Positions 1-64,000 of a stretch of 64,000 bases of DNA are shown here, piece after piece. Location of the stretch: the NCBI RefSeq assembly GCF_004217095.1, contig NZ_SHKO01000003.1, positions 372,001 through 436,000 of the forward strand, given 5' to 3'. Each line of letters opens with the position of its first letter. Positions within the stretch are counted from its first letter, which is position 1. A program made the translations under genes and the position numbers. The DNA is from Advenella incenata (lineage in GTDB: Bacteria > Pseudomonadota > Gammaproteobacteria > Burkholderiales > Burkholderiaceae_B). Under the pieces are notes generated by a model, which was given only the letters and a program-made list of their open reading frames with translations, was not told where the DNA came from and did not search any database.

Positions 1-490
1 CATCGGCTTTTTCGTCGCTGATGTCTTCGGGTATCAGGCCGCCGTCGTCGGTAGCGACCGGCTCGTAGACGGGTTCAAACAGCGAAAATGACTGGAGTGC
101 TCCCAGATAGCTGGGAGATTCCACCAGCACTTTGCTGCCCGGATCAATGAACAGTTTGCCGATCAGATCCAGCGCCTGCTGGGAACCGGAAACGATGAGC
201 ACCTCGTCCACGTCGATTTGCGTGCCACGCGCCTGGAAGTCGCTGACAACCCATTCGCGCAGTGGCCGGTAGCCTTCGGTCGGCCCATATTGCAAAGCCA
301 CCTTGGGAGATTCAGACAGTACCTTGTCATATGCGGCGCGGATCTGTTCGGTAGGGAAACCCAGATGTGAGGGCAGGCCACCGGCAAATGATGTGACATC
401 AGGACGTTCGGTAATTTTCAGGATCTCGCGGATGGCGGAGCTGGTCAGTTGCGTAGCACGTTGGGAAAATTGAAAGGGAACTCGGTTCAT
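1..490 (-). CDS. PLP-dependent aminotransferase (class I/II), N-terminal part, cut by window edge
   Basis: Reading leftward from ATG at 490-488, the frame stays open to the window start (163 codons). The N-terminus begins MNRVPFQFSQRATQL and continues with the motifs SFAGGLPS, LQYGPTEGYRPLREW and SGSQQALDLIGKLF. These are typical of the fold-type I aminotransferase branch that includes 2-aminoadipate/LysN-like enzymes and MocR C-terminal domains. The PLP-binding lysine lies in the missing C-terminal part. No HTH domain precedes the aminotransferase part, so this is an enzyme and not a MocR regulator. The enzyme would exchange amino groups between an amino acid and a 2-oxoacid; the substrate cannot be read from this fragment. 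It appears monocistronic, with about 400 bp of non-coding DNA upstream. Confidence 0.85.
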   Translation of the reverse strand, partial: MNRVPFQFSQRATQLTSSAIREILKITERPDVTSFAGGLPSHLGFPTEQIRAAYDKVLSESPKVALQYGPTEGYRPLREWVVSDFQARGTQIDVDEVLIVSGSQQALDLIGKLFIDPGSKVLVESPSYLGALQSFSLFEPVYEPVATDDGGLIPEDISDEKAD

Positions 491-888
491 AATGACGGTT
501 GGAATTGTTCGGACTGATAGATGAGGCGCAGGTTGTGCACTGGCACAGCCCGGCATCACAGGAATGGCTTTAACCCATACAGAACCGCAAGTCTTGTGTA
601 AAAGACATGTTTATAGAAATTTTGTTAATTCGTATAAAGCGTCTATCTGGTAAAGTATGCTGTTGATTACACCACCACCGGCGCGGCTTTTCAAGCGATT
701 GATGCAAAAGTGCCGAATTTGTGAGCTAAAGGTGGTTTTTGCCGCAAAACTGTTATGGCCGGCTCACCAATACAGCGCCAGTGAAGGCTTACCGCGTAGC
801 CGGGGCTGCAGATTGGTCGCGCCGCAACGGGAGCCCGCTTGTCGATCCGGCCGGTGGATTTTCCTGCGAGAGGTGTCAATTCGCGAGG
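491..888. other. Intergenic region without a supported gene
   Basis: About 400 bp between the aminotransferase start and the end of the VOC-fold gene. It should hold the leftward promoter of the aminotransferase, and the AT-rich stretch around 600-660 is the likely place. Short open frames cross it but lack ribosome sites and recognisable protein sequence. I see no hairpin terminator or repeat here. Confidence 0.5.
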
Positions 889-1260
889 TCAGCTGTGCTC
901 GTGATGCTGCTCACAAAATCTCAGGTGATTGCCAAAAGGATCCGAAATATTCATGGTGAACCCCCATGATTCTTTTGTTACGCCAGGGCGTGCAAATGAC
1001 GCTTTTTTGTTGTTCAGGTCTTGCTGCAGCGTGTGGATCCCTTCCATGGGCAGGAAAACGGCGCTGCCCGGCGTGCCATCGCCGAAGTGTTCGCTCAAGT
1101 GCAGGACCAGGCTGTCACGGGCAATTTCCATGTATAACGGCAGGTCGGGCGCAAAGCGATGCTCCCAGCGCTTTTCAAAGCCCAGGAAATCCAGATAGAA
1201 CGCCTGGGCAAGCGGGACGGAAAAAATGCGCAGAATGGGGATGGGGTGACCAAGATGCAT
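889..1260 (-). CDS. VOC-fold (glyoxalase/bleomycin-resistance superfamily) protein
   Basis: A 123-residue protein, the usual length for a single-domain vicinal oxygen chelate protein. It opens with PILRIFSVPLAQAFYLDFLGF, the first beta-alpha-beta unit in which the partners change side (xxAxxFYxDxLGF). It ends with FTMNISDPFGNHLRFCE, the DPxGNxLxF signature of the second unit. Family members are metal-dependent enzymes or antibiotic-binding proteins; the sequence resembles the bleomycin-resistance-like branch, but the substrate is unknown. The start is ATG at 1260 and no clear ribosome site is visible. It lies between an aminotransferase and aconitase on the same strand but appears to be an independent gene. 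Confidence 0.8.
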   Translation of the reverse strand: MHLGHPIPILRIFSVPLAQAFYLDFLGFEKRWEHRFAPDLPLYMEIARDSLVLHLSEHFGDGTPGSAVFLPMEGIHTLQQDLNNKKASFARPGVTKESWGFTMNISDPFGNHLRFCEQHHEHS

Positions 1261-1413
1261 GACAGCATATCCGAAAAAGGCCCGGGGGCCGGCGTGTTAT
1301 TCCACTGCGTCAATCAAAGGTGATCGTCAATGGGGCCAAGCGTAGCAGGGCAATGGTACAGCATTGGCGCCTTGCTGGTGTAGCGGCTTGCAAAGCGGCA
1401 GCATAAAAATGGC

Positions 1414-1444
1414 ACAAAAAAACCCGGTAACAGCGTACCGGGTT
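1414..1444 (-). terminator. Rho-independent terminator of acnB
   Basis: The perfect 9-bp arms AACCCGGTA (1421-1429) and TACCGGGTT (1436-1444) enclose a 6-nt loop. Read leftward, the hairpin is followed by a run of T (A-run at 1415-1422 on the given strand). It lies about 60 bp beyond the acnB stop codon. Confidence 0.85.
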
Positions 1445-1454
1445 GATTGTCATG

Positions 1455-1480
1455 TCGCTCAACCCCGAAGGGCTGAGCGA
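1455..1480. repeat. Second hairpin between acnB stop and its terminator
   Basis: The arms TCGCTCA (1455-1461) and TGAGCGA (1474-1480) form an inverted repeat with an inner CCC/GGG pairing. It lies between the acnB stop and the T-tailed terminator. It may protect the mRNA 3' end or act as a first pause site; there is no T-run. Confidence 0.5.
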
Positions 1481-1505
1481 TGGTAATCAGATACCGACAG
1501 AATCA

Positions 1506-4091
1506 TCAGATGCCAACAGAATCGGCGATTTCCTTGAAGTCTTCGATTTGGTCGAAGTTCATGTAGCGATAAATACTCTCGCTGTTCTTGGCGATAATAC
1601 CCATGTCAGCCATGTATTCTTCGCGAGTCGGAATTTTGCCAAGACGTGAGCAGATAGCGGCCAGTTCGGCAGATCCCAGGTACACGAAGGTGTTCTTGCC
1701 CAGACGGTTGGGGAAGTTACGGGTACTGGTAGACATGACGGTTGCGCCTTCGCGAACCTGTGCCTGGTTACCCATGCACAATGAGCAGCCCGGCATTTCC
1801 ATGCGGGCACCAGCGACCCCAAGCACGCCATAGTGGCCTTCTTCGGTCAGCTGTTTCTGGTCCATTTTGGTTGGCGGAGCAACCCACAATTTTACCGGGA
1901 TATCGCGCTTGCCTTCGAGCAGTTTGGACGCAGCGCGGAAGTGCCCGATGTTGGTCATGCAGCTACCGATAAACACTTCATCGATTTTTGCACCGGCCAC
2001 ATCCGACAGGGTTTTGACGTCGTCCGGGTCGTTCGGGCAGGCAACGATAGGCTCGTGTACATCGGCCAGGTCGATTTCGATGACAGCAGCGTATTCGGCG
2101 TTGGCATCAGGCTCGAGCAATTGCGGGTCGGCAAGCCAGGCTTCCATGGCCTTGATGCGACGGCTCAGAGAGCGCTCATCTTCGTAGCCATTGGCGATCA
2201 TCCATTTGAGCAATGTGATATTGCTGTTCAGATATTCGATAATGGGTTCTTTGTTCAGACGCACAGTACAACCGGCAGCGGAGCGTTCTGCAGATGCATC
2301 CGACAGTTCGAATGCCTGTTCGATTTTAAGATCGGGCAGGCCTTCGATTTCCAGGATACGGCCGGAGAAAATATTTTTCTTGCCTTGTTTGGAAACAGTG
2401 AGCAGATCGTTTTTGATGGCGTACAGCGGAATGGCATTGACCAGGTCACGCAGGGTAACGCCCGGCTGCATTTTGCCCTTGAAGCGCACCAGCACTGATT
2501 CTGGCATGTCCAGCGGCATGACGCCGGTGGCTGCGGCAAAGGCGACCAGGCCGGAACCGGCAGGAAAGCTGATACCGATCGGGAAGCGGGTATGTGAATC
2601 ACCGCCAGTACCTACAGTGTCGGGCAGCAGCATGCGATTGAGCCATGAGTGGATGATACCGTCGCCGGGGCGCAGCGCAATACCGCCGCGATCACTGATG
2701 AAGTCAGGCAGCTCGTGGTGGGTTTTGACGTCTACGGGCTTCGGATAGGCTGCGGTGTGGCAGAAAGACTGCATGACCAGATCTGCAGAGAAGCCCAGGC
2801 AGGCCAAATCCTTAAGCTCGTCGCGGGTCATGGGGCCGGTTGTATCCTGGCTGCCGACCGAGGTCATTTTTGGCTCGCAGTATGTGCCGGGGCGAACACC
2901 GGTGCCTTCAGGAAGGCCACAGGCACGGCCGACCATTTTCTGGGCCAGGGTGTAGCCTTTGCCCGAATCTGCAGGGTCAACCGGCAGGCGGAACAGGGTA
3001 GATGCAGGCAGACCCAGTGCTTCACGGGCCTTGGCGGTCAGGCCGCGACCAATGATGAGGGGAATGCGGCCGCCGGCGCGCACTTCGTCAAAAAGTACCT
3101 CGGACTTGACCTTGAACTGGGCGATCACTTTGCCGTCTTTCAGGGCTTTGCCTTCGTAGGGGCGCAGTTCCACGACATCGCCCATATTCATGTCGGAGAC
3201 GTCCAGTTCGATCGGCAGCGCGCCGGCATCTTCCATCGTGTTGTAGAAAATGGGGGCGATTTTGCTGCCCAGACAGACGCCGCCAAAGCGCTTGTTCGGT
3301 ACAAAAGGAATGTCCTGACCAGTAAACCACAGGACGGAGTTGGTTGCCGACTTACGTGAAGAGCCGGTACCGACGACGTCTCCGACATAGGCAACCAGAT
3401 TGCCTTTTGCCTTGAGTTCGTTCAACTGGCTGATCGGACCGATCTTGCCCGGTTCCTGAGGCTCGATGCCTTCACGCGGGTTTTTCAGCATGGCCAGGGC
3501 GTGCAGCGGAATATCCGGGCGGCTCCAGGCGTCAGGCGCCGGAGACAGGTCATCAGTATTGGTCTCGCCGGTGACTTTGAAAACGGTAATGGTCAGGCTT
3601 TCCGGCACTTCAGGACGGCTGGTGAACCATTCGGCATCGGCCCAGCTTTGCAATACGGCCTTGGCGTTGGCGTTGCCTTTTTCGGCTTTTTCCTGAACAT
3701 CGTGGAATGCATCAAATACCAGCAGGGTTTTTTTCAATGCTTCGGCAGCCATCGTGCCCAGTTTTTCGTTGTCCAGCAGATCAACCAAGGGGCTGATGTT
3801 GTAGCCGCCCAGCATGGTCCCAAGCAGTTCAGTGGCTTTTTCATCGGAAATCAGGGCGCATTTTTCTGTGCCAAAGGCGACGGCAGCCAGGTAGGACGCC
3901 TTAACTTTGGCCGCATCGTCAACACCGGCCGGTACGCGGTGGGTAATCAGATCAAGCAGAAAAGCCTCTTGCCCGGCAGGCGGCGCCTTGAGCAGCTCAA
4001 TGAGTTCTGCCGTTTGCTTTGCCGAAAGAGGTAGCGGAGGGATGCCCAGCGCATCGCGTTCTGCGGCGTGCTGACGATAGGATTCCAACAT
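1506..4091 (-). CDS. acnB: Bifunctional aconitate hydratase B / 2-methylisocitrate dehydratase
   Basis: An 861-residue protein, almost the same length as Escherichia coli AcnB. It has the AcnB domain order: N-terminal HEAT-like domain, swivelling domain 4, then the catalytic domains. The [4Fe-4S] cluster cysteines are visible as GSCMTNIGH (C711) and [10 protein letters not shown] (C769 and C772). The enzyme interconverts citrate and isocitrate in the cytoplasmic TCA cycle. AcnB is also known to hydrate 2-methyl-cis-aconitate, which fits the prpC/prpD operon further along. The gene stands alone. It has its own promoter (TTGCTA, 17 nt, TATAAT) abutted by an 18-bp palindrome, and a double hairpin at its end. 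Start ATG 4091, with an AAGGG ribosome site upstream. Confidence 0.97.
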
Positions 4092-4138
4092 GATAAGACC
4101 CTTGAAATAGAGGAGGAGGGAAATGATTTTCGTCTATC

Positions 4139-4167
4139 ATTATAAGGGTTTAGCGCTATATTAGCAA
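4139..4167 (-). promoter_or_regulatory. Sigma-70-type promoter of acnB
   Basis: On the minus strand, TTGCTA (4167-4162) is followed after exactly 17 nt by a consensus TATAAT (4144-4139). Transcription would start near 4132, about 40 nt before the acnB start codon. Confidence 0.7.
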
Positions 4168-4185
4168 ATGTCTTATATAAGACAT
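4168..4185. promoter_or_regulatory. 18-bp perfect palindromic operator next to the acnB promoter
   Basis: ATGTCTTATATAAGACAT is its own reverse complement. It touches the acnB -35 box directly. An extra half site (ATAAGAC) follows on the far side. A related sequence, TATCTTATATAAGAAT, occurs between mdh and gntR (22175-22190), matching 13 of the central 16 positions. The geometry and the shared motif suggest a binding site of the GntR regulator encoded at 22247; this is inference. The site also lies upstream of the divergent gene at 4324. Confidence 0.65.
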
Positions 4186-4323
4186 AAGACTAAGGGCCAC
4201 ACTGCGGCAGATGCCGAAACCCGTTACAATCTCCTTCCGCCGACAGCGGATATTCAATTCTGTGTCAGGCTCACAGGTGTCAGACGCGGTTTGCCGCCGC
4301 TTAACGAATCGTAAGGAAACAAA

Positions 4324-5289
4324 ATGGCCGGAACAAAGAAGTTCACACTCGCCGTTGGTACTATTGCTGTGGTCGCTGCGGCTGCCTGGTTTGGCGCCAA
4401 TTACTATGCCAAAACCCAGATTGAGGAAAAACTGAACGCCTATCTGGTCGAAAACGATATCCAGAATAACGTGACCTGGGGCTCGCTTGACGCGTCCATA
4501 CTGGGTAATGCCTCCCTGCATGATGTCAAAGTTGTGCGCAAGGACGATCCGGCAAAATTCTTTACCATCAAAAATGTGACGGTGCATGATCTGCAGACCG
4601 GCAGCGACGACAAAAAAGTGGATTTTGCCTTCGCCGGCCTGGCTGACGAAACCGGCAACAGCCCGTTTCGCGCGGCGTTAATGGAAAAGGCAGGCCAGTT
4701 GGGCTATGACAGCCTGCCCTTGCTGGACGGACGGGTCAAGGGTACGCTGAACGAAAAACAGGATACGTCCGACTACGATGTCACCCTGAGCCAGCCAGAG
4801 GTGGGCAATATCAATCTGGTGCTCAAAGCCGATAAAATCGTCGAACTGGTCAATACCGTTCGTACCCGCGAAGAAGAGCTCAAATCCAATCCGCTGCTGC
4901 TGATCAGCGCGCTCTCGCCCGTCACGATACGGCAATTGAATATCAAGTTTGACGACGCCGGCCTGATGCCGCGCGTGGTCAAGGTGCAGCAGGGCGTGGC
5001 GCCAGTGGAGGGCAAACCGACAGCGCAACAGACAGAGGCGTTCGACGCCCGTCTGGCCAAATCAGAAAGTGACTGCCGTCAGCAGGCGCCTACCTTGGGC
5101 ATTGCGGACCCCGAAGGCGTATGCACCGCGGTCAGCCGTTTCATGAAGAATGAGGCCAAGAGCTTGAACGTGCAGGCCAGCCCCAACCCGCCCCTGCAAC
5201 TTATGACATTTGTCATGCAAACGCAGATGGGCAACCCCCAGGGCATTATCAAGGCAGTGCAGCAACTGAACCTGAAGGTCACCAACTGA
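4324..5289 (+). CDS. Membrane-anchored periplasmic protein of unknown function
   Basis: 321 residues. One N-terminal hydrophobic segment (about residues 8-27) follows a lysine pair, so the protein is probably anchored in the inner membrane with its body in the periplasm. The stretch VTWGSLDASILGNASLHDVKV resembles the repeating strands of AsmA/DUF945-like envelope proteins, but I do not recognise a named family. Two cysteines (in DCRQQAP and GVCTAVS) could form a disulfide. The start has a TAAGGA ribosome site 6 nt upstream. The gene is divergent from acnB and shares its 230-bp control region. It converges with the acyl-CoA synthetase gene 27 bp downstream. Confidence 0.75.
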   Translation: MAGTKKFTLAVGTIAVVAAAAWFGANYYAKTQIEEKLNAYLVENDIQNNVTWGSLDASILGNASLHDVKVVRKDDPAKFFTIKNVTVHDLQTGSDDKKVDFAFAGLADETGNSPFRAALMEKAGQLGYDSLPLLDGRVKGTLNEKQDTSDYDVTLSQPEVGNINLVLKADKIVELVNTVRTREEELKSNPLLLISALSPVTIRQLNIKFDDAGLMPRVVKVQQGVAPVEGKPTAQQTEAFDARLAKSESDCRQQAPTLGIADPEGVCTAVSRFMKNEAKSLNVQASPNPPLQLMTFVMQTQMGNPQGIIKAVQQLNLKVTN

Positions 5290-5316
5290 TAGTCCGTCTT
5301 TGTCTGGCAAAATCAG

Positions 5317-7422
5317 TCAGGCAAATTCGACTAGTGCATCGACGGCGATCACCCCCAGGCCTTGCGCTCGGATCAAGACTGGGTTGATGTCAATTGATCG
5401 GATGCTGGCAGAATGGGTCAGGGCAAACTTGCCCAGCTTGACGACCAGTTCGGCAAAGGCCTGCATATCTGCAGGGGGATCGCCGCGTACACCCTGCAGC
5501 AACGGTGCAATTTGCAATGTGCATAGTTTGTCCATGACATCGTCTATGGAAAACGGTGGGATCAATACGAAAACGTCCTGCAGCGCCTCAATATATTTGC
5601 CGCCCGTGCCTGCCATGATCACCGGTCCGAATACCGGATCCATATGTACACCCGCGGCAAATTCAAATAAGCCGTTTTCCATCGGTGCCACAACCCAGCG
5701 TTTGTCCCTGATTCCCAGTTTTTCAAGCGTTGCCCACTGCGAGTCAAAAACCTCACGAACTTTCGCTTCTGAATCGATCGCCAACGCTACCAGGCCATGC
5801 TCTGATTTATGCGGTATTTTTTCCGAACATGCCTTGATGACAACCGGGCGCTTGCAGGTTTGCCAATAGGCAACGGCCTGGTGAGCGTCGGTGCAGCGTA
5901 TATAGTCCACAACGGCAACACCCGCGCTGGCGAGCACGTCCAGACTATCGGCTTCACTCAGGATCGATCCTGCCTTGCCGGGTGCAATGGGTTTGCCAGG
6001 GATAGCCGACCAGTCGGCGGTGTTGCGCGTCAGGCTAGCGTGAAACCGGTGGGCGGCAGCAAGCGTACTCATTGCCTGTGCTTCATCGTCAAAAACCGGA
6101 ATGTTTTTTGCCCTGAATGCCTGTGCGACGGCGGGCTGCCAGGCCACCACCACCACCGTTTTTTTTGAATCTGACACAAAATTTTCGGTATCTTCGGCAA
6201 AGGTCGCGACATCGTAGCCGCGACCGGCAACCGGAATGTCGATGACGAAACTGTCTGCCTTTGGATCATTGCCTATACACGAGAGCACCTGTCCGAAAAG
6301 CCGATTGTTTGACAATAGTGCCGCGGTGATATCGACCGGGTTGCGGGTCGTCGCAAAGGAGGACAGATGCATGGACAGCTTGTTTTGGGTCGCGGCGGTC
6401 AGAGGGAGAACGCGCAGGCCGTTGTCTTCGGCTGCGTCTGCGGCCAGAACGCAACTGGCGCCGGAGTTGCTCACGATCACGGTCTGGTTGCCGGCAGGCA
6501 GCGGGCTGCGCAGGACAAACTCGGCATAGCGCACCAGCTCATGAGGATCGCCAGCCCGCAAAATGCTGTGCTGCTCGAAGAAAGCATTGATGGTGCTGTC
6601 CTGATTGGCCAGCGCTCCCGTGTGAGAGGCCGCCGCTTGCGCACCCGATGGCGTATGGCCGGACTTGATTGCGATAAGGGCAACGCCACGCTGTTTTGCC
6701 AGGGCAGCGACGGCAGCGAGTTCTGCCGCGTTCTGGAGCGACTCCAGGTACATGAGAATCAATTTGATGTCAGGATCATGCAAGGACGCCATGGCCAACT
6801 GACCTACGGTTATATCCGCTTCGTTGCCGGTGGCATGCACGTGGCGCACACCGATGCCCCTGTTGCGCAGCAAGCCGTAGATCATGGCGCTCATGCCGCC
6901 ACTCTGGCTGATCACAGAGACAGGCCCGTCACCCGGTTCGATCTCCAGAAACATGGTGGAAAAACACGCAATCGCGCCATTGCCGAAATTTGCCAATCCT
7001 TGTGAGTTGGGGCCAACGATACGCATGCCTTGTGCGCTTGCCAGGCTGCTCATGCGATCCTGCAACAGCTTGCCTTGCGGGCCGGTCTCTGAAAATCCGG
7101 CGGTAATGACAATGGCAGCGGATACGCCCAGTTCGCTGCATGCCTTGACCGAATCGACCGCTGCCTGGCCGGCAACCGCAATGATGACCAGCTCCGGGAC
7201 CTCGGGCAGATCTTGCACGGATCCCCAGGATTTTTCTCCCTGAATGATGTCACGGGTTGGATTGATCGGGTATATTTTTCCGGTGTATCCATGCTTTTTC
7301 ATGTAATAAACCGGCCGCCCGCCAATCTTGTCCGGATTGTCGGAGGCGCCGATGATGGCAACCGAGGAAGGATTGAGCAATGCCGCCAGGGAGGGATCAC
7401 TTTGATACAGGAGTGTTGTCAT
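5317..7422 (-). CDS. ADP-forming acyl-CoA synthetase (acetate-CoA ligase ADP-forming type, fused alpha-beta)
   Basis: 701 residues. An N-terminal CoA-binding Rossmann domain (NPSSVAIIGASDNPDKIGGRP, about residues 17-37) is followed by a succinyl-CoA-ligase-like domain. This contains SQSGGMSAM (about 172-180) and the probable phosphohistidine H267 in ASHTGALA. The C-terminal third is an ATP-grasp domain ending in VIMAGTGGKYIEAL and DINPVLI. The family makes acyl-CoA from an organic acid, CoA and ATP, releasing ADP and phosphate through a phosphohistidine. This is the last gene of the leftward IclR-led operon, 14 bp behind a Bug receptor, so it may activate the acid which that receptor binds. 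The ribosome site AAAGG precedes ATG 7422. The true acid substrate is unknown. Confidence 0.85.
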   Translation of the reverse strand: MTTLLYQSDPSLAALLNPSSVAIIGASDNPDKIGGRPVYYMKKHGYTGKIYPINPTRDIIQGEKSWGSVQDLPEVPELVIIAVAGQAAVDSVKACSELGVSAAIVITAGFSETGPQGKLLQDRMSSLASAQGMRIVGPNSQGLANFGNGAIACFSTMFLEIEPGDGPVSVISQSGGMSAMIYGLLRNRGIGVRHVHATGNEADITVGQLAMASLHDPDIKLILMYLESLQNAAELAAVAALAKQRGVALIAIKSGHTPSGAQAAASHTGALANQDSTINAFFEQHSILRAGDPHELVRYAEFVLRSPLPAGNQTVIVSNSGASCVLAADAAEDNGLRVLPLTAATQNKLSMHLSSFATTRNPVDITAALLSNNRLFGQVLSCIGNDPKADSFVIDIPVAGRGYDVATFAEDTENFVSDSKKTVVVVAWQPAVAQAFRAKNIPVFDDEAQAMSTLAAAHRFHASLTRNTADWSAIPGKPIAPGKAGSILSEADSLDVLASAGVAVVDYIRCTDAHQAVAYWQTCKRPVVIKACSEKIPHKSEHGLVALAIDSEAKVREVFDSQWATLEKLGIRDKRWVVAPMENGLFEFAAGVHMDPVFGPVIMAGTGGKYIEALQDVFVLIPPFSIDDVMDKLCTLQIAPLLQGVRGDPPADMQAFAELVVKLGKFALTHSASIRSIDINPVLIRAQGLGVIAVDALVEFA

Positions 7423-7436
7423 TACGTGCCTTTGGG

Positions 7437-8417
7437 TCAGTTAACGGTTGCGCCGGAAGTGTTGACGACGTCTTTCCATTTGCTGATTTCTTCAGATAGA
7501 TAAGTGGAAAACTGTGCGGGACTCAGCCATCTTGCGTCAAAGCCCTGGGCTGAAAAAGTCTGTTGGACTTGCCGATTGGCCAGAGTCGACTTTAATGCCG
7601 CACTCAATTTGTCAGTCACTTGTACTGGCGTTCCTTTTGGCGCCAACAGACCGTTCCATGCGGTAGCCGAGTAGCCGGCAAGGCCGCTCTCGGCCACCGT
7701 GGGTATGTCCGGCAGTACGGCTGACCTGCTTTGACCGGTTACTGCGAGCGCCTTGAGCTTCCCGTCTTTGATATAGGGCAAAGAAGATAAAAGGGTGTTG
7801 AACATGACATCGACCTGTCCCCCAATCAGATCCGTCATGGCTGGCGCACTGCCTTTGTAGGGCACATGCACCATCGTGATTCCGCTCATTGAGTTAAATA
7901 GCGCCGCAGACAGATGGGTGGACTGTCCGTTGCCGGATGAAGCAAAAGTCAGTTTTTTATCGGCTTTTTTAGCCAGACGGATCAGGTCCTGTATATTGTT
8001 GGCGCCCAGATCGCTGCGGGTGACAATGACCAGGGGACCTTCGGTCAGCAGGGTAATCGGCGTAAAGCTCGTGCTGACGTCGTAATTGAGCGCCCTGAAC
8101 AGTGATTTGTTGATTGCATGCGCCGTGGTACCCAGCAATAAGGTATAGCCATCAGGTTTGCTCCTTGCGACCAGCTCAGCCCCAATATTGCCACCCGCGC
8201 CGGCCCGATTGTCCACCACGATTGTCTGCTGCAGCTGCTCGCCCAGGTTTTTGGCAACCACACGGGCCACGATGTCTGTGGGACCGCCGGGCGGGTAGGG
8301 TACAACCAGCGTAATGGGCTTTTGCGGCCATTGGCCCTGTGCCATCACCGCTGCAGGCAGACAGAGCAAGGCGGCCAGTGCAATACGGAAATGCCTTTTT
8401 GCATTTGATGTTTTCAT
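7437..8417 (-). CDS. Bug-family (TctC-like) periplasmic solute receptor
   Basis: 326 residues with a cleavable signal peptide (MKTSNAKRHFRIALAALLCL, then AVMAQG). The Bug-family hallmark follows: WPQKPITLVVPYPPGGPTDIVAR, then VDNRAGAGGNIG and TLLLGTTAHAIN. These proteins bind carboxylates in the periplasm. No TctA/TctB membrane genes are nearby, so this is one of the orphan receptors typical of Bordetella relatives. It lies between the DUF35 gene (37 bp) and the acyl-CoA synthetase (14 bp) in one operon. This suggests it captures the acid that the locus degrades, either for uptake or for signalling. A strong AAAGGAAGAG ribosome site precedes ATG 8417. Confidence 0.9.
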   Translation of the reverse strand: MKTSNAKRHFRIALAALLCLPAAVMAQGQWPQKPITLVVPYPPGGPTDIVARVVAKNLGEQLQQTIVVDNRAGAGGNIGAELVARSKPDGYTLLLGTTAHAINKSLFRALNYDVSTSFTPITLLTEGPLVIVTRSDLGANNIQDLIRLAKKADKKLTFASSGNGQSTHLSAALFNSMSGITMVHVPYKGSAPAMTDLIGGQVDVMFNTLLSSLPYIKDGKLKALAVTGQSRSAVLPDIPTVAESGLAGYSATAWNGLLAPKGTPVQVTDKLSAALKSTLANRQVQQTFSAQGFDARWLSPAQFSTYLSEEISKWKDVVNTSGATVN

Positions 8418-8454
8418 TGTCTCTTCCTTTCTATATGAATGATCCCGCTATTGG

Positions 8455-8811
8455 TCAGGATTCAGGTTGTGCGTTTTGCTGATGCCGGCTGAACCGGATG
8501 AATTCGGTCGTGGATGCAGATTGCACGCTGCCGATAACGAGATCACCGACGGCGAGCTCGGTATCTGCCTGTCCCATGACGGTTGGCCCCTCGTCAAGCG
8601 TGACCAGTACAATGGTGTATGGGGCCAGCGCACGCCAACGAGCATCCGGCGCACGAGTGACGACTGAACAGGCTTTGACTACCCCCACACCTTTGCTTTG
8701 CAGATCGTGCAGTTGCGTGTTGCCGCAGGTTGCGCATGCAAACGGATGCAAAGACCAATTGCTGCCGCAACGGCTGCAGTGTTTCAGCATTAAGCAGCGT
8801 CCCGTCGTCAT
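8455..8811 (-). CDS. DUF35 protein: zinc ribbon plus OB-fold, partner of the thiolase-fold enzyme
   Basis: 118 residues. A zinc ribbon is formed by C12-x2-C15 and C26-x2-C29 (HCSRCG, FACATCG). It is followed by an OB-fold domain with PYTIVLVTLDEGPTVMGQ and LAVGDLVIG, the DUF35 pattern. Such proteins form complexes with SCP2-thiolase-like enzymes and hold the acyl-CoA; the steroid aldolase partner ChsH2 is an example. The start codon overlaps the stop of the thiolase-fold gene by four bases (ATGA), which supports ATG 8811 and translational coupling. Function is inferred from family and context. Confidence 0.82.
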   Translation of the reverse strand: MTTGRCLMLKHCSRCGSNWSLHPFACATCGNTQLHDLQSKGVGVVKACSVVTRAPDARWRALAPYTIVLVTLDEGPTVMGQADTELAVGDLVIGSVQSASTTEFIRFSRHQQNAQPES

Positions 8812-9953
8812 GCTGTTTCTCCCGTAGCCCGAAGGATCAGGCTGATATGCGAGGACAGGACACCGCCGTCAGCATGGATGAATGCCTGCTTTTTGCGTGC
8901 TATCTGTCTGTCCTTGGCCCGTCCTGCCAGTTGCGCCCATGTTTCGGCAATATGCGCCATGCCGCCGGCAACGCCCGAATGGCCGAACGAGAGCAGACCA
9001 CCGTGGGTGTTCAACGGTAATGGCCCATCTGTGGAAAATTTTCCCTGTCGAACATCGTTGGCCGATTGCCCACGTTGTGCAAACCCCAATTCCTCAAGCA
9101 ATATTGCGAGCGTGATCGTGAACGAATCGTAAATACCCAGGTAATCAATATCCTTGCGACTTATCTTTGCGTCTGCCAGCGCCCGGGTCGCGGCTGCGGC
9201 CGCGCCGGTATCGTAGATATCGCCAATTCTTGACAGATGCTGATGCTGATGGGCCTGACCTGCGCCCGTGATCGCTACGGGACCCGGCCTGGCGCTGACC
9301 AGAATGGCGCAGGCGCCATCTGAAATCGGGCAGCAGTCCAATAACTGTAATGGCGATGAGATGGGTTTGGATTGCAGGACATCGTCAACAGTAATGGCGT
9401 TCTGCAGGTGGGCATGGGGATGGGTCGAGGCATGGTGTCGCATGAGTACGGCAAATTCGGCCAGGTCGGCTTTTGTCAGCCCGGTCCTATGCATGTACTC
9501 GGAAGCAAGCAAGGCATAGTAGGTGGGCACCGAGGCCCCACAGGGCACCTCCAGGTCTGCTTCGCCTACCTGTGCCAGTGTTTGCATGGACGAGTCCGTG
9601 CTTTGCCCGGAAAGCCGGTTCTCGCCAGCTACGACCAGGACATGCTGACATCTTCCGGACAGGATCAGTTCCCGGGCGAGCATCACCATGGCAGCGCCTG
9701 TTGCGCCACCCAGTTGCATGCCATGGGCATAAGCAGGATTGAGGCCCAGCTTTTCAGAAAGCAGTGTTGCCAGCATCAGATGAGGAAATGTCGTGGCATA
9801 TCCGCAGAGCACGCCGTCAATGTCCCGGCGTTCCATGCCGGCCATTGTGAGGCAATCGTTTGCTGCTTCGGCAAGCAGGTCTAAGGTTGTGGAGTCGTCG
9901 CGCCTGCCGAATTTTGTGGTGACAGCCGACAGGATATGGGCTTGTGTATTCAT
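8808..9953 (-). CDS. SCP2-type thiolase-fold enzyme lacking the nucleophilic cysteine; possible acyl-CoA retro-aldolase
   Basis: 381 residues with the thiolase fold of the sterol-carrier-protein-X type. It shows GATGAAMVMLARELILSG at about 84-101, the PLQLLDCCPISDGACAILVS core, and NTHGGLLSFGHSGVAGG. In active thiolases a cysteine lies at the start of the helix near residue 83. Here the segment is MQLGGATGAAM with no cysteine, and the C-terminal CxG site is replaced by HADGGVLSSH. Together with the coupled DUF35 gene, this points to a lyase or retro-aldolase such as Ltp2 rather than a beta-ketothiolase. It is the second gene of the operon, 11 bp after the IclR gene, with an AAGGAAG ribosome site. 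The substrate is unknown. Confidence 0.85.
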   Translation of the reverse strand: MNTQAHILSAVTTKFGRRDDSTTLDLLAEAANDCLTMAGMERRDIDGVLCGYATTFPHLMLATLLSEKLGLNPAYAHGMQLGGATGAAMVMLARELILSGRCQHVLVVAGENRLSGQSTDSSMQTLAQVGEADLEVPCGASVPTYYALLASEYMHRTGLTKADLAEFAVLMRHHASTHPHAHLQNAITVDDVLQSKPISSPLQLLDCCPISDGACAILVSARPGPVAITGAGQAHQHQHLSRIGDIYDTGAAAAATRALADAKISRKDIDYLGIYDSFTITLAILLEELGFAQRGQSANDVRQGKFSTDGPLPLNTHGGLLSFGHSGVAGGMAHIAETWAQLAGRAKDRQIARKKQAFIHADGGVLSSHISLILRATGETA

Positions 9954-9964
9954 TTTTTGCTTCC

Positions 9965-10714
9965 TTATCTGGCAGGAAAATGCGTTTTTTCAATCAATCT
10001 GGCTTCTTGCATCAGGTCGTCTGCAATACTGTTTTGTCTGCTCAATATGCGTTCCGATAACGACGCCAGGCTCAACGCAGCAATGGCCGTGCCGTCCGGT
10101 GCCCGGATGGCAACACCGATCCCACCCATTTGCTTGACCACGACGTCGCACAACACCGCATATTGCTGCTGGCGGCAAAGCGCGATTTGCGTTTTCAGCA
10201 TGGACTGGTTGAACATGGGATAGCGTTTGTCTATCTGTTCGTGAATGCATGGCAAATACATCTGTTGTTGCGCATCGCTCAGGGCGGCCAGCAGCACCAG
10301 ACTGCCGGCACCTACGCCAAGCGGACGACGGCTGCCGATCTCAAGGTAGTTGGCGCGTATCGGATAGTCGCCCAGACAGGTATCCACGCACACCGACTCC
10401 CAGTTGCTTGGTATCGACAGGATCAGCGAGTCGCCATATTTCCTGGCCATGCGCACCAGGGCAGGGCGGGCCAGTGCGCGGATGTCCTGGCGCGCGACCA
10501 TGGCATGATGCATTGCGTAGATTTCCCGGCCCAGGGTGTATTCCTTGGTTTGCGGTTCCCGTTCCACGAAATCCAGCTTTTCCAGATCTTTCAGGATGCG
10601 CAGCACGGATGAAATATCCAGATCGGTGAAACGCGCAATGTCGGTCAGTTTGCAAATACGGCGGTCTGACAGGCAGGATAGTATTCTGCAGATTTTTTCG
10701 GTTGCGGATGTCAT
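9965..10714 (-). CDS. IclR-family transcriptional regulator
   Basis: 249 residues. An N-terminal winged helix (about 5-65: KICRILSCLSD, LTDIARFTDLDISSVLRILKDL) is followed by an effector domain with RPLGVGAGSLVLLAAL and GGIGVAIRAPDGTAIAALSLAS, as in IclR proteins. It is the first gene of the leftward acyl-CoA operon and divergent from the SDR-led operon. It therefore most likely controls both arms from the shared 204-bp region, which holds a 19-nt palindrome. IclR effectors are often small organic or aromatic acids. Start ATG 10714. Confidence 0.9.
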   Translation of the reverse strand: MTSATEKICRILSCLSDRRICKLTDIARFTDLDISSVLRILKDLEKLDFVEREPQTKEYTLGREIYAMHHAMVARQDIRALARPALVRMARKYGDSLILSIPSNWESVCVDTCLGDYPIRANYLEIGSRRPLGVGAGSLVLLAALSDAQQQMYLPCIHEQIDKRYPMFNQSMLKTQIALCRQQQYAVLCDVVVKQMGGIGVAIRAPDGTAIAALSLASLSERILSRQNSIADDLMQEARLIEKTHFPAR

Positions 10715-10808
10715 TGCGGTTGCCGTTGAGTCATGAAATTGGGGTCATATCACAGTTGTGGCATACCTTATTCCTCTAGTTGCCTGGTGTAAATGTGCAT
10801 CGCACAAA

Positions 10809-10827
10809 ACTTTTGCCAGGCAAAAGT
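10809..10827. promoter_or_regulatory. 19-nt palindrome in the divergent IclR/SDR promoter region
   Basis: ACTTTTGCCAGGCAAAAGT is a perfect dyad around a central A. It lies about 95 bp from the IclR start and 92 bp from the SDR start. A partial repeat (TCTGGCAA) follows at once. It is the best candidate for the IclR operator. Confidence 0.6.
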
Positions 10828-10872
10828 CTGGCAATCTATTAATAAAAATAAATAGAACGTTTGTTATATTTA

Positions 10873-10901
10873 TTGACTTCATTTCATATGCAATTTATAT
10901 T
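10873..10901 (+). promoter_or_regulatory. Candidate promoter of the SDR-led operon
   Basis: TTGACT (10873-10878) and TATATT (10896-10901) are separated by 17 nt, close to the sigma-70 consensus. The predicted start near 10908 would leave a very short leader before ATG 10919, so another start slightly upstream is possible. Confidence 0.4.
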
Positions 10902-10918
10902 GGGGCCAGGAGACATCT

Positions 10919-11686
10919 ATGACAAATCTGTTAAATCTGGATGGGAAAACCGTATTGGTGACTGGCGCCGCCGGTGGCCTCGGGACACATTTTTCTGAAA
11001 CGCTCGGTGCGGCAGGAGCGCGGGTAGTGCTCGCGGGACGCCGTCAGGCGCCCTTGCAGGCCCTGTCCGGCAAACTCACTGAACTTGGCATTGAAAATCT
11101 GCCGGTGGTGATGGACGCCACCGACCCTGATTCGGTCTGCGGGGCATTCGATCAAATACACCGCGTGTTTGGCATTGTGGATGTTGTCGTGTGCAATGCG
11201 GGCCTGGGAATCAATAAGAAATCCCTGGCATTGTCGGTCAACGAATTTATCGAGGTGATCGATGTCAACCTGAAAGGCAGCTGGATCGTTGCCAATGAAA
11301 CGGCCAGGCGTCTGATCGCAGCCGACCGGCAAGGCAGTGTGATCATGATTACCTCTATTCTGGGGCATCGCGTGGCCGGGGCAGTGCTGCCCTATACCAC
11401 ATCAAAAGCGGCACTTGAACAAATGACTAAAGCCCTTGCGCTGGAGTGGGCTCGTTATGGCATCCGCGTCAATGCACTGGCGCCGGGTTACATCCTGACC
11501 GACCTGAATCGGGATTTTTTCGAGTCGCAGGCTGGCAAGGCCCTGATCGGCAGAATTCCACAGCGACGTCTGGGGCAGCCGGATGACTTGACGGGTGCCT
11601 TGCTGCTGCTGGCGTCTGACTCATCAAACTATATGACTGGCAGCTGTATCGTTGTCGATGGCGGCCATTTGCAATCATCTTTATAG
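10919..11686 (+). CDS. Short-chain dehydrogenase/reductase (SDR)
   Basis: 255 residues, classical SDR. Cofactor motif TGAAGGLG (15-22), NAG (93-95), catalytic S146 (ITS) and Y159-TTSK163. The loop after the first beta-alpha unit carries RR at 41-42, which can favour NADP(H). It ends with the usual GSCIVVDGGH. The enzyme would oxidise or reduce a hydroxy/keto group of an acyl-CoA or acid. As first gene before an acyl-CoA dehydrogenase, APH kinase, DUF6285 protein and ligase, it occupies the role of LvaD (4-keto reductase) of the P. putida levulinate pathway; this is inference from gene content. The AGGAGA ribosome site is 5 nt before the ATG. Confidence 0.88.
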   Translation: MTNLLNLDGKTVLVTGAAGGLGTHFSETLGAAGARVVLAGRRQAPLQALSGKLTELGIENLPVVMDATDPDSVCGAFDQIHRVFGIVDVVVCNAGLGINKKSLALSVNEFIEVIDVNLKGSWIVANETARRLIAADRQGSVIMITSILGHRVAGAVLPYTTSKAALEQMTKALALEWARYGIRVNALAPGYILTDLNRDFFESQAGKALIGRIPQRRLGQPDDLTGALLLLASDSSNYMTGSCIVVDGGHLQSSL

Positions 11687-11690
11687 GGAT
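11685..11690 (+). promoter_or_regulatory. Ribosome site that sets the TTG start of the acyl-CoA dehydrogenase
   Basis: AGGGAT overlaps the SDR stop codon and lies 6 nt before TTG 11697. The upstream in-frame ATG start would lie inside the SDR gene without a comparable site. Confidence 0.6.
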
Positions 11691-11696
11691 AAAAAA

Positions 11697-12893
11697 TTGG
11701 ATTTCACTCTATCGGAAGAAACAGAACAGCTGCGCGTGAAAATCAGGCGCTTCGTTGACGAAACATTGATTCCGCTTGAAAAACAGCCGGACTCTTATGA
11801 TGAACATGAAAATATCGCCCCTGCGCTGTTAAAGACAGTCCAGCAACAGGCGCGCGCCCAGGGCCTGTGGTCATTGCAAATGCCGCTGGCCAGAGGCGGG
11901 CGAGGCCTGAGCATGGCGCAAATGGCGCCGTGCTATGAAGAGATGAATCGGTCCCTGTTCGGGCCGGTCGTGTTCAATTCGGCAGCACCTGACGACGGCA
12001 ATATGATGGTGCTTGAAAAAGTCGCAACCGAAGCGCAGAAGACACGGTGGCTGCAGCCTATCGTCGATGGCACGGTCAGATCATCATTTGTGATGACAGA
12101 GCCGGCGCCCGGTAGCGGGTCCGATCCTTCCATGATGCAAACCACTGCGACCCGTGAGGGGAACGACTGGGTGATTCGGGGGCGCAAGCATTTTATTACT
12201 GGCGCCGGTGTGGCATCCCATTTCATTCTTATGGCAAGAACCTCGGATGACAGTCGCAAGGGCCTGACTGCCTTTTTGTTTCACCGGGATGACCCTGGCT
12301 GGGAAATCGCTCGCCGGATTCCCATTATGGGGCCAGAGGAGCATGGCGGACATTGTGAGCTGATATTTGATGGCCTGCGGATTGCCGACGAGAATCGTTT
12401 GATGAACGTTGGCGATGGTCTGAAGCTGACGCAAATCCGCCTCGGGCCAGCCAGACTTACGCATTGCATGCGGTGGCTGGGGCTGGCCAAGCGTTCGATG
12501 GAAATTGCCACGGACTATGTTTCCCATCGTGAGTCCTTCGGCGCAAAGCTGGCAGAACGAGAAGGCGTGCAATGGCTGCTCGGTGAAGCCGCTATGGAAA
12601 TACAGATCAGTCGCCTGCTGACCATGCATGCTGCCTGGAAGCTGGATCAGGGGGACTTTGCCCGCAAAGAGGTGTCCATGGCAAAAGTGGCAGTGGCCGA
12701 TACCTTGCATAAAGCGGTTGATACAGCCATACAGTTGTGCGGGGCCCGTGGTTACTCCAAAGACACGCCGCTGGAATGGATCTACCGCTATGCACGACAG
12801 GCACGCCTGGTCGACGGAGCCTCTGAAGTGCATAAAATGGTACTGTCCAGAAACCTGCTGCTTGAAGGTAATGATTTCTGGCGCTGGGGTTAG
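11697..12893 (+). CDS. Acyl-CoA dehydrogenase, ACAD10/11-like
   Basis: 398 residues from a TTG start, giving MDFTLSEETEQL, the normal N-terminus of the family. An in-frame start at 11652 would add 15 residues inside the SDR gene. Motifs: FVMTEPAPGSGSDPSMM (flavin and acyl binding), HFITGAGVASHFILMAR, QLCGARGYSKDTPLEWIYR and LVDGASEVHKMVLSR. The usual catalytic Glu (as in YEGT) is Asp here (D373, VDGASEV), as in ACAD10/11-type enzymes. In the lva pathway the equivalent LvaC acts on 4-phosphoryloxyacyl-CoA made by the kinase. The kinase gene starts 1 bp after this stop codon, which fits that coupling. FAD enzyme, cytoplasmic. Confidence 0.88.
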   Translation: MDFTLSEETEQLRVKIRRFVDETLIPLEKQPDSYDEHENIAPALLKTVQQQARAQGLWSLQMPLARGGRGLSMAQMAPCYEEMNRSLFGPVVFNSAAPDDGNMMVLEKVATEAQKTRWLQPIVDGTVRSSFVMTEPAPGSGSDPSMMQTTATREGNDWVIRGRKHFITGAGVASHFILMARTSDDSRKGLTAFLFHRDDPGWEIARRIPIMGPEEHGGHCELIFDGLRIADENRLMNVGDGLKLTQIRLGPARLTHCMRWLGLAKRSMEIATDYVSHRESFGAKLAEREGVQWLLGEAAMEIQISRLLTMHAAWKLDQGDFARKEVSMAKVAVADTLHKAVDTAIQLCGARGYSKDTPLEWIYRYARQARLVDGASEVHKMVLSRNLLLEGNDFWRWG

Positions 12894-12894
12894 C

Positions 12895-13932
12895 ATGGAT
12901 ATGCAGTCGCTTTCCCGGAAAATTTCAGATGCGATAAAAGAGTGGACGGGTGCGTGCGCAGTGGCTGTGACGGATTTCAGAAAACTCTCCGGGGGCGCGA
13001 TCCAGAATAACTACAGCATTTCACTTGAAATGACTTCGGGCACGCATCCGGGATCGCATCAGTTTGTGGTTCGCAGCGATGCGCCATCCCAGATTGATGC
13101 GTCGCTCAGCCGGGAACAGGAGTTCGCCGTTCTGCGTTGCGCCTGCGAAGCAGGGGTGACGGCGCCGGAACCATTATGGCTTTGCACCGATACGTCATTG
13201 ATCGGCCATGCTTTTTACGTGATGCGTTGCGCGTCAGGATCCGCCAACGGCCGGCAATTGATAAAGACCTTGACCCAGGAACAGGGCAGAGCCCTGACAT
13301 ACCGGCTGGGTCAGGAACTTGGCCGCTTGCATCGTATCGGCCCCGACCATGCACAACTGGATTTTTTGCCGGTTCCTTCTGCGCCTGCTGCTCAAACTCG
13401 AATCGCCGAATACCGGCAGGCGCTCGATCGCATCGCGCAGCCGCATCCGGTGCTCGAATGGGCGCTGAACTGGCTGCAGGACCATGCGCCGGCGGCGTCA
13501 CCTTTGGTGCTGTGTCATTGCGATTTCAGAACCGGCAACTATATGGTCTCGCAAGGTGAGCTGACTGCGGTGCTTGACTGGGAGTTTGCCGCCTGGAGCG
13601 ATCCCTATGAAGATCTTGGCTGGCTGTGTGCAAAAAGCTGGCGCTTTGGCAATGTTGCCAGGGAAGTAGGCGGCGTCGGTGACAAGCCCGACCTGTTTGC
13701 CGGGTATACCTCTGTGACCGGTAAGCAGGTTGACGCACAAAAAGTCGGCTATTGGGAAATCATGGCCATGGTGCGCTGGTCTGTTATCGCTCTGCAGCAG
13801 GGGCAGCGCCATGTGTCCGGACAGGAAATATCACTGGAGCTGGCCCTGACCGGGCGCATGGTTCCGCAAATGGAGTTTGATATTTTATCGCAGTGCCTGA
13901 ATACGGAAAACGCTTATGTCAAACCAACCTGA
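12895..13932 (+). CDS. APH-like phosphotransferase, possible 4-hydroxyacyl-CoA kinase (LvaA-like)
   Basis: 345 residues from ATG 12895, one base after the acyl-CoA dehydrogenase stop. The open frame extends further left, but only as an overlap with that gene. It has the aminoglycoside-phosphotransferase/choline-kinase fold. The catalytic loop is LCHCDFRTGNYMV (H208, D210, N215) and the metal site is LDWEFAAWSDPYEDLGWL (D228, E230). Linked to an ACAD10/11-type dehydrogenase and a DUF6285 protein, it is unlikely to be a drug-resistance kinase. Established knowledge: LvaA of P. putida and the kinase domain of ACAD10/11 phosphorylate the 4-hydroxyl of 4-hydroxyacyl-CoA. It overlaps the next gene by 17 bp. 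Confidence 0.85.
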   Translation: MDMQSLSRKISDAIKEWTGACAVAVTDFRKLSGGAIQNNYSISLEMTSGTHPGSHQFVVRSDAPSQIDASLSREQEFAVLRCACEAGVTAPEPLWLCTDTSLIGHAFYVMRCASGSANGRQLIKTLTQEQGRALTYRLGQELGRLHRIGPDHAQLDFLPVPSAPAAQTRIAEYRQALDRIAQPHPVLEWALNWLQDHAPAASPLVLCHCDFRTGNYMVSQGELTAVLDWEFAAWSDPYEDLGWLCAKSWRFGNVAREVGGVGDKPDLFAGYTSVTGKQVDAQKVGYWEIMAMVRWSVIALQQGQRHVSGQEISLELALTGRMVPQMEFDILSQCLNTENAYVKPT

Positions 13933-14293
13933 TGCACATAATCTGCTGGTCACGGCACGTCAGTTGCTGTTGGACGAACTGGTGCCAGTGCTTGATGAAC
14001 AACATCGCTATGCGGCGCTCATGATTGCAAATGCCATTGGCATTGCCGCCAGGGAGATCGCGCCGCCGGTGGCTGAAGATGATATTGGCAAGGCGCTCGA
14101 CGCTTTTCTGGCGGGGGTGGGCGCAGACGGCGAGTATTCGTCGGTCAGGGCCGAGGCGGCGCTGGCGCAGCTGATCCGACATCGGAAAATTCCGGCAGAC
14201 AGGAAGTCTGGTGAGGCCTTAACCGATTTGCTAATGCACCTGACCCGCAGCAAGCTGAGGATCAGCAATCCGAAATTCCTGAATGAAAACTGA
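13916..14293 (+). CDS. DUF6285 protein, likely accessory subunit of the kinase
   Basis: 125 residues, helical, no signal peptide or membrane segment. The sequence (ARQLLLDELVPVLDEQHRYAALMIANAIGIAAREI, then LMHLTRSKLRISNPKFL) matches my recollection of DUF6285. That family is regularly found next to APH-like kinases and acyl-CoA dehydrogenases. It overlaps the kinase gene by 17 bp, so the two products are probably made in equal amounts. In P. putida the kinase LvaA needs a small partner, LvaB, of similar size; whether DUF6285 is the same family needs a profile comparison. No catalytic motif is visible. Confidence 0.75.
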   Translation: MSNQPDAHNLLVTARQLLLDELVPVLDEQHRYAALMIANAIGIAAREIAPPVAEDDIGKALDAFLAGVGADGEYSSVRAEAALAQLIRHRKIPADRKSGEALTDLLMHLTRSKLRISNPKFLNEN

Positions 14294-14306
14294 GGAAGCA
14301 GCGACC

Positions 14307-15962
14307 ATGACCGACGTCTATCATAGTGGTTTGGACAAAAATCCTGCCAATTATTCCAGTCTTTCTCCGGTCGATTTCCTGCGGCGCTCGGCAACCGTGT
14401 TTCCTGGCAAGACGGCAGTGATCGATCAGCAGTCATACAGTTATTTGCAATTATATAAACGGGTTGTACGCATGGCATCGTCCTTGTCCAGCATGGGCAT
14501 CGGCAGAAACGATACGGTGTCCGTGCTTTGCTTCAATACCCTGGAGTTGCTGGAGACGCATTATTCTGTGCCTATGCTGGGCGCCGTGCTCAATACGCTG
14601 AATACCCGGCAGGATGCTGCCTCCTTGCGCTATATCCTGGCGCATTGCGAATCCAGTGTATTGATTTACGATACAGAGTTTGAATCGCTGGTCGGGCAGA
14701 TTATCGATGACCTTGACAAGCCGCCGGCCCTGATTGCAATTGCCCGCGACGGCGGGCCTGCCGTAATGCAGGGGCATCAGCGTTATGAAGATCTGGTCAG
14801 TGCCGGGGACGACAGTTTTGTCTGGCAGAAGGTTCAGGATGAATGGGATCCGATCTCATTGAACTACACCTCTGGCACAACGGGCAATCCCAAGGGCGTG
14901 GTCTACCACCATCGGGGCGCCTGGCTGTCGGCCATGAGCAATGCCATGGCGTTGAACATGACGGCCGATAGCGTATATTTGTGGACCTTGCCCATGTTCC
15001 ACTGTAACGGCTGGTGCTATACCTGGGCAGTGACTGCCGTGGGCGGCACGCATGTCTGTTTGCGCAAGATCGATCCTGAACAAATTCACCAAAAAATTGT
15101 TGACCATAAGGTAACCCACATGTGCGGTGCACCGGTGGTGTTGAATATGATATTGAATGATTTCAGCAACCGGGGATGGACCATTCCGCTGCCGACGCGT
15201 TTTGCGTTGGGTGGGGCGGCACCCTCGGCGACGGTGGTGCGCAAGGGGCAGGAAGTCGGGTTTGATATTTGCCATTTATACGGGCTGACCGAATCCTATG
15301 GCCCATCTGCTGTGTGTGTCTGGCAAAACGACTGGGAGACGCTGGACGCTGACGCGCTGGCAGAAAAAATGTCGCGCCAGGGCACAGGGCTGTATGCCAT
15401 TGATGCGCTTGCCGTGTTGGATCGTACCTCGGCAGAGCCGGTGCCGGCAGATGGCACAACACTCGGAGAGCTGGCGCTGCGGGGCAATACGGTTATGAAA
15501 GGCTATTTGAAGAATCCCGCCGGGACACGGGAAGCGTTTGCGGACGGCTGGTTTCGCACCGGCGATCTGGCCGTCATGCACCCCGACAATTATGTCGAAA
15601 TCAAGGATCGGGCCAAGGATATTATTATTTCAGGAGGGGAGAATATATCCAGCAAGGAAATCGAGGATGTTCTTTACCGCCATCCCGAGGTTTTCGAAGT
15701 GGCAGTTGTCGCATTGCCGGACGAAAAGTGGGGAGAGGTGCCCTGCGCTTTCATTACATTGAAAAATGAAGACACTGAGCGCGATCCGGCAGAGTTCGTC
15801 CGGTATTGCTCGCAGCACTTGGCTTCGTTCAAGGTACCTAAAAAAATTGTATTGGGGCAGTTGCCGAAAACGGCAACGGGAAAAATCCGAAAGAATATAC
15901 TCAGGGACCTGGCACGCGAGACCGGCGACGACAGCCCACCGCCTGGAGCAATGCCGCAATAG
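14307..15962 (+). CDS. AMP-forming acyl-CoA synthetase (ANL superfamily)
   Basis: 551 residues from ATG 14307, chosen because GAGGAAG lies 8 nt upstream. An ATG at 14283 would overlap the preceding gene and has no ribosome site. Motifs in order: SLNYTSGTTGNPKGVVYHH (P-loop), YGLTESYGP, GWFRTGDLA, KDRAKDIIISGGENISSKEIE and the C-terminal catalytic lysine in PKTATGKIRKN. This is the medium/long-chain fatty-acid ligase group. It makes an acyl-adenylate and then acyl-CoA, and would be the entry step (LvaE-like) of the rightward operon. Because the divergent operon holds a second, ADP-forming acyl-CoA ligase, the two may act on different substrates. Confidence 0.9.
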   Translation: MTDVYHSGLDKNPANYSSLSPVDFLRRSATVFPGKTAVIDQQSYSYLQLYKRVVRMASSLSSMGIGRNDTVSVLCFNTLELLETHYSVPMLGAVLNTLNTRQDAASLRYILAHCESSVLIYDTEFESLVGQIIDDLDKPPALIAIARDGGPAVMQGHQRYEDLVSAGDDSFVWQKVQDEWDPISLNYTSGTTGNPKGVVYHHRGAWLSAMSNAMALNMTADSVYLWTLPMFHCNGWCYTWAVTAVGGTHVCLRKIDPEQIHQKIVDHKVTHMCGAPVVLNMILNDFSNRGWTIPLPTRFALGGAAPSATVVRKGQEVGFDICHLYGLTESYGPSAVCVWQNDWETLDADALAEKMSRQGTGLYAIDALAVLDRTSAEPVPADGTTLGELALRGNTVMKGYLKNPAGTREAFADGWFRTGDLAVMHPDNYVEIKDRAKDIIISGGENISSKEIEDVLYRHPEVFEVAVVALPDEKWGEVPCAFITLKNEDTERDPAEFVRYCSQHLASFKVPKKIVLGQLPKTATGKIRKNILRDLARETGDDSPPPGAMPQ

Positions 15963-16026
15963 CTGTTGAATCGGGTATTGTGTCGCTACCCAAATTTGTT
16001 CCTACCCCGCCCTTGGTAATCCTGTA

Positions 16027-16722
16027 ATGAAAACTGATTTTGAAAACTTTAAACATGAGCTGAGCCTGACCAAGGCGGAAATATGCCGTCAGCTCTATGT
16101 ACAACACACCGACATGATCCGGATAAAGAAAGAACATGTGGCCGTCAAGAATCTGATCAGGATTATTGATTCGACCCTGCGTCTGGCGTCCACGAAGGGA
16201 TTTCACGCGATGACCCTGCGGGACCTGTGTGCAGATTCCGGTTTCAGTATCGGTGGCTTGTATGCCTATATCCGCAATAAAAATGATTTACTGGTTTTGA
16301 TCCAGGGACACGGGTTTATGTTGACTCGCAGTACCCTGCGCAAGAGTATTCGTGATATAAGCGACCCGTTTGAGCGATTGCGTGCCGCCGTCTCGGCCCA
16401 TCTCTTTTTAAGCGAAATTATGCTGCCCTGGTTTTACTTTTCATTTATGGAAGTCAAAAGCCTGCCCAAGGCGCAAATGAAAACGGCGATTGCGGTCGAA
16501 CAGGAAATCGAAGACATTTTCTTTGACATTATCGACAGCGGGGTGCGCGACGGTGTTTTCAGAAGCGATAATGCCAGGCTTCTTGCGTCCATGATAAAGG
16601 CGATGATGCAGGATTGGTATCTGAAGCGGCGCAAGCATCGCAATCAGTCGATCACCGTGAGTCAATATGCAGATTTCATCATCGATATGCTGGCCTGCAG
16701 TCTGAAGGTGTCGCGCTCTTGA
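16027..16722 (+). CDS. TetR-family transcriptional regulator
   Basis: 231 residues. The TetR HTH lies at about residues 50-95 (IIDSTLRLASTKGFHAMTL, GFSIGGLYAYIRNKNDLLVL). It is followed by an all-helical ligand domain ending with MIKAMMQDWYLKRRKHRNQSI. A 40-residue stretch before the HTH is unusual and rich in charged residues; a later start is possible, but no better ribosome site is visible. The gene lies 64 bp behind the acyl-CoA ligase on the same strand, so it may belong to that operon and regulate it by acyl-CoA sensing, next to the IclR protein. That role is inferred from position. Confidence 0.85.
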   Translation: MKTDFENFKHELSLTKAEICRQLYVQHTDMIRIKKEHVAVKNLIRIIDSTLRLASTKGFHAMTLRDLCADSGFSIGGLYAYIRNKNDLLVLIQGHGFMLTRSTLRKSIRDISDPFERLRAAVSAHLFLSEIMLPWFYFSFMEVKSLPKAQMKTAIAVEQEIEDIFFDIIDSGVRDGVFRSDNARLLASMIKAMMQDWYLKRRKHRNQSITVSQYADFIIDMLACSLKVSRS

Positions 16723-16772
16723 ATGGATTGCGCACCTGAACGGATCCCAGCCATTCTTTGTTGCACTTTGGC

Positions 16773-17048
16773 TCAGGCGCGAAGCGGCTGCAGTTCCGGA
16801 TGGCGTTGGAAATAGGCTGCCGTGTAGCTACAGACCGGATTGATTTTCCAGCCATTATCGCGTGCCAGATTCAGGGCGAACTCGGTCAGCTGGCCTGCGA
16901 TGCCTCGCCCGCCGACAGCATCGGGCACAATGGTGTGCAATATATGCATGACCGGGGCTTGCAGCCGATAGTCAATGTAGCAAAGGCTGTTATCAACGGT
17001 GGCTTCGATACGGCCCGCTTCGGGCCTGTGAGTGATCTGCAAGGTCAT
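16773..17048 (-). CDS. Small GNAT-like N-acetyltransferase (Gcn5/YjdJ type)
   Basis: 91 residues from ATG 17048, which has AAGGA 6 nt upstream; a TTG two codons earlier is less likely. The short GNAT pattern is clear: CYIDYRL, HTIVPDAVGGRGIAGQLTEFAL (acetyl-CoA pyrophosphate loop GGRGIAG) and NPVCSYTAAYFQRHPEL. This matches the compact YjdJ-type acetyltransferases, whose targets are mostly unknown. It is 61 bp downstream of the small membrane protein gene, so they may be co-transcribed. It converges with the TetR gene. Confidence 0.82.
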   Translation of the reverse strand: MTLQITHRPEAGRIEATVDNSLCYIDYRLQAPVMHILHTIVPDAVGGRGIAGQLTEFALNLARDNGWKINPVCSYTAAYFQRHPELQPLRA

Positions 17049-17109
17049 CGGCAATCCTTTTTGATGGGCGGTCGTGAACGCACGGGCGCGGCGACTGCGA
17101 AGCAGGGTA

Positions 17110-17505
17110 TTACTGTTTGGCCGTAAGCATCAGGCCCCAGAATATAATCATTAGAACAATACCCAACAGGCATGCGCCCCACAGACCGAGCAACGGCCAG
17201 CGAATGCGCAACGGAACCGTTTTGGGGTTGACATGCGCCAGCAGGATGTTGGCATGGCCGGCAAGCCATACGGTGCTGTTGGGCAGAAACAGACGCAAAA
17301 AATAATCCAGTAAAATCGCCCCTCGGATTCCCAGCGGATAGCGGTTAAACGGTTGTTGCGTCAGATAGGGGTGTTTAAGCAGTGCATTGGTCTCTTTGAG
17401 CGAGACAAACGCCAGATACAAAATAGAGGCAACGGCAATAACAAGACAGGCGACCAGCAGACTCAGGATAAACGGCAGCGCCGTCGCGACATAAGGATGA
17501 AACAT
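17110..17505 (-). CDS. Small inner-membrane protein, unknown function
   Basis: 131 residues from ATG 17505; an in-frame TTG seven codons earlier is possible and neither has a clear ribosome site. Two strong hydrophobic segments are seen: ALPFILSLLVACLVIAVASI near the N-terminus and WPLLGLWGACLLGIVLMIIF near the C-terminus. A 70-residue loop between them contains FNRYPLGIRGAILLDYFLRL. I do not recognise the family. It lies between the small acetyltransferase and the prp operon on the same strand. Confidence 0.65.
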   Translation of the reverse strand: MFHPYVATALPFILSLLVACLVIAVASILYLAFVSLKETNALLKHPYLTQQPFNRYPLGIRGAILLDYFLRLFLPNSTVWLAGHANILLAHVNPKTVPLRIRWPLLGLWGACLLGIVLMIIFWGLMLTAKQ

Positions 17506-17793
17506 GGCAGGAAAATAGTATGACAAAAGTGAATGGCGAATCTGTTAATAGTAAGCGAATTTGCCGGTAAGCAGGGTATGCATGGCCCTCAGTGGCGATA
17601 TTTCCTGCCGGTGCAGGGTGTTTGCAGAATGCAGCTCGCCTGCCGCAGCGACACAGGGCCGCGGGACTGGCAGCAAAAACGGCATCCCGAGCAATGCCGT
17701 GTGCAAGGTCTGTGCTTGGCGGGCGTAGCAGGAAAGGAAGGCTGTACGTGCGCCCGGCTTGTGCCGATCTATCTTCCCGGTACGCTTGCCGGT

Positions 17794-19245
17794 TTAAATG
17801 ACATACATGTCCACATATTCGTGCACTGGCATGGCTTCGAGCGCTTGCTGATCCAGCGAGACAGCCAGGATCTGCTCCTGTTGCTTGCCAGGAAACACCC
17901 GGGCCAGGTTGATACGGAATTTGGCTTCAAGCAGCGGGATACCGTCTTTACGACGGCGCTTGTGGCCTATCGGATATTCGCAGACAACTTCATCCAGCTT
18001 GCTGCCGTCGTTGAACTCAACCGTGAGAGCATTGGCGATAGAACGTTGCTCGGGATCATGATAGTCGCGAGTGAAGGCAGGGTCCTCTACACATTCGATT
18101 TTCTCGCGCAACGCATCGATGCGCGGGTCGGCAGCGATCCCATCCTCGTAGTCGCCTGCAGTGAGGCGACCGAACAGCACGGGCACGGCAACCATATACT
18201 GAATGCAGTGATCGCGGTCGGCCGGATTGTTCAGCGGCCCTTTTTTGTCGATGATACGGATACACGCTTCGTGGGTACGGATGGTGATTTTCTTGATATC
18301 GTCGGTGGTCTTGCCGGCAGCCTTGAGCTGATCATGAATCTGCATGGCGCATTCAACCGCTGTCTGCGCATGAAACTCGGCCGGGAACGAGATCTTGAAC
18401 AGCACGTTTTCCATGACGTAGCTGCCGTAAGGGCGCTGGAACTTGAAGGGCTGCCCTTTGAACAGCACATCATAAAACCCCCAGGTTTTTGCCGTCAGGA
18501 CCGACGGATAACCCATCTCGCCGGTTTTAGCCATCAATGCCAGGCGTACGGCGCGGCTGGTGGCGTCGCCGGCAGCCCAGGATTTGCGGCTGCCTGCATT
18601 GGGGGCGTGACGATAGGTGCGCAGGCTTTGACCATCCACCCAGGCCAGCGATACGGCGTTGATGATTTCGTCGCGCGTTAAGCCCAGCATTTGCGCAACC
18701 ACTGCGGTCGACGCCACTTTGACCAGAACAACATGGTCCAGGCCTACTTTGTTGAACGAGTTTTCAAGTGCAATGCACCCCTGGATTTCGTGCGCCTTGA
18801 TCATGCCTGTGAGCACTTCACGCATGGTCAGCGGCGCCTTGCCTGCGGCCACTGCGTTGCGCGAGAGCCAGTCAGCTGTAGCCAGAATGCCGCCCAGGTT
18901 ATCCGATGGGTGGCCCCATTCTGCGGCAAGCCAGGTGTCATTAAAGTCGAGCCAGCGGATCATGGTGCCGATATTGAACGCCGCCTGTACCGGGTCCAGC
19001 GCAAATTGCGTGCCCGGAACCTTGGCGCCATTGGGCACCGTGGTGCCCGGCACGATGGGGCCCAGCAGCTTGCGGCATGCCGGGTATTCAAGCGCTTCCA
19101 GACCGCAGCCCAGCGTATCGATCAGGCAGTTGCGCGCGGTTTCGTACGCAACATCGCTGCTGATTTCATAGTTGAGAACGTAGTCGACAATATCGACAAG
19201 TACCTGATCGGGCTCAGGACGAACATTTGAAATATGACTGGACAT
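17794..19245 (-). CDS. prpD: 2-methylcitrate dehydratase
   Basis: 483 residues, the full length of bacterial PrpD (MmgE/PrpD superfamily). Recognisable segments: [49 protein letters not shown] and [15 protein letters not shown]. It dehydrates 2-methylcitrate to 2-methyl-cis-aconitate in the cytoplasmic methylcitrate cycle of propionyl-CoA. It is the last gene of the leftward prpB-prpC-prpD operon, 39 bp after prpC. Rehydration to methylisocitrate could be done by the AcnB at 1506; no acnD or prpF is present here. The start is ATG 19245. Confidence 0.95.
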
Positions 19246-19284
19246 GGAGCGACCTGTAAAGCAAGCTGAATAGTTCGACTGTGA

Positions 19285-20502
19285 TTATTTGCGTTTGGAC
19301 AGCGGTACGAATTTCTGATCGTCCGGGCCGGTGTAGTTGGCGGTTGGCCGGATGATCTTGTTGTCGATGCGCTGTTCAATAATGTGAGCTGACCAGCCTG
19401 CTGTTCGCGCGATGACAAACAGCGGGGTAAACATCGACGTGGGAATGCCCATCATGTGGTAGGACACCGCGGAGAACCAGTCCAGGTTCGGAAACATCTT
19501 TTTGATGTCCATCATCACTGTTTCCAGTCGTTCTGCAATATCGAACATCTTGGTGGTGCCCGCATCCTGTGACAGTTTTTTGGACACCCGTTTGATCACG
19601 ACATTGCGCGGGTCGGAAATGGTGTACACCGGGTGACCGAATCCGATAATCACTTCCTTGTTTTCTACACGCTTGCGAATGTCGGCTTCGGCCTCGTCAG
19701 GCGAGTCATAGCGTTTCTGTACTTCAAAAGCCACTTCGTTGGCGCCGCCATGTTTCGGACCGCGCAGCGCGCCGATGGCCCCGGTGATGGCAGAGAACAT
19801 ATCCGAACCTGTACCGGCAATGACGCGTCCCGTAAATGTAGAGGCATTAAATTCGTGCTCTGCATACAGGATCAGCGACGTGTGCATGGCGCGAACCCAT
19901 TCTTTGGATGGCTTCTCGCCATGAAGCAGATGCAGGAAATGACCGCCGATGCTGTCGTCGTCCGTCTGCACATCGATGATACGGCCGTTATGGCTGAAGT
20001 GGTACCAGTAGAGCAGGGCGGAACCCAGGCTGGCCATCAGTCTGTCGGCGATATCGCGGGCGTCGGCCACATTGTGATCGTCCTTCTCGGGCAGGGTGCA
20101 ACCCAGGACCGAAACAGCGGTTCGCATGACATCCATCGGATGACTATGGGCGGGTAGCGATTCAAGCACTGTTTGCAGGTTGGCCGGCAGGCCACGATAA
20201 CGTTTGAGCTTCTGTTTGTAGGCGGTCAATTCAGCCTGCGTGGGCAGTTTGCCATGGATGAGCAGATGAGCGATCTCTTCAAATTCACTGGAGTCGGCCA
20301 GGTCAAGAATGTCGTAGCCGCGGTAATTTAAGTCGTTGCCGCTGCGGCCGACCGTGCAAATGGCCGTGTTGCCCGCTACAACGCCGGACAGGGCGACCGA
20401 TTTTTTCGGTTTGAAGCCGGCAGGATTGTCTGCGGTCGTTGCGGCGGCGGGTGCGCTGGCGGTTTTGCTGGCTTTTGTAGGCTTGGTAGCTTTTGTAGAC
20501 AT
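19285..20502 (-). CDS. prpC: 2-methylcitrate synthase
   Basis: 405 residues, citrate-synthase fold with the shorter prpC-type architecture. Active-site motifs: [29 protein letters not shown] and [14 protein letters not shown]. It condenses propionyl-CoA with oxaloacetate. The N-terminus carries an extra Lys/Ala/Thr-rich stretch of about 30 residues ([14 protein letters not shown], then SAPAAATTA) before the conserved start at [18 protein letters not shown]; this is longer than usual and probably unstructured. A strong AGGAGATAACACC ribosome site precedes ATG 20502. It follows the deleted prpB by 27 bp, so the operon is otherwise intact. Confidence 0.95.
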
Positions 20503-20529
20503 GGTGTTATCTCCTGACTAATTGAAGTG

Positions 20530-20916
20530 TTATTTTTTGCTGGCGAACAGGGCGTCAAGGTTCTGTTCAAAATCGTGGTAGCCAATGCGATCGTAGCGTT
20601 CATCGCGTGTCTGCATCTGGTCGATGGCATTTTTCTGGTGACCATCGCGGCGGATGGTGGTGTAGACATTCTCTGCTGCCTTGTTCATGGCGCGAAAAGC
20701 CGACAGTGGATACAGTACCATACTCGCGCCGACGCTGCCCAGTTCTTCTACGGTAAACAGCGGTGACTGGCCCAATTCGGTAATGTTTGCCAGCAGCGCA
20801 ACGGCGCGTTTGGCCAGCAGGGCATGATCGGCGTTGATGGCGCCGATAATCTGCAGTGTTTTTTCTTCGGACGGGGCCTGGCGAAAGCGGGCGCCTGTGG
20901 ACGCAATGGTCGACAT
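20530..20916 (-). pseudogene. prpB: prpB (2-methylisocitrate lyase) with in-frame internal deletion
   Basis: The frame encodes 128 residues; PrpB is normally near 295. The first 38 (to [18 protein letters not shown]) match the PrpB N-terminus. From [21 protein letters not shown] on, the sequence matches the PrpB C-terminal third through [10 protein letters not shown] and [11 protein letters not shown] to the end. About 165-170 residues between them are absent. These include the region that in E. coli PrpB holds the Mg-binding aspartates and the catalytic cysteine motif KRCGH. The reading frame is kept, the ribosome site CCGGAGAC and the start are normal, and the downstream genes follow at normal spacing. 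The junction lies near 20803 beside a short direct repeat (CTGCTGGC). The product cannot be an active lyase. Confidence 0.88.
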
Positions 20917-20936
20917 ACCGTCTCCGGATAGGGATG

Positions 20937-20960
20937 ATATGCAGATCATTATCTGCATAT
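20937..20960. promoter_or_regulatory. Inverted repeat upstream of the prp operon
   Basis: The perfect 10-bp arms ATATGCAGAT (20937-20946) and ATCTGCATAT (20951-20960) flank CATT. It sits 20 bp upstream of the prpB start codon, between it and the mdh terminator. It could be an operator or a leader hairpin. It does not resemble the acnB/mdh motif, so a different regulator is likely. Confidence 0.55.
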
Positions 20961-21034
20961 TTGCGACTGAACACTGTCCTGCAGAAGATAATTGTCACCG
21001 GCTTTGGAACGTTTTCGTATCCGGTCGCGGTACT

Positions 21035-21066
21035 GGAAAAAAATAGCCACGAGACCGTGGCTATTT
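21035..21066 (-). terminator. Rho-independent terminator of mdh
   Basis: The 11-bp perfect arms AAATAGCCACG (21041-21051) and CGTGGCTATTT (21056-21066) have a 4-nt loop. In the leftward direction a T-run follows (A-run 21037-21043). It lies 14 bp after the mdh stop codon and separates mdh from the prp operon. Confidence 0.9.
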
Positions 21067-21079
21067 GTGTATCAATGGA

Positions 21080-22069
21080 TCAGCCCAGCAGATCGGCTAC
21101 CCCGTCGCGCTCTTCGAGCAACTCGTTCAGGGTAAAGTCCATGCGTTCACGGGAAAATTCGTTGATTTCCAGGTCTTTGACAACCGTGTACTCACCGTTT
21201 TCCGTAATGACTGGCACACCGTAGATAATACCTTCGGGAATGCCGTAAGAACCGTCAGATGGAACGCCCATGGTGACCCATTTGCCGTTGCTGCCCAGGA
21301 CCCAGTCACGGACGTGATCAATGGCTGCATTGGCTGCTGAGGCAGCAGACGACAGGCCGCGCGCTTCAATGATGGCTGCACCGCGTTTGCCCACGGTGGG
21401 GATGAACGTGTCTTTGTTCCAGGCATCGTCGTTGATGAGTTTTTCCAGGCCTTCTCCACCAACAGTGGCAAAGCGGATGTCAGGGTACATGGTGGGAGAG
21501 TGATTGCCCCAGACCACCAGTTTTTCGATATCCTTGACTGCCTTGCCGGATTTTTGCGCCAGTTGGGTCAGCGCACGGTTGTGGTCCAGGCGCAGCATCG
21601 CGGTGAAATTCTTCGCAGGCAGATCCGGCGCAGATTTCATGGCAATATAGGCGTTGGTATTGGCAGGGTTGCCAACAACCAGTACTTTTACGTTACGGCT
21701 GGCCACTTCATTCAGGGCCTTGCCTTGTGCTGTGAAAATCTGGGCATTGACCTTGAGCAGATCCTTGCGCTCCATGCCGGGGCCGCGTGGGCGAGCACCT
21801 ACCAGCAGAGCGATATCGGCATCTTTGAATGCGGTCTTGGGGTCGCTGTGAGCGGTAATTTCCTGCAGCAATGGGAAGGCGCAGTCATCCAGTTCCATGA
21901 TGACCCCTTTGAGGGCCTTTTGCGCTTTTTCGTCGGGGATTTCCAGCAGTTGCAGAATAACGGGCTGGTCTTTACCGAGCATCTCGCCTGATGCAATGCG
22001 GAAAAGCAGAGCGTAGCCGATCTGACCGGCGGCGCCCGTGACGGCGACGCGTACGGCGGGTTTGGACAT
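21080..22069 (-). CDS. mdh: Malate dehydrogenase (NAD-dependent)
   Basis: 329 residues from ATG 22069, with GGAG 7 nt upstream; the in-frame TTG at 22081 is part of that ribosome site. NAD-binding motif [21 protein letters not shown], substrate-binding [15 protein letters not shown] (mobile loop arginines) and catalytic histidine in [13 protein letters not shown]. It belongs to the MDH type found in Burkholderiales and resembles cytosolic eukaryotic MDH. It oxidises malate to oxaloacetate. The gene is divergent from gntR. Its promoter (TTGACG, 17 nt, TAAGCT) abuts the dyad described separately, and it ends in a strong terminator. Confidence 0.97.
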
Positions 22070-22129
22070 AGGGATCTCCAATAAATAAGGGGAAAAAAAC
22101 GAATATATTTGAAAAGATTTTAACGCTAA

Positions 22130-22158
22130 AGCTTAGTAGAAATCTGCGGTATCGTCAA
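22130..22158 (-). promoter_or_regulatory. Candidate mdh promoter
   Basis: On the minus strand TTGACG (22158-22153), 17 nt, TAAGCT (22135-22130). The -10 is poor, but the placement next to the palindromic region copies the arrangement at acnB. Confidence 0.45.
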
Positions 22159-22198
22159 ATTGTCTTATAACTTATATCTTATATAAGAATAGACAATT
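22158..22198. promoter_or_regulatory. Operator region between mdh and gntR
   Basis: The outer arms AATTGTCT (22158-22165) and AGACAATT (22191-22198) enclose the 12-bp palindrome TCTTATATAAGA (22177-22188). The block TATCTTATATAAGAAT matches the acnB palindrome at 13 of 16 positions. It touches the mdh -35 box and overlaps the proposed gntR -35 box. It probably binds the GntR protein, giving autoregulation; this is inference. Confidence 0.6.
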
Positions 22199-22219
22199 CT
22201 GCTTGCAATATGAGATAAT
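22190..22219 (+). promoter_or_regulatory. Candidate gntR promoter
   Basis: TAGACA (22190-22195), 18 nt, GATAAT (22214-22219). The -35 box lies inside the right arm of the dyad, so a bound regulator would block it. Confidence 0.45.
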
Positions 22220-22246
22220 AAGCAGGTTTTAATTTGTTCACAGAAC

Positions 22247-23002
22247 ATGTCTGAAATCCCAACCCCCTCGTTGAAATCGCCTGCTGCGGCATTCAGCCCT
22301 TTGTACAAACAGATCAAAGACCTGCTGGTCCATAGTCTGCATGAAGGCGAATGGAAGCCGGGCGAGAGCATTCCCAGCGAACTTGAACTGGCTGCACGCT
22401 TTCAGGTCAGCCAGGGCACCGTGCGCAAGGCAATTGACGAGCTGGCGGCCGAGAATCTGCTGATTCGTCGGCAGGGCAAGGGAACATTTGTTGCTACGCA
22501 CCATGAAGCGCAGGTTCGTTATCGTTTTTTAAGGTTAAAATCCGATAGCGAAGGAAATGCGGCACGCGCCCAAAGTGTCTATTTGCAATGCGCCCGCCAG
22601 CGTGCGACGCAGGACGTGGCCCGTGTACTCTTGCTGCGGGGCAGCGATTCGGTGATTTATATCCGGCGAATCATGTCCTTTGGTACGGTTCCCACGGTGC
22701 TCGATGAAATCTGGCTTCCGGGCGATGCGTTCAAGGGCCTGAGCATTGAAAAGCTTCAGGCAATGAACGGTCCGCTATACGGTTTTTTTGAGACGGAATT
22801 CGGTGTAAACATGGTTCGCGCCGATGAAAAACTCAAGGCTGTGGCCTGTGATGCCGAGACCGCCGGGCTGCTCAATGTCGAGCAGGGTACGCCGCTGCTG
22901 CAGGTCAATCGCGTTTCCTACACCTATGGGGATAGGCCCATGGAGATTCGCCGCGGTTTATATGTTACAGAACATTATCATTATCGAAATGGTTTAAACT
23001 AA
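22247..23002 (+). CDS. GntR-family regulator (HutC/UTRA subfamily), probable TCA-cycle regulator
   Basis: 251 residues. Winged helix at about 15-85: SPLYKQIKDLLVHSLHEGEW, SIPSELELAARFQVSQGTV, LLIRRQGKGTFVATH. It is followed by a UTRA ligand domain (about 105-245) ending with DRPMEIRRGLYVTEHYHYR, so it is of the HutC subfamily. It sits between mdh (divergent) and sdhC (97 bp downstream). The location and the shared palindromes suggest it senses a TCA-related metabolite and controls acnB, mdh and itself. Whether it also controls sdhC is unclear, because no copy of the motif is seen there. Start ATG 22247. Confidence 0.9.
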   Translation: MSEIPTPSLKSPAAAFSPLYKQIKDLLVHSLHEGEWKPGESIPSELELAARFQVSQGTVRKAIDELAAENLLIRRQGKGTFVATHHEAQVRYRFLRLKSDSEGNAARAQSVYLQCARQRATQDVARVLLLRGSDSVIYIRRIMSFGTVPTVLDEIWLPGDAFKGLSIEKLQAMNGPLYGFFETEFGVNMVRADEKLKAVACDAETAGLLNVEQGTPLLQVNRVSYTYGDRPMEIRRGLYVTEHYHYRNGLN

Positions 23003-23099
23003 TTCGATTAGCAAGTGCGGGGGCCGGACAGCGGTTCTTCGCCTTTTCACGTGCGTTTTTTATTTTTAATTTGTTGTAGTTTGTTTCCTAGAGGCCGTT

Positions 23100-23513
23100 A
23101 TGTCAGACACCCCGTCAAAACAGCGCCCGCAGTATCGTAATATCGATATTGCCCAGATTACAAAATACCACCTGCCGGCTGCCGGCAAAGTGTCTATTTT
23201 GCATCGAATCAGTGGCGCTCTGCTTTTTCTCAGTCTTCCCATCATCCTGATCCCACTTTTTGCAGCCAGCGTGGCTTCGCCGGAAAGTTTTGCATCGTTG
23301 GGTAGCGGGGCGGGTGGCCTTATTCTCAAGCTGATCCTGCTGGTTTTGCTGTGGGGCTTTATGCATCATCTGTGCGCCGGCATTCGTTATCTGGTTCTTG
23401 ACCTGCATATCGGTATCGACAAGGTCTCGGCACAGAAAAGCGCCGCTGTGGTAATGGGAGTCAGCCTGGCGCTGACCCTGGTGTTCGCCGTTAAAATGTT
23501 TGGAGCGATCTGA
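23100..23513 (+). CDS. sdhC: Succinate dehydrogenase cytochrome b556 subunit
   Basis: 137 residues with three membrane segments. KVSILHRISGALLFLSLPI carries the SxxHRxSG motif that contributes to heme/quinone binding, and MHHLCAGIRYLVLDLHIGI carries the second conserved histidine group. It anchors complex II in the inner membrane. It is the first gene of sdhCDAB-sdhE-gltA. Its TGA overlaps the sdhD ATG by one base. The ribosome site is weak (TAGAGG). Confidence 0.95.
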   Translation: MSDTPSKQRPQYRNIDIAQITKYHLPAAGKVSILHRISGALLFLSLPIILIPLFAASVASPESFASLGSGAGGLILKLILLVLLWGFMHHLCAGIRYLVLDLHIGIDKVSAQKSAAVVMGVSLALTLVFAVKMFGAI

Positions 23514-23890
23514 TGGCCAAGGAACTGGTAGGTACTAAGCGGCTGGTTGTGGGTGCCGGCTATGGTATCAAGGATTTCATCGTGCAGCGTATTACAGCCG
23601 TGATTCTGGCTGTGTATTCAATCATTTTTCTGATTGCGGTGCTGTTTACCCCCATTAACTATGAATCCTGGAAGGGTTTCTTTACGTTCTCCTGTTGGGG
23701 CCTGCCCATCGGGCAGATTGCCGCAACGCTGGCTTTTTTCTCGCTTGCCTGGCATGCGTGGATCGGCGTGCGCGATATCTGGATGGATTACGTCAAGCCC
23801 GTAGGTGTCCGACTGACGTTGCAGGTGCTCACTATCCTGTGGCTGATTGCCGCCGTCCTGTATTTCGCAAAAATTGTCTGGAGTTTATAA
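23513..23890 (+). CDS. sdhD: Succinate dehydrogenase membrane anchor subunit
   Basis: 125 residues, three hydrophobic helices. GIKDFIVQRITAVILAVYSI and FSLAWHAWIGVRDIWMDYVKPV match SdhD, including the heme-ligand histidine helix. Its start overlaps the sdhC stop (TGATG) and its stop is 3 bp before sdhA, so the subunits are translationally coupled. It forms the cytochrome b/quinone site with SdhC. Confidence 0.95.
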   Translation: MAKELVGTKRLVVGAGYGIKDFIVQRITAVILAVYSIIFLIAVLFTPINYESWKGFFTFSCWGLPIGQIAATLAFFSLAWHAWIGVRDIWMDYVKPVGVRLTLQVLTILWLIAAVLYFAKIVWSL

Positions 23891-23893
23891 GCC

Positions 23894-25672
23894 GTGGTCG
23901 CTATCAATTCATCATTACCGCGCCGCCAGTTTGATGTAGTGGTTGTAGGTGCCGGCGGGTCCGGCATGCGCTGCTCCCTTCAATTGGCTCAGGCCGGATT
24001 ATCCGTCGCCGTCCTTTCCAAGGTTTTTCCAACCCGTTCCCATACGGTAGCCGCGCAGGGCGGTATCGGTGCTTCGCTGGGCAATATGAGCGAAGACAAC
24101 TGGTACTGGCACATGTACGATACCGTCAAGGGCTCAGACTGGCTGGGCGACCAGGACGCCATCGAGTTCATGTGCCGTCAGGCGCCCAATGCGGTTTACG
24201 AGCTTGAACACTTCGGCATGCCGTTTGACCGCAATGCCAATGGCACCATCTACCAACGTCCTTTTGGCGGTCACACCGCCAACTTCGGCGAAAAGCCCGT
24301 ACAGCGCGCCTGTGCTGCGGCCGACCGTACCGGACACGCGCTGTTGCATACCTTGTATCAGCGCAACGTTGCTGCGCGCACCCAGTTCTTTGTTGAATGG
24401 ATGGCGCTGGATCTGCTGCGCAACGATGCAGGCGATGTCGTGGGTGTGACCGCGCTCGAAATGGAAACCGGTGAAATCTATATTCTGGAAGCCAAGGCTG
24501 TCGTGCTGGCTACCGGCGGTGCCGGTCGCATTTGGCAGGCTTCCACCAATGCCTTCATCAATACAGGTGACGGCCTGGGTATGGCTGCCCGCGCCGGTAT
24601 CTGTCTGCAGGACATGGAATTCTGGCAATTTCACCCCACCGGTGTTGCCGGGGCCGGGGTGCTCATTACCGAAGGGGTGCGCGGCGAAGGCGGTATCCTG
24701 TTGAACAAGGATGGCGAGCGGTTCATGGAGCGCTATGCACCAACCCTGAAAGATCTGGCACCGCGCGACTTCGTGTCGCGCTCAATGGACCAGGAAATCA
24801 AGGAAGGCCGCGGTTGTGGCCCTGATGGCAGCTACGTGGTGCTCAAGCTGGATCACCTGGGTGCAGATGTCATTAACAAACGCCTGCCATCCATTCGCGA
24901 GATCGCCATCAAGTTCGGTAACGTGGATCCCATCAAGGAGCCTATCCCCGTGGTACCTACCATCCATTATCAGATGGGCGGTATTCCGGCCAACTATCAT
25001 GGCGAAGTGGTTACCTGGGACAACGGCGAAGAGAAAATCGTCAACGGCCTGTATGCAATTGGCGAGTGTGCTGCGGTTTCTGTGCACGGGGCCAACCGGC
25101 TGGGCACCAATTCACTGCTGGACCTGGTGGTCTTTGGTCGTGCAGCGGGCAACCGGATCGTGGAGTCGCATCTGGAGCGCCAGATGTCTCATCAGGATCT
25201 GCCCAAGGAGTCGCTGGACTTCTCACTGTCACGCGTCAACGAACTGGAGTCGCGTACGACCGGTGAAAAAGTACAGGACGTGGGCAACAGCATTCGCGCT
25301 TCCATGCAGCGTCACTGCGGTGTGTTCCGTACCCTTGAGTTGCTCAAAGAAGGTGTCGACCAGATCAACGAACTGGCCGAGCAGGCCAAGCACGTCAAGT
25401 TTGATGACAAATCTAATGTCTTCAACACGGCGCGGGTCGAAGCCCTGGAGCTGGCCAATATGACTGAAGTGGCCCGTGCCACGATCCAGTCGGCAGCGAA
25501 CCGCACCGAAAGCCGCGGCGCGCACGCCTTGAATGATCATCCTGAACGTGATGACGTGAACTGGCTCAAGCATACGTTGTGGCACTCTGCCGATAACCGC
25601 CTGGAGTACAAGCCAGTGCATATGAAACCGCTGACCGTTGAGTCGTTCCCTCCAAAAGCACGTACATTCTAA
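23894..25672 (+). CDS. sdhA: Succinate dehydrogenase flavoprotein subunit
   Basis: 592 residues from a GTG start 3 bp after sdhD. FAD-binding [19 protein letters not shown], covalent FAD histidine in [11 protein letters not shown], substrate region [23 protein letters not shown], catalytic arginine region [19 protein letters not shown], and the C-terminal [10 protein letters not shown] typical of SdhA. It oxidises succinate to fumarate at the cytoplasmic face. Flavinylation requires SdhE, encoded two genes downstream. Confidence 0.97.
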
Positions 25673-25682
25673 GCAGAGTATT

Positions 25683-26399
25683 ATGAGCACAAAACGTATC
25701 ATGAAATTCGAGATTTACCGCTATGATCCTGACAAGGATGAGCGCCCCTACATGCAGAAACTGGAAGTGGAACTGCAACCGACGGACAAGATGTTGCTGG
25801 ACGCCATTATCCGCATCAAGAATGACGTTGATGACAGTGTAGCCATCCGTCGCTCCTGCCGCGAAGGTGTATGTGGCTCCGATGCCATGAACATCAATGG
25901 CCGAAACGGTCTGGCGTGCACAACCAATCTGAACGAGCTCAAAGAGCCGATTGTTCTGCGCCCATTGCCCGGCCTGCCGGTTATTCGCGATCTGATCGTG
26001 GATATGACCCACTTCTTTAACCAGTATCATTCCGTGCGCCCGTATCTGGTCAACGATACGCCGCCGCCGGAGAAAGAACGCCTGCAATCGCCCGAAGCCC
26101 GCGAAGAGCTTGATGGTCTGTATGAATGCATTCTGTGCGCGTGCTGCTCGACTTCCTGTCCTTCATTCTGGTGGAATCCTGACAAATTTGTCGGCCCTGC
26201 CGGATTGCTTCAGGCTTACCGGTTTATTGCAGACAGTCGCGACGAGGATACCAATGCCCGTCTTGACAATCTGAATGACCCATACCGTTTGTTCCGTTGC
26301 CATACCATTATGAATTGCGCCGATGTATGTCCGAAAGGGCTGAATCCGACCAAGGCAATTGGCAAAATCAAGGAACTGATGGTTCGTCGTGCGGTCTGA
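25683..26399 (+). CDS. sdhB: Succinate dehydrogenase iron-sulfur subunit
   Basis: 238 residues from ATG 25683, giving the standard N-terminus [20 protein letters not shown]. An upstream in-frame start would lie inside sdhA. [2Fe-2S] ligands in [13 protein letters not shown] and NGRNGLAC, [4Fe-4S] ligands in [12 protein letters not shown], and [3Fe-4S] ligands in [11 protein letters not shown] with the earlier HTIMNC. It passes electrons from SdhA to the membrane quinone site. It starts 10 bp after sdhA and ends 6 bp before sdhE. Confidence 0.97.
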
Positions 26400-26405
26400 T
26401 CAAAG

Positions 26406-26663
26406 ATGACCACACTAACCGAACTGGAACGGGCGCGTCTTCGCTGGCGTGCCCGCCGGGGGCTGCTTGAAAACGATCTGATTATTACCAAATTTCTGGA
26501 TCGTTATGAACAGGAGTTGAGCGATGAGGATGTCTCGTCGCTCACCCAGCTTTTTGAACTTGATGACAACAGTCTGCTTGATATTCTTCTTGACCGCGCC
26601 AATCCGGAAGGTATCTATGATACGCCTAATATACAACGCCTTATTGAATTGATGCGGCAGTGA
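26406..26663 (+). CDS. sdhE: SdhE, FAD assembly factor
   Basis: 85 residues, YgfY/SdhE family. The conserved motif RGLLENDLIITKFLDRY contains the RGxxE signature required for flavinylation of SdhA. It is placed between sdhB and gltA in the sdh operon, the usual position in betaproteobacteria. Small acidic cytoplasmic protein. Confidence 0.93.
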   Translation: MTTLTELERARLRWRARRGLLENDLIITKFLDRYEQELSDEDVSSLTQLFELDDNSLLDILLDRANPEGIYDTPNIQRLIELMRQ

Positions 26664-26705
26664 TAGCAGGTAGACCGAAGTCTGGTTTTTTCTTAAGGAT
26701 GTTAA

Positions 26706-28019
26706 ATGAACCTCTCTGACAAGAAAGCGATTCTGAGCTTTTCAGATGATTCGACGAAGATTGAGCTGCCAATATACAAAGGCACGGTAGGACCGGATGT
26801 AATCGACATCCGCAAGCTGTACAGCCAGACCGATATGTTTACCTATGATCCCGGCTTCATGTCTACAGCGGCCTGCGAATCTGCGATTACCTATATTGAT
26901 GGTGAAAAAGGCGAATTGCTGTACCGCGGATATCCTATAGAGCAACTGGCAGTCAATTGCAGTTTCCTGGATATCTGCTACCTGATCCTGAACGGCGAGT
27001 TGCCTAACTCGGCGCAGAAAGAAGAATTTGACCAGACAGTCACACACCATACTATGGTCAACGAGCAGCTGCATTTTTTCCTGCGTGGCTTTCGCCGTGA
27101 CGCCCACCCGATGGCTGTGCTGACCGGTCTGGTCGGGGCGCTGTCTGCGTTTTATCATGACTCTACGGATATTACCAATCCAGAGCATCGTCACATTTCA
27201 GCGATTCGCCTGATTGCGAAAATGCCAACGCTGGTGGCCATGGCATACAAATATTCTCTGGGCCAGCCTTATATCTATCCGCAAAATAACCTGTCCTATA
27301 CAGGCAACTTCCTGCGCATGATGTTTGGCACACCTTGCGAAGAATACAAAGTCAACGATGTGGTAGAGCGCGCGCTTGACCGCATTTTCATTCTGCATGC
27401 CGATCACGAGCAGAATGCTTCTACGTCGACCGTGCGGCTTTGCGGTTCTTCAGGCACCGATCCGTTTGCGGCAATTGCTGCCGGCGTGGCTTGCCTGTGG
27501 GGCCCTGCTCATGGTGGCGCCAACGAAGCCTGCCTGAAGATGCTGGAAGACCTGCAAGCCAACGGTGGTATCGAGAAAGTCGGCGAGTTCATGGAAAAAG
27601 TGAAGGACAAGAACTCAGGCGTGCGTCTGATGGGCTTTGGTCATCGCGTTTACAAAAACTACGATCCTCGCGCCAAATTGATGCAGGAAACCTGCAAGGA
27701 AGTGCTCGAATCACTGGGTCTGCAAGACGATCCATTATTCAAGCTGGCGATGGAAGTGGAACGTATCGCTCTGGAAGATCCATATTTTGTCGAGCGCAAA
27801 CTGTATCCGAACGTCGATTTCTACTCAGGTATCGTGCAACGCGCCATTGGTATTCCAACGTCGCTGTTCACCGCGATTTTTGCACTGGCTCGCACAGTAG
27901 GCTGGATCGCGCAGTGGAACGAAATGTTGTCTGATCCTGATTACAAAATCGGCCGCCCGCGCCAGTTGTATACCGGCTACTCGGCTCGTGATGTTGGCAA
28001 TATCGAGACCCGCAAATAA
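26706..28019 (+). CDS. gltA: Citrate synthase (type II)
   Basis: 437 residues, the length of the hexameric NADH-sensitive type. It has the extra N-terminal beta domain ([20 protein letters not shown]). Active-site motifs: [30 protein letters not shown] and [14 protein letters not shown]. It condenses acetyl-CoA and oxaloacetate. It is the last gene of the sdh operon, with AAGGAT as ribosome site, followed by a very strong terminator. It is distinct from prpC at 19285. Confidence 0.97.
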
Positions 28020-28040
28020 TTCTTGCGTGTTGCTTGTCGG

Positions 28041-28075
28041 AAAAAACCGCAGATCTTCGGTCTGCGGTTTTTTTT
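28041..28075 (+). terminator. Rho-independent terminator of the sdh-gltA operon
   Basis: The 13-bp arms AAAAAACCGCAGA (28041-28053) and TCTGCGGTTTTTT (28061-28073) have a 7-nt loop, with the T-run continuing to 28075. The A-run on the other side lets it work in both directions. Confidence 0.93.
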
Positions 28076-28331
28076 CGACTGTCTGTTTCCGAGTGCGCAT
28101 CTCACTCATCTCATGGGTTTTGCTCTTGTGTGTTTTGCCAGTTGGGGCGCCTGCGCTGAATTGCCGTTTCGGATTGGGCGTGTGGTATGAAGCGTGACCT
28201 ATCCTTGGTCATGTGGGTCGTGCCGTTGATGGCGTCGGCCATACCTGACAGTGTTGGGGTGTGAAAATAATCGGGATGTGGGGAAAATAGGAACGTGGGT
28301 AAAAATAGGAACATGAAAAAAGTCGGCGCGC
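28076..28331. other. Intergenic region with short imperfect tandem repeats
   Basis: No gene is supported between the gltA terminator and the doxX terminator. Two near-identical 14-mers, AAAATAGGAACGTG (28284-28297) and AAAATAGGAACATG (28302-28315), are 18 bp apart. A degenerate third copy starts near 28264. Confidence 0.5.
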
Positions 28332-28364
28332 GAAAAAAAGCCGAACCACGATTGTGATTCGGCT
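28332..28364 (-). terminator. Rho-independent terminator of maeB-doxX
   Basis: The arms AGCCGAA (28339-28345) and TTCGGCT (28358-28364), with additional CAC/GTG pairing inside. Leftward it is followed by a T-run (A-run 28333-28339). Confidence 0.8.
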
Positions 28365-28420
28365 GGCTGGTCGCCCGGCCCCGCTGCCGCTTGTGCGGGC
28401 AGCAGGTTTTGCGTGTCCTG

Positions 28421-28816
28421 CTAGTTGTTGTACGGGCTATTCATGCTGAAACGGCCCGCGCCGGCAAAAAAGACAGCGACTGCAGTAAACAGGAAGAAGT
28501 ATTGCGTTTCCAGTCTGAGCGCGCCGTTGCCAGTCACCATGAACAGCTGGCCGCTATGGGCCAGAGCAATGGCCACGATCATGTTGATCGCAATCAGTAC
28601 TGCGGCAATACGCGAATAAAGGCCCACAATCAGCAGGATCGGCGCAATCACTTCACCAATATAAACGGCATACGCCAGCCATCCGGGCAGGCCGGCAGAG
28701 GCAACCATGCCCATAATCCCGCCGATGCCGTTTTGCACTTTGAAGATACCGTGCATGAGCAGGAGAATGCCAAGCGTCAGGCGCAGCACCAGTTTTGATA
28801 GATCGTCCGAGCGCAT
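28421..28816 (-). CDS. DoxX-family inner-membrane protein
   Basis: 131 residues with four hydrophobic segments: LVLRLTLGILLLMHGIFKV, LAYAVYIGEVIAPILLIVG, AAVLIAINMIVAIALAH and QYFFLFTAVAVFFAG. The LRLxxGxxxxxHGxxK start is the DoxX signature. DoxX proteins are linked to quinone/thiol redox chemistry, but most are uncharacterised. Its ATG overlaps the maeB stop by one base (TAATG), so it is co-translated with malic enzyme and ends at the terminator at 28332. Confidence 0.88.
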   Translation of the reverse strand: MRSDDLSKLVLRLTLGILLLMHGIFKVQNGIGGIMGMVASAGLPGWLAYAVYIGEVIAPILLIVGLYSRIAAVLIAINMIVAIALAHSGQLFMVTGNGALRLETQYFFLFTAVAVFFAGAGRFSMNSPYNN

Positions 28817-31098
28817 TATTTGGACTCCCCAAGTGTGTCAACGACGGCCAGCGCTGTCATATTGACAATGCGTCTTGTGGTTGTGCTGGTGGTCAGGATG
28901 TGGACCGGCTTGGCAGCGCCCAGCAGGATCGGCCCCATGGCAATACCATGGCTGCCGGTCATTTTCAGCATGTTGTAGGTGATATTGCCGGTATCCAGAT
29001 TCGGCATGATCAACAGATTGGCGCGACCGGTCAGACTGGAGTCAGGGTAGGCATCCAGGCGGATGCGTTCGGACAATGCAGCATCGGCATGCATTTCGCC
29101 ATCGACTTCCAGGTCCGGACGGCGCTGGGCAATCAGGCGACGGGCCGAGGCCATCTTGCGCGAAGAATCCGAAGGACGGCTGCCGAAGTTGGAGTGCGAC
29201 AGCAGGGCGATTTTGGGTTGAATACCAAAGCGGATCATTTCATCAGCCGCCTGGATCGTAATGTCTGCAACCTGCTCGTCGGTCGGATCTTCGTTTACAT
29301 GAGTATCGCAAATGAACAGGGTCTGGTCAGGCAGAATCAGCACGTTCATTGCAGCAAAGGTAGTCACGCCTTCTTTCAGACCAATCACTTCCGACACATA
29401 CTTGAGCTGGTTGTCAAAGCGGCTGCCAACGCCGCAGATCATGGCGTCGGCGTCGCCGCGTTCCATCAGCAATACACCGATCAGGGTGTTGTGCTTGCGC
29501 ACCATGGCTTTTGCCACGTTGGGCGTGACGCCATCGCGACCTTTGATCTTGTAGTAAGCCGTCCAGGTTTCGTTGAAGCGTTCGTCGTCTTCGGGGTTGA
29601 CCACTTCCACGTTGGTGCCAGCCGCCAGGCGCAGTCCCAGTTTCTTGACGCGCATTTCGATCACGGCAGGGCGTCCGATCAGAATCGGATAGGCCAGCTG
29701 TTCGTCGATGACCGTCTGTGCTGCACGCAATACACGCTCGTCTTCGCCATCGGCATAGACCACGCGTTTCGGTGGGGTGGTGCGAGCCTGTTTGAACAGA
29801 GGGCGCATCAACGGACCGGAGCGGTACACGAAACCCAGCAGTTGCTGGCGATAGGCATCCATGTCTTCGATCGGACGGGTTGCAACGCCCGATTCCATGG
29901 CCGCCTTGGCAATGGCCGGGGCGATCTGGACGATAAGCCTGGGATCAAAAGGCTTCGGAATAATATATTCGGGACCAAAGCTCAGATCCTGTCCTTCATA
30001 GGCCAGTGCGACCTCGTCGCTTGGCTCGGCCTGCGCCAGATCGGCAATGGCCTGCACGCAGGCCATTTTCATTTCTTCGGTAATACGGGTGGCGCCCACG
30101 TCCAGCGCGCCGCGGAAAATAAAGGGGAAGCAAAGAACGTTATTGACCTGGTTGGGGTAATCGGAGCGGCCGGTGGCGATAATGCAGTCTGGGCGTACCG
30201 CTTTGGCGTCTTCCGGGCGGATCTCTGGGTCCGGGTTGGCCAGGGCCAGAATCAGGGGCGAGGGCGCCATGGTGGCAACCATGTCCTGCTTCAGTACATC
30301 CTTGGCCGAGCAGCCCAGGAACACATCGGTGTCGCGCATCACATCAGCCAGGGTCCGGTCCTCTGTTTTCTGCGCGTAACGCGCCTTGTTCGGCTCCATG
30401 TTCTGGTCACGACCTTCCCAGATCACGCCGCGAGAGTCCACAACAAAGATATTCTGGCGCGCAACGCCCAGGTTGACCAGTAAATCAAGGCAGGCAATCG
30501 CTGCAGCGCCGGCACCGGAACATACCAGCTTGATCTTGCTGATGTCCTTGCCGACGATTTTCAGGCCGTTAAGAATGGCAGCCGAGGAAATAATGGCCGT
30601 GCCATGCTGATCGTCGTGAAAAACCGGGATTTTCATGCGTTCGCGCAGTTTTTTCTCGATATAGAAGCATTCCGGCGCCTTGATGTCCTCCAGGTTGACG
30701 CCACCGAGCGTGGGTTCCAGCGCGGCGATAATATCCACCAGTTTGTCTGGGTCATTTTCTGCCAGTTCGATATCGAATACGTCAACGCCGGCGAATTTTT
30801 TGAACAGGCATCCTTTGCCTTCCATGACCGGCTTGGAGGCCAGCGGGCCGATATTGCCCAGCCCCAGCACCGCGGTGCCGTTGGTGATGACGCCGACCAG
30901 ATTGGCGCGCGAGGTATATTTTGAAGCGGCTATATCGCCATCGGCGAAAATGGCCATGCACGCTGCTGCGACGCCAGGCGAATAGGCCAGCGACAGGTCA
31001 TCCTGGTTGGCCAGCGGTTTGGTCGGAGTAACGGAAATTTTGCCCGGTGTCGGATAGGCGTGGTAATCCAGGGCAAGTTTGTTACGGTCGTGGCTCAT
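28816..31098 (-). CDS. maeB: NADP-dependent malic enzyme (MaeB type, with C-terminal phosphotransacetylase-like domain)
   Basis: 760 residues, the MaeB hybrid length. N-terminal malic enzyme part: [54 protein letters not shown] (NADP Rossmann) and [11 protein letters not shown]. The C-terminal part from about residue 430 resembles phosphate acetyltransferase ([19 protein letters not shown]-like end [16 protein letters not shown]). In MaeB this domain is regulatory and not catalytic. The enzyme decarboxylates malate to pyruvate and makes NADPH. It is the first gene of a two-gene unit with doxX; AAGGAT is the ribosome site. The 12-bp palindrome AACAATATTGTT lies 22 bp upstream (31120-31131). 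Confidence 0.95.
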
Positions 31099-31694
31099 GG
31101 TTTTTTATCCTTAAGGTTCAACAATATTGTTATGCTCATTGCTATGCTCGAATCGCAGTTTCGATATGATAACGCCGTTGCCCGCATTCCGGCGGTAACT
31201 TGGCCTCTGTGGCTGCAGGCGGCCCTCGCCCCGTTCCGGGCATGGGTGTTGCCGGTTTCTCTGCTGATGTGCCCGTCAGTCTGGCACTGCTCATGAGTGA
31301 TGGGGCAGGCGGCGTTATCAATCGCGATGGTCCGGCCTGTTCAACCAAACAGACCTGTTCTGCGAAAACGGTCAACTACCGGTTTGCGCTTTAAACTGTG
31401 TCGGTCAGTTGCGACAAAATCAGGCTGGCGTCTTCATGGGGTAGGTCTCTTGGCGTGGGTCGTTAGCAACGAAATATCAAAATATACCAAGCACAATCGA
31501 TTGAAACCGGTAATTTCTTTCATAATCGAAAAAGTTCCTTGGATTAACCCTTCCCGATGGTTATACTTGAATGTATTGGCTATCAAGGCTATGTTATGTG
31601 CCTTCTGCCCGCTATCCGCAACTCGGTCTAGCCGTAACCCGGAAGGTATACCTGCATCTCAAAGGGTGAAACACCCGCAACGGTGAAGCGATTT
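31099..31694. other. Divergent control region of maeB and sucA
   Basis: About 600 bp without a supported gene. It contains AACAATATTGTT (31120-31131) near maeB and a candidate sucA promoter at 31567-31595. A small hairpin GGGTG-AAA-CACCC (31664-31676) lies just before the sucA ribosome site. The AT-rich stretch 31470-31600 is the probable regulatory core. Confidence 0.5.
31567..31595 (+). promoter_or_regulatory. Candidate sucA promoter
   Basis: TTGAAT (31567-31572), 17 nt, TATGTT (31590-31595). It leaves a leader of about 95 nt before the sucA start. Confidence 0.35.
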
Positions 31695-34571
31695 ATGACG
31701 ACGGAAACTGAAAAAAAATCTACCTCTTATTTATTTGGGAGTAACGCTCCCTACGTTGAAGAACTGTACGAAGAGTACCTGGTCAATCCGGCTGCCGTGG
31801 CTGACCACTGGCGCGACTATTTCGATCAGCTTCAGCACGTGCCTGCCACAGACGGGTCCCAAAGTACGCGGGACCAGAGCCATTATTCTGTTGTCACCTC
31901 CTTTGCTCAGCGAGCCAAGGCCAATGCCTTTGCCCAGGCTGTAAGGGGAGGCGCGCCCACCCTGGAGGTGGCCAGCAAACAGCTTCATGTCCAGTCATTA
32001 ATCGCTGCCTATCGCACCCTGGGGGTGCGCTGGGCTGAGCTTGATCCGTTAAAACGCCGTGAGCGTCCCGAAATTCCAGAGCTCGATCCTGCCTTTTACG
32101 GCCTGACCGAAGCCGATCTGGACCAGGTATACTCAGCCACCAACACTTATTTCACGAAACAGGGCACCATGACCTTGCGTGAAATCCTCAACTCCTTGCG
32201 TGATACCTATTGCGGTGCCGTCGGCGTTGAGTTTATGCATATGTCCGATCCCAAGGCCAAGCGCTGGGTTCAGGAACACCTTGAGTCTACTCATGCCAAC
32301 GGCTCCTTCGATGGCGAGACCAAGAAACGTATTCTGCAACAACTGACCGAAGCCGAGGGGCTGGAGCGTTTTCTGCACACCAAATATGTGGGACAGAAGC
32401 GCTTTTCGCTCGAGGGCGGTGAAAGCTTTATCGCCGCGATGGACGAGGTCGTCAATCACGCCGGTGACCTGGGCGTGCAGGAAATCATCGTGGGCATGGC
32501 TCACCGTGGCCGCTTGAACATGCTGGTCAACATCATGGGCAAAATGCCCGGCGACCTGTTCGCCGAGTTCGAAGGCAAGCATGCCGAAGGCCTGACCGAT
32601 GGCGATGTGAAATATCACAACGGCTTTTCCAGTGACCTGTCCACCCGCGGTGGTCCGGTTCACCTTTCCCTGGCATTTAACCCTTCGCATCTGGAAATTG
32701 TTAACCCGGTTGTGGAAGGCAGTGTGCGGGCCCGTCAGGAACGCCGCGCCGACCCGCTGGGGCAGCAGGTGTTGCCTGTGCTGGTGCATGGTGATGCAGC
32801 CTTTGCCGGCCAGGGCGTGGTCATGGAAACGCTCAACATGGCGCAGACACGCGGCTACGGCACAGGCGGTACGCTGCATATCGTGATCAATAACCAGATC
32901 GGCTTTACCACATCTGATCCGCGCGACTCACGTTCAACGTTGTACTGTACTGATGTGGTCAAAATGATCGAAGCGCCGGTTTTCCACGTGAATGCTGATG
33001 ATCCTGAAGCCGTGGTGTTCGCAACGCGCCTGGCGCTGGACTACCGCATGGAGTTCAACCATGACGTGGTCGTGGATATCATCTGCTACCGTAAACTGGG
33101 ACATAACGAGCAGGATACGCCGTCGCTGACGCAGCCACTGATGTACAAGAGCATTGGTGCGCACCCCGGCACGCGCAAAATCTATGCAGACAAACTGACC
33201 GCGCAGGGTGTATTGGCTGATGGCGAAGGCGAAGAGTTCGTCAAGAATTATCGCCGGCTGATGGAAGACGGCCAGAAAACCGTCGAACCCGTTCTTACCG
33301 ACTACAAAAACAAATATTCCATCGACTGGACGCCGTTTCTGGGCGCCAAGTGGACAGACAGTGCCGATACGGCCGTGCCCCTGGCCGAACTCAAGCGTAT
33401 TGGCGAGCGCATTACGACTGTGCCAGACACCTTTACGCCCCATAACCTGGTGAAAAAACTGCTGGCCGATCGCCGCGCAATGGCAATGGGCGAGCAGAAC
33501 CTTGACTGGGGCATGGGCGAGCACCTGGCGTTTGCAACGCTGGTGGCATCTGGCTATACCATCCGTATTACCGGTCAGGATTCCGGCCGCGGTACCTTCA
33601 CGCACCGCCACGCGGTATTGCATGATCAAAAACGCGAGCGCTGGAACGACGGCACCTATATTCCACTGCAGAATGTCTCCGATTCCCAGGCGCCGTTCAC
33701 GGTCATCGATTCGGTGCTCTCGGAAGAGGCGGTGCTGGGTTTTGAGTACGGCTATTCCTGCTCCGAGCCCAACACCCTGGTTATCTGGGAAGCGCAGTTC
33801 GGCGATTTCGTCAACGGTGCGCAGGTCGTGATTGACCAGTTCATCAGTTCAGGTGAAGCCAAATGGGGACGCCAGTCCGGTTTGACACTGATGCTGCCGC
33901 ATGGCTACGAAGGTCAGGGCCCAGAGCACTCTTCGGCACGTATCGAGCGCTTCCTGCAACTGTGCGCTGACCATAACATGCAATGTGTGCAGCCCACGAA
34001 TGCAGCACAGATTTTCCATCTGCTGCGTCGTCAGATGATTCGGCCGTTCCGCAAGCCGCTGGTGATCTTTACGCCAAAATCGCTGTTGCGTAACAAAGAC
34101 GCAACCTCGCCGTTGAGCGATCTGGCCTCCGGCGAGTTCCATCCTATCCTGAGCGAAATCGACAGCAACCTTGACGGCAAGAAAGTCAAACGTGTACTGG
34201 TGTGTTCAGGCAAGGTTTACTATGATCTGATGAACGCACGCAAGGAACGGGATGCCAGTCATGTTGCGATCCTGCGGGTAGAGCAGCTGTATCCGTTTGC
34301 ACACAAGTCGTTTGCCAGTGAACTGGCCAAGTATCCGAATGCGACTGAAGTCGTATGGGTACAGGACGAGCCTCAGAATCAGGGACCATGGTTCTATATC
34401 CAGCACCACCTGTATGAAGACATGTCTGCCGGACAGCGCCTGGGTTATGCCGGACGTATCGCTTCGTCCTCGCCTGCGGTTGGCTATATGGCCAAACATA
34501 TTGAGCAGCAAAAAGCCTTGGTGGAACAGGCTTTTGCACCCAAGCTCAAAGGGTTCATTCTGACCAAGTAA
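31695..34571 (+). CDS. sucA: 2-oxoglutarate dehydrogenase E1 component
   Basis: 958 residues from ATG 31695, which has GGTGAAG 7 nt upstream; an in-frame GTG at 31683 overlaps that site. Thiamine-diphosphate enzyme: N-terminal SYLFGSNAPYVEELYEEYL segment for complex assembly, MAHRGRLNMLVNIMGK, HGDAAFAGQGVVMETLNMAQ, NNQIGFTTSDPRDSRST and GTFTHRHAVLHDQ. It decarboxylates 2-oxoglutarate and transfers the succinyl group to SucB. It is the first gene of sucA-sucB-lpdA; succinyl-CoA synthetase genes are not adjacent. Confidence 0.97.
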   Translation: MTTETEKKSTSYLFGSNAPYVEELYEEYLVNPAAVADHWRDYFDQLQHVPATDGSQSTRDQSHYSVVTSFAQRAKANAFAQAVRGGAPTLEVASKQLHVQSLIAAYRTLGVRWAELDPLKRRERPEIPELDPAFYGLTEADLDQVYSATNTYFTKQGTMTLREILNSLRDTYCGAVGVEFMHMSDPKAKRWVQEHLESTHANGSFDGETKKRILQQLTEAEGLERFLHTKYVGQKRFSLEGGESFIAAMDEVVNHAGDLGVQEIIVGMAHRGRLNMLVNIMGKMPGDLFAEFEGKHAEGLTDGDVKYHNGFSSDLSTRGGPVHLSLAFNPSHLEIVNPVVEGSVRARQERRADPLGQQVLPVLVHGDAAFAGQGVVMETLNMAQTRGYGTGGTLHIVINNQIGFTTSDPRDSRSTLYCTDVVKMIEAPVFHVNADDPEAVVFATRLALDYRMEFNHDVVVDIICYRKLGHNEQDTPSLTQPLMYKSIGAHPGTRKIYADKLTAQGVLADGEGEEFVKNYRRLMEDGQKTVEPVLTDYKNKYSIDWTPFLGAKWTDSADTAVPLAELKRIGERITTVPDTFTPHNLVKKLLADRRAMAMGEQNLDWGMGEHLAFATLVASGYTIRITGQDSGRGTFTHRHAVLHDQKRERWNDGTYIPLQNVSDSQAPFTVIDSVLSEEAVLGFEYGYSCSEPNTLVIWEAQFGDFVNGAQVVIDQFISSGEAKWGRQSGLTLMLPHGYEGQGPEHSSARIERFLQLCADHNMQCVQPTNAAQIFHLLRRQMIRPFRKPLVIFTPKSLLRNKDATSPLSDLASGEFHPILSEIDSNLDGKKVKRVLVCSGKVYYDLMNARKERDASHVAILRVEQLYPFAHKSFASELAKYPNATEVVWVQDEPQNQGPWFYIQHHLYEDMSAGQRLGYAGRIASSSPAVGYMAKHIEQQKALVEQAFAPKLKGFILTK

Positions 34572-34604
34572 GCGGTCTAATTACAATTTTACGGATTATC
34601 GAAA

Positions 34605-35840
34605 ATGGCTATTATTGACGTTGTAGTTCCTCAGCTCTCCGAATCGATCTCAGAGGCGTCCCTGCTTGAGTGGAAAAAGAAAGTAGGCGAAGCTGTAACT
34701 CAGGATGAAACCCTGATCGAAGTCGAAACCGACAAGGTCGTTCTGGAAGTGCCGGCACCGGCCAGTGGCGTGTTGACTGAAATTGCCCAGGGCGATGGCA
34801 GCACGGTCACTTCAGGCCAGTTGCTTGCAAAAATTGACACCGAAGCCAAGTCCGGTGCAGCTGCGCCTGAAGCTGCGGCCGCTGCCGCCGCCCAGCCGGC
34901 TGCTGCCGAGCCTGCCAAGGCCGAAGCTGCGCCAGCCAAGGCCGCCGAAGCCAGCAAAGGCAGTGCGGGCGTTGCATCGCCCGCCGCCAGCAAAATCTTG
35001 TCTGAAAAAGGCATTGCTGCTGGTGACGTAGAGGGAACGGGTCGTGACGGTCGTGTGACCAAGGCCGATGCTGCCGGCGCAAGTGCCAAACCTGCTGCCC
35101 AGGCTGCTGCTCCCGCTGCCGCCACGCTGTCTCTTGATGGTCGTCCGGAACAGCGCGTGCCAATGACCCGCCTGCGTGCGCGCATTGCTGAGCGCCTGAT
35201 CCAGTCCCAGCAGGAAAACGCCATTCTCACGACTTTCAATGAAGTTAACATGAAAGCAGTGATCGATTTGCGCAATGCCTATAAAGATCGCTTTGAAAAA
35301 GAACACGGTGTGAAACTGGGCTTTATGTCCTTTTTCGTCAAAGCCGCGGTAGCAGCACTGAAAAAATATCCATTGCTCAACGCCTCTGTCGATGGCAAAG
35401 ATATTATCTATCACGGTTATTTTGATATCGGTATCGCGGTCAGCAGCCCACGCGGCCTGGTAGTGCCTATTATCCGCAATGCAGACCAGCTGTCTTTTGC
35501 CGAAATCGAAAAAACCATTGCAGAATACGGCGTTAAAGCGCGTGAAGGCAAAATCAGCCTGGAAGACTTAACTGGCGGCACCTTCTCCATTTCCAATGGC
35601 GGTGTCTTCGGTTCCATGCTGTCCACCCCCATTATCAATCCACCGCAGTCAGCCATCCTGGGCGTACACGCCACCAAGGATCGCCCTGTGGTAGAAAATG
35701 GCCAAGTGGTCATCCGTCCGATCAACTTCCTGGCCATGTCATACGATCACCGTATTATTGACGGCCGCGAAGCAGTGCTGGGTCTGGTTGCCATGAAAGA
35801 GGCCCTGGAAGATCCGCAACGCCTGCTGCTGGAACTGTAA
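34605..35840 (+). CDS. sucB: Dihydrolipoyl succinyltransferase (2-oxoglutarate dehydrogenase E2)
   Basis: 411 residues. N-terminal lipoyl domain with the lipoylated lysine in [13 protein letters not shown] (about K43), an Ala/Pro-rich linker (about 80-120), a peripheral-subunit-binding domain ([32 protein letters not shown]), and the catalytic core with [17 protein letters not shown] at the end. It forms the core of the complex and makes succinyl-CoA. It is 33 bp after sucA and followed by a terminator-like hairpin before lpdA. Confidence 0.97.
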
Positions 35841-35856
35841 TCGACGCAGTCTGAAT

Positions 35857-35884
35857 GCGCCCCTTCGCGGGGCGCGCGTTTTTC
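35857..35884 (+). terminator. Hairpin terminator between sucB and lpdA
   Basis: GCGCCCC (35857-35863), loop TTCGC, GGGGCGC (35869-35875), then GCG and five T. Placed inside the suc-lpd cluster, it could be a partial terminator that lowers lpdA relative to sucAB. Confidence 0.8.
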
Positions 35885-35932
35885 ATAGGATGCGTGCAAG
35901 CGCATCTGCTCTATCGAAATCAAGAGAAAATT

Positions 35933-37363
35933 ATGTCTTCACAATTTGACGTTGTCGTAATTGGTGCCGGTCCTGGCGGCTACATTGCAGCGATTCGCGC
36001 TGCGCAGCTGGGCAAGAAAGTAGCGTGTATTGATGCCTGGGCTGATGAGGCCGGCAATCCCAAGCCAGGCGGCACTTGCACCAATGTTGGCTGCATTCCG
36101 TCCAAAGCCCTGCTGCAATCGTCCGAGCATTTTGAACAGGCCAACCACCATTTTGCCGAGCACGGCATTGAAGTGGGCAGCGTCAAGCTCAAACTGGAAA
36201 ACATGATCGGTCGCAAGGATACGGTTGTCAAACAGAACAACGACGGTATTCTGTATTTGTTCAAAAAGAACAAAGTCACATTCTTTTCCGGTGTAGGTGC
36301 GTTCGATGGCAAGGCCGAAGACGGCAGCTGGAAAATCAGTGTCACCGGCAAGAAAGCGGACAGTCTGACCGCGACCCATGTGATCGTGGCTACCGGTTCG
36401 GTCGCACGCGCCTTGCCTGGCCTGCCTTTTGACGAAAAACAGATTCTGTCCAATGACGGGGCTCTGCGTATTGCCGGTGTACCCAAGAAACTGGGCGTGA
36501 TTGGCGCTGGTGTGATTGGTCTGGAAATGGGTAGCGTCTGGCGTCGTCTGGGCGCTGAAGTGACTATTCTGGAAGCCATGCCAGAATTTCTGGGTGCAGC
36601 CGACGTTCAGGTAGCCAAGGAAGCGCAGAAGGCATTTGCCAAACAGGGCCTGAAAATTGAAACGGGCGTCAAGATCGGCGAGATTAAATCTACCGCCAAG
36701 ACGATCACCGTACCGTATACCGACGCCAAAGGCGCTGAACAATCACTTGCAGTAGACAAACTGATTGTCTCCATTGGCCGGGTGCCTTTTACCGGCAATC
36801 TGAACGCGGACGGTGTCGGCCTGCAATTGGACGAGCGCGGGTTCATCAGCGTTAACGAAGAATGCAAAACCAACCTGCCAAACGTCTGGGCAGTGGGCGA
36901 CGTGGTACGCGGCCCCATGCTGGCGCACAAGGCCGAAGAAGAAGGTGTTGCCGTTGCTGAACGCATTGCCGGTCAGCACGGCCATGTCAACTTCGATACC
37001 ATCCCTTGGGTTATCTATACCTCTCCGGAAATTGCATGGGTTGGCAAGACAGAACAGCAACTGAAGGCAGAAAAACGCGAAATCCGCACAGGCAGCTTTC
37101 CATTCCTGGCCAACGGTCGCGCCCGCGCCTTGGGCGATACGACTGGCTTTGCCAAGGTGATTGCCGATGCCAAGACAGACGAAGTGCTGGGCGTGCATAT
37201 TATCGGCCCGATGGCTTCGGAATTGATTGCCGAAGCTGTCACCATCATGGAATTCAAAGGCGCCTCTGAAGATATCGCGCGTATTTGCCATGCGCACCCT
37301 ACCTTGTCCGAAGCGCTGAAGGAAGCCGCACTGGCCGTTGATAAACGTGCCCTGAACTTCTGA
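35933..37363 (+). CDS. lpdA: Dihydrolipoyl dehydrogenase (E3)
   Basis: 476 residues from ATG 35933, giving [20 protein letters not shown]; the frame extends upstream through the terminator and is not coding there. Redox disulfide in [19 protein letters not shown]-binding [16 protein letters not shown], and catalytic base in [16 protein letters not shown]. It reoxidises the lipoyl groups of SucB with NAD. AAGAGAAAATT serves as ribosome site. The product probably also serves other 2-oxoacid complexes or the glycine cleavage system. Confidence 0.96.
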
Positions 37364-37446
37364 TCGGCAGCACCATGTTGAATACGGCAAGGGCACCAGT
37401 TTTGACCGGTGCCAGCCGTCAGTCTGATATTTCCGTATCGGGCAAT

Positions 37447-37469
37447 CCGGGGTGCCACTGGCACCCCGG
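37447..37469. repeat. Strong hairpin between lpdA and zapE
   Basis: The perfect 10-bp arms CCGGGGTGCC (37447-37456) and GGCACCCCGG (37460-37469) flank the 3-nt loop ACT. There is no T-run, so it is not a standard intrinsic terminator. It may be a Rho-assisted terminator or an mRNA-stabilising end for lpdA. The rest of the 214-bp gap holds no gene. Confidence 0.6.
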
Positions 37470-37577
37470 CCTGTTCTTGCGGTACGACCGTTTCGGTCTG
37501 CCTGCCCGGGCAGGGCGCGCCGTTGCCAGCTTGCGAGCCCTGCCATCAATCCGAATTGATTCGAATCGACCAGCTTC

Positions 37578-38669
37578 ATGAACGTACTGCAATATTACGA
37601 AAAGACCCTTGCTGAGCGCGGCTATCGGGCCGATGAGGCCCAGCAGCGGGCCATTGCGCGCCTGCAGGTTTTTGCCGACGAACTGGTTGCCTATCAGCTG
37701 GAGCTGAGCAAGCCCTTCCGACGTTTTTTTCGCAAGCCCGAGCCGCCGCGCGGCGTGTACATGTGGGGCGGAGTCGGCCGCGGCAAAAGCTTTCTGATGG
37801 ACTCCTTTTTCATGACGGTTCAGATCGAGCAGAAGACGCGGATCCATTTTCATGAATTCATGCGCAGCGTCCACCACCAGTTGCAGGCGTTGCGCGGCAA
37901 GAGCGATCCGTTGGACGAAGTGGCGCGTATCATCAGCGACAAGTACAAGCTGATCTGTTTTGATGAGTTCCACGTCTCGGATATTGCAGATGCAATGATT
38001 CTATACAAGCTGCTGCTCAATCTGTTTGAGAATGGCACCAGCTTTGTCATGACCTCCAATTATGAGCCCTCGACCCTGTATCCCGATGGCTTGCACCGCG
38101 ACCGGATCCTGCCGGCCATTGCCCTGATCCAGAAACGCATGGACGTGGTCAATGTGGATACGGGCGTCGATTATCGTCAACGGACGCTGGAGCAGGTACG
38201 CATGTACCTGACGCCGCTCAATGAGGATACCCAGGCGCAGTTGCAGCAAGCGTTTGACAGCCTGGCCGAAACGGCGCCCCAGGACACGGATCTGCATATC
38301 GAGAACCGGGTTATCCGGGCCGTGGCAGTCGCCGGATCGGTGGTATGGTTCAGTTTTGCGGAACTTTGCGGCGGACCGCGGTCACAAAATGATTACCTGG
38401 AACTGGCCAATCGCTATCAGACCATCATTCTTTCCGACGTGCCGCGCATGATGCCCCGGCACTCGTCCGAGGCTCGGCGTTTTACCTGGCTGATCGATGT
38501 CCTGTATGATCACCATGTCAAACTGATCATGTCGGCCGAATGCCCTCCAGAGGAACTGTATACCGAAGGGGTGCTGGCCAATGAATTTCATCGGACAGTG
38601 TCCCGTATTACCGAAATGCAGTCCAAGGAGTATCTTGAGTCTGAAAGACGATTGTCGGTGAAACTTTAA
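37578..38669 (+). CDS. zapE: Cell division protein ZapE (AFG1-like ATPase)
   Basis: 363 residues. AFG1/ZapE-type AAA ATPase: YMWGGVGRGKSFLMDSFF (Walker A, about residues 55-72), ICFDEFHVSDIADAMIL (Walker B) and the sensor-like FVMTSNYEPSTLYPDGLHRDR. ZapE associates with the division ring and destabilises FtsZ polymers in E. coli. Its place after lpdA is common in Bordetella relatives. It starts 214 bp after lpdA and ends 24 bp before trpS. Confidence 0.92.
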   Translation: MNVLQYYEKTLAERGYRADEAQQRAIARLQVFADELVAYQLELSKPFRRFFRKPEPPRGVYMWGGVGRGKSFLMDSFFMTVQIEQKTRIHFHEFMRSVHHQLQALRGKSDPLDEVARIISDKYKLICFDEFHVSDIADAMILYKLLLNLFENGTSFVMTSNYEPSTLYPDGLHRDRILPAIALIQKRMDVVNVDTGVDYRQRTLEQVRMYLTPLNEDTQAQLQQAFDSLAETAPQDTDLHIENRVIRAVAVAGSVVWFSFAELCGGPRSQNDYLELANRYQTIILSDVPRMMPRHSSEARRFTWLIDVLYDHHVKLIMSAECPPEELYTEGVLANEFHRTVSRITEMQSKEYLESERRLSVKL

Positions 38670-38693
38670 TACTATTGCAGTTGGAATGAGAAT

Positions 38694-40100
38694 ATGAGTG
38701 CTGAACAAACCTCCCCGGCCAATGGCGCAAGCCGGAACGTGCGCGTATTAACGGGCATTACCACATCCGGAACACCGCACCTGGGCAATTATGCAGGCGC
38801 GATCCGGCCGGCCGTTGCGGCCAGCCGCCAGCCCAATGTCGATGCCTTCTTTTTTCTGGCTGACTATCATGCATTGATCAAATGCGATGATCCGCTACGC
38901 GTAGCCAGCTCGCGCCTTGAAATTGCCGCGACCTGGCTTGCCGCAGGGCTGGACCCAGAGAAGGTCACCTTCTATCGCCAGTCGGATGTGCCGGAAATTC
39001 CGGAATTAAGCTGGATACTCACGTGCATTACGCCCAAGGGCCTGATGAATCGCGCCCATGCTTACAAGGCATCGGTGGATCAGAATGTGGCCCGAAGCGT
39101 TGAGCCGGATGATGGGGTGAATATGGGGCTGTTCTCTTATCCTGTATTGATGGCAGCCGATATTCTGATGTTCAATGCCAACCGAGTGCCGGTCGGCCGT
39201 GATCAGATCCAGCATCTGGAAATGGCGCGTGATATTGCGCAGCGCTTTAACCACCAATACGGGGCAGGGCGGGATTATTTTGTGCTGCCCGATGTTCAGA
39301 TTGACGAAGATGTGGCAACGCTGCCCGGCCTGGATGGCCGTAAAATGTCCAAGAGCTACAACAATACCATTCCGCTTTTCGAGGGCGGTGCCAAGGCATT
39401 GTCAAACGCCATAGCGCGGATCGTGACTGACTCGCTCGCGCCCGGGCAAGCCAAGGACGCCGATGCGTCCCATCTGTTTTTGATTTACAAGGCGTTTGCA
39501 ACGCCCCAGGAAACTGAAAACTTCCGGCGCGAGCTGGCTGACGGCATGGGCTGGGGTGATGCCAAGAAAAAACTGGCGGCTCATCTGGAAACGATTGTAG
39601 CGCCCATGCGCGAGCAATATGTGACGCTGATGGACAACCCCGAGCGGATTGAAGACGTTTTGCAGGCGGGTGCTGCCAAGGCGCGCAAGCTGGCGGTCCC
39701 GTTCATGCAACAAATCCGTGAGGCAGTGGGCTTGCGCAATGGGATACGCGTAAAAAGTGCGGCGCCCGTGAAAAAGAAAAGCGGCAAAACGGCCCGGTTT
39801 ATCAGTTTTCGTGATGAAGACGGCGCCTTCAGAAGCCGCCTGGTGTCGGCCGATGGCGACACGCTGCTGTTGTCAGGCGCCTATGCCGAGCCCAAACAGG
39901 CTGGACAGTTTGCCTCACAACTGCTGTCGCTGGATCTGCGCTCGCTTATCCACCGCAATCCGGACTACAGCGTTTCGGTCGTGCTCGATGAGCAGGCCCT
40001 GGGTTCGAGTCCGGCCATGCAATCGGATATGGAGCGCGAAGCGCTGATTGTGCGTTTGTTACAGGCAGTCGAGTCGCTGGCGCCTGCCGGCGACGCCTAG
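38694..40100 (+). CDS. trpS: Tryptophanyl-tRNA synthetase with C-terminal extension
   Basis: 468 residues. Class I signatures: [11 protein letters not shown] (HIGH-like) and [11 protein letters not shown] (KMSKS). The core up to about residue 350 corresponds to normal bacterial TrpS of about 330-350 residues. A further 110 residues follow a basic linker ([14 protein letters not shown]), forming an extra domain seen in longer proteobacterial TrpS; its role is not clear to me. It charges tRNA-Trp. It follows zapE by 24 bp and may be co-transcribed. GGAATGAG is the ribosome site. Confidence 0.93.
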
Positions 40101-40264
40101 TCGCCTAGTCGTCTGGTCGTATCACTTGGCAGTAGCAGCAAACGCATGGATGCACGGGTTTGCTGCTACCATCTTGGTTGCCGGGCGCCGCTTGCCGGAT
40201 AAGGCTTGTGGCAGTCGACATTACACAATGGCAATCTTGCCCCCAACTTTTACAGAGTCAGCAT

Positions 40265-40828
40265 ATGGATACCCGGGCGACCGATCAGGATTTGCTTATC
40301 ATCAATGAAGCACAGTATGGCGTTGTCATTGATCTGGTTTATGCCAGCAGCAATAACATCGCAGGGCGCATTGTGTATCAGACCGCCCAGTGCGCGTTGC
40401 ACAAGGATGCTGCGCCATTATTGCTCAGGGCATCGCAGCTGGCGCGTTCGGCCGGATATACTCTCAAGGTTTTCGACTGCTACCGGCCACCTGCAGCGCA
40501 ACACATCTTCTGGTTGGCGCTGCCCGATGCCCAATATGTTGCGGATCCGTCACAGGGATCGCATCATTCGCGCGGCACGGCGGTGGACGTCACTTTGCTG
40601 GACGAGAACGGCGTCGAACTGGATATGGGTACGGGCTTTGACGCCATGGAAGATGCGTCGCACCACGATTATGCAGATTTGCCCGCATCGGTGCAGAAAA
40701 ACCGGCTGCTTTTGCTGGGCATCATGCTGCATGCGGGATTTCGGGGCATCAAGTCTGAATGGTGGCATTATGAATTGCCAAACTCGGGCGCCTACCCGAT
40801 CATCGAGAGCACGCTCGTCACAGTATAG
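40265..40828 (+). CDS. ddpX: D-alanyl-D-alanine dipeptidase (VanX/DdpX family)
   Basis: 187 residues from ATG 40265; the open frame extends 35 codons upstream but without family similarity. Family motifs are complete: DCYRPPAAQH (R74), SHHSRGTAVDVTLL (zinc ligands H101 and D108) and EWWHYEL (catalytic E165, zinc ligand H168). It cleaves D-Ala-D-Ala to D-alanine. No signal peptide, so cytoplasmic as in E. coli DdpX. It stands directly before a dipeptide ABC importer in the order of ddpXABCDF, so imported D-Ala-D-Ala is its probable substrate. It is not accompanied by vanH or vanA, so resistance is not implied. Confidence 0.9.
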   Translation: MDTRATDQDLLIINEAQYGVVIDLVYASSNNIAGRIVYQTAQCALHKDAAPLLLRASQLARSAGYTLKVFDCYRPPAAQHIFWLALPDAQYVADPSQGSHHSRGTAVDVTLLDENGVELDMGTGFDAMEDASHHDYADLPASVQKNRLLLLGIMLHAGFRGIKSEWWHYELPNSGAYPIIESTLVTV

Positions 40829-41058
40829 TGGGTACCGCAAGGTACTGCTATCCTGATATAGGGATATATGACTATTTCCTATTCCAATTACATTTGCTAA
40901 GATTTGCCCTTCATGTGCAGGGTGAGTGTCGACTCAGTATCCTGCATGCCTGTCATTGTCGCCTATGCCTGTTAACCGCAACACCCTGCTGCAGCCTGCG
41001 CAGGTAGCGGCAATCGGGCTGGGCGCCTGTCATCAGGACAATCTACCGGAGTCTTACC

Positions 41059-42609
41059 ATGTCAGTTCGCCGTACGTTTATAAGAAACGCATTCATGGTG
41101 GCCTGTGCCGCCACCCTGGGATTGTCTGTCGGCGTCGCGGCGCAGGCGGCCACGCCCAAGAACATGCTGGTCATCTCCAAGAGTGCCGATCCGCAAATGC
41201 TGGATATCGCCGTGACCATGGACAATAATGACTGGTCCATCACTTATCCCAGCTATCAGCGCCTGATCAAATACAAGGCGGGTGGCTCGACCGAAGTGGA
41301 AGGGGAACTGGCAAAAAGCTGGACAACCTCTGCCGACAAGCTGACCTGGACTTTCACCCTGAATGACGGGCAGAAGTTCAGTGATGGCACGCCTGTGAAT
41401 GCGCAGGCGGTCAAATACAGTTTTGACCGCCTCATGAAAATGAAGCAGGGCCCATCCGAGCCGTTTCCTGCCGGCCTGCAGGTGGCGGTCAAGGATCCCA
41501 TGACGGTCGAGTTCAAACTGGACAAACCCTTTGCGCCCTTTCTGAATATTCTGGCCAACAACGGCGCGGGCATTGTTAATCCGGCGGTAGAACAGCAGGC
41601 GGGTGGCGCAGACAAATACCTGGCGGGGCACACAGCCGGTTCCGGACCATACCAACTGGCTAAATGGAACAAGGGACAGAGTCTGATCCTGGAGCGCAAT
41701 CCGCATTACGGCGGAACCAAGCCGGCACTTGAAAAAGTGGCGTTTAAAATCGTGCCTGAAGCATCAGCCCGACGCCTGCAATTGCAGAATGGCGATCTGG
41801 ACATTGTCGGCAGCATCCAGCCTGATCAGGTCAAAGCCATGCAAAATGCCAGCGGCGTGGTGTTCAAAAAAGTGCCTTCGCTACTGGTGTCGTATCTGTA
41901 TCTGAACAACAAAACCGGCCCTCTGACCAATGTCGAACTGCGCAAGGGGATTGCCCAGGCAGTGGATTACAGCGGCATGATCAACGGTATTATGAATGGC
42001 GAGGCAAAGCCGCTTAATGGTCCCATCCCGCAGGGCATGTGGGCGCATGACGAAGCCGCGCCTGCTTTCAAAACCGATGTGGCAGCCGCCAAGGCAAGTA
42101 TAGGCAGCGCAGCGCCGGTCAAGCCACTTACGTTGCTGTACTCCACCAAAGAACCGTACTGGGAACCCATTGTGCTGTCGGTACAGGCCACTCTTCAGGC
42201 GGTTGGTATCCAGGTAAAGTTGGAAAAACTGGCCAATGCCACCATGCGCGACCGTCTGGGCAAAGGCGACTTTGATATCTCGATCGGCAACTGGTCTCCG
42301 GATTTTGCCGACCCGTTCATGTTCATGAATTACTGGTTTGATTCATCCAAACAAGGGTTGCCCGGAAACCGTTCGTTCTATTCGAATCCTGACGTGGACA
42401 AACTCGTGCGCCAGGCTGCGGAAGAAACCGATCAGGTCAAGCGCACCGAGCTGTACCAGCAGGCGCAAAAGCAGGTCGTCAAAGATTACGCCTATGTCTA
42501 TCTGTTCCAGCACAGCAACCAAATGGGTTTGCGCGACAATGTGAAGGGTTATGCATACAATCCCATGCTGCATGACGTCTACAATGTAGCGGATATTTCC
42601 AAAGACTGA
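41059..42609 (+). CDS. ddpA: Dipeptide ABC transporter substrate-binding protein (DdpA/DppA-like)
   Basis: 516 residues, SBP family 5. Signal peptide at 1-30 (RRTFIRNAFMVACAATLGL, cleavage after AAQA). Mature motifs: ADPQMLDIAVTMDNNDW, FTLNDGQKFSDGTPVNAQAVKYSFDR and TAGSGPYQLAKWNKGQSLILERN. It binds small peptides in the periplasm and hands them to the permeases encoded downstream. The assignment to D-Ala-D-Ala rests on ddpX next to it. CCGGAG is the ribosome site. A long-stem hairpin follows the gene. Confidence 0.9.
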   Translation: MSVRRTFIRNAFMVACAATLGLSVGVAAQAATPKNMLVISKSADPQMLDIAVTMDNNDWSITYPSYQRLIKYKAGGSTEVEGELAKSWTTSADKLTWTFTLNDGQKFSDGTPVNAQAVKYSFDRLMKMKQGPSEPFPAGLQVAVKDPMTVEFKLDKPFAPFLNILANNGAGIVNPAVEQQAGGADKYLAGHTAGSGPYQLAKWNKGQSLILERNPHYGGTKPALEKVAFKIVPEASARRLQLQNGDLDIVGSIQPDQVKAMQNASGVVFKKVPSLLVSYLYLNNKTGPLTNVELRKGIAQAVDYSGMINGIMNGEAKPLNGPIPQGMWAHDEAAPAFKTDVAAAKASIGSAAPVKPLTLLYSTKEPYWEPIVLSVQATLQAVGIQVKLEKLANATMRDRLGKGDFDISIGNWSPDFADPFMFMNYWFDSSKQGLPGNRSFYSNPDVDKLVRQAAEETDQVKRTELYQQAQKQVVKDYAYVYLFQHSNQMGLRDNVKGYAYNPMLHDVYNVADISKD

Positions 42610-42617
42610 CACCAACA

Positions 42618-42653
42618 GGCAATGCCGGGTGCCCATGTGGCCTCGGCATTGCC
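42618..42653 (+). terminator. Hairpin after ddpA, likely attenuator
   Basis: The perfect arms GGCAATGCCG (42618-42627) and CGGCATTGCC (42644-42653) have a 16-nt loop and no T-run, 9 bp after the ddpA stop. Such hairpins after binding-protein genes often stabilise their mRNA relative to the permease genes. Confidence 0.55.
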
Positions 42654-42930
42654 ACCAATGTTGCAGGCAGCGCCATAAATCGGCCCGACAACGGTAGTGT
42701 ATGCCCAGCTGTGGCGTATCGCTTTTTTCAAGCCGTAGGCAGTGCTGTTGGCGCCGTGACGATTGCCTGTCTTTGTGCAATGCCGTTGGCGCGCTGCGGC
42801 TATTTTGTAAGAAACCCGGCTTGTGCAAGCGTCTTCTCATCGTAAGCGCTTGTCGTGGGTTGATCAACTGGGTGAAAGGGTCGTCTTGCCTTTGAAAAGA
42901 CGCCGACACCAATTTACGAAAGGGCCTGTT
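42654..42930. other. Gap between ddpA hairpin and ddpB
   Basis: About 280 bp with no recognisable gene, repeat or clear promoter. The ddpB frame runs open through its last 100 bp, but that part lacks family similarity. Confidence 0.4.
42920..42924 (+). promoter_or_regulatory. Ribosome site supporting a TTG start of ddpB
   Basis: AAGGG, 6 nt before TTG 42931. No ATG is available close to the first membrane helix. Confidence 0.5.
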
Positions 42931-43944
42931 TTGTTTTTCCAGATATTGTGTAAGCGCCTGCCCTGGATCATTCTGGTCATGCTTGGCGTATCAGTCATCA
43001 CTTTCATCGTGTCTCATCTGATTCCCGGTGACCCGGCACGGCTGATTGCCGGAGATCGGGCGACCGAAGAAATCGTGGCCGGCATCCGGCAAAAGCTGGG
43101 ACTGGATCTGCCGCTCTACGAGCAGTACTGGGTCTACCTGAAAGGGTTGTTGCACGCGGATCTGGGCACGTCCATTCGCACCGGCCGCCCGGTGGTCGAC
43201 GATCTGCTCGCTTTTTTCCCGGCCACGCTTGAGCTGGCCATTGTGGCGTTGATTTTTTCCATGCTGCTTGGCATTCCCCTGGGCGTTCTGTCGGCAGTAT
43301 ACAAAAACTCATGGATTGACCAGCTGGCGCGCACCCTGGCCGTGACGGGTATTTCCATGCCGGCATTCTGGCTGGGACTGGGCTTGTTGATTATTTTCTA
43401 TGGGCATTTGTCCTGGTTTCCTTCCGGCGGCCGCATCGACAGTCTGCTGGGTGATCCGCCGACGGTCACCGGCTTTTTTCTGATTGATTCGCTTATTGCC
43501 GGCGACTGGGATTTGTTTGTCAGCACTGTTGAACACCTGGTGCTGCCGGCTTTTACCCTGAGCTTTGTTCATCTGGGTGTGGTGGCCCGGCAGATCCGCT
43601 CCTCCGTGCTGGAGCAGTTGTCTGAAGATTATGTGCGTACCGCTCAGGCCTATGGGCTGGGCCGCTGGAAAATCATCCTGGGACATGCACTTCCCAATGC
43701 CTTGATCCCGTCTGTGACCGTGCTGGGCCTGGCCATGGGCGACCTGCTTTACGGCGCTGTGCTGACTGAGACGGTTTTTGGCTGGCCGGGCATGGGTCTG
43801 TATGTGGTCGAATCCATCCAGGCTTTGGACTTTCCGGCAGTGATGGGGTTTGCTGTGCTGGTCTCATTTGTCTATGTCCTGCTCAATATGCTGGTTGATT
43901 TGCTGTACAGCGTGCTGGACCCACGTATCAAGGATGCAGGCTAA
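42931..43944 (+). CDS. ddpB: Dipeptide ABC transporter permease (DdpB/DppB-like)
   Basis: 337 residues from a TTG start (MFFQILCKRLPWIILVMLGV), the normal DppB N-terminus; an upstream ATG at 42823 would add 36 unrelated residues. Six membrane helices. The coupling-loop EAA motif is seen at RTAQAYGLGRWKIILGHALPNALIPSV. The domain pattern RLIAGDRATEEIVAGIRQKLGLDLPLYEQY is typical of DppB permeases. The stop overlaps the ddpC start (TAATG). Confidence 0.9.
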   Translation: MFFQILCKRLPWIILVMLGVSVITFIVSHLIPGDPARLIAGDRATEEIVAGIRQKLGLDLPLYEQYWVYLKGLLHADLGTSIRTGRPVVDDLLAFFPATLELAIVALIFSMLLGIPLGVLSAVYKNSWIDQLARTLAVTGISMPAFWLGLGLLIIFYGHLSWFPSGGRIDSLLGDPPTVTGFFLIDSLIAGDWDLFVSTVEHLVLPAFTLSFVHLGVVARQIRSSVLEQLSEDYVRTAQAYGLGRWKIILGHALPNALIPSVTVLGLAMGDLLYGAVLTETVFGWPGMGLYVVESIQALDFPAVMGFAVLVSFVYVLLNMLVDLLYSVLDPRIKDAG

Positions 43945-44822
43945 TGAGCACCGCCAACACTACCGCAACGTCGCAACTGTCATATTCGCTCTCTTATTTT
44001 TGGTATCAGCTGCGGCGCAGTCCCATGATGCTGCTCGGGCTTGTGCTGATTGTCTTTATGTGCCTTGCCGCAATTCTGGCGCCATTGCTTACCGGGCATG
44101 ATCCGAATGCCATTGATCTGGGTAGCCGGCTGTTGCCACCATCGGCCATGCACTTTTTTGGGACCGACGAAGTCGGCCGGGACTTGTTCAGCCGGGTACT
44201 GTACGGTGCGCGCCAATCCATTGGCGTTGGTATTTTCGTTGCGTTCGTAGCCAGCGCTATCGGTTCGGTGATCGGCTGCTTTTCCGGCATAATCGGTCGG
44301 ACCGTAGACACGATTATTATGCGTGCGATGGATATTGTGCTGTCGATTCCATCGCTGGTGTTGACGATGGCGCTGGCCGCTGCACTGGGGCCAAGCCTGT
44401 TCAATGCGATGATTGCCATTACGATCGTGCGTATTCCCTATTATGTGCGGCTGGCGCGCGGCCAGACGCTGAGCATTCGCGAAATGGCTTATGTGCAGGC
44501 GGCCAGGACATTCGGTGCCGGCAGAAGACATATTGTGCGTTGGCACGTGCTACGCAATGCATTGCCGCCGGTGATTGTGCAAATGACGCTGGATATCGGC
44601 AATGCCATCCTGATGGCGGCCGCGCTGGGGTTTATCGGCTTGGGCGCGCAGCAGCCCACTGCCGAATGGGGGGCAATGATCGCCTCGGGCCGTAACTTCC
44701 TGCTGGATCAGTGGTGGTATTCCACCTTTCCCGGTGTTGCGATCCTGATCACCGCCATTGGGTTCAATCTTGTGGGCGATGGCGTTCGTGATATGCTGGA
44801 CCCGAAACAGAAGGTGAAATAA
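43944..44822 (+). CDS. ddpC: Dipeptide ABC transporter permease (DdpC/DppC-like)
   Basis: 292 residues. N-terminal helix MMLLGLVLIVFMCLAAILAP, then HFFGTDEVGRDLFSRVLYGARQSIGVG, the signature of DppC permeases. The EAA coupling loop is VQAARTFGAGRRHIVRWHVLRNALPPVI. It pairs with DdpB. It is coupled at both ends by one-base TAATG overlaps with ddpB and ddpD, so the products are probably made at fixed ratio. Confidence 0.92.
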   Translation: MSTANTTATSQLSYSLSYFWYQLRRSPMMLLGLVLIVFMCLAAILAPLLTGHDPNAIDLGSRLLPPSAMHFFGTDEVGRDLFSRVLYGARQSIGVGIFVAFVASAIGSVIGCFSGIIGRTVDTIIMRAMDIVLSIPSLVLTMALAAALGPSLFNAMIAITIVRIPYYVRLARGQTLSIREMAYVQAARTFGAGRRHIVRWHVLRNALPPVIVQMTLDIGNAILMAAALGFIGLGAQQPTAEWGAMIASGRNFLLDQWWYSTFPGVAILITAIGFNLVGDGVRDMLDPKQKVK

Positions 44823-45874
44823 TGACGCCAAACAGTCAGCTCAATACGTCGCGGCACGTTGCGGCGTCGGCAGCAGGGCAGGACAGCATCCCGCCTGTCC
44901 TGGACATAGATAATCTGCATATTGAATTTCCGATTTACCGGGGCGCTGTCCGGGCGCTCAATGGCGTGACCATTCGGGTACAGCCGGGTGAAATCGTTGG
45001 TATTGTCGGCGAGTCAGGATCGGGAAAATCTGTTACCGCAATGATGAGCATGCGCTTGATTGCCCAACACAACTATGTTGTTCGCAAGGGCAGTATTCAT
45101 AAATCGGGAAAGAACATTCTGGATGCCTCGGAAAAACAAATGCGCCAGATTCGCGGCAGCGATATGGCCATGATCTTTCAGGAACCCATGACGGCACTGA
45201 ATCCGACCATGAGGGTTGGCCGACAGATTACAGATGTCATCAGAAAGCACACTGCGCTTTCCCCGAAGCAGGCGCGCGAGCGTGCCATTTCGCTGCTGCG
45301 GGACATGCATATTGCCGACCCTGAGCAAGTGTTCGATGCCTATCCCTTTGAGCTGTCCGGCGGCATGCGCCAGCGGATCATGATTGCACTGGCATTTTCC
45401 TGTGATCCATCGTTGCTGATTGCCGATGAACCGACTACGGCCCTTGATGTCACGGTGCAGAAACAGGTCCTGATGCTGCTGCGCGAACGGGCGAGAAAAA
45501 CCGGAACGGCCATTTTGCTTATTACGCATGACATGGCAGTGGTGTCGCAATTTTGTGAACGAATTTACGTGATGTATGCAGGCAGCGTGGTAGAGCAGGG
45601 CGCAGCCGCCGATGTGATTCATCGGCCAAACCATCCATACACCCGTGGGCTGCTTGGGGCGTTGCCGGAAAACGCCAGCCCGGGCGCGCCCTTGCTTGCT
45701 ATTGCCGGGCAGGTACCAAACCTGGCAAATTTGCCTGATGGATGTGCTTTTCGTAACCGATGCAGTCTGCAAGGGCAGGCCTGTAGCCAGATTCCGGCGC
45801 TCACGCCAGTGGCCGGTTCCTCCGGACACACTGCTGCCTGCTGGATGACGGGCCGGGAGGAGCACAATGCCTGA
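44822..45874 (+). CDS. ddpD: Dipeptide ABC transporter ATPase (DdpD/DppD-like)
   Basis: 350 residues. Walker A GESGSGKSVTAMMSM, Q-loop IFQEPMTALNPTMRVG, ABC signature ELSGGMRQRIMIALA and Walker B LLIADEPTTALDVT. The C-terminal oligopeptide-transporter extension has cysteines in GCAFRNRCSLQGQACSQIP, which in DppD-type proteins bind a [4Fe-4S] cluster. It energises import together with DdpF. It overlaps ddpF by 8 bp. Confidence 0.93.
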   Translation: MTPNSQLNTSRHVAASAAGQDSIPPVLDIDNLHIEFPIYRGAVRALNGVTIRVQPGEIVGIVGESGSGKSVTAMMSMRLIAQHNYVVRKGSIHKSGKNILDASEKQMRQIRGSDMAMIFQEPMTALNPTMRVGRQITDVIRKHTALSPKQARERAISLLRDMHIADPEQVFDAYPFELSGGMRQRIMIALAFSCDPSLLIADEPTTALDVTVQKQVLMLLRERARKTGTAILLITHDMAVVSQFCERIYVMYAGSVVEQGAAADVIHRPNHPYTRGLLGALPENASPGAPLLAIAGQVPNLANLPDGCAFRNRCSLQGQACSQIPALTPVAGSSGHTAACWMTGREEHNA

Positions 45875-46829
45875 AGCCGTCCTGACTCTTGATGACATCC
45901 ATGTTCGCTTTCCCGTAAAACGTAACTGGCGTGGGCAGGCCCAATCCTGGGCACATGCGCTCAATGGCGTAGACCTGACTGTCAGGCGCGGCGAAACGCT
46001 GGGTGTGGTGGGCGAATCCGGCTGTGGCAAAACCACCCTGGCACAGGTGCTGATGGGCCTGCAACAGCCATCGCAAGGTCAATTGCGCTGGAACAATGAC
46101 CGTGGCCAGCCCAATGTACAGATTGTTTTCCAGGATCCGCAATCCTCACTTGATCCGCGTTTACCCGTCTGGAAAATCATCACGGAACCTTCCTACGTCA
46201 AAGGCGAAGCCCAGGAATCAGCCATGCGGGCACGCGCGGCACGGCTGGCTGAGCAGGTTGGCCTCTCGCCAGATTATTTGAACCGGTATCCGCATGAATT
46301 TTCGGGAGGCCAGCGCCAGCGCATTGCCATTGCCCGGGCGCTGGCGTCCGACCCGGATGTGATCGTGCTCGATGAGCCGACCTCGGCGCTTGATATTTCA
46401 GTGCAGGCGCAGATTATCAATCTGCTGTTCACCTTGCAGCGGAAACACCAGCTCACGTATATCCTGATTTCGCACAACGTCTCGGTCATCCGGCACATGA
46501 GTAACCGCGTTGCGGTCATGTATCTCGGGCAGATTGTGGAACTGGGCGACACCGCCCAGGTCCTGGCCCGGCAACGCCATCCCTACACCCGGCTTTTGCT
46601 GGATGCGGTCCCGGTGCTGGGCGCACCATTGCCGGAGAGCGGGGTGCAGGCTATCCCTGAATTGCCGGGTAATCGCGTTTTGCCAACGGGATGTTTTTTC
46701 CTGGACCGCTGTGCTTTTCGCAAGCAGGGATGTGGGGAGCGGCAACAGCTCAAACCCGTATCCACAGAAACGCCGATGCATAGTGTTCGGTGCCACCGTT
46801 ACGATCATGATGATTCCGATGGAAAATAA
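45867..46829 (+). CDS. ddpF: Dipeptide ABC transporter ATPase (DdpF/DppF-like)
   Basis: 320 residues. Walker A GESGCGKTTLAQVLM, Q-loop VFQDPQSSLDPRLPV, signature EFSGGQRQRIAIARAL and Walker B VIVLDEPTSALDIS. The C-terminal extension carries the cysteine cluster GCFFLDRCAFRKQGCGERQ. It completes the importer ddpABCDF. A good GGGAGGAG ribosome site lies at the end of ddpD. The 3' end overlaps the half-transporter gene by 23 bp. Confidence 0.93.
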   Translation: MPEAVLTLDDIHVRFPVKRNWRGQAQSWAHALNGVDLTVRRGETLGVVGESGCGKTTLAQVLMGLQQPSQGQLRWNNDRGQPNVQIVFQDPQSSLDPRLPVWKIITEPSYVKGEAQESAMRARAARLAEQVGLSPDYLNRYPHEFSGGQRQRIAIARALASDPDVIVLDEPTSALDISVQAQIINLLFTLQRKHQLTYILISHNVSVIRHMSNRVAVMYLGQIVELGDTAQVLARQRHPYTRLLLDAVPVLGAPLPESGVQAIPELPGNRVLPTGCFFLDRCAFRKQGCGERQQLKPVSTETPMHSVRCHRYDHDDSDGK

Positions 46830-48621
46830 CAAAACACAGGCTGACGCTGCTCGTGCAGCAAGAAAAAAAGGATTCGGCGTCATTGTTTCATTGCTGCCCT
46901 ATATCTGGATGTTCAAGTGGCGGGTCATGGCTGCACTTGTATGCCTGGTAATCGCCAAAGTAGCCAGCGTTATGCTGCCGGTGTATCTCAAGGATATTGT
47001 CGACCAGCTCAGCCTGCCCGGAACTGCGCTCATGCTGCCGGTTGCCGCGTTGCTGGCCTACGGTTTTGCGCGTATCTCCAGCAGTGTCTTTTCTGAGTTG
47101 CGTGATGCTCTGTTTTCCAAAGTGACGCAGGGTTCGATACAACGTATTGCCACTACGATCTTTACACATCTTTTCGGGCTTTCCATTCGCTATCACCTGG
47201 AGCGGCAGACCGGAGGCCTCAGTCGCGATATGGATCGCGGCACCAAGGGCATCGGTTTCCTGCTCAACTTCACCCTGTTCAACATTCTGCCGACGCTGCT
47301 TGAGCTGACCATGGTCATGGTGATTTTGCTGGTTCGCTATGACATCTGGTTTGCCGTTGTCATCCTGGCTACCATCGCCGCCTATATCGTATTCACCCTT
47401 GTGGTAACCGAGAGGCGCATGGTGATGCGCCGGCGAATGAACAGCCTGGACAGTATGGCCAATACGCAGGCGATCGATGCTCTGATCAATTACGAAACCG
47501 TCAAGTATTTCAATAACGAATCGTATGAGATCAATCGCTACGATACCAATCTGGGCGACTGGGTAGAGTCTGCTGTCAAAAACCAGATCTCGCTGAACCT
47601 GCTGAATGCCGGTCAGGGCGTCATTATCACACTCGGCATGGTGGTGTTGTTGTGGATGGCAGCCAGCCGGGTCACTACCGGCCAGATGACGGTGGGAGAC
47701 ATTGTTTTGATCTCAGCCTACCTGACGCAACTGTATGCACCGCTCAATTTTCTGGGATTCATCTATCGCGAAATCAAAAACTCCCTGTCGGACATGGAGC
47801 GCATGTTCGGTATCCTTGATCAGCACCAGGAAATTGAAGACACGCCACAGAGCGTGCTCATGGACACGCGCAATGCAGAAATCCGCTTTGACCATGTGGG
47901 TTTTGCATATGAGCCGGAAAGGCAGATACTACACGACGTGAGCTTTACGATTGCTGCGGGCGAGACAGTTGCCGTGGTCGGGACCTCAGGAGCCGGAAAA
48001 TCCACGCTGTCGCGATTGCTGTTTCGCTTCTATGACGTCACATCAGGACGAATCACGATCAACGGCCGTGATATCCGGGAGTACACCCAACTGAGTCTGC
48101 GCCAGCATATCGGCATCGTGCCGCAGGACACGGTCCTGTTCAATAACAGTATTTACTACAACATCGCCTATGGGCGTCCAGATGCAACACGGGAGGAAGT
48201 GCTGGAAGCTGCCCGGGCTGCCAGCATTCACGAATTCGTGATGTCGCTGCCTGAGGGGTATGACACGCAGGTGGGCGAGCGTGGTCTGAAATTGTCTGGG
48301 GGCGAGAAGCAGCGCGTGGCCATTGCCCGCACCATTCTGAAAAACCCGCCCATACTGGTGCTGGATGAAGCGACCAGTGCGCTGGATACGCGTACCGAAA
48401 GAGCGATCCAGGATGAACTGTACAAAATTACCAAAGGGCGCACCACCATGATTATTGCCCACCGGTTGTCCACGATTGTGGACGCCGACCGGGTGCTGGT
48501 CATGGACCAGGGCAGGGTGGTCGAGCAGGGTTCTCATGTTCGGCTGTTGCAGGCCAATGGCGTATACGCACGGATGTGGGCCATGCAGTTTGCCGCAACG
48601 GATGAAGGCACGGATGTCTGA
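46807..48621 (+). CDS. Atm1/ABCB7-type ABC half transporter (fused permease and ATPase)
   Basis: 604 residues from ATG 46807; ATG 46810 and 46819 are also possible and none has a good ribosome site, suggesting coupling to ddpF. Six-helix exporter domain (WRVMAALVCLVIAKVASVML, LNFTLFNILPTLLELTMVMV, GVIITLGMVVLLWMAAS). The ATPase follows: GTSGAGKSTLSRLLFRFYD, signature KLSGGEKQRVAIARTIL and Walker B ILVLDEATSALDTR. The sequence NTQAIDALINYETVKYFNNE is typical of Atm1/HMT1 exporters, which move glutathione-bound sulfur compounds or metals. A functional link with the dipeptide importer is not obvious. Confidence 0.88.
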   Translation: MMIPMENNKTQADAARAARKKGFGVIVSLLPYIWMFKWRVMAALVCLVIAKVASVMLPVYLKDIVDQLSLPGTALMLPVAALLAYGFARISSSVFSELRDALFSKVTQGSIQRIATTIFTHLFGLSIRYHLERQTGGLSRDMDRGTKGIGFLLNFTLFNILPTLLELTMVMVILLVRYDIWFAVVILATIAAYIVFTLVVTERRMVMRRRMNSLDSMANTQAIDALINYETVKYFNNESYEINRYDTNLGDWVESAVKNQISLNLLNAGQGVIITLGMVVLLWMAASRVTTGQMTVGDIVLISAYLTQLYAPLNFLGFIYREIKNSLSDMERMFGILDQHQEIEDTPQSVLMDTRNAEIRFDHVGFAYEPERQILHDVSFTIAAGETVAVVGTSGAGKSTLSRLLFRFYDVTSGRITINGRDIREYTQLSLRQHIGIVPQDTVLFNNSIYYNIAYGRPDATREEVLEAARAASIHEFVMSLPEGYDTQVGERGLKLSGGEKQRVAIARTILKNPPILVLDEATSALDTRTERAIQDELYKITKGRTTMIIAHRLSTIVDADRVLVMDQGRVVEQGSHVRLLQANGVYARMWAMQFAATDEGTDV

Positions 48622-48819
48622 AAGCGGGGCAGATGGGTTGTCTGGGCAGCGCGGCAGGCGGGTTCGGTAAACTAACAGCGCCGGTCGATTTGAGATCATT
48701 GATAAGCACTGCGCGGCTGTTTATGGCCCCTGTGGATCCCTTGCGGGTGGTAGCCGAGTGGTCCGACAGCCGGCAACCCCGGTCTATTGGTACTAGCTTG
48801 GTCGATACCGACTGGCAAT

Positions 48820-48851
48820 GCAGATGCAATACATCGTGTTATTGCATCTGC
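48820..48851. terminator. Hairpin between convergent transporter and Bug genes
   Basis: The perfect 12-bp arms GCAGATGCAATA (48820-48831) and TATTGCATCTGC (48840-48851) have an 8-nt loop. The gene on the left ends at 48621 and the one on the right ends at 48870, so it probably works for both directions. It lacks a T-run. Confidence 0.55.
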
Positions 48852-48869
48852 CATTCATGCCATTAATGT

Positions 48870-49832
48870 TTACTGGCTCAGCCCGGCGGACTTGATCACT
48901 TCTTTCCACTTGCTCACTTCTTCCTGCTGAAATTTGGAAAATTGATCAGGATTATTGCCCACTACGGTGAAGCCCAGTTTTTTCATGGTTTCCTGTACAC
49001 GCGGCTGCTTCAGGCTTTCACTTACAGCCTGGTGCAGTTTGTCTACGATTTCTTTTGGCGTGCCTTTGGGCGCGGCTACACCTTGCCAGGAATACACGAC
49101 CATATTCTTGATTCCAGACTCGGCCATGGTTGGCGTATCGGGCAGCTCGGGCGAGCGCTGCTCACCCGTAATGGCCAGCGCCTTGAGTTTGCCGCTTTGC
49201 ACGTGTGTCAGCACAGCCCCCAGATTCTGGAATGACACATCTACCTGTGCGCCCAGCAGATCTGCAATGGCAGCGCCACCGCCTTTGTAGGGGACATCAA
49301 TGCCTGTTGTATTGCTGCGCTGTCGGAACATCGCAGCTGACAAATGATCTGACGACCCGGTACCGGAAGAAGCATAGGAGAGCTGGCCGGGATGTTTGCC
49401 GGCATATTCGATCAGTTCAGCCACGGTTTTGACCGGAATTTTTGAGGACACGACCAGCACATTCGGATTGCGGACCAACTGACTGACGTAATCGAAGTCT
49501 TCACTGGGGTTGTAGGATAAATTTTTATAAAGGCCTTCATTAATGGCAAAAGTGCCGATTGAGCCGACCATCAATGTATAACCGTCGGGCTTGGCGTTTT
49601 TCAGCGCCTGTGCAGCGATGGCACCGTTGGCGCCCGGCTTGTTTTCGACAATAACTGTCTGGCCCAGCACTTTTTCCATCCCCGGGGCGATGGTGCGTGC
49701 AGTAATATCCGAGGAGCCACCCGGCACAAAGGGCACAATAATTCTTACTGGTTTGTCCGGATAGGCTGCTAGCGCCGGTCCCACTACCATCAATGTCGTT
49801 GCAAGCGCACCCGCGATCACTTTTTCAATCAT
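48870..49832 (-). CDS. Bug-family (TctC-like) periplasmic solute receptor
   Basis: 320 residues from ATG 49832 (MIEKVIAGALATTLMVVGPA, signal peptide cleaved after ALAAY region). The frame continues 23 codons upstream without similarity. Bug motifs: YPDKPVRIIVPFVPGGSSDITAR, VENKPGANGAIAAQALKNAKPDG and DVSFQNLGAVLTHVQSGKLKALA. It is divergent from the DapA-like gene, with which it shares a 148-bp control region. The carried ligand is unknown; the partner enzymes suggest a keto or hydroxy acid. Confidence 0.9.
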   Translation of the reverse strand: MIEKVIAGALATTLMVVGPALAAYPDKPVRIIVPFVPGGSSDITARTIAPGMEKVLGQTVIVENKPGANGAIAAQALKNAKPDGYTLMVGSIGTFAINEGLYKNLSYNPSEDFDYVSQLVRNPNVLVVSSKIPVKTVAELIEYAGKHPGQLSYASSGTGSSDHLSAAMFRQRSNTTGIDVPYKGGGAAIADLLGAQVDVSFQNLGAVLTHVQSGKLKALAITGEQRSPELPDTPTMAESGIKNMVVYSWQGVAAPKGTPKEIVDKLHQAVSESLKQPRVQETMKKLGFTVVGNNPDQFSKFQQEEVSKWKEVIKSAGLSQ

Positions 49833-49883
49833 AGGTTTTGTCTCCGTCAATATTATTCTGTTAAGATAAGATGTCTGATGTTG

Positions 49884-49901
49884 TTTATACTTGTATGACA
49901 A
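49884..49901. promoter_or_regulatory. Possible operator in the Bug/DapA-like divergent region
   Basis: TTGTATGACAA, a short dyad (TTGT-N3-ACAA), lies midway between the two divergent starts in very AT-rich DNA. This resembles GntR/FadR-type sites, but no regulator gene is adjacent in this cluster. Weak evidence. Confidence 0.3.
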
Positions 49902-49980
49902 CTATATTTATACATCGGAATAAAGTCAAACGAAATATCAAATCAAACTTACGGGTCAATTATCTACAGCAGGATTGCAA

Positions 49981-50931
49981 ATGAAAACATCGCCAGTTTC
50001 ACACCAGGATCTACAACGCTCCGTGATTGCAGTACCGCCTCTGGCGCGTGACGGGGAATATCGTCTGAATAAATCGGCTAATCGGGCCTTGTTATCCCAT
50101 CTTTATGAAGGTGGCGTGCGAACGGTGATGTACGGTGGCAATGCCAATTTCTATCATCTGGGCGTCAACGACTACACCGATACGGTGGCGCAACTGGCCG
50201 ATCTGGCCCAGTCCGATATGTGGGTGCTGCCTTCGGTCGGCCCCGATTTTGGGAAAATGAGAGACCAGACCGCTATCTTGCGAGGCTTTGATTTTCCCAC
50301 GGCGATGCTCCTGCCAATGACTTTTCCTTATACGCAGCAGGGGTTGGCCGATGGCATTCGTTATTTTTCCGATGCATTCGGCGACAAAATCGTGGTCTAT
50401 ATCAAGTCTGATAATTATCTGCCGGCCGAAACCATGGCCAGCCTGGTCGAGGAAGGCAGGATTGTAAGTTTCAAATACGCCGTGGTGCGCCCCGATCCCA
50501 CGGATGACCCATATTTGCAATCCATTCTTTCTTGCGTAAGCCCCGAGTTGATCGTCAGTGGCATTGGCGAGACGCCAGCCATTGATCATATGACGCATTT
50601 TGGCCTGAAAACTTTTACCAGCGGTTCGGTTTGCCTGGCGCCTGCCGGCTCGATGGGATTGTTGCGCGCAATGCAGGCGAACGACACTGCCACCGCGCAA
50701 ACTTTGCGCGCGCACTACATGGCATTTGAAGCGTTGCGCGATGGCATCAATCCGATCCGGGTTCTTCACGATGGCGTCACCCTGGCTGGCATTGCCGATA
50801 TGGGGCCGATCCTGCCGATGTTCTCTGGCCTGACCGACGATGAGGCGCAGCAGGTCGGGCCGGTTGCTCGTCAATTGGCTACCTGGGGGCGCAGCCAACT
50901 GGCGGAAAATAAGCAGGAAAGCTATGCTTGA
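49981..50931 (+). CDS. Dihydrodipicolinate synthase (DapA) family aldolase/lyase
   Basis: 316 residues from ATG 49981, with AGGA 6 nt upstream. The (beta/alpha)8 DapA-family pattern is clear: LLSHLYEGGVRTVMYGGNANFYHL at the start, the conserved Tyr/Lys region VVYIKSDNYLPAETM, and the Schiff-base lysine in GRIVSFKYAVVRPD. It ends with ATAQTLRAHYMAFEALRDGINP. It is not the lysine-pathway enzyme, because the GVKE-type lysine motif is changed. Such paralogues cleave 2-keto acids derived from sugars or dicarboxylates. Flanked by two Bug receptors, it probably works on an imported acid. Confidence 0.85.
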   Translation: MKTSPVSHQDLQRSVIAVPPLARDGEYRLNKSANRALLSHLYEGGVRTVMYGGNANFYHLGVNDYTDTVAQLADLAQSDMWVLPSVGPDFGKMRDQTAILRGFDFPTAMLLPMTFPYTQQGLADGIRYFSDAFGDKIVVYIKSDNYLPAETMASLVEEGRIVSFKYAVVRPDPTDDPYLQSILSCVSPELIVSGIGETPAIDHMTHFGLKTFTSGSVCLAPAGSMGLLRAMQANDTATAQTLRAHYMAFEALRDGINPIRVLHDGVTLAGIADMGPILPMFSGLTDDEAQQVGPVARQLATWGRSQLAENKQESYA

Positions 50932-51053
50932 TTTACTATTGGGCCATGCGGGTGGCCAGGCGTGACATTGAGTCGGGCGCAGTTGTTACCATTGCAATAA
51001 CCAGTTAGACCTACACAACGGGGGCATGCAGCCCGCCAACAACGGAGATGAGG

Positions 51054-52022
51054 ATGATAAAGTTCAGTAAAACAGTCAGTGCCATGATTCTGGCTTTGGG
51101 GATTGCCGGCAGCGCCAGTGCTGCTTATCCGGATGCACAGCCGGTCAAGGTATTGGTTGGGTATACGCCTGGTGGCACCACAGATCTGGTGGCGCGGATT
51201 GTTGCCAAGGGTTTGAGCGATGAGCTCAAGCAAAGTTTCGTGGTGGAAAACAAACCGGGCGCCAGCAACAATATTGCCATGACGGAAGTCGCTCGCGCCA
51301 AGCCCAATGGCTACACGCTTATCGTCACGACCATTGCCAGTTCAGTCAATGCCACGCTCTTCAAGAAGCTGAACTATGATCTGAAAAAGGACTTTGCGCC
51401 GGTCGCACTGATCGCCAAAGTTCCTAACGTCATGGTCGTCAATCCAAAGTTGCCGGTAAACAACATGAAGGAACTGGTTGAATACATAAAAAATAACAAG
51501 GACAAGGCCACCTATGCTTCTTCAGGTATCGGTTCCTCGCAGTTCCTGTGTGGCGAGCAACTCAATCAGGATGCCGGCACCCAGATTTTGCATGTACCGT
51601 TCAAGGGTAGCGCGCCGGGGCTGACAGCGGTGATGGCGGGCGATGTGTTGATGGAATGTGACAATATGCCTTCTGCCTGGCCGTTTATCAGTGCCGGCAA
51701 GCTCAAGGCGCTGGCTGTGACCAGCAAGGAAAAATCGGCCGTGGCCCCCAAATTGCCTACGATGATGGAGGAAGGTTTCAAGGATTTTGATATTTCATCG
51801 TGGTTCGGCGTATTGGCGCCAGCGGGCATGCCCAAGGAAGACGTGGCGTTGCTCAATAAGGCGATTCTCAAAGTGGTCGCCAAGCCCGATGTGCAGAAAC
51901 AACTGGCTGACCAAGGCGCCATTCCGCAGGATATGACGCCCGAGCAGTTCGGCGCCTTCATCAGCGATGAGGTTGACCGCTGGGGTGCCCTGATTACCAA
52001 ACTGGGCGTAAGCGCTAACTGA
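51054..52022 (+). CDS. Bug-family (TctC-like) periplasmic solute receptor
   Basis: 322 residues from ATG 51054, chosen because GGAG lies 6 nt upstream; the ATG at 51048 is too close to it. Signal peptide MIKFSKTVSAMILALGIAGS with cleavage near ASAA. Motifs: VKVLVGYTPGGTTDLVARIVAKGL, VENKPGASNNIAMTEVARAKPNG and PFKGSAPGLTAVMAGDVLMECDNM. It follows the DapA-like gene by about 120 bp and ends in a strong terminator. This is the third Bug receptor of the window. Confidence 0.9.
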   Translation: MIKFSKTVSAMILALGIAGSASAAYPDAQPVKVLVGYTPGGTTDLVARIVAKGLSDELKQSFVVENKPGASNNIAMTEVARAKPNGYTLIVTTIASSVNATLFKKLNYDLKKDFAPVALIAKVPNVMVVNPKLPVNNMKELVEYIKNNKDKATYASSGIGSSQFLCGEQLNQDAGTQILHVPFKGSAPGLTAVMAGDVLMECDNMPSAWPFISAGKLKALAVTSKEKSAVAPKLPTMMEEGFKDFDISSWFGVLAPAGMPKEDVALLNKAILKVVAKPDVQKQLADQGAIPQDMTPEQFGAFISDEVDRWGALITKLGVSAN

Positions 52023-52028
52023 CCCGTC

Positions 52029-52080
52029 AGACTGCGGCCCGTTATAGTAACGGACCGCAGTCTACTCTCTTTTATTTTTT
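52029..52080 (+). terminator. Rho-independent terminator of the Bug gene
   Basis: A 16-bp stem with one mismatch (52029-52044 with 52048-52063, loop TAG), followed by a T-rich tail through 52080. It begins 6 bp after the Bug stop and also reaches the tex stop region. Confidence 0.88.
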
Positions 52081-54447
52081 GAGCTTGGCAAATGCAGCGG
52101 CCATGGCGTTCATGGATGTGGCCGCCGGCGCCTGGTTGCGCGCCTGTTGCCGCCCGCCATTGCTTGAGCGTGGCGCTGCAGCACCAGGCCGTGAATCACG
52201 CCGTGCCACAGGTCCGGTATCGTCATTGAGCCTCATGGTCAGGCCGATACGATTACGCGCCACGTCAACTTCCTGTACCTTGACTTTGACAGCCTGACCG
52301 ACCCGCACCACATCCCGCGGATCTTTCACAAACGTTTCGGACAGGGCGGAAATATGCACCAGACCGTCCTGGTGCACGCCGATGTCCACAAACGCACCGA
52401 AATTGGCGACATTAGTGACTACGCCATCCAGAATCATGCCTTCGGACAGATCCTTGATCGTCTCAACGCCTTCCTGGAAGGTGACGGTCTTGAATTCAGG
52501 GCGAGGGTCGCGGCCTGGTTTTTCCAGTTCCAGGAAAATATCTTTCACGGTGGGCAGGCCGAAGCGTTCATCGGTGAACTCGTTCGGAGACAGGCCGCTT
52601 AACGCTTCCTTGTTACCCATGACCGTTTTGACGTCCTTGCGGATTTTATCCAGGATGCGCTCGACGACGGGGTACGCCTCGGGGTGAACGGCAGAGGCAT
52701 CCAGGGGGTTATCGCCGTTCTGGATGCGCAGGAAGCCCGCCGCCTGTTCAAAGGCCTTGGCGCCGAAACGCGAGACGTCCATCAGGGTTTTACGCGTTGG
52801 GAACGCACCGTTCTGGTCACGCCAATCAACAATATTGCGGGCCAGCGTGGAATTTAAGCCCGATACCCGTGAGAGCAGGGCGGCAGAGGCTGTATTCACA
52901 TCGACGCCCACAGCGTTCACGCAATCCTCGATAACGGTATCGAGCGAGCGCGCCAGCTCCCGCTGGTTGATATCGTGCTGATACTGGCCGACACCAATTG
53001 CCTTGGGTTCAATTTTTACCAGTTCGGCCAGCGGGTCCTGCAGGCGGCGGGCAATGGAAACCGCGCCACGCAGGCTTACATCCATATCGGGAAATTCCTT
53101 GGATGCCAGTTCCGAGGCTGAGTACACAGAAGCGCCAGCTTCGGAGACAACGATTTTGCGCAGCCCTGCATTGGGTAGGGCTTCGATCAGTTCGGCGGCC
53201 AGCTTCTCGGTCTCGCGTGAGGCCGTACCATTGCCGATGGCAATCAGTTCGATCTTGTGCTTATTGACCAGCGCCGCCAGCGTGGCCAGCGACCCGTTGC
53301 GATCGCGACGTGGCTCGAAGGGATAGATGGTGGCGGTATCGAGCACTTTGCCAGTTTTATCGATGGCTGCCACCTTAACACCGGTGCGAATGCCCGGGTC
53401 CAGGCCCAGCACCGATTTGGGGCCGGCCGGTGCAGCAAGCAGCAGGTCTTTCAGGTTCGCGGCAAAAACGCGGATGGCTTCGGCTTCGGCCTCTTCGCGC
53501 AGTTTGGTGATGAATTCGGACTCGAAGGCGGTGAGCATTTTCACGCGCCATGTCCAGCGTGCTACATCAGCCAGCCATTTGCCGCGGGCACTGGCTGAAG
53601 GCGAGTAATCGGCCTCCAGTTCCAGAAAACGGCTGATGCGTTCTACGCAGGGATGGGGCACCAACGCATCCTGCTCATCGCTCAGGCCGATGCGCAAATC
53701 AAGTGCGCCTTGCTGGCGGCCGCGCAGCAGGGCCAGCACGCGATGGGAGGGCAGGCTGCGGATGGACTCGCGAAAATCGAACCAGTCGCGAAAATTGGCG
53801 CCTTCTGCTTCTTTTCCTTCAATAACCTTGGAGTACAGAAAGCCATGCTGGCCCAGGTAGTCGCGCATATCTGCAACCAGGTCTGCATTCTCCGAGAACT
53901 GTTCAGCCAGGATGTCCCGTGCGCCATCAAGGGCGGCGCGGGTGTCTTTGACGCCGAGTTCTTCATTGACATAGTCCTGGGCCGCAACCAGCGGATCGGC
54001 AGTGCGCTCGGTCAGCAGCAGGTCAGCCAGCGGTTGCAATCCGGCTTCACGGGCGATCTGGGCGCGCGTGCGACGCTTGGGTTTGAAGGGCGCGTACAGG
54101 TCTTCCAGGCGCTGCTTGGTGTCGGCCGCTGCGATGGCTTCGCTCAGCTCCGGCGTGAGCTTGCCCTGACCGGTAATGGACTCGAGCACGGCCGCGCGGC
54201 GAGATTCCAGTTCCCTGACATAGGCCAGCCGCACTTCCAGGTTGCGCAAAACGGTATCGTCCAGGCCGCCCGTGGCTTCCTTGCGATAGCGTGCGATAAA
54301 CGGAACCGTCGCCCCGTCGTCAAGCAGCGAAACGGTTGCTTCGATCTGGCTGGCACGAACATTGAGTTCGGCAGCCAGCAATGCAATGATGCGCGCCGGG
54401 TCAACCAGCGGGGACGAGGCGGTAACAGAAGGAGAGGATGCGTTCAT
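52072..54447 (-). CDS. tex: Tex family RNA-binding transcription accessory protein
   Basis: 791 residues, the normal Tex length. N-terminal helical Tex domain ([21 protein letters not shown]), YqgF-like nuclease-fold domain ([19 protein letters not shown]), helix-hairpin-helix region ([22 protein letters not shown]) and a C-terminal S1 RNA-binding domain ([21 protein letters not shown]). The tail is Arg/Gly/Ala-rich and probably disordered. Tex is a conserved cytoplasmic nucleic-acid-binding protein linked to transcription and toxin expression in Bordetella. It is monocistronic and divergent from the helicase gene. Confidence 0.96.
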
Positions 54448-54555
54448 ACTTAACGGTGATAATTAAACTTAACGCGACATTGTGCCATAAGCATCGCGGT
54501 TGGCGCAGCAGAACTGGAGTATGATGCCACATGTAAATGCCGCAAGGCGAGGTCG

Positions 54556-54560
54556 TAGGA
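54556..54560 (+). promoter_or_regulatory. Ribosome site supporting the GTG start of the helicase
   Basis: TAGGA, 6 nt before GTG 54567. The earlier ATG at 54537 has no site within normal distance. Confidence 0.55.
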
Positions 54561-54566
54561 AACGTT

Positions 54567-56657
54567 GTGCGAGTACTTGATTTTGATATTTCCGACTGGT
54601 TTGATCAGGAGGGACCGCTGGCGGCAGCGGTGCCCGGCTATACGCTGCGTGACGCGCAGATCCAGCTGGCGCAGGCCGTGGACGAGACGATTGCCTCGCA
54701 TTCGGTGCTGGTGGCCGAGGCTGGCACCGGGACCGGTAAAACCTGGGCCTACCTGATTCCGGCGTTCCTGTCGGGCGGCAAGGTGCTTATTTCCACCGGG
54801 ACCCGGACCTTGCAGGATCAACTGTTCACTAAGGATGTCCCACGGGTTCGCGATGCCCTGGCCCTGCCGGTTCAGGTCGCGCTGCTCAAAGGGCGCAGCA
54901 ACTACGTCTGTCATTATCATCTGGATCGGCTGGAGCAGGACGAGCGCGCGCTCAAGTCCAGGGACGAAATCTCCCAGTTGCGGCAAATCCGCGTATTTGC
55001 AACCCGCTCGCGCTCCGGCGACAAAACCGATTGTGGACAAGTGCCGGAAGACGCCGACATCTGGAACCGGGTTACTTCTACCCGGGAAAACTGTCTTGGT
55101 CAGGACTGCCCCAACGTCAAGGAGTGCTTTTTGCTCAAGGCACGCAGGCAGGCGCAGGAAGCCGATGTGGTCGTCATTAACCACGCCCTGTTTTTTGCCG
55201 ATCTGGTTTTGCGTGAGGAAGGCATTACCGACCTGCTACCGGCCGCCGATGCGGTGGTATTCGATGAAGCGCACCAGTTGCCCGAGACGGCCACGCGCTT
55301 TATGGGCGATGTGGTCTATTCGGGCAACATTACCGATTTTCTGAAGTCCGCCGAAGTGGCGGCGCTGGCGTATGCGCGTGACAGCGCCAAATGGACCGAA
55401 GCCTGCCAGCGGGTATCTTATTACGTCAAAGATCTGCGCCTGGTGGCGGCACCCATAGAGAAAATGCCCGGACGCAAGGCGACGTTTGACCAGATTCCCG
55501 AAGCCGATCGATTTTTTGAAATTCTGAACAAGCTTTACGACGAGCTGGTCACATTGACCGGCATGCTCACAGCGGTGCAGGAGCGCCACCCCGATCTGGC
55601 GACTGCGGCAAAGTCGGGGACAGAGCTTTGTGCTCGACTGTACCGCTGGTCGCAACCGATCATTTTGCCTGAAGGCGTAACTCGCGATAGCGCTGACCCG
55701 GCCGCGAACACGGTGCAGCTGGCAACGCAGGCGGCTCAATCCAAAGCCGGCAACAGCGTGGCCGAGCAACTGGTTCGCTGGGTCGAGGTAGGGCTGCACC
55801 ATTTTCGTCTGCAGATGGCGCCGCTGTCGGTCGCCGATGCCTTCTCGCGCCAGCGGCGCAAGGATCAGGCCTGGATCTTTACCTCTGCAACCTTATCGGT
55901 CTACAAGGATTTCACGCATTACACGCGTCAGCTCGGGCTCTATGGCGCGCGTACCGAAAGATGGGAGTCTCCTTTTGATTACCAGGATCATGCCATGTTG
56001 TATGTGCCTGACCATTTGCCCGAGCCGCAGTCACCCGATTTTCAGAAGCAGTTTGTGGCAACGCTGATCCCATTGATCCAGGCCAGCCCGGGCGGCGTGC
56101 TGGTATTGTGCACCACTTTGCGTGCTGTCGATAATTTGTCCGCCATGCTTGTCGAGGCCTTTGATACGCATTTTATTGAGCGGCCGGTATTGCGTCAGGG
56201 TGAAAGCTCGCGAGGCACGTTGCTGGAAAAGTTTCGTCAGTTGAAGAACGCGGTGCTGGTAGGCAGCGCCAGTTTCTGGGAAGGAATTGATTTGCCGGGC
56301 GATATGCTTACCCTGGTGGCGATTGACAAACTGCCTTTTGCGCCACCCGATGACCCGGTGCTTGAGGCACGCATCAAGGCCTGTCGTGAGTCGGGCGGCA
56401 ATCCGTTTTTTGAGTATCAATTGCCCAGCGCCGCCATTGCCCTGAAGCAGGGTGCTGGCCGTCTGATTCGCACCGAAAAGGACTGGGGGCTGCTGGTGGT
56501 CGGAGACCGCAGGCTGGTTGAGAAACCCTACGGGAAACTGTTGTGGCGCGGTCTGCCGCCGTTTCGTCGTACCCGCAAGCTTGACGAAGCCACCGCGTTT
56601 CTGAAAACCCATGCCAAGGATATTGCACTGCCGGAAGGCGACGACGCAGTGTCGTAG
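54567..56657 (+). CDS. DinG/YoaA-family ATP-dependent DNA helicase
   Basis: 696 residues from GTG 54567 (MRVLDFDISDWFDQEGPL). Superfamily 2, XPD-like: Walker A VAEAGTGTGKTWAYLIPAF, DEAH box VVFDEAHQLPETATRF, and motif VI region QGAGRLIRTEKDWGLLVVGDRR. Four cysteines in YVCHYH, ENCLGQDCP and KECFLL form the [4Fe-4S] domain of DinG/YoaA. These helicases unwind 5'-3' and assist repair of stalled replication. The gene is divergent from tex and ends in a bidirectional terminator shared with bamD. Confidence 0.9.
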   Translation: MRVLDFDISDWFDQEGPLAAAVPGYTLRDAQIQLAQAVDETIASHSVLVAEAGTGTGKTWAYLIPAFLSGGKVLISTGTRTLQDQLFTKDVPRVRDALALPVQVALLKGRSNYVCHYHLDRLEQDERALKSRDEISQLRQIRVFATRSRSGDKTDCGQVPEDADIWNRVTSTRENCLGQDCPNVKECFLLKARRQAQEADVVVINHALFFADLVLREEGITDLLPAADAVVFDEAHQLPETATRFMGDVVYSGNITDFLKSAEVAALAYARDSAKWTEACQRVSYYVKDLRLVAAPIEKMPGRKATFDQIPEADRFFEILNKLYDELVTLTGMLTAVQERHPDLATAAKSGTELCARLYRWSQPIILPEGVTRDSADPAANTVQLATQAAQSKAGNSVAEQLVRWVEVGLHHFRLQMAPLSVADAFSRQRRKDQAWIFTSATLSVYKDFTHYTRQLGLYGARTERWESPFDYQDHAMLYVPDHLPEPQSPDFQKQFVATLIPLIQASPGGVLVLCTTLRAVDNLSAMLVEAFDTHFIERPVLRQGESSRGTLLEKFRQLKNAVLVGSASFWEGIDLPGDMLTLVAIDKLPFAPPDDPVLEARIKACRESGGNPFFEYQLPSAAIALKQGAGRLIRTEKDWGLLVVGDRRLVEKPYGKLLWRGLPPFRRTRKLDEATAFLKTHAKDIALPEGDDAVS

Positions 56658-56678
56658 CGTCGCTTGCAACAGTGGCAG

Positions 56679-56712
56679 AAAAAAAGGGCAACCCATGGGT
56701 CGCCCTTTTTTT
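56679..56712. terminator. Bidirectional terminator between the helicase gene and bamD
   Basis: Poly-A, GGGC-A-ACCC, AT, GGGT-C-GCCC, poly-T: one stem flanked by A- and T-runs, with the two genes converging on it (helicase stop 56657, bamD stop 56738). Confidence 0.9.
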
Positions 56713-56737
56713 ATGAAGGTAATCTGTCCGGTCTGTC

Positions 56738-57562
56738 TTAATTGAAGACGCGGGCCGGATTTATCCATGAGAACCAGCCACCGCTGCTCTCCAGACCTTG
56801 TTCATAGTATTTGCTGTTAGGGTAGTTCTGATCCAGAATCCGTTTTGCATCATTGGCCTGATCGGGCATGCCAAGTTGCTGGTACGACTGCATCATAATA
56901 TAGAGCGCAGGTTCGGCAGCGGCCACACCGGAAAAATCTTTCAGGACCGACTGGCTGCGGTTGATGGCGGCGACGTAGGCATGACGTGTGTAATAGTATC
57001 TGGCCACGTTGACCTCGTTGTCGGCAATGGTGCTGACCAGCCACGTCAGACGCTGTCTGGCGTCACGGCTGTATCGGCTTTCCGGAAAGCGCTGGACAAG
57101 CTCATTGAAAGCGTCGTACGACTGGCGCAGCCCCTTGGGATCGCGCTCGCTGGGATCCTGTCCGGTCAGGCTGCGCAGATAGGAGCTGGGCGGCGTAAAC
57201 GTAACCAGACCTTTCAGATACAGCATGTAATCGGTGCCCGGATGGCTGGGATACAGGCGCAGGAAGCGGTCAATGACAGCCACAGCCTTTTCCGGTTCGT
57301 TGTCTTTCCAGTTCACATAAGCCTGATCGATCATCGATTGCTGCGCGAAACTGGAATACGGATAACGGGCTTCGACTGCTTCCAGATAGGTGCGTGCGGT
57401 TTTGTAGTCATTACTGCGCACGTTGTCGCGAGCTTCCTGATATAACTGGGGCGCTGACATACCGGCTGTTCTGTCAGCTTCTCGGGTCATCATGCTGCTG
57501 CAACCTGCAATAGTCAGGCAGCCCAGCGCAATGAGAGAAGTTCGAAGCAAACGTTTATGCAT
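56738..57562 (-). CDS. bamD: Outer membrane assembly lipoprotein BamD
   Basis: 274 residues. Lipoprotein signal peptide with lipobox LTIAGCSS (lipidated C21). TPR-like repeats follow: LYQEARDNVRSNDYKTARTYLEAVEARYPYSSFAQQ, AVIDRFLRLYPSHPGTDYMLYLKGL and FNELVQRFPESRYSRDA. BamD is an essential part of the BAM complex that folds beta-barrel proteins into the outer membrane. The C-terminus ends SSGGWFSWINPARVFN, slightly longer than in E. coli. It is divergent from rluD, the typical arrangement in proteobacteria. Confidence 0.95.
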   Translation of the reverse strand: MHKRLLRTSLIALGCLTIAGCSSMMTREADRTAGMSAPQLYQEARDNVRSNDYKTARTYLEAVEARYPYSSFAQQSMIDQAYVNWKDNEPEKAVAVIDRFLRLYPSHPGTDYMLYLKGLVTFTPPSSYLRSLTGQDPSERDPKGLRQSYDAFNELVQRFPESRYSRDARQRLTWLVSTIADNEVNVARYYYTRHAYVAAINRSQSVLKDFSGVAAAEPALYIMMQSYQQLGMPDQANDAKRILDQNYPNSKYYEQGLESSGGWFSWINPARVFN

Positions 57563-57639
57563 AATTTGGAAGTGACTGTTAGTTAAAGTTCAAAAAGCAA
57601 TCTGATAATAGCATTGCCGCGTTATTATAAGAACATTAT

Positions 57640-58629
57640 ATGATTTTACAGTGTTTTCTATCGATGTCAGACCCAACTTTGCAGGATGCCGACGAAATTC
57701 CCGACAATGAGCAGCGGCAATTCCGTCTTCCCATGACCATGATCGGCGAACGCCTGGACAAGGTTCTGGCTACGCTCATACCCGAACATTCCCGCAGCAG
57801 GCTGCAGGGATGGATAGAAGAAGGGCATGTGCTGGTCAATGGCGTACCCGGCAAAATCCGTCAGAACGTCGGTGCCGACGATCTGCTACTGGTAACAATG
57901 CAGCAGGCGCCCGAGCAGACAGCGTTCACCCCGGAACCGGTAGATTTTATGGTCGTGGCCGACTCTGCAGACTGGATTGTAGTCAATAAGCCCGCAGGAC
58001 TGGTCACTCATCCAGGTGCCGGCAACTGGTCGGGCACGCTGTTAAACGGCCTGCTCTACAGGTATCCCGAACTGGCCCATGTGCCGCGAGCGGGCATTGT
58101 GCACCGCCTGGACAAAGATACTGATGGCTTGCTGGTGGTGGCGCGCAATGAAGCGGCCCAGACGCATTTTGTCAGACAATTGCAGGCGCGCACCATGGGA
58201 CGGGAATATGAAGCGCTGGTGATGGGGCATAGTCCTGCCAGGGGGAGTGTCACCCTGCCTATCGGCCGTGATCGCCATGTCCCGGTGCGTATGTCCACCG
58301 TGACGCCCATTGCTGCCAAAGAAGCCATTACCCATTATGAGCGCGTCGCTTTCGGTTATATCGACGAGGCGCCCGTCAGTCATGTCAAGTGCAAGCTGGA
58401 AACAGGCAGAACCCACCAGATCCGGGTCCATATGCATGCGCTGGGGCATCCCTTGCTGGGCGATACCCTGTACAACGGCAAACCGCTAGGTCTGGCACAA
58501 CGCCAGATGTTGCATGCACGGCGTCTCACTTTTATGGATCCAGCCTCGGATCAGCCCCAGTCATTTGACGCGGCGCGTCCTGACGATATGGAACAAGTGA
58601 TGGCAGCAATTGAATGGACATCAACATGA
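57640..58629 (+). CDS. rluD: 23S rRNA pseudouridine synthase D
   Basis: 329 residues from ATG 57640, or 321 from ATG 57664 (MSDPTLQDADEIPD); neither has a clear ribosome site. An N-terminal S4 RNA-binding domain (ERLDKVLATLIPEHSRSRLQGWIEEGHVLVNG) is followed by the catalytic domain with HRLDKDTDGLLVVARN, whose aspartate is the nucleophile. It ends with HQIRVHMHALGHPLLGDTLY. RluD modifies helix 69 of 23S rRNA (U1911, U1915, U1917 in E. coli). It is followed by pgeF with a 16-bp overlap, the conserved rluD-pgeF pair. Confidence 0.93.
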   Translation: MILQCFLSMSDPTLQDADEIPDNEQRQFRLPMTMIGERLDKVLATLIPEHSRSRLQGWIEEGHVLVNGVPGKIRQNVGADDLLLVTMQQAPEQTAFTPEPVDFMVVADSADWIVVNKPAGLVTHPGAGNWSGTLLNGLLYRYPELAHVPRAGIVHRLDKDTDGLLVVARNEAAQTHFVRQLQARTMGREYEALVMGHSPARGSVTLPIGRDRHVPVRMSTVTPIAAKEAITHYERVAFGYIDEAPVSHVKCKLETGRTHQIRVHMHALGHPLLGDTLYNGKPLGLAQRQMLHARRLTFMDPASDQPQSFDAARPDDMEQVMAAIEWTST

Positions 58630-59363
58630 AGCCGTTACACGTAACTGGGCAGCGCTGGCCCGGCGTGCAGTATTTCACCACCACGCGTCATGGCGGTGTG
58701 AGCCGGGCTCCCTACGATAGCAATAATCTGGGGCTGCACGTCAAGGATGATCCGCAAGCAGTATGGGAAAACCGGGAGCGGCTGCGTGCTTTTTTACCGG
58801 GTGATCCGGTCTGGCTTGACCAGGTGCACGGCACCAGCGTACTGGACGTGGATGCGGCTGGGGCCGACGCCTCAGGACCGTTTGACGCCAGCATGACCAT
58901 GACGCCCGGGCGGGTGCTGGCCATTCTGACCGCCGATTGCCTGCCGGTGGTGTTTGCCTCGGACAAGGGGGTGGCGGCGGCCCATGCAGGCTGGCGTGGC
59001 CTGGCGGCAGGGGTGCTGGAGAATACTGTCAAAAAATTGCATACTGCCTGCGGTAAACTGCCTGATTACGCTTGGATCGGCCCTGCCATTTCCTACCGGG
59101 TATTCGAAATTGGCCCGCAAGTGCGCGAGGCGTTCCTGGATGTTGATCCCACGGTGGCCACCTGTTTCATGCCGCACCCGGACAATGCCGGCAAGTGGCT
59201 GGCCGATCTTTCAGGCATCGCGGCCCATCGGTTGTCTGCGATGGGTATCAGGCATGTTGAGCAAAGTGGCCTGTGCACGTATCTGCAGGATGACCTTTTT
59301 TACTCCTACCGGCGCAGTCAGGTGAGCGGCAGATTAGCCACGGTCATCTGGATCGAGCCTTGA
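58614..59363 (+). CDS. pgeF: Peptidoglycan editing factor PgeF (YfiH, laccase-domain protein)
   Basis: 249 residues. Motifs: FTTTRHGGVSRAPYDSNNLGLH, LDQVHGTSV, LTADCLPVVFASDKGVAAAHAGWRGLAAGVLE and IGPAISYRVFEIGPQV. The conserved Cys and His residues form a metal site. Family members have been described as polyphenol oxidases, as purine nucleoside phosphorylases, and as editors that prevent serine incorporation in peptidoglycan. It overlaps rluD and is its regular neighbour. Start at ATG 58614; ATG 58626 is also possible. Confidence 0.9.
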   Translation: MDINMKPLHVTGQRWPGVQYFTTTRHGGVSRAPYDSNNLGLHVKDDPQAVWENRERLRAFLPGDPVWLDQVHGTSVLDVDAAGADASGPFDASMTMTPGRVLAILTADCLPVVFASDKGVAAAHAGWRGLAAGVLENTVKKLHTACGKLPDYAWIGPAISYRVFEIGPQVREAFLDVDPTVATCFMPHPDNAGKWLADLSGIAAHRLSAMGIRHVEQSGLCTYLQDDLFYSYRRSQVSGRLATVIWIEP

Positions 59364-59441
59364 TTGTTCCCGGTCGCTGGTAGCTACGCAGACCCAGGGC
59401 TGATGGGCGCTCAGGGTTTCCCTTAGTGGGGTAGATACCGT

Positions 59442-59470
59442 CTGACGTGCTGTTTGTTTTTATATAGAAT
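59442..59470 (+). promoter_or_regulatory. Candidate promoter of the pha operon
   Basis: CTGACG (59442-59447), 17 nt, TAGAAT (59465-59470), about 55 bp before the preferred phaC start. The surrounding T-rich stretch is typical of a promoter. PhaR could act here or at another site. Confidence 0.45.
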
Positions 59471-59517
59471 GATTTGTACACGGTGAGCATGCCACGAATG
59501 AAAATCAGACCACAGCC

Positions 59518-59521
59518 GGAG
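59518..59521 (+). promoter_or_regulatory. Ribosome site supporting the GTG start of phaC
   Basis: GGAG, 6 nt before GTG 59528. Upstream starts (TTG 59474, ATG 59489, ATG 59498) lack a properly spaced site. Confidence 0.55.
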
Positions 59522-59527
59522 AGACGA

Positions 59528-61156
59528 GTGACCAACGAGACTGATCAAGCATGGGCAGCCCAGGCAGATCCGGCGCAGCATGCAGCCTTCCAGGCGCAGT
59601 TGCAGGCCGAGTTTCTCGCCAAATGGCAGCAGATTGCCGTTGCCGGACAGCAGGGCACGTTGCCGCCGCTGACCGACAGAAGGTTCAGCAGTCCGGCCTG
59701 GCAGGAAAGCCCGCAGCATCTGCTGATGGCCCACCTTTATCTGCTGTCGGCCGGCATTATGCAGAAAATGGTCGATCAGGCAGCTGTGCCCGACAGTGTT
59801 CGGCAACGGCTGCGGTTCTCGGTTGAACAGTGGAACGACGCCATGTCGCCGGCGAACTATTTTCTGACCAATCCCGACGTGCTCAAAACCTTCACTGACA
59901 CCAATGGTGAATCGTTGCAGAAAGGGTTTCTGAATCTGCTTGGAGATCTGCGCAAGGGTCAGATTTCCCAGACAGACGATTCGACATTCGAAGTGGGAAG
60001 CAATCTGGCCACAACGCCCGGTTCCGTGGTATTTGAAAATCCCTGGTTCCAGTTGTTGCAGTATGCGCCGCAAACGCCAACCGTGTACCGACGGCCCTTG
60101 CTGATGGTTCCGCCGTGCATCAACAAATATTACATTCTGGATTTGCAGTCAGGCAATTCGCTGGTAGAGTATGCAGTCAGCCAGGGCTTTACCGTGTTCA
60201 TGGTTTCCTGGCGCAACCCGACCGTGGCAGATACCGATGGCATACAAAAATCAACGTGGGACGACTATATCGAAAAGGGCGTATTGACCGCGATTGATAC
60301 GGTCAGCCAGATTACGGGGCAGCCGCAAATCAACGCCCTGGGGTTTTGCGTAGGCGGGACCATGCTTTCCAGTGCGCTGGCAGTGGCACGGGCACGTGGC
60401 GAGAACCCGGTGGCTAGTGTGACGCTGCTGACCACGCTGCTCGATTTTGAAGATACCGGTGTGCTGGACGTGTTCGTCGATGAGGCGCACGTGGCCTATC
60501 GGGAACAACTGCTGGGGCAGGGAGGAATGATGACGGCCAAAGAGCTGGCCACCACCTTTTCGTTTCTGCGGCCCAATGAACTGGTCTGGAACTATGTTGT
60601 CAGCAATTACCTGAAAGGCAACGCGCCGCCCGCATTCGACCTGTTGTACTGGAATTCAGACGGGACCAATCTGCCGGGCCCGTTCTTCACGTGGTACTTT
60701 CGGAATATGTACCTGGAAAACAGATTGTGCCGTCCGGGCGCACTGAAGATATGTGCTGAAGCGGTCGATCTTGCCGATCTGGACATGCCGGCATACGTTT
60801 ATGGCTCAAAAGAAGACCACATCGTTCCCTGGCATGCCTCATTCGCCTCGGCGCGCCTGCTCTCGGGCGATGTCCGGTACGTCCTGGGGGCTTCCGGGCA
60901 CATTGCGGGTGTGATCAATTCGCCGGCAAAGAATAAACGCAACTACTGGTCCAGTGATACCATGCAGGTGCAGCAGGCCGATGCCCGGCAATGGCTGGAA
61001 AATGCGCAATCGGTGCCGGGCAGCTGGTGGCCCGACTGGGCTGGCTGGCTTGCAGGGCACAGCGGGCGCAAGCTAAAGGCCAAAGCAACGCAGGGGAATG
61101 CCGCGTACCCGCCGCTGGCGCCGGCGCCGGGGCAATACGTAAAAGTCAAAGCCTGA
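59528..61156 (+). CDS. phaC: Class I polyhydroxyalkanoate synthase
   Basis: 542 residues from GTG 59528; longer forms up to 560 are possible. The lipase-like box GFCVGGT holds the catalytic cysteine (C274). The catalytic aspartate is in VYGSKEDHIVPWHA and the histidine in GASGHIAGVINSP. The region PLLMVPPCINKYYILDLQSGNSLVEYAVSQGFTVFMVSWRNP is typical of class I PhaC, which polymerises 3-hydroxybutyryl- and other short-chain 3-hydroxyacyl-CoA on granules. It is followed by phaB (51 bp) and phaR, but no phaA thiolase lies in between, unlike the Cupriavidus phaCAB order. Confidence 0.94.
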   Translation: MTNETDQAWAAQADPAQHAAFQAQLQAEFLAKWQQIAVAGQQGTLPPLTDRRFSSPAWQESPQHLLMAHLYLLSAGIMQKMVDQAAVPDSVRQRLRFSVEQWNDAMSPANYFLTNPDVLKTFTDTNGESLQKGFLNLLGDLRKGQISQTDDSTFEVGSNLATTPGSVVFENPWFQLLQYAPQTPTVYRRPLLMVPPCINKYYILDLQSGNSLVEYAVSQGFTVFMVSWRNPTVADTDGIQKSTWDDYIEKGVLTAIDTVSQITGQPQINALGFCVGGTMLSSALAVARARGENPVASVTLLTTLLDFEDTGVLDVFVDEAHVAYREQLLGQGGMMTAKELATTFSFLRPNELVWNYVVSNYLKGNAPPAFDLLYWNSDGTNLPGPFFTWYFRNMYLENRLCRPGALKICAEAVDLADLDMPAYVYGSKEDHIVPWHASFASARLLSGDVRYVLGASGHIAGVINSPAKNKRNYWSSDTMQVQQADARQWLENAQSVPGSWWPDWAGWLAGHSGRKLKAKATQGNAAYPPLAPAPGQYVKVKA

Positions 61157-61207
61157 TCAGGTCAATGCATTATTTTATTACCGTGAAAGTAGCCTAAGGA
61201 GTTCAAA

Positions 61208-61945
61208 ATGACACAAAAAATAGCATATGTTACGGGCGGGATGGGAGGAATCGGGACCTCCATATGCCAGCGCCTGCACAAAGATGGATTCACGGTTATC
61301 GCCGGCTGCGGTCCGCAACGCAATGCCCAGCAGTGGATTGACGAACAGGCGGCACAGGGATACACATTCTATGCTTCAGCAGGGAATGTGTCAGACTGGG
61401 ATTCTACTGTTACTGCGTTTGAAAAGGTCAGGGCTGAACACGGTCCAGTGGACGTTCTGGTAAACAACGCCGGCATTACGCGTGATGGAGTTTTTCGTAA
61501 AATGTCCATTGATGACTGGCGTGCGGTCATGGACACCAATCTGAACAGTCTGTTCAATGTGACCAAACAGGTGATTGAACATATGTATGAAAAGCGTTGG
61601 GGGCGTATCATTAATATCAGCTCTGTCAACGGACAGAAAGGGCAGTTTGGCCAGACTAACTATTCCACGGCCAAAGCGGGTATCCACGGCTTTACCATGG
61701 CCCTGGCGCAGGAAGTGGCCAGTCGCGGGGTTACCGTCAACACGGTTTCTCCTGGTTATATCGGCACCGACATGGTGCGTGCCATCCGCCCCGAGGTACT
61801 GGAGCAAATCGTTGGAACCATCCCGGTTCGTCGTCTGGGTACGCCCGAAGAAATTGCCTCGATTGTGTCATGGCTGGCTTCAGACGAATCCGGTTTTTCC
61901 ACCGGCGCCGACTTCTCGGTCAATGGTGGCCTGCACATGGGTTAA
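61208..61945 (+). CDS. phaB: Acetoacetyl-CoA reductase
   Basis: 245 residues, SDR family. Cofactor motif TGGMGGIGTSICQRL, NNAGITRDGVFRKM, catalytic serine in NISSVNGQKGQFGQTNYSTAKAG with YSTAK. The sequence is very close to the known PhaB type (GMGGIGT, ITRDGVFRKM, GFTMALAQE). It reduces acetoacetyl-CoA with NADPH to (R)-3-hydroxybutyryl-CoA for PhaC. An ideal TAAGGAG ribosome site precedes the ATG. It is distinct from the SDR at 10919, which belongs to another locus. Confidence 0.95.
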   Translation: MTQKIAYVTGGMGGIGTSICQRLHKDGFTVIAGCGPQRNAQQWIDEQAAQGYTFYASAGNVSDWDSTVTAFEKVRAEHGPVDVLVNNAGITRDGVFRKMSIDDWRAVMDTNLNSLFNVTKQVIEHMYEKRWGRIINISSVNGQKGQFGQTNYSTAKAGIHGFTMALAQEVASRGVTVNTVSPGYIGTDMVRAIRPEVLEQIVGTIPVRRLGTPEEIASIVSWLASDESGFSTGADFSVNGGLHMG

Positions 61946-61990
61946 GTCCTTCAACCGGACAAAGACAGTTATTTAAAGGTTAAACAGGTA

Positions 61991-62566
61991 ATGGCTAAAG
62001 CAACTGAAACGGACGCCGTCCGCACAATCAAAAAATATCCCAATCGTCGGCTCTACGATACGCAGACCAGTACGTATATTACGTTGCAGGATGTGAGACA
62101 GTTGGTGTTGGACAATGTCCGTTTTCAGGTGCTGGATGCCAAGTCGGGCGAAGAACTCACGCGCAGCATTCTGCTGCAGATTATCCTTGAGGCGGAATCT
62201 GGCGGCGTTCCCATGTTCAGTTCGACCATGCTGGCGCATATCATCCGTTTTTACGGTCACGCCATGCAGGGCGTCATGGGCTCCTATCTTGAAAAAAACA
62301 TGCAGGCATTTGTAGATATTCAGGACAAACTGGCCGAGCAGTCAAAAGGCGTCTACACGCCGCAATTTGGTGCCGAAGCCTGGTCGCAGTTCATGAATAT
62401 ACAGGCGCCGCTGCTCAACAATATGATGAATAATTATGTTGAGCAATCCAAGAACATGTTCGTGCAGATGCAGGAGCAAATGCAGAACCAGACCAGCAAC
62501 ATATTCGGTGGTTTCCCGTTCAACCCCGCTGACGTCGACAAAGACAAAGATAAAGAAGACAAATAA
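61991..62566 (+). CDS. phaR: Polyhydroxyalkanoate synthesis repressor PhaR
   Basis: 191 residues. N-terminal PHB/PHA accumulation DNA-binding domain: IKKYPNRRLYDTQTSTYITLQDVRQLVLDNV. It is followed by the granule-associated domain (LTRSILLQIILEAESGGVPMFSS), then a Gln/Met-rich helical tail (MFVQMQEQMQNQTSNIFGGF) and a charged end. PhaR binds both nascent granules and DNA and represses phasin genes and its own gene. It is the last gene of phaC-phaB-phaR. No phasin gene is seen in the window. Confidence 0.95.
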   Translation: MAKATETDAVRTIKKYPNRRLYDTQTSTYITLQDVRQLVLDNVRFQVLDAKSGEELTRSILLQIILEAESGGVPMFSSTMLAHIIRFYGHAMQGVMGSYLEKNMQAFVDIQDKLAEQSKGVYTPQFGAEAWSQFMNIQAPLLNNMMNNYVEQSKNMFVQMQEQMQNQTSNIFGGFPFNPADVDKDKDKEDK

Positions 62567-62686
62567 GCAAACCGGCAGTCAGAATGTCAATTGCCCCAGC
62601 GGCCGGTTGCCATGACTCGCGCTTTGCTGCCCAGGGGTCACGGATCAGGATTGCTGCCCGGTATGCCTGGTGGTTACGGTCCGGCA

Positions 62687-62710
62687 GGGAAGGTCAAGTC
62701 AAGCCTTCCC
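62687..62710. repeat. Inverted repeat between phaR and the convergent acyltransferase gene
   Basis: GGGAAGG (62687-62693) and CCTTCCC (62704-62710) flank a 10-nt loop, just beyond the acyltransferase stop codon. It may act as a weak terminator. Confidence 0.4.
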
Positions 62711-62724
62711 CCTGCATACGATAG

Positions 62725-63909
62725 CTACTCAGGCAGTGACGAGGCAGGTCGTATTTGAGCGCTGTCCGTTTTCCTGAATGGCGAATGCTCGTGCAGTTCG
62801 TCCAGATAGGCCTGCACATGCACGGTTTCTTCATCCAGAAAACGATGTATGGCATCGGCAAACTCGGGTCGGGCGATCCAGTGTGCCGAATAGGTCGTTT
62901 GTGGCAGTAACCCGCGCGACAATTTGTGTTCGCCCTGGGCTCCACCTTCAAACAGGGCAATGCCGTGGTCGATGCAGTAGCGTATGCCCTGCATATAACA
63001 GGTTTCAAAATGCAGCCCGGGTATATATTCGTGCGCACCCCAATAACGACCGTACATTTTATTGTTGCCGATCATGTTCATGGCACAGGCTACCGGGGCT
63101 GCCTGGCGCTGCGCAATCACAAGGAGCAGGCTATCGGGCGCATGCTGCAGCAACTGACTGAAGAACGCCTCTGACAGATAGGGCTGGCGGCCACGTTCGT
63201 AATAAGTATTGCAATAGCAGGAAAAGAAAAACGACAGATCTTCAGCGGTAATCTGGTTGCCGCGCTTATATTCAAACGTGATATCGGCCTGAGCTACCTT
63301 GCGCGCTTCCTGGCGAATTTTCTTGCGTTTGTCATAAGTGAGGCTGGCCAGGAAGGCATCGAAATCGGCATAACCGGCATTGTTCCAGTGAAACTGGACG
63401 CTTTCGCGGACCATGTAGCCGGATTCGCGCAGCACGCTCAGATCATCCTGTTCGGGAAACAGCACGTGAATGGATGAGACCTGCAAGCGCCGTGCGACCT
63501 CAATTGCAGCGCGGGCGAGCACTTGCCTGGCCTGGGCGTTGCGTGCGATCAGGCGAGGACCGGTGACCGGTGAAAACGGGGCGGCGCACAGCAGTTTGGG
63601 ATAGTATTCAAGGCCGTACTGGTCGAAGGCGCGGGCCCAGGCCATATCGAAGACAAATTCGCCCTGGGAATGGGTTTTCAGATACATCGGCATGAAACCG
63701 GCCGGTTGCCGGTGCTGATCGTATAGAATCAGGTGACATGGTTGCCAGCCAGTTCCCTCGCTGGTACAGCCGGTATTTTCCATGGCACGTAAAAATGCCG
63801 GAGAGATAAACGGATTATCGTCGGACCAGGCACGCCAGTCAAAGTCCGGCAGGTCTGCCAGCGAGTGCAGGAGTTCCACCTGCATGTTGTTTACGTCTTC
63901 AGATGACAC
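62725..63909 (-). CDS. GNAT/FemAB-like N-acyltransferase (COG3146/DUF482 family)
   Basis: 394 residues from GTG 63909, or 386 from ATG 63885 (MQVELLHSLADLPDFDWRAW); the start is uncertain. Family segments: DDNPFISPAFLRAMENTGCTSEGTGWQPCHLILYD, FPEQDDLSVLRESGYMVRESVQFHWNN, KKIRQEARKVAQADITF, GRYWGAHEYIPGLHFETCYMQGIRYCIDHGI and FEGGAQGEHKLSRGLLP. This matches the large COG3146 acyltransferases, predicted to act on peptides or cell-wall precursors; no substrate is established. It is divergent from the gene starting at 63953. Confidence 0.85.
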   Translation of the reverse strand: MSSEDVNNMQVELLHSLADLPDFDWRAWSDDNPFISPAFLRAMENTGCTSEGTGWQPCHLILYDQHRQPAGFMPMYLKTHSQGEFVFDMAWARAFDQYGLEYYPKLLCAAPFSPVTGPRLIARNAQARQVLARAAIEVARRLQVSSIHVLFPEQDDLSVLRESGYMVRESVQFHWNNAGYADFDAFLASLTYDKRKKIRQEARKVAQADITFEYKRGNQITAEDLSFFFSCYCNTYYERGRQPYLSEAFFSQLLQHAPDSLLLVIAQRQAAPVACAMNMIGNNKMYGRYWGAHEYIPGLHFETCYMQGIRYCIDHGIALFEGGAQGEHKLSRGLLPQTTYSAHWIARPEFADAIHRFLDEETVHVQAYLDELHEHSPFRKTDSAQIRPASSLPE

Positions 63910-63952
63910 TGCGTACCACCGTTTATTGCCACCACCACTTCAGACTCCTTGT

Positions 63953-64000
63953 ATGACTACCACTGCATTCGATTCCGACAACAGGGTTGCGATTACCGCT
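63953..64000 (+). CDS. Start of an unidentified gene, cut by the window end
   Basis: ATG 63953 opens a frame of 16 codons (MTTTAFDSDNRVAITA) to the window edge. It is divergent from the acyltransferase gene. No good ribosome site is visible, and the fragment is too short to identify. Confidence 0.35.
   Translation, partial: MTTTAFDSDNRVAITA

Follow-up and report, generated by a model that had tools for sequence, protein, structure and literature searches.

Levulinate catabolism in Pseudomonas putida is reportedly the task of the lvaABCDEFG operon, which Rand et al. are said to have described in 2017. According to the parts of PMC6692424 that were consulted, growth on levulinate requires LvaA, LvaB and LvaC, and LvaB pulls down with LvaA. 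A second point of comparison is the mammalian pair ACAD10 and ACAD11: in the consulted portion of PMC12440821, an R/R/H/R cluster and an Asp are named as phosphate-binding or catalytic in ACAD11, and the plain acyl-CoAs tested gave no activity with ACAD10/11.

The window analysed here (the whole stretch of 64,000 nucleotides from Advenella incenata) carries at 10919-15962, on one strand, genes for an SDR, an acyl-CoA dehydrogenase-like protein (ACAD), an APH-fold kinase, a DUF6285 protein and an AMP-forming ligase, followed by a TetR gene (Table 1). Judged from its sequence, the locus is very probably an operon of five enzymes for the breakdown of a 4-oxo (or 4-hydroxy) carboxylic acid, similar to lvaABCDE but of a sister type. 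The first-pass annotation had described five overlapping or closely spaced genes of these families, which is borne out by the reading of the open reading frames and by Pfam/NCBIfam searches: SDR (PF13561, E 4.6e-52), ACAD (PF00441, 3.7e-38), APH (PF01636, 3.6e-41), DUF6285 (PF19802, E 4.7e-13, 50.1 bits for a cut-off of 28.1) and AMP-binding (PF00501, 1.7e-73), the ligase also matching NCBIfam PRK08162 at 771.8 bits (cut-off 677). The ACAD is read from the TTG at 11697, giving 398 residues as in several relatives, while the ORF listing uses an earlier TTG at 11652. The kinase ATG (12895) is one base past the ACAD stop and the kinase has intact HxDxxxxN and DxE motifs, both as previously annotated and confirmed from the sequence; the DUF6285 gene overlaps the kinase gene by 17 bases, and the ligase gene overlaps the DUF6285 gene by 11, an alternative ligase ATG 24 bases downstream being also possible. 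The TetR gene, absent from the gene list of the first-pass annotation, begins 64 bases after the ligase gene on the same strand and is likely the last gene of the operon. The sigma-70-type site upstream of the SDR gene is only suggestive of a promoter, promoter-like sites in the region numbering 8 versus 4.8 +/- 2.4 in shuffles. Chance assembly of the gene set is contradicted by the recurrence in other genomes of the kinase-DUF6285 pair, mostly together with the ACAD.

Table 1 Annotated features of the window
Feature	Position	Strand	Remarks
acnB	1506-4091		NCBIfam
Ligase with Succ_CoA_lig and ATP-grasp domains	5317-7422	-	divergent module (5317..10714)
TctC solute-binding protein	7437-8417	-	divergent module
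OB-fold protein	8455-8811	-	divergent module
Thiolase-like protein	8808-9953	-	divergent module
IclR	9965-10714	-	divergent module
Sigma-70-type promoter-like site TTGACT-17-TATATT	10873..10901	+	upstream of SDR gene; 10/12 consensus matches
SDR, LvaD homologue, proposed 4-oxoacyl-CoA to 4-hydroxyacyl-CoA reductase	10919..11686	+	53% identity to P. putida 31753 LvaD
ACAD-like 4-phosphoacyl-CoA eliminase (predicted), type 2 clade, LvaC/ACAD10/11 superfamily	11697..12893	+	46% identity to LvaC
Signature RLGPARLTHCMR, equivalents of mouse ACAD11 R626, R631, H634-CM-R637	12438..12473	+	residues named in the consulted parts of PMC12440821
Catalytic Asp codon (LVDGASEVH), equivalent of mouse ACAD11 D753	12813..12815	+	consulted parts of PMC12440821
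APH-fold kinase, LvaA homologue, proposed 4-hydroxyacyl-CoA kinase	12895..13932	+	PF01636; 47.5% identity to LvaA
HxDxxxxN catalytic motif HCDFRTGN	13516..13539	+	intact
DxE metal-binding motif DWE	13576..13584	+	intact
DUF6285 protein, LvaB homologue, proposed kinase small subunit	13916..14293	+	PF19802; 45% identity to S. stutzeri LvaB, 40% to P. putida LvaB
AMP-forming acyl-CoA ligase, LvaE homologue	14283..15962	+	51% identity to LvaE; PRK08162 over cut-off in both
TetR-family regulator	16027..16722	+	PF00440, PF17932
prpD, methylcitrate cycle	17794-19245	-	NCBIfam over cut-off; context only
prpC, methylcitrate cycle	19285-20502	-	NCBIfam over cut-off; context only

With P. putida 31753 and S. 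stutzeri S116 (plasmid NZ_CP078510) as Lva references standing in for KT2440, all five proteins are homologous to LvaD, LvaC, LvaA, LvaB and LvaE of P. putida 31753 (40-53% identity), and each of the five has its homologue in the S. stutzeri operon as well. As in P. putida, the LvaA-E homologues lie in one operon, but in the order D-C-A-B-E instead of A-B-C-D-E; moreover, whereas the lva operon has the sigma-54 regulator LvaR and a DUF485/ActP transporter, no LvaR or LvaFG homologue was found among the 551 ORFs of the window (blastp with S. stutzeri PrpR, DUF485 and ActP, E 1e-3), the TetR gene being present instead. Both the different gene order and the missing sigma-54 regulator had been pointed out by the first-pass annotation. 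Clusters of the lva type that include a histidine phosphatase have been reported for P. citronellolis LA18T; such clusters share homologues of the kinase, the ACAD and the SDR with the present locus, but have the phosphatase gene after LvaB and, in several of them, a PrpR-type regulator and an ActP transporter. The SDR, in which the GxxxGxG and YxxxK motifs are present, is the best match of P. putida 31753 LvaD in this genome (249 versus 161 bits for the next of 68 matches). The ligase, on the other hand, is not diagnostic, since the window ligase is only the second-best match of LvaE in this genome, at 580 bits, with a different ligase slightly ahead at 598.

The DUF6285 protein belongs to the LvaB family, for PF19802 matches both P. 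putida 31753 LvaB (72.2 bits) and the window protein above the cut-off, a profile comparison that had been called for at the outset. In addition, its gene has the place of LvaB in the operon, DUF6285 comes directly after the kinase in almost all loci examined, and several genomes (loci L147, L150 and L056 among them) have the two fused in frame. In the alignment with P. putida 31753 LvaB, 47 of 118 aligned residues are identical, with a global score of 132, as against a mean of -25 (sd 12.7, maximum 26) in 500 shuffles. The linkage of kinase and DUF6285 is near-obligate, and as distances were run to the best-scoring DUF6285 piece, the actual gap in the three 'far' cases (91-230 nt) may be smaller. 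The predicted structure is all-helical (pLDDT 88.7). Foldseek of this model against the PDB gave 28 matches at E <= 10, none at E <= 0.001 (best E 1.1, probability 0.30); the sequence had no convincing PDB match (6 hits up to E 10, best 0.3), the LvaB of locus L074 had none up to E 1, and any named fold was discarded for lack of a convincing match of either kind. A search of one paper library found no paper naming DUF6285. A kinase-DUF6285 fusion (L147), modelled from an alignment of 3 fusions and 18 kinases, is confident in its kinase part, while the linker has a pLDDT of 27-31 and the DUF6285 part, from residue 381, means of 36-82 per ten residues; owing to this low confidence, no interface is claimed from the model.

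The window ACAD carries the residues that are reported in ACAD10/11 for the elimination of 4-phosphoacyl-CoA. The motif R, R, HCMR plus Asp occurs in 1 of 27 ACAD matches of this genome, namely the window ACAD. Among 104 ACAD ORFs from the collected stretches, 90 have H[CAS][ML]R plus Asp, and all 90 also have both upstream arginines at the correct spacing. Since rows were assigned to types 1 and 2 by the HCMR-like motif and by the residues next to the Asp, motif presence in typed rows is no test, the tree being one; the type counts exclude ACAD rows with an alignment shorter than 300 residues, among them L102 (a 313-residue ORF with the motif). In a careful tree of 40 hand-picked rows, which carries long-branch warnings, type 2 with the window ACAD and type 1 with LvaC are each supported at 100/100, type 3 at 100/97 and type 2 plus type 3 at 96/93; an earlier tree by a quick method also gave the type 2 clade. 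Type 3 stands in for ACAD11, itself no row, being ACAD11-like by sequence (484 bits to 8v3u). The window ACAD falls into a clade of its own, outside that of LvaC and nearer to the ACAD11-like bacterial type 3, so that type 2 is bracketed by two characterised groups; no type 2 member with tested activity was found in the literature covered. The mammalian ACAD10/ACAD11 and the bacterial type 3 have the phosphate-binding R/R/H/R cluster and the catalytic Asp in common with the window ACAD, even if identity to the six type 3 rows is 32-37%. In contrast to ACAD10/ACAD11, the locus encodes kinase and ACAD as two proteins and gives the kinase a DUF6285 partner, no counterpart of which is mentioned in the consulted parts of the ACAD10/11 literature.

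By analogy with the characterised relatives, from which the reactions are inferred, the ligase would convert the 4-oxo or 4-hydroxy acid into its acyl-CoA, and the SDR would reduce 4-oxoacyl-CoA to 4-hydroxyacyl-CoA. The kinase, together with the DUF6285 small subunit, would then form 4-phosphoacyl-CoA, whose phosphate would be held by the R/R/H/R cluster of the ACAD and released with transient use of the flavin, leaving 2-enoyl-CoA for beta-oxidation. For a C5 substrate such as levulinate, the end products would be propionyl-CoA and acetyl-CoA.

It is very hard to believe that the substrate of the kinase is an unrelated alcohol, as it is for 25-hydroxysteroid or aminoglycoside kinases, and that the neighbours are incidental. 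Foldseek of the L147 fusion model (not of the window kinase) does list 9fsg, 9ft5 and APH enzymes after 3dxp, and on this related protein the 25-hydroxysteroid and APH/MPH kinases have the same kinase fold; yet they are distant from the window kinase in sequence. Its PDB sequence matches are weak (best 52 bits), with no close relation to the 25-hydroxysteroid kinase 9fsg (32.4 bits), against 47.5% identity to LvaA over 335 residues, and an HCMR-type ACAD lies in the same stretch in 72 of 80 relatives (the best 80 of at least 438). The 25-hydroxysteroid and APH/MPH kinases are not known to have a DUF6285 or HCMR ACAD partner. Elsewhere in this genome, two further strong kinase genes (L058, L059) have no reference-gene homologue nearby at the thresholds used. 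There is just as slight a chance that the ACAD passes electrons to ETF as ordinary acyl-CoA dehydrogenases do, in an operon for general fatty-acid oxidation: the ACAD and ligase families are broad and neither protein reaches the cut-off of an NCBIfam equivalog, but the catalytic Asp and the R/R/H/R cluster are those of enzymes inactive on the plain acyl-CoAs tested (consulted parts of PMC12440821), the closest PDB entries are 4hr3 and ACAD11 (2wbi, 8v3u, 8v3v; 228-235 bits, the next at 182), and the six outgroup ACAD rows separate from the eliminase superfamily at 100/100 (midpoint root). The lva-like reading for 4-oxo/4-hydroxy acids, which the first-pass annotation had put forward, is supported by the five Lva homologues, the LvaB family and the ACAD10/11-LvaC signature.

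How the operon varies elsewhere was followed in a contig scan, weighted to Pseudomonas since the S. stutzeri LvaA was its first row, and in a family sample, where 20 of 39 other DUF6285-bearing genomes were taken with wide flanks. In the scan (best 80 of at least 438 relatives), an SDR accompanies 15 and a ligase 10 of the 24 type 2 loci at >=40% identity, some contigs being short; the fixed core is therefore kinase-DUF6285-ACAD and not the five-gene set. In the family, the ligase is missing from 3/13 type 2 loci (L039, L043, L052), and in two genomes (G033, G065) kinase, DUF6285 and TetR genes are located apart from the ACAD. Within the genus, DUF6285 is present in 3 of the 10 sampled genomes. 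A TetR homologue (56-97%) occurs in all 13 same-family type 2 loci with sequence taken, versus none of 3 type 1 loci. Recurrent type 2 neighbours, among which some small clusters resemble antisense or chance ORFs, include an ABC transporter of the branched-chain-amino-acid type, found in five or six loci, a further ABC ATPase in L043 and L045, and, in L133 and L138, a POR/TPP oxidoreductase downstream of DUF6285; as a substrate clue they were abandoned, no common substrate having emerged.

As to the substrate, the odds lean somewhat towards a 4-oxo/4-hydroxy acid other than levulinate and fall correspondingly short of even for levulinate itself, which is nonetheless plausible with prpCD and phaCB nearby. 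A strict levulinate (C5) operon, equal to lva in function with regulator and transporter alone exchanged, is somewhat less likely than not. The full LvaA-E set speaks for it, as do the flanking acnB and prpD/prpC, which would take up propionyl-CoA from levulinate, phaC/phaB in the same window, and the PrpR/LvaR-type sigma-54 regulator of two type 2 loci (L089, L132). The prp neighbourhood is, however, weak evidence of substrate, since, of 101 other loci searched, only L038 (of the same genus) and L055 have prpD close to the lva-like genes; furthermore, the ACAD is outside the LvaC clade, LvaR and LvaFG homologues are missing from the window (facts that back the caution, voiced earlier, that the substrate may differ), and an LvaG-type symporter is found in 0/24 type 2 versus 12/48 type 1 loci (best 80 of at least 438). 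A different, longer or branched 4-oxo/4-hydroxy acid, handled in this genus together with the possibly associated divergent thiolase-like/OB-fold/CoA-ligase module, has a nearly even chance. This module also adjoins the operon in a second species of the genus (G071) and is co-directional with it in G070, and other type 2 operons have the branched-chain-amino-acid-type transporter instead. Its thiolase-like protein may not be an ordinary thiolase, for it reads GGATG at what we take to be the position of the acyl-accepting cysteine. Against this, the adjacency is limited to two genera, and the thiolase orthologue (>=60% identity) is not enriched, being present in 8/40 family genomes with DUF6285 and 36/210 without; as a part of the pathway, the module was dropped on this co-occurrence and retained as an alternative only.

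On a wider scale, it is an evenly balanced proposition that DUF6285/LvaB serves a wide bacterial family of APH-fold acyl-CoA kinases as a general accessory subunit whose fold is unseen in solved structures, that such kinases have as their partners three separate eliminase clades (LvaC, type 2 and the ACAD10/11-like type 3), and that type 2 operons serve 4-oxo/4-hydroxy acids other than levulinate.

To sum up, an unnamed Pfam family, DUF6285, gains a likely role as the small partner required by bacterial 4-hydroxyacyl-CoA kinases. The third clade of phosphate-eliminating ACADs, along with the natural kinase-DUF6285 fusions, provides a test set for the role of LvaB, and likewise for the question of what FAD does in these flavoenzymes when there is no net oxidation. 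Type 2 operons are in turn an enzyme source for the upgrading of levulinate or gamma-lactones and for polyesters containing 4-hydroxyacids. The complete enzyme set, which is kin to that of levulinic acid degradation and to two mammalian enzymes of fat metabolism, most likely channels 4-oxo/4-hydroxy acids into fatty-acid breakdown.

Five neighbouring genes, for an SDR, an ACAD, an APH-fold kinase, a DUF6285 protein and an AMP-forming ligase, had been read in the first-pass annotation as a levulinate-type operon, and open reading frames and family matches confirm them within the window (372001-436000 on contig 3 of a 4.92-Mb genome). The kinase, as had also been noted, directly follows the ACAD, with its ATG at 12895, a single base past the ACAD stop; the ACAD itself most likely starts at a TTG at 11697, judging from sequence. 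Sigma-70-type sites number 8 in the region, against 4.8 +/- 2.4 in shuffles.

Features of the operon and of the adjoining divergent genes
Feature	Position	Strand	Remark
OB-fold protein	8455-8811	-	paired with thiolase-like protein
Thiolase-like protein	8808-9953	-	paired with OB-fold protein
Sigma-70-type promoter-like site	immediately 5' of SDR gene		motif search
SDR, ACAD, APH kinase, DUF6285, AMP-forming ligase	10919-15962	+	order as given; spacing nil or almost nil
TetR gene	64 bases past ligase		downstream of the five genes

A tblastn search of plasmids with the window DUF6285 protein matched a single record, the Stutzerimonas stutzeri S116 plasmid NZ_CP078510, whose annotated genes are a PrpR-type regulator, phosphotransferase, DUF6285, histidine phosphatase, ACAD, SDR, acyl-CoA synthetase, DUF485 and acetate symporter; the named Pseudomonas operons were recovered by a scan of genome contigs. 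That of P. putida 31753 (L073), ordered R(-) A B C D E, DUF485, symporter, agrees with the KT2440 locus numbers in the excerpts of PMC6692424; it serves here as lva reference in place of KT2440, findings on which are taken from excerpts of PMC6692424 and PMC9628823. Against it, identical residues occupy 159 of 335 aligned pairs for the kinase (LvaA), 47 of 118 for DUF6285 (LvaB), 178 of 388 for the ACAD (LvaC), 133 of 251 for the SDR (LvaD) and 279 of 544 for the ligase (LvaE). Among the 551 window ORFs, S. stutzeri LvaA-E each match their operon gene alone, LvaD excepted, which also matches a PhaB-like SDR at 61208 (31%). In the whole genome the window SDR is the top of 68 matches to LvaD, and a different ligase is slightly ahead of the window ligase for LvaE (598 vs 580 bits). 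S. stutzeri PrpR, DUF485, ActP and histidine phosphatase have no match among the 551 ORFs, which bears out the earlier remark that a sigma-54 regulator is missing from the locus. The locus shares enzyme superfamilies with lva and ACAD10/11, and would share their way of working, but differs from the P. putida operon in that its ACAD falls outside the LvaC clade and no LvaR or LvaFG stands alongside in the window searched. Operons of this kind have been seen before, since the excerpts of PMC6692424 report lvaABCD homologues in Alpha-, Beta- and Gammaproteobacteria.

DUF6285 is the family of LvaB: in the comparison proposed at first pass, PF19802, whose cut-off is 28.1 bits, recognises both P. 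putida LvaB (72.2 bits) and the window protein (50.1). DUF6285 lies downstream of an APH kinase in all 20 fetched loci of Burkholderiaceae_B, loci chosen by presence of DUF6285; the two form a single ORF in 2, overlap or are separated by at most 14 nt past the kinase stop in 17, and lie 132 nt apart in 1. The class search yielded 13 loci, of which 12 have the kinase, as a single ORF with DUF6285 in 3 (L065 being partial), within 90 nt of it in 7 and at 400 nt in L069; in L061 a 475-aa kinase ORF carries DUF6285 in frame by Pfam, missed by our own profile, and the exception, L072, has a sub-cut-off DUF6285 match with stops. Among the best 80 of at least 438 kinase relatives, DUF6285 accompanies 78 (fused in 3, no more than 60 nt from the kinase in 72 and 91-230 nt away in 3), and in the other two the contig ends inside the kinase (L139) or 0.9 kb past it (L121). 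In-frame, kinase-first fusions occur in L055, L056, L060, L067, L128, L147 and L150, with both domains confirmed by Pfam in the two checked (L056, L147). The AlphaFold model is all helices (pLDDT 88.7, pTM 0.65) and has no fold match in the PDB; the name DUF6285 found no paper in the literature collection searched. In six histidine-phosphatase operons (L096, L097, L098, L101, L104, L106) DUF6285 sits between LvaA and the phosphatase, unlike the similar P. citronellolis cluster, known here by description only, from which the excerpts of PMC6692424 report lvaB to be absent. Counting the own genome each time, DUF6285 occurs in 40 of the 250 genomes of the family, in 3 of 10 sampled from the genus and in 9 of the 369 of the class. 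In L040 (8014-9403) and L041 (7593-9106) it stands next to a distant APH kinase and ACADs devoid of the HCMR motif, so here the kinase and DUF6285 are put to another use than in the operon.

In mouse ACAD11, R626, R631, H634, R637 and catalytic D753 are given as substrate-binding or catalytic in the excerpts of PMC12440821; their equivalents in the window ACAD lie in RLGPARLTHCMR and LVDGASEVH. The HCMR-like motif with Asp, by which types 1 (LvaC clade) and 2 (window clade) are defined here, is present in 90 of 104 collected ACAD ORFs, all 90 with the two upstream arginines, and is missing from the remaining 14. The genome itself has 27 places matching the window ACAD, among which the motif was found in the window copy only. 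In the PDB, 4hr3 and three chains of ACAD11 score highest against the window ACAD, at 228-235 bits, the next match having 182; for S. stutzeri LvaC, ACAD11 also comes first but more weakly (196 bits; next ordinary ACAD 183).

A quick tree of the 104 rows set type 1 (52 rows, SH-aLRT 97) and type 2 (38 rows, 100) apart from other ACADs. The more careful tree, built from 40 selected rows, recovered type 1 (100/100), type 2 (100/100) and type 3, the ACAD11-like bacterial enzymes (100/97), and grouped types 2 and 3 at 96/93 with a long-branch warning from the program. Type 3 is exemplified by L210, with 484 bits against 8v3u; against ACAD11, S. stutzeri LvaC scores 188-196 bits and a type-3 row 472-484. 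The accessions given in PMC11342911 for LvaA and LvaE presumably belong to other genes. The identities of ACAD10/11 to 'LvaC' in that paper (62%/56%) seem nearer to type-3 ACADs than to operon LvaC. Neither the split into ACAD clades nor the link of DUF6285 to LvaB had an earlier account in the literature searched.

The ACAD may also be encoded away from the kinase. In two family genomes (G033, G065) kinase, DUF6285 and TetR stand alone at the locus, with a type-2 ACAD elsewhere. Four loci (L112, L115, L120, L131) hold LvaE/D/A/B-like genes with no adjoining LvaC; three of the four genomes with such loci (G619, G621, G622) carry an ACAD with RLGPGRIHHCMR/LADGPDEVH elsewhere, and the fourth, G618, gave no match at E 1e-80. 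G620 has a type-1 and a type-3 (RLGPGRIHHCMR/LADGPDEVH) ACAD together.

The 20 family loci comprise 13 of type 2 (the window being extra), 3 of type 1 and 4 with neither within the stretch. SDR and a TetR homologue are found in 13/13 type-2 loci and the ligase in 10/13; the TetR homologue is found in none of the 3 type-1 loci. In L051 (genome G002, 9307-10937) the ligase gene is two overlapping ORFs, by frameshift or sequencing error. A branched-chain-amino-acid-type ABC transporter lies between ligase and TetR in five loci, as read in L046 (with Pfam) and L053 and assigned by clustering in the others. Among the best 80 of at least 438 relatives, type-1 loci (n=48) are accompanied by a PrpR-type regulator in 24, a symporter in 12 and a histidine phosphatase in 19, and type-2 loci (n=24) in 2, 0 and 1, respectively. 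In L133 (10583-14077) and L138 (10437-13949), type-2 ACAD, kinase and DUF6285 have a large oxidoreductase of the POR/TPP type (DUF6537) behind them.

As to the substrate, levulinate is a serious candidate that falls somewhat short of being probable. The lva-like gene set is complete, prpC/prpD on one side of the operon and acnB on the other both deal with propionyl-CoA, and phaC/phaB lie inside the window; yet the ACAD belongs to a clade apart from LvaC, regulator and transporter differ from those of lva, and prpD is nearby in only 2 of 101 other loci, one from the same genus. The divergent IclR, thiolase-like, OB, TctC and ligase genes adjoin the operon in two species of the genus and are co-directional with it in genome G070. 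Orthologues of the thiolase-like protein (>=60%) occur in 44 of 250 family genomes and are no commoner with DUF6285 (8/40) than without it (36/210). The protein reads GGATG at the position of the acyl-accepting cysteine of thiolases; it may be an enzyme of aldolase type or another that does not carry out thiolysis.

The lva-like reading is upheld at the level of chemistry, by homology to Lva proteins and by the place of the window ACAD which, from the clades in the careful tree, has on either side a group for which 4-phosphoacyl-CoA elimination has been reported. This bracketing is the main reason for our high confidence that the operon would carry out 4-phosphoacyl-CoA elimination, as in lva and ACAD10/11.
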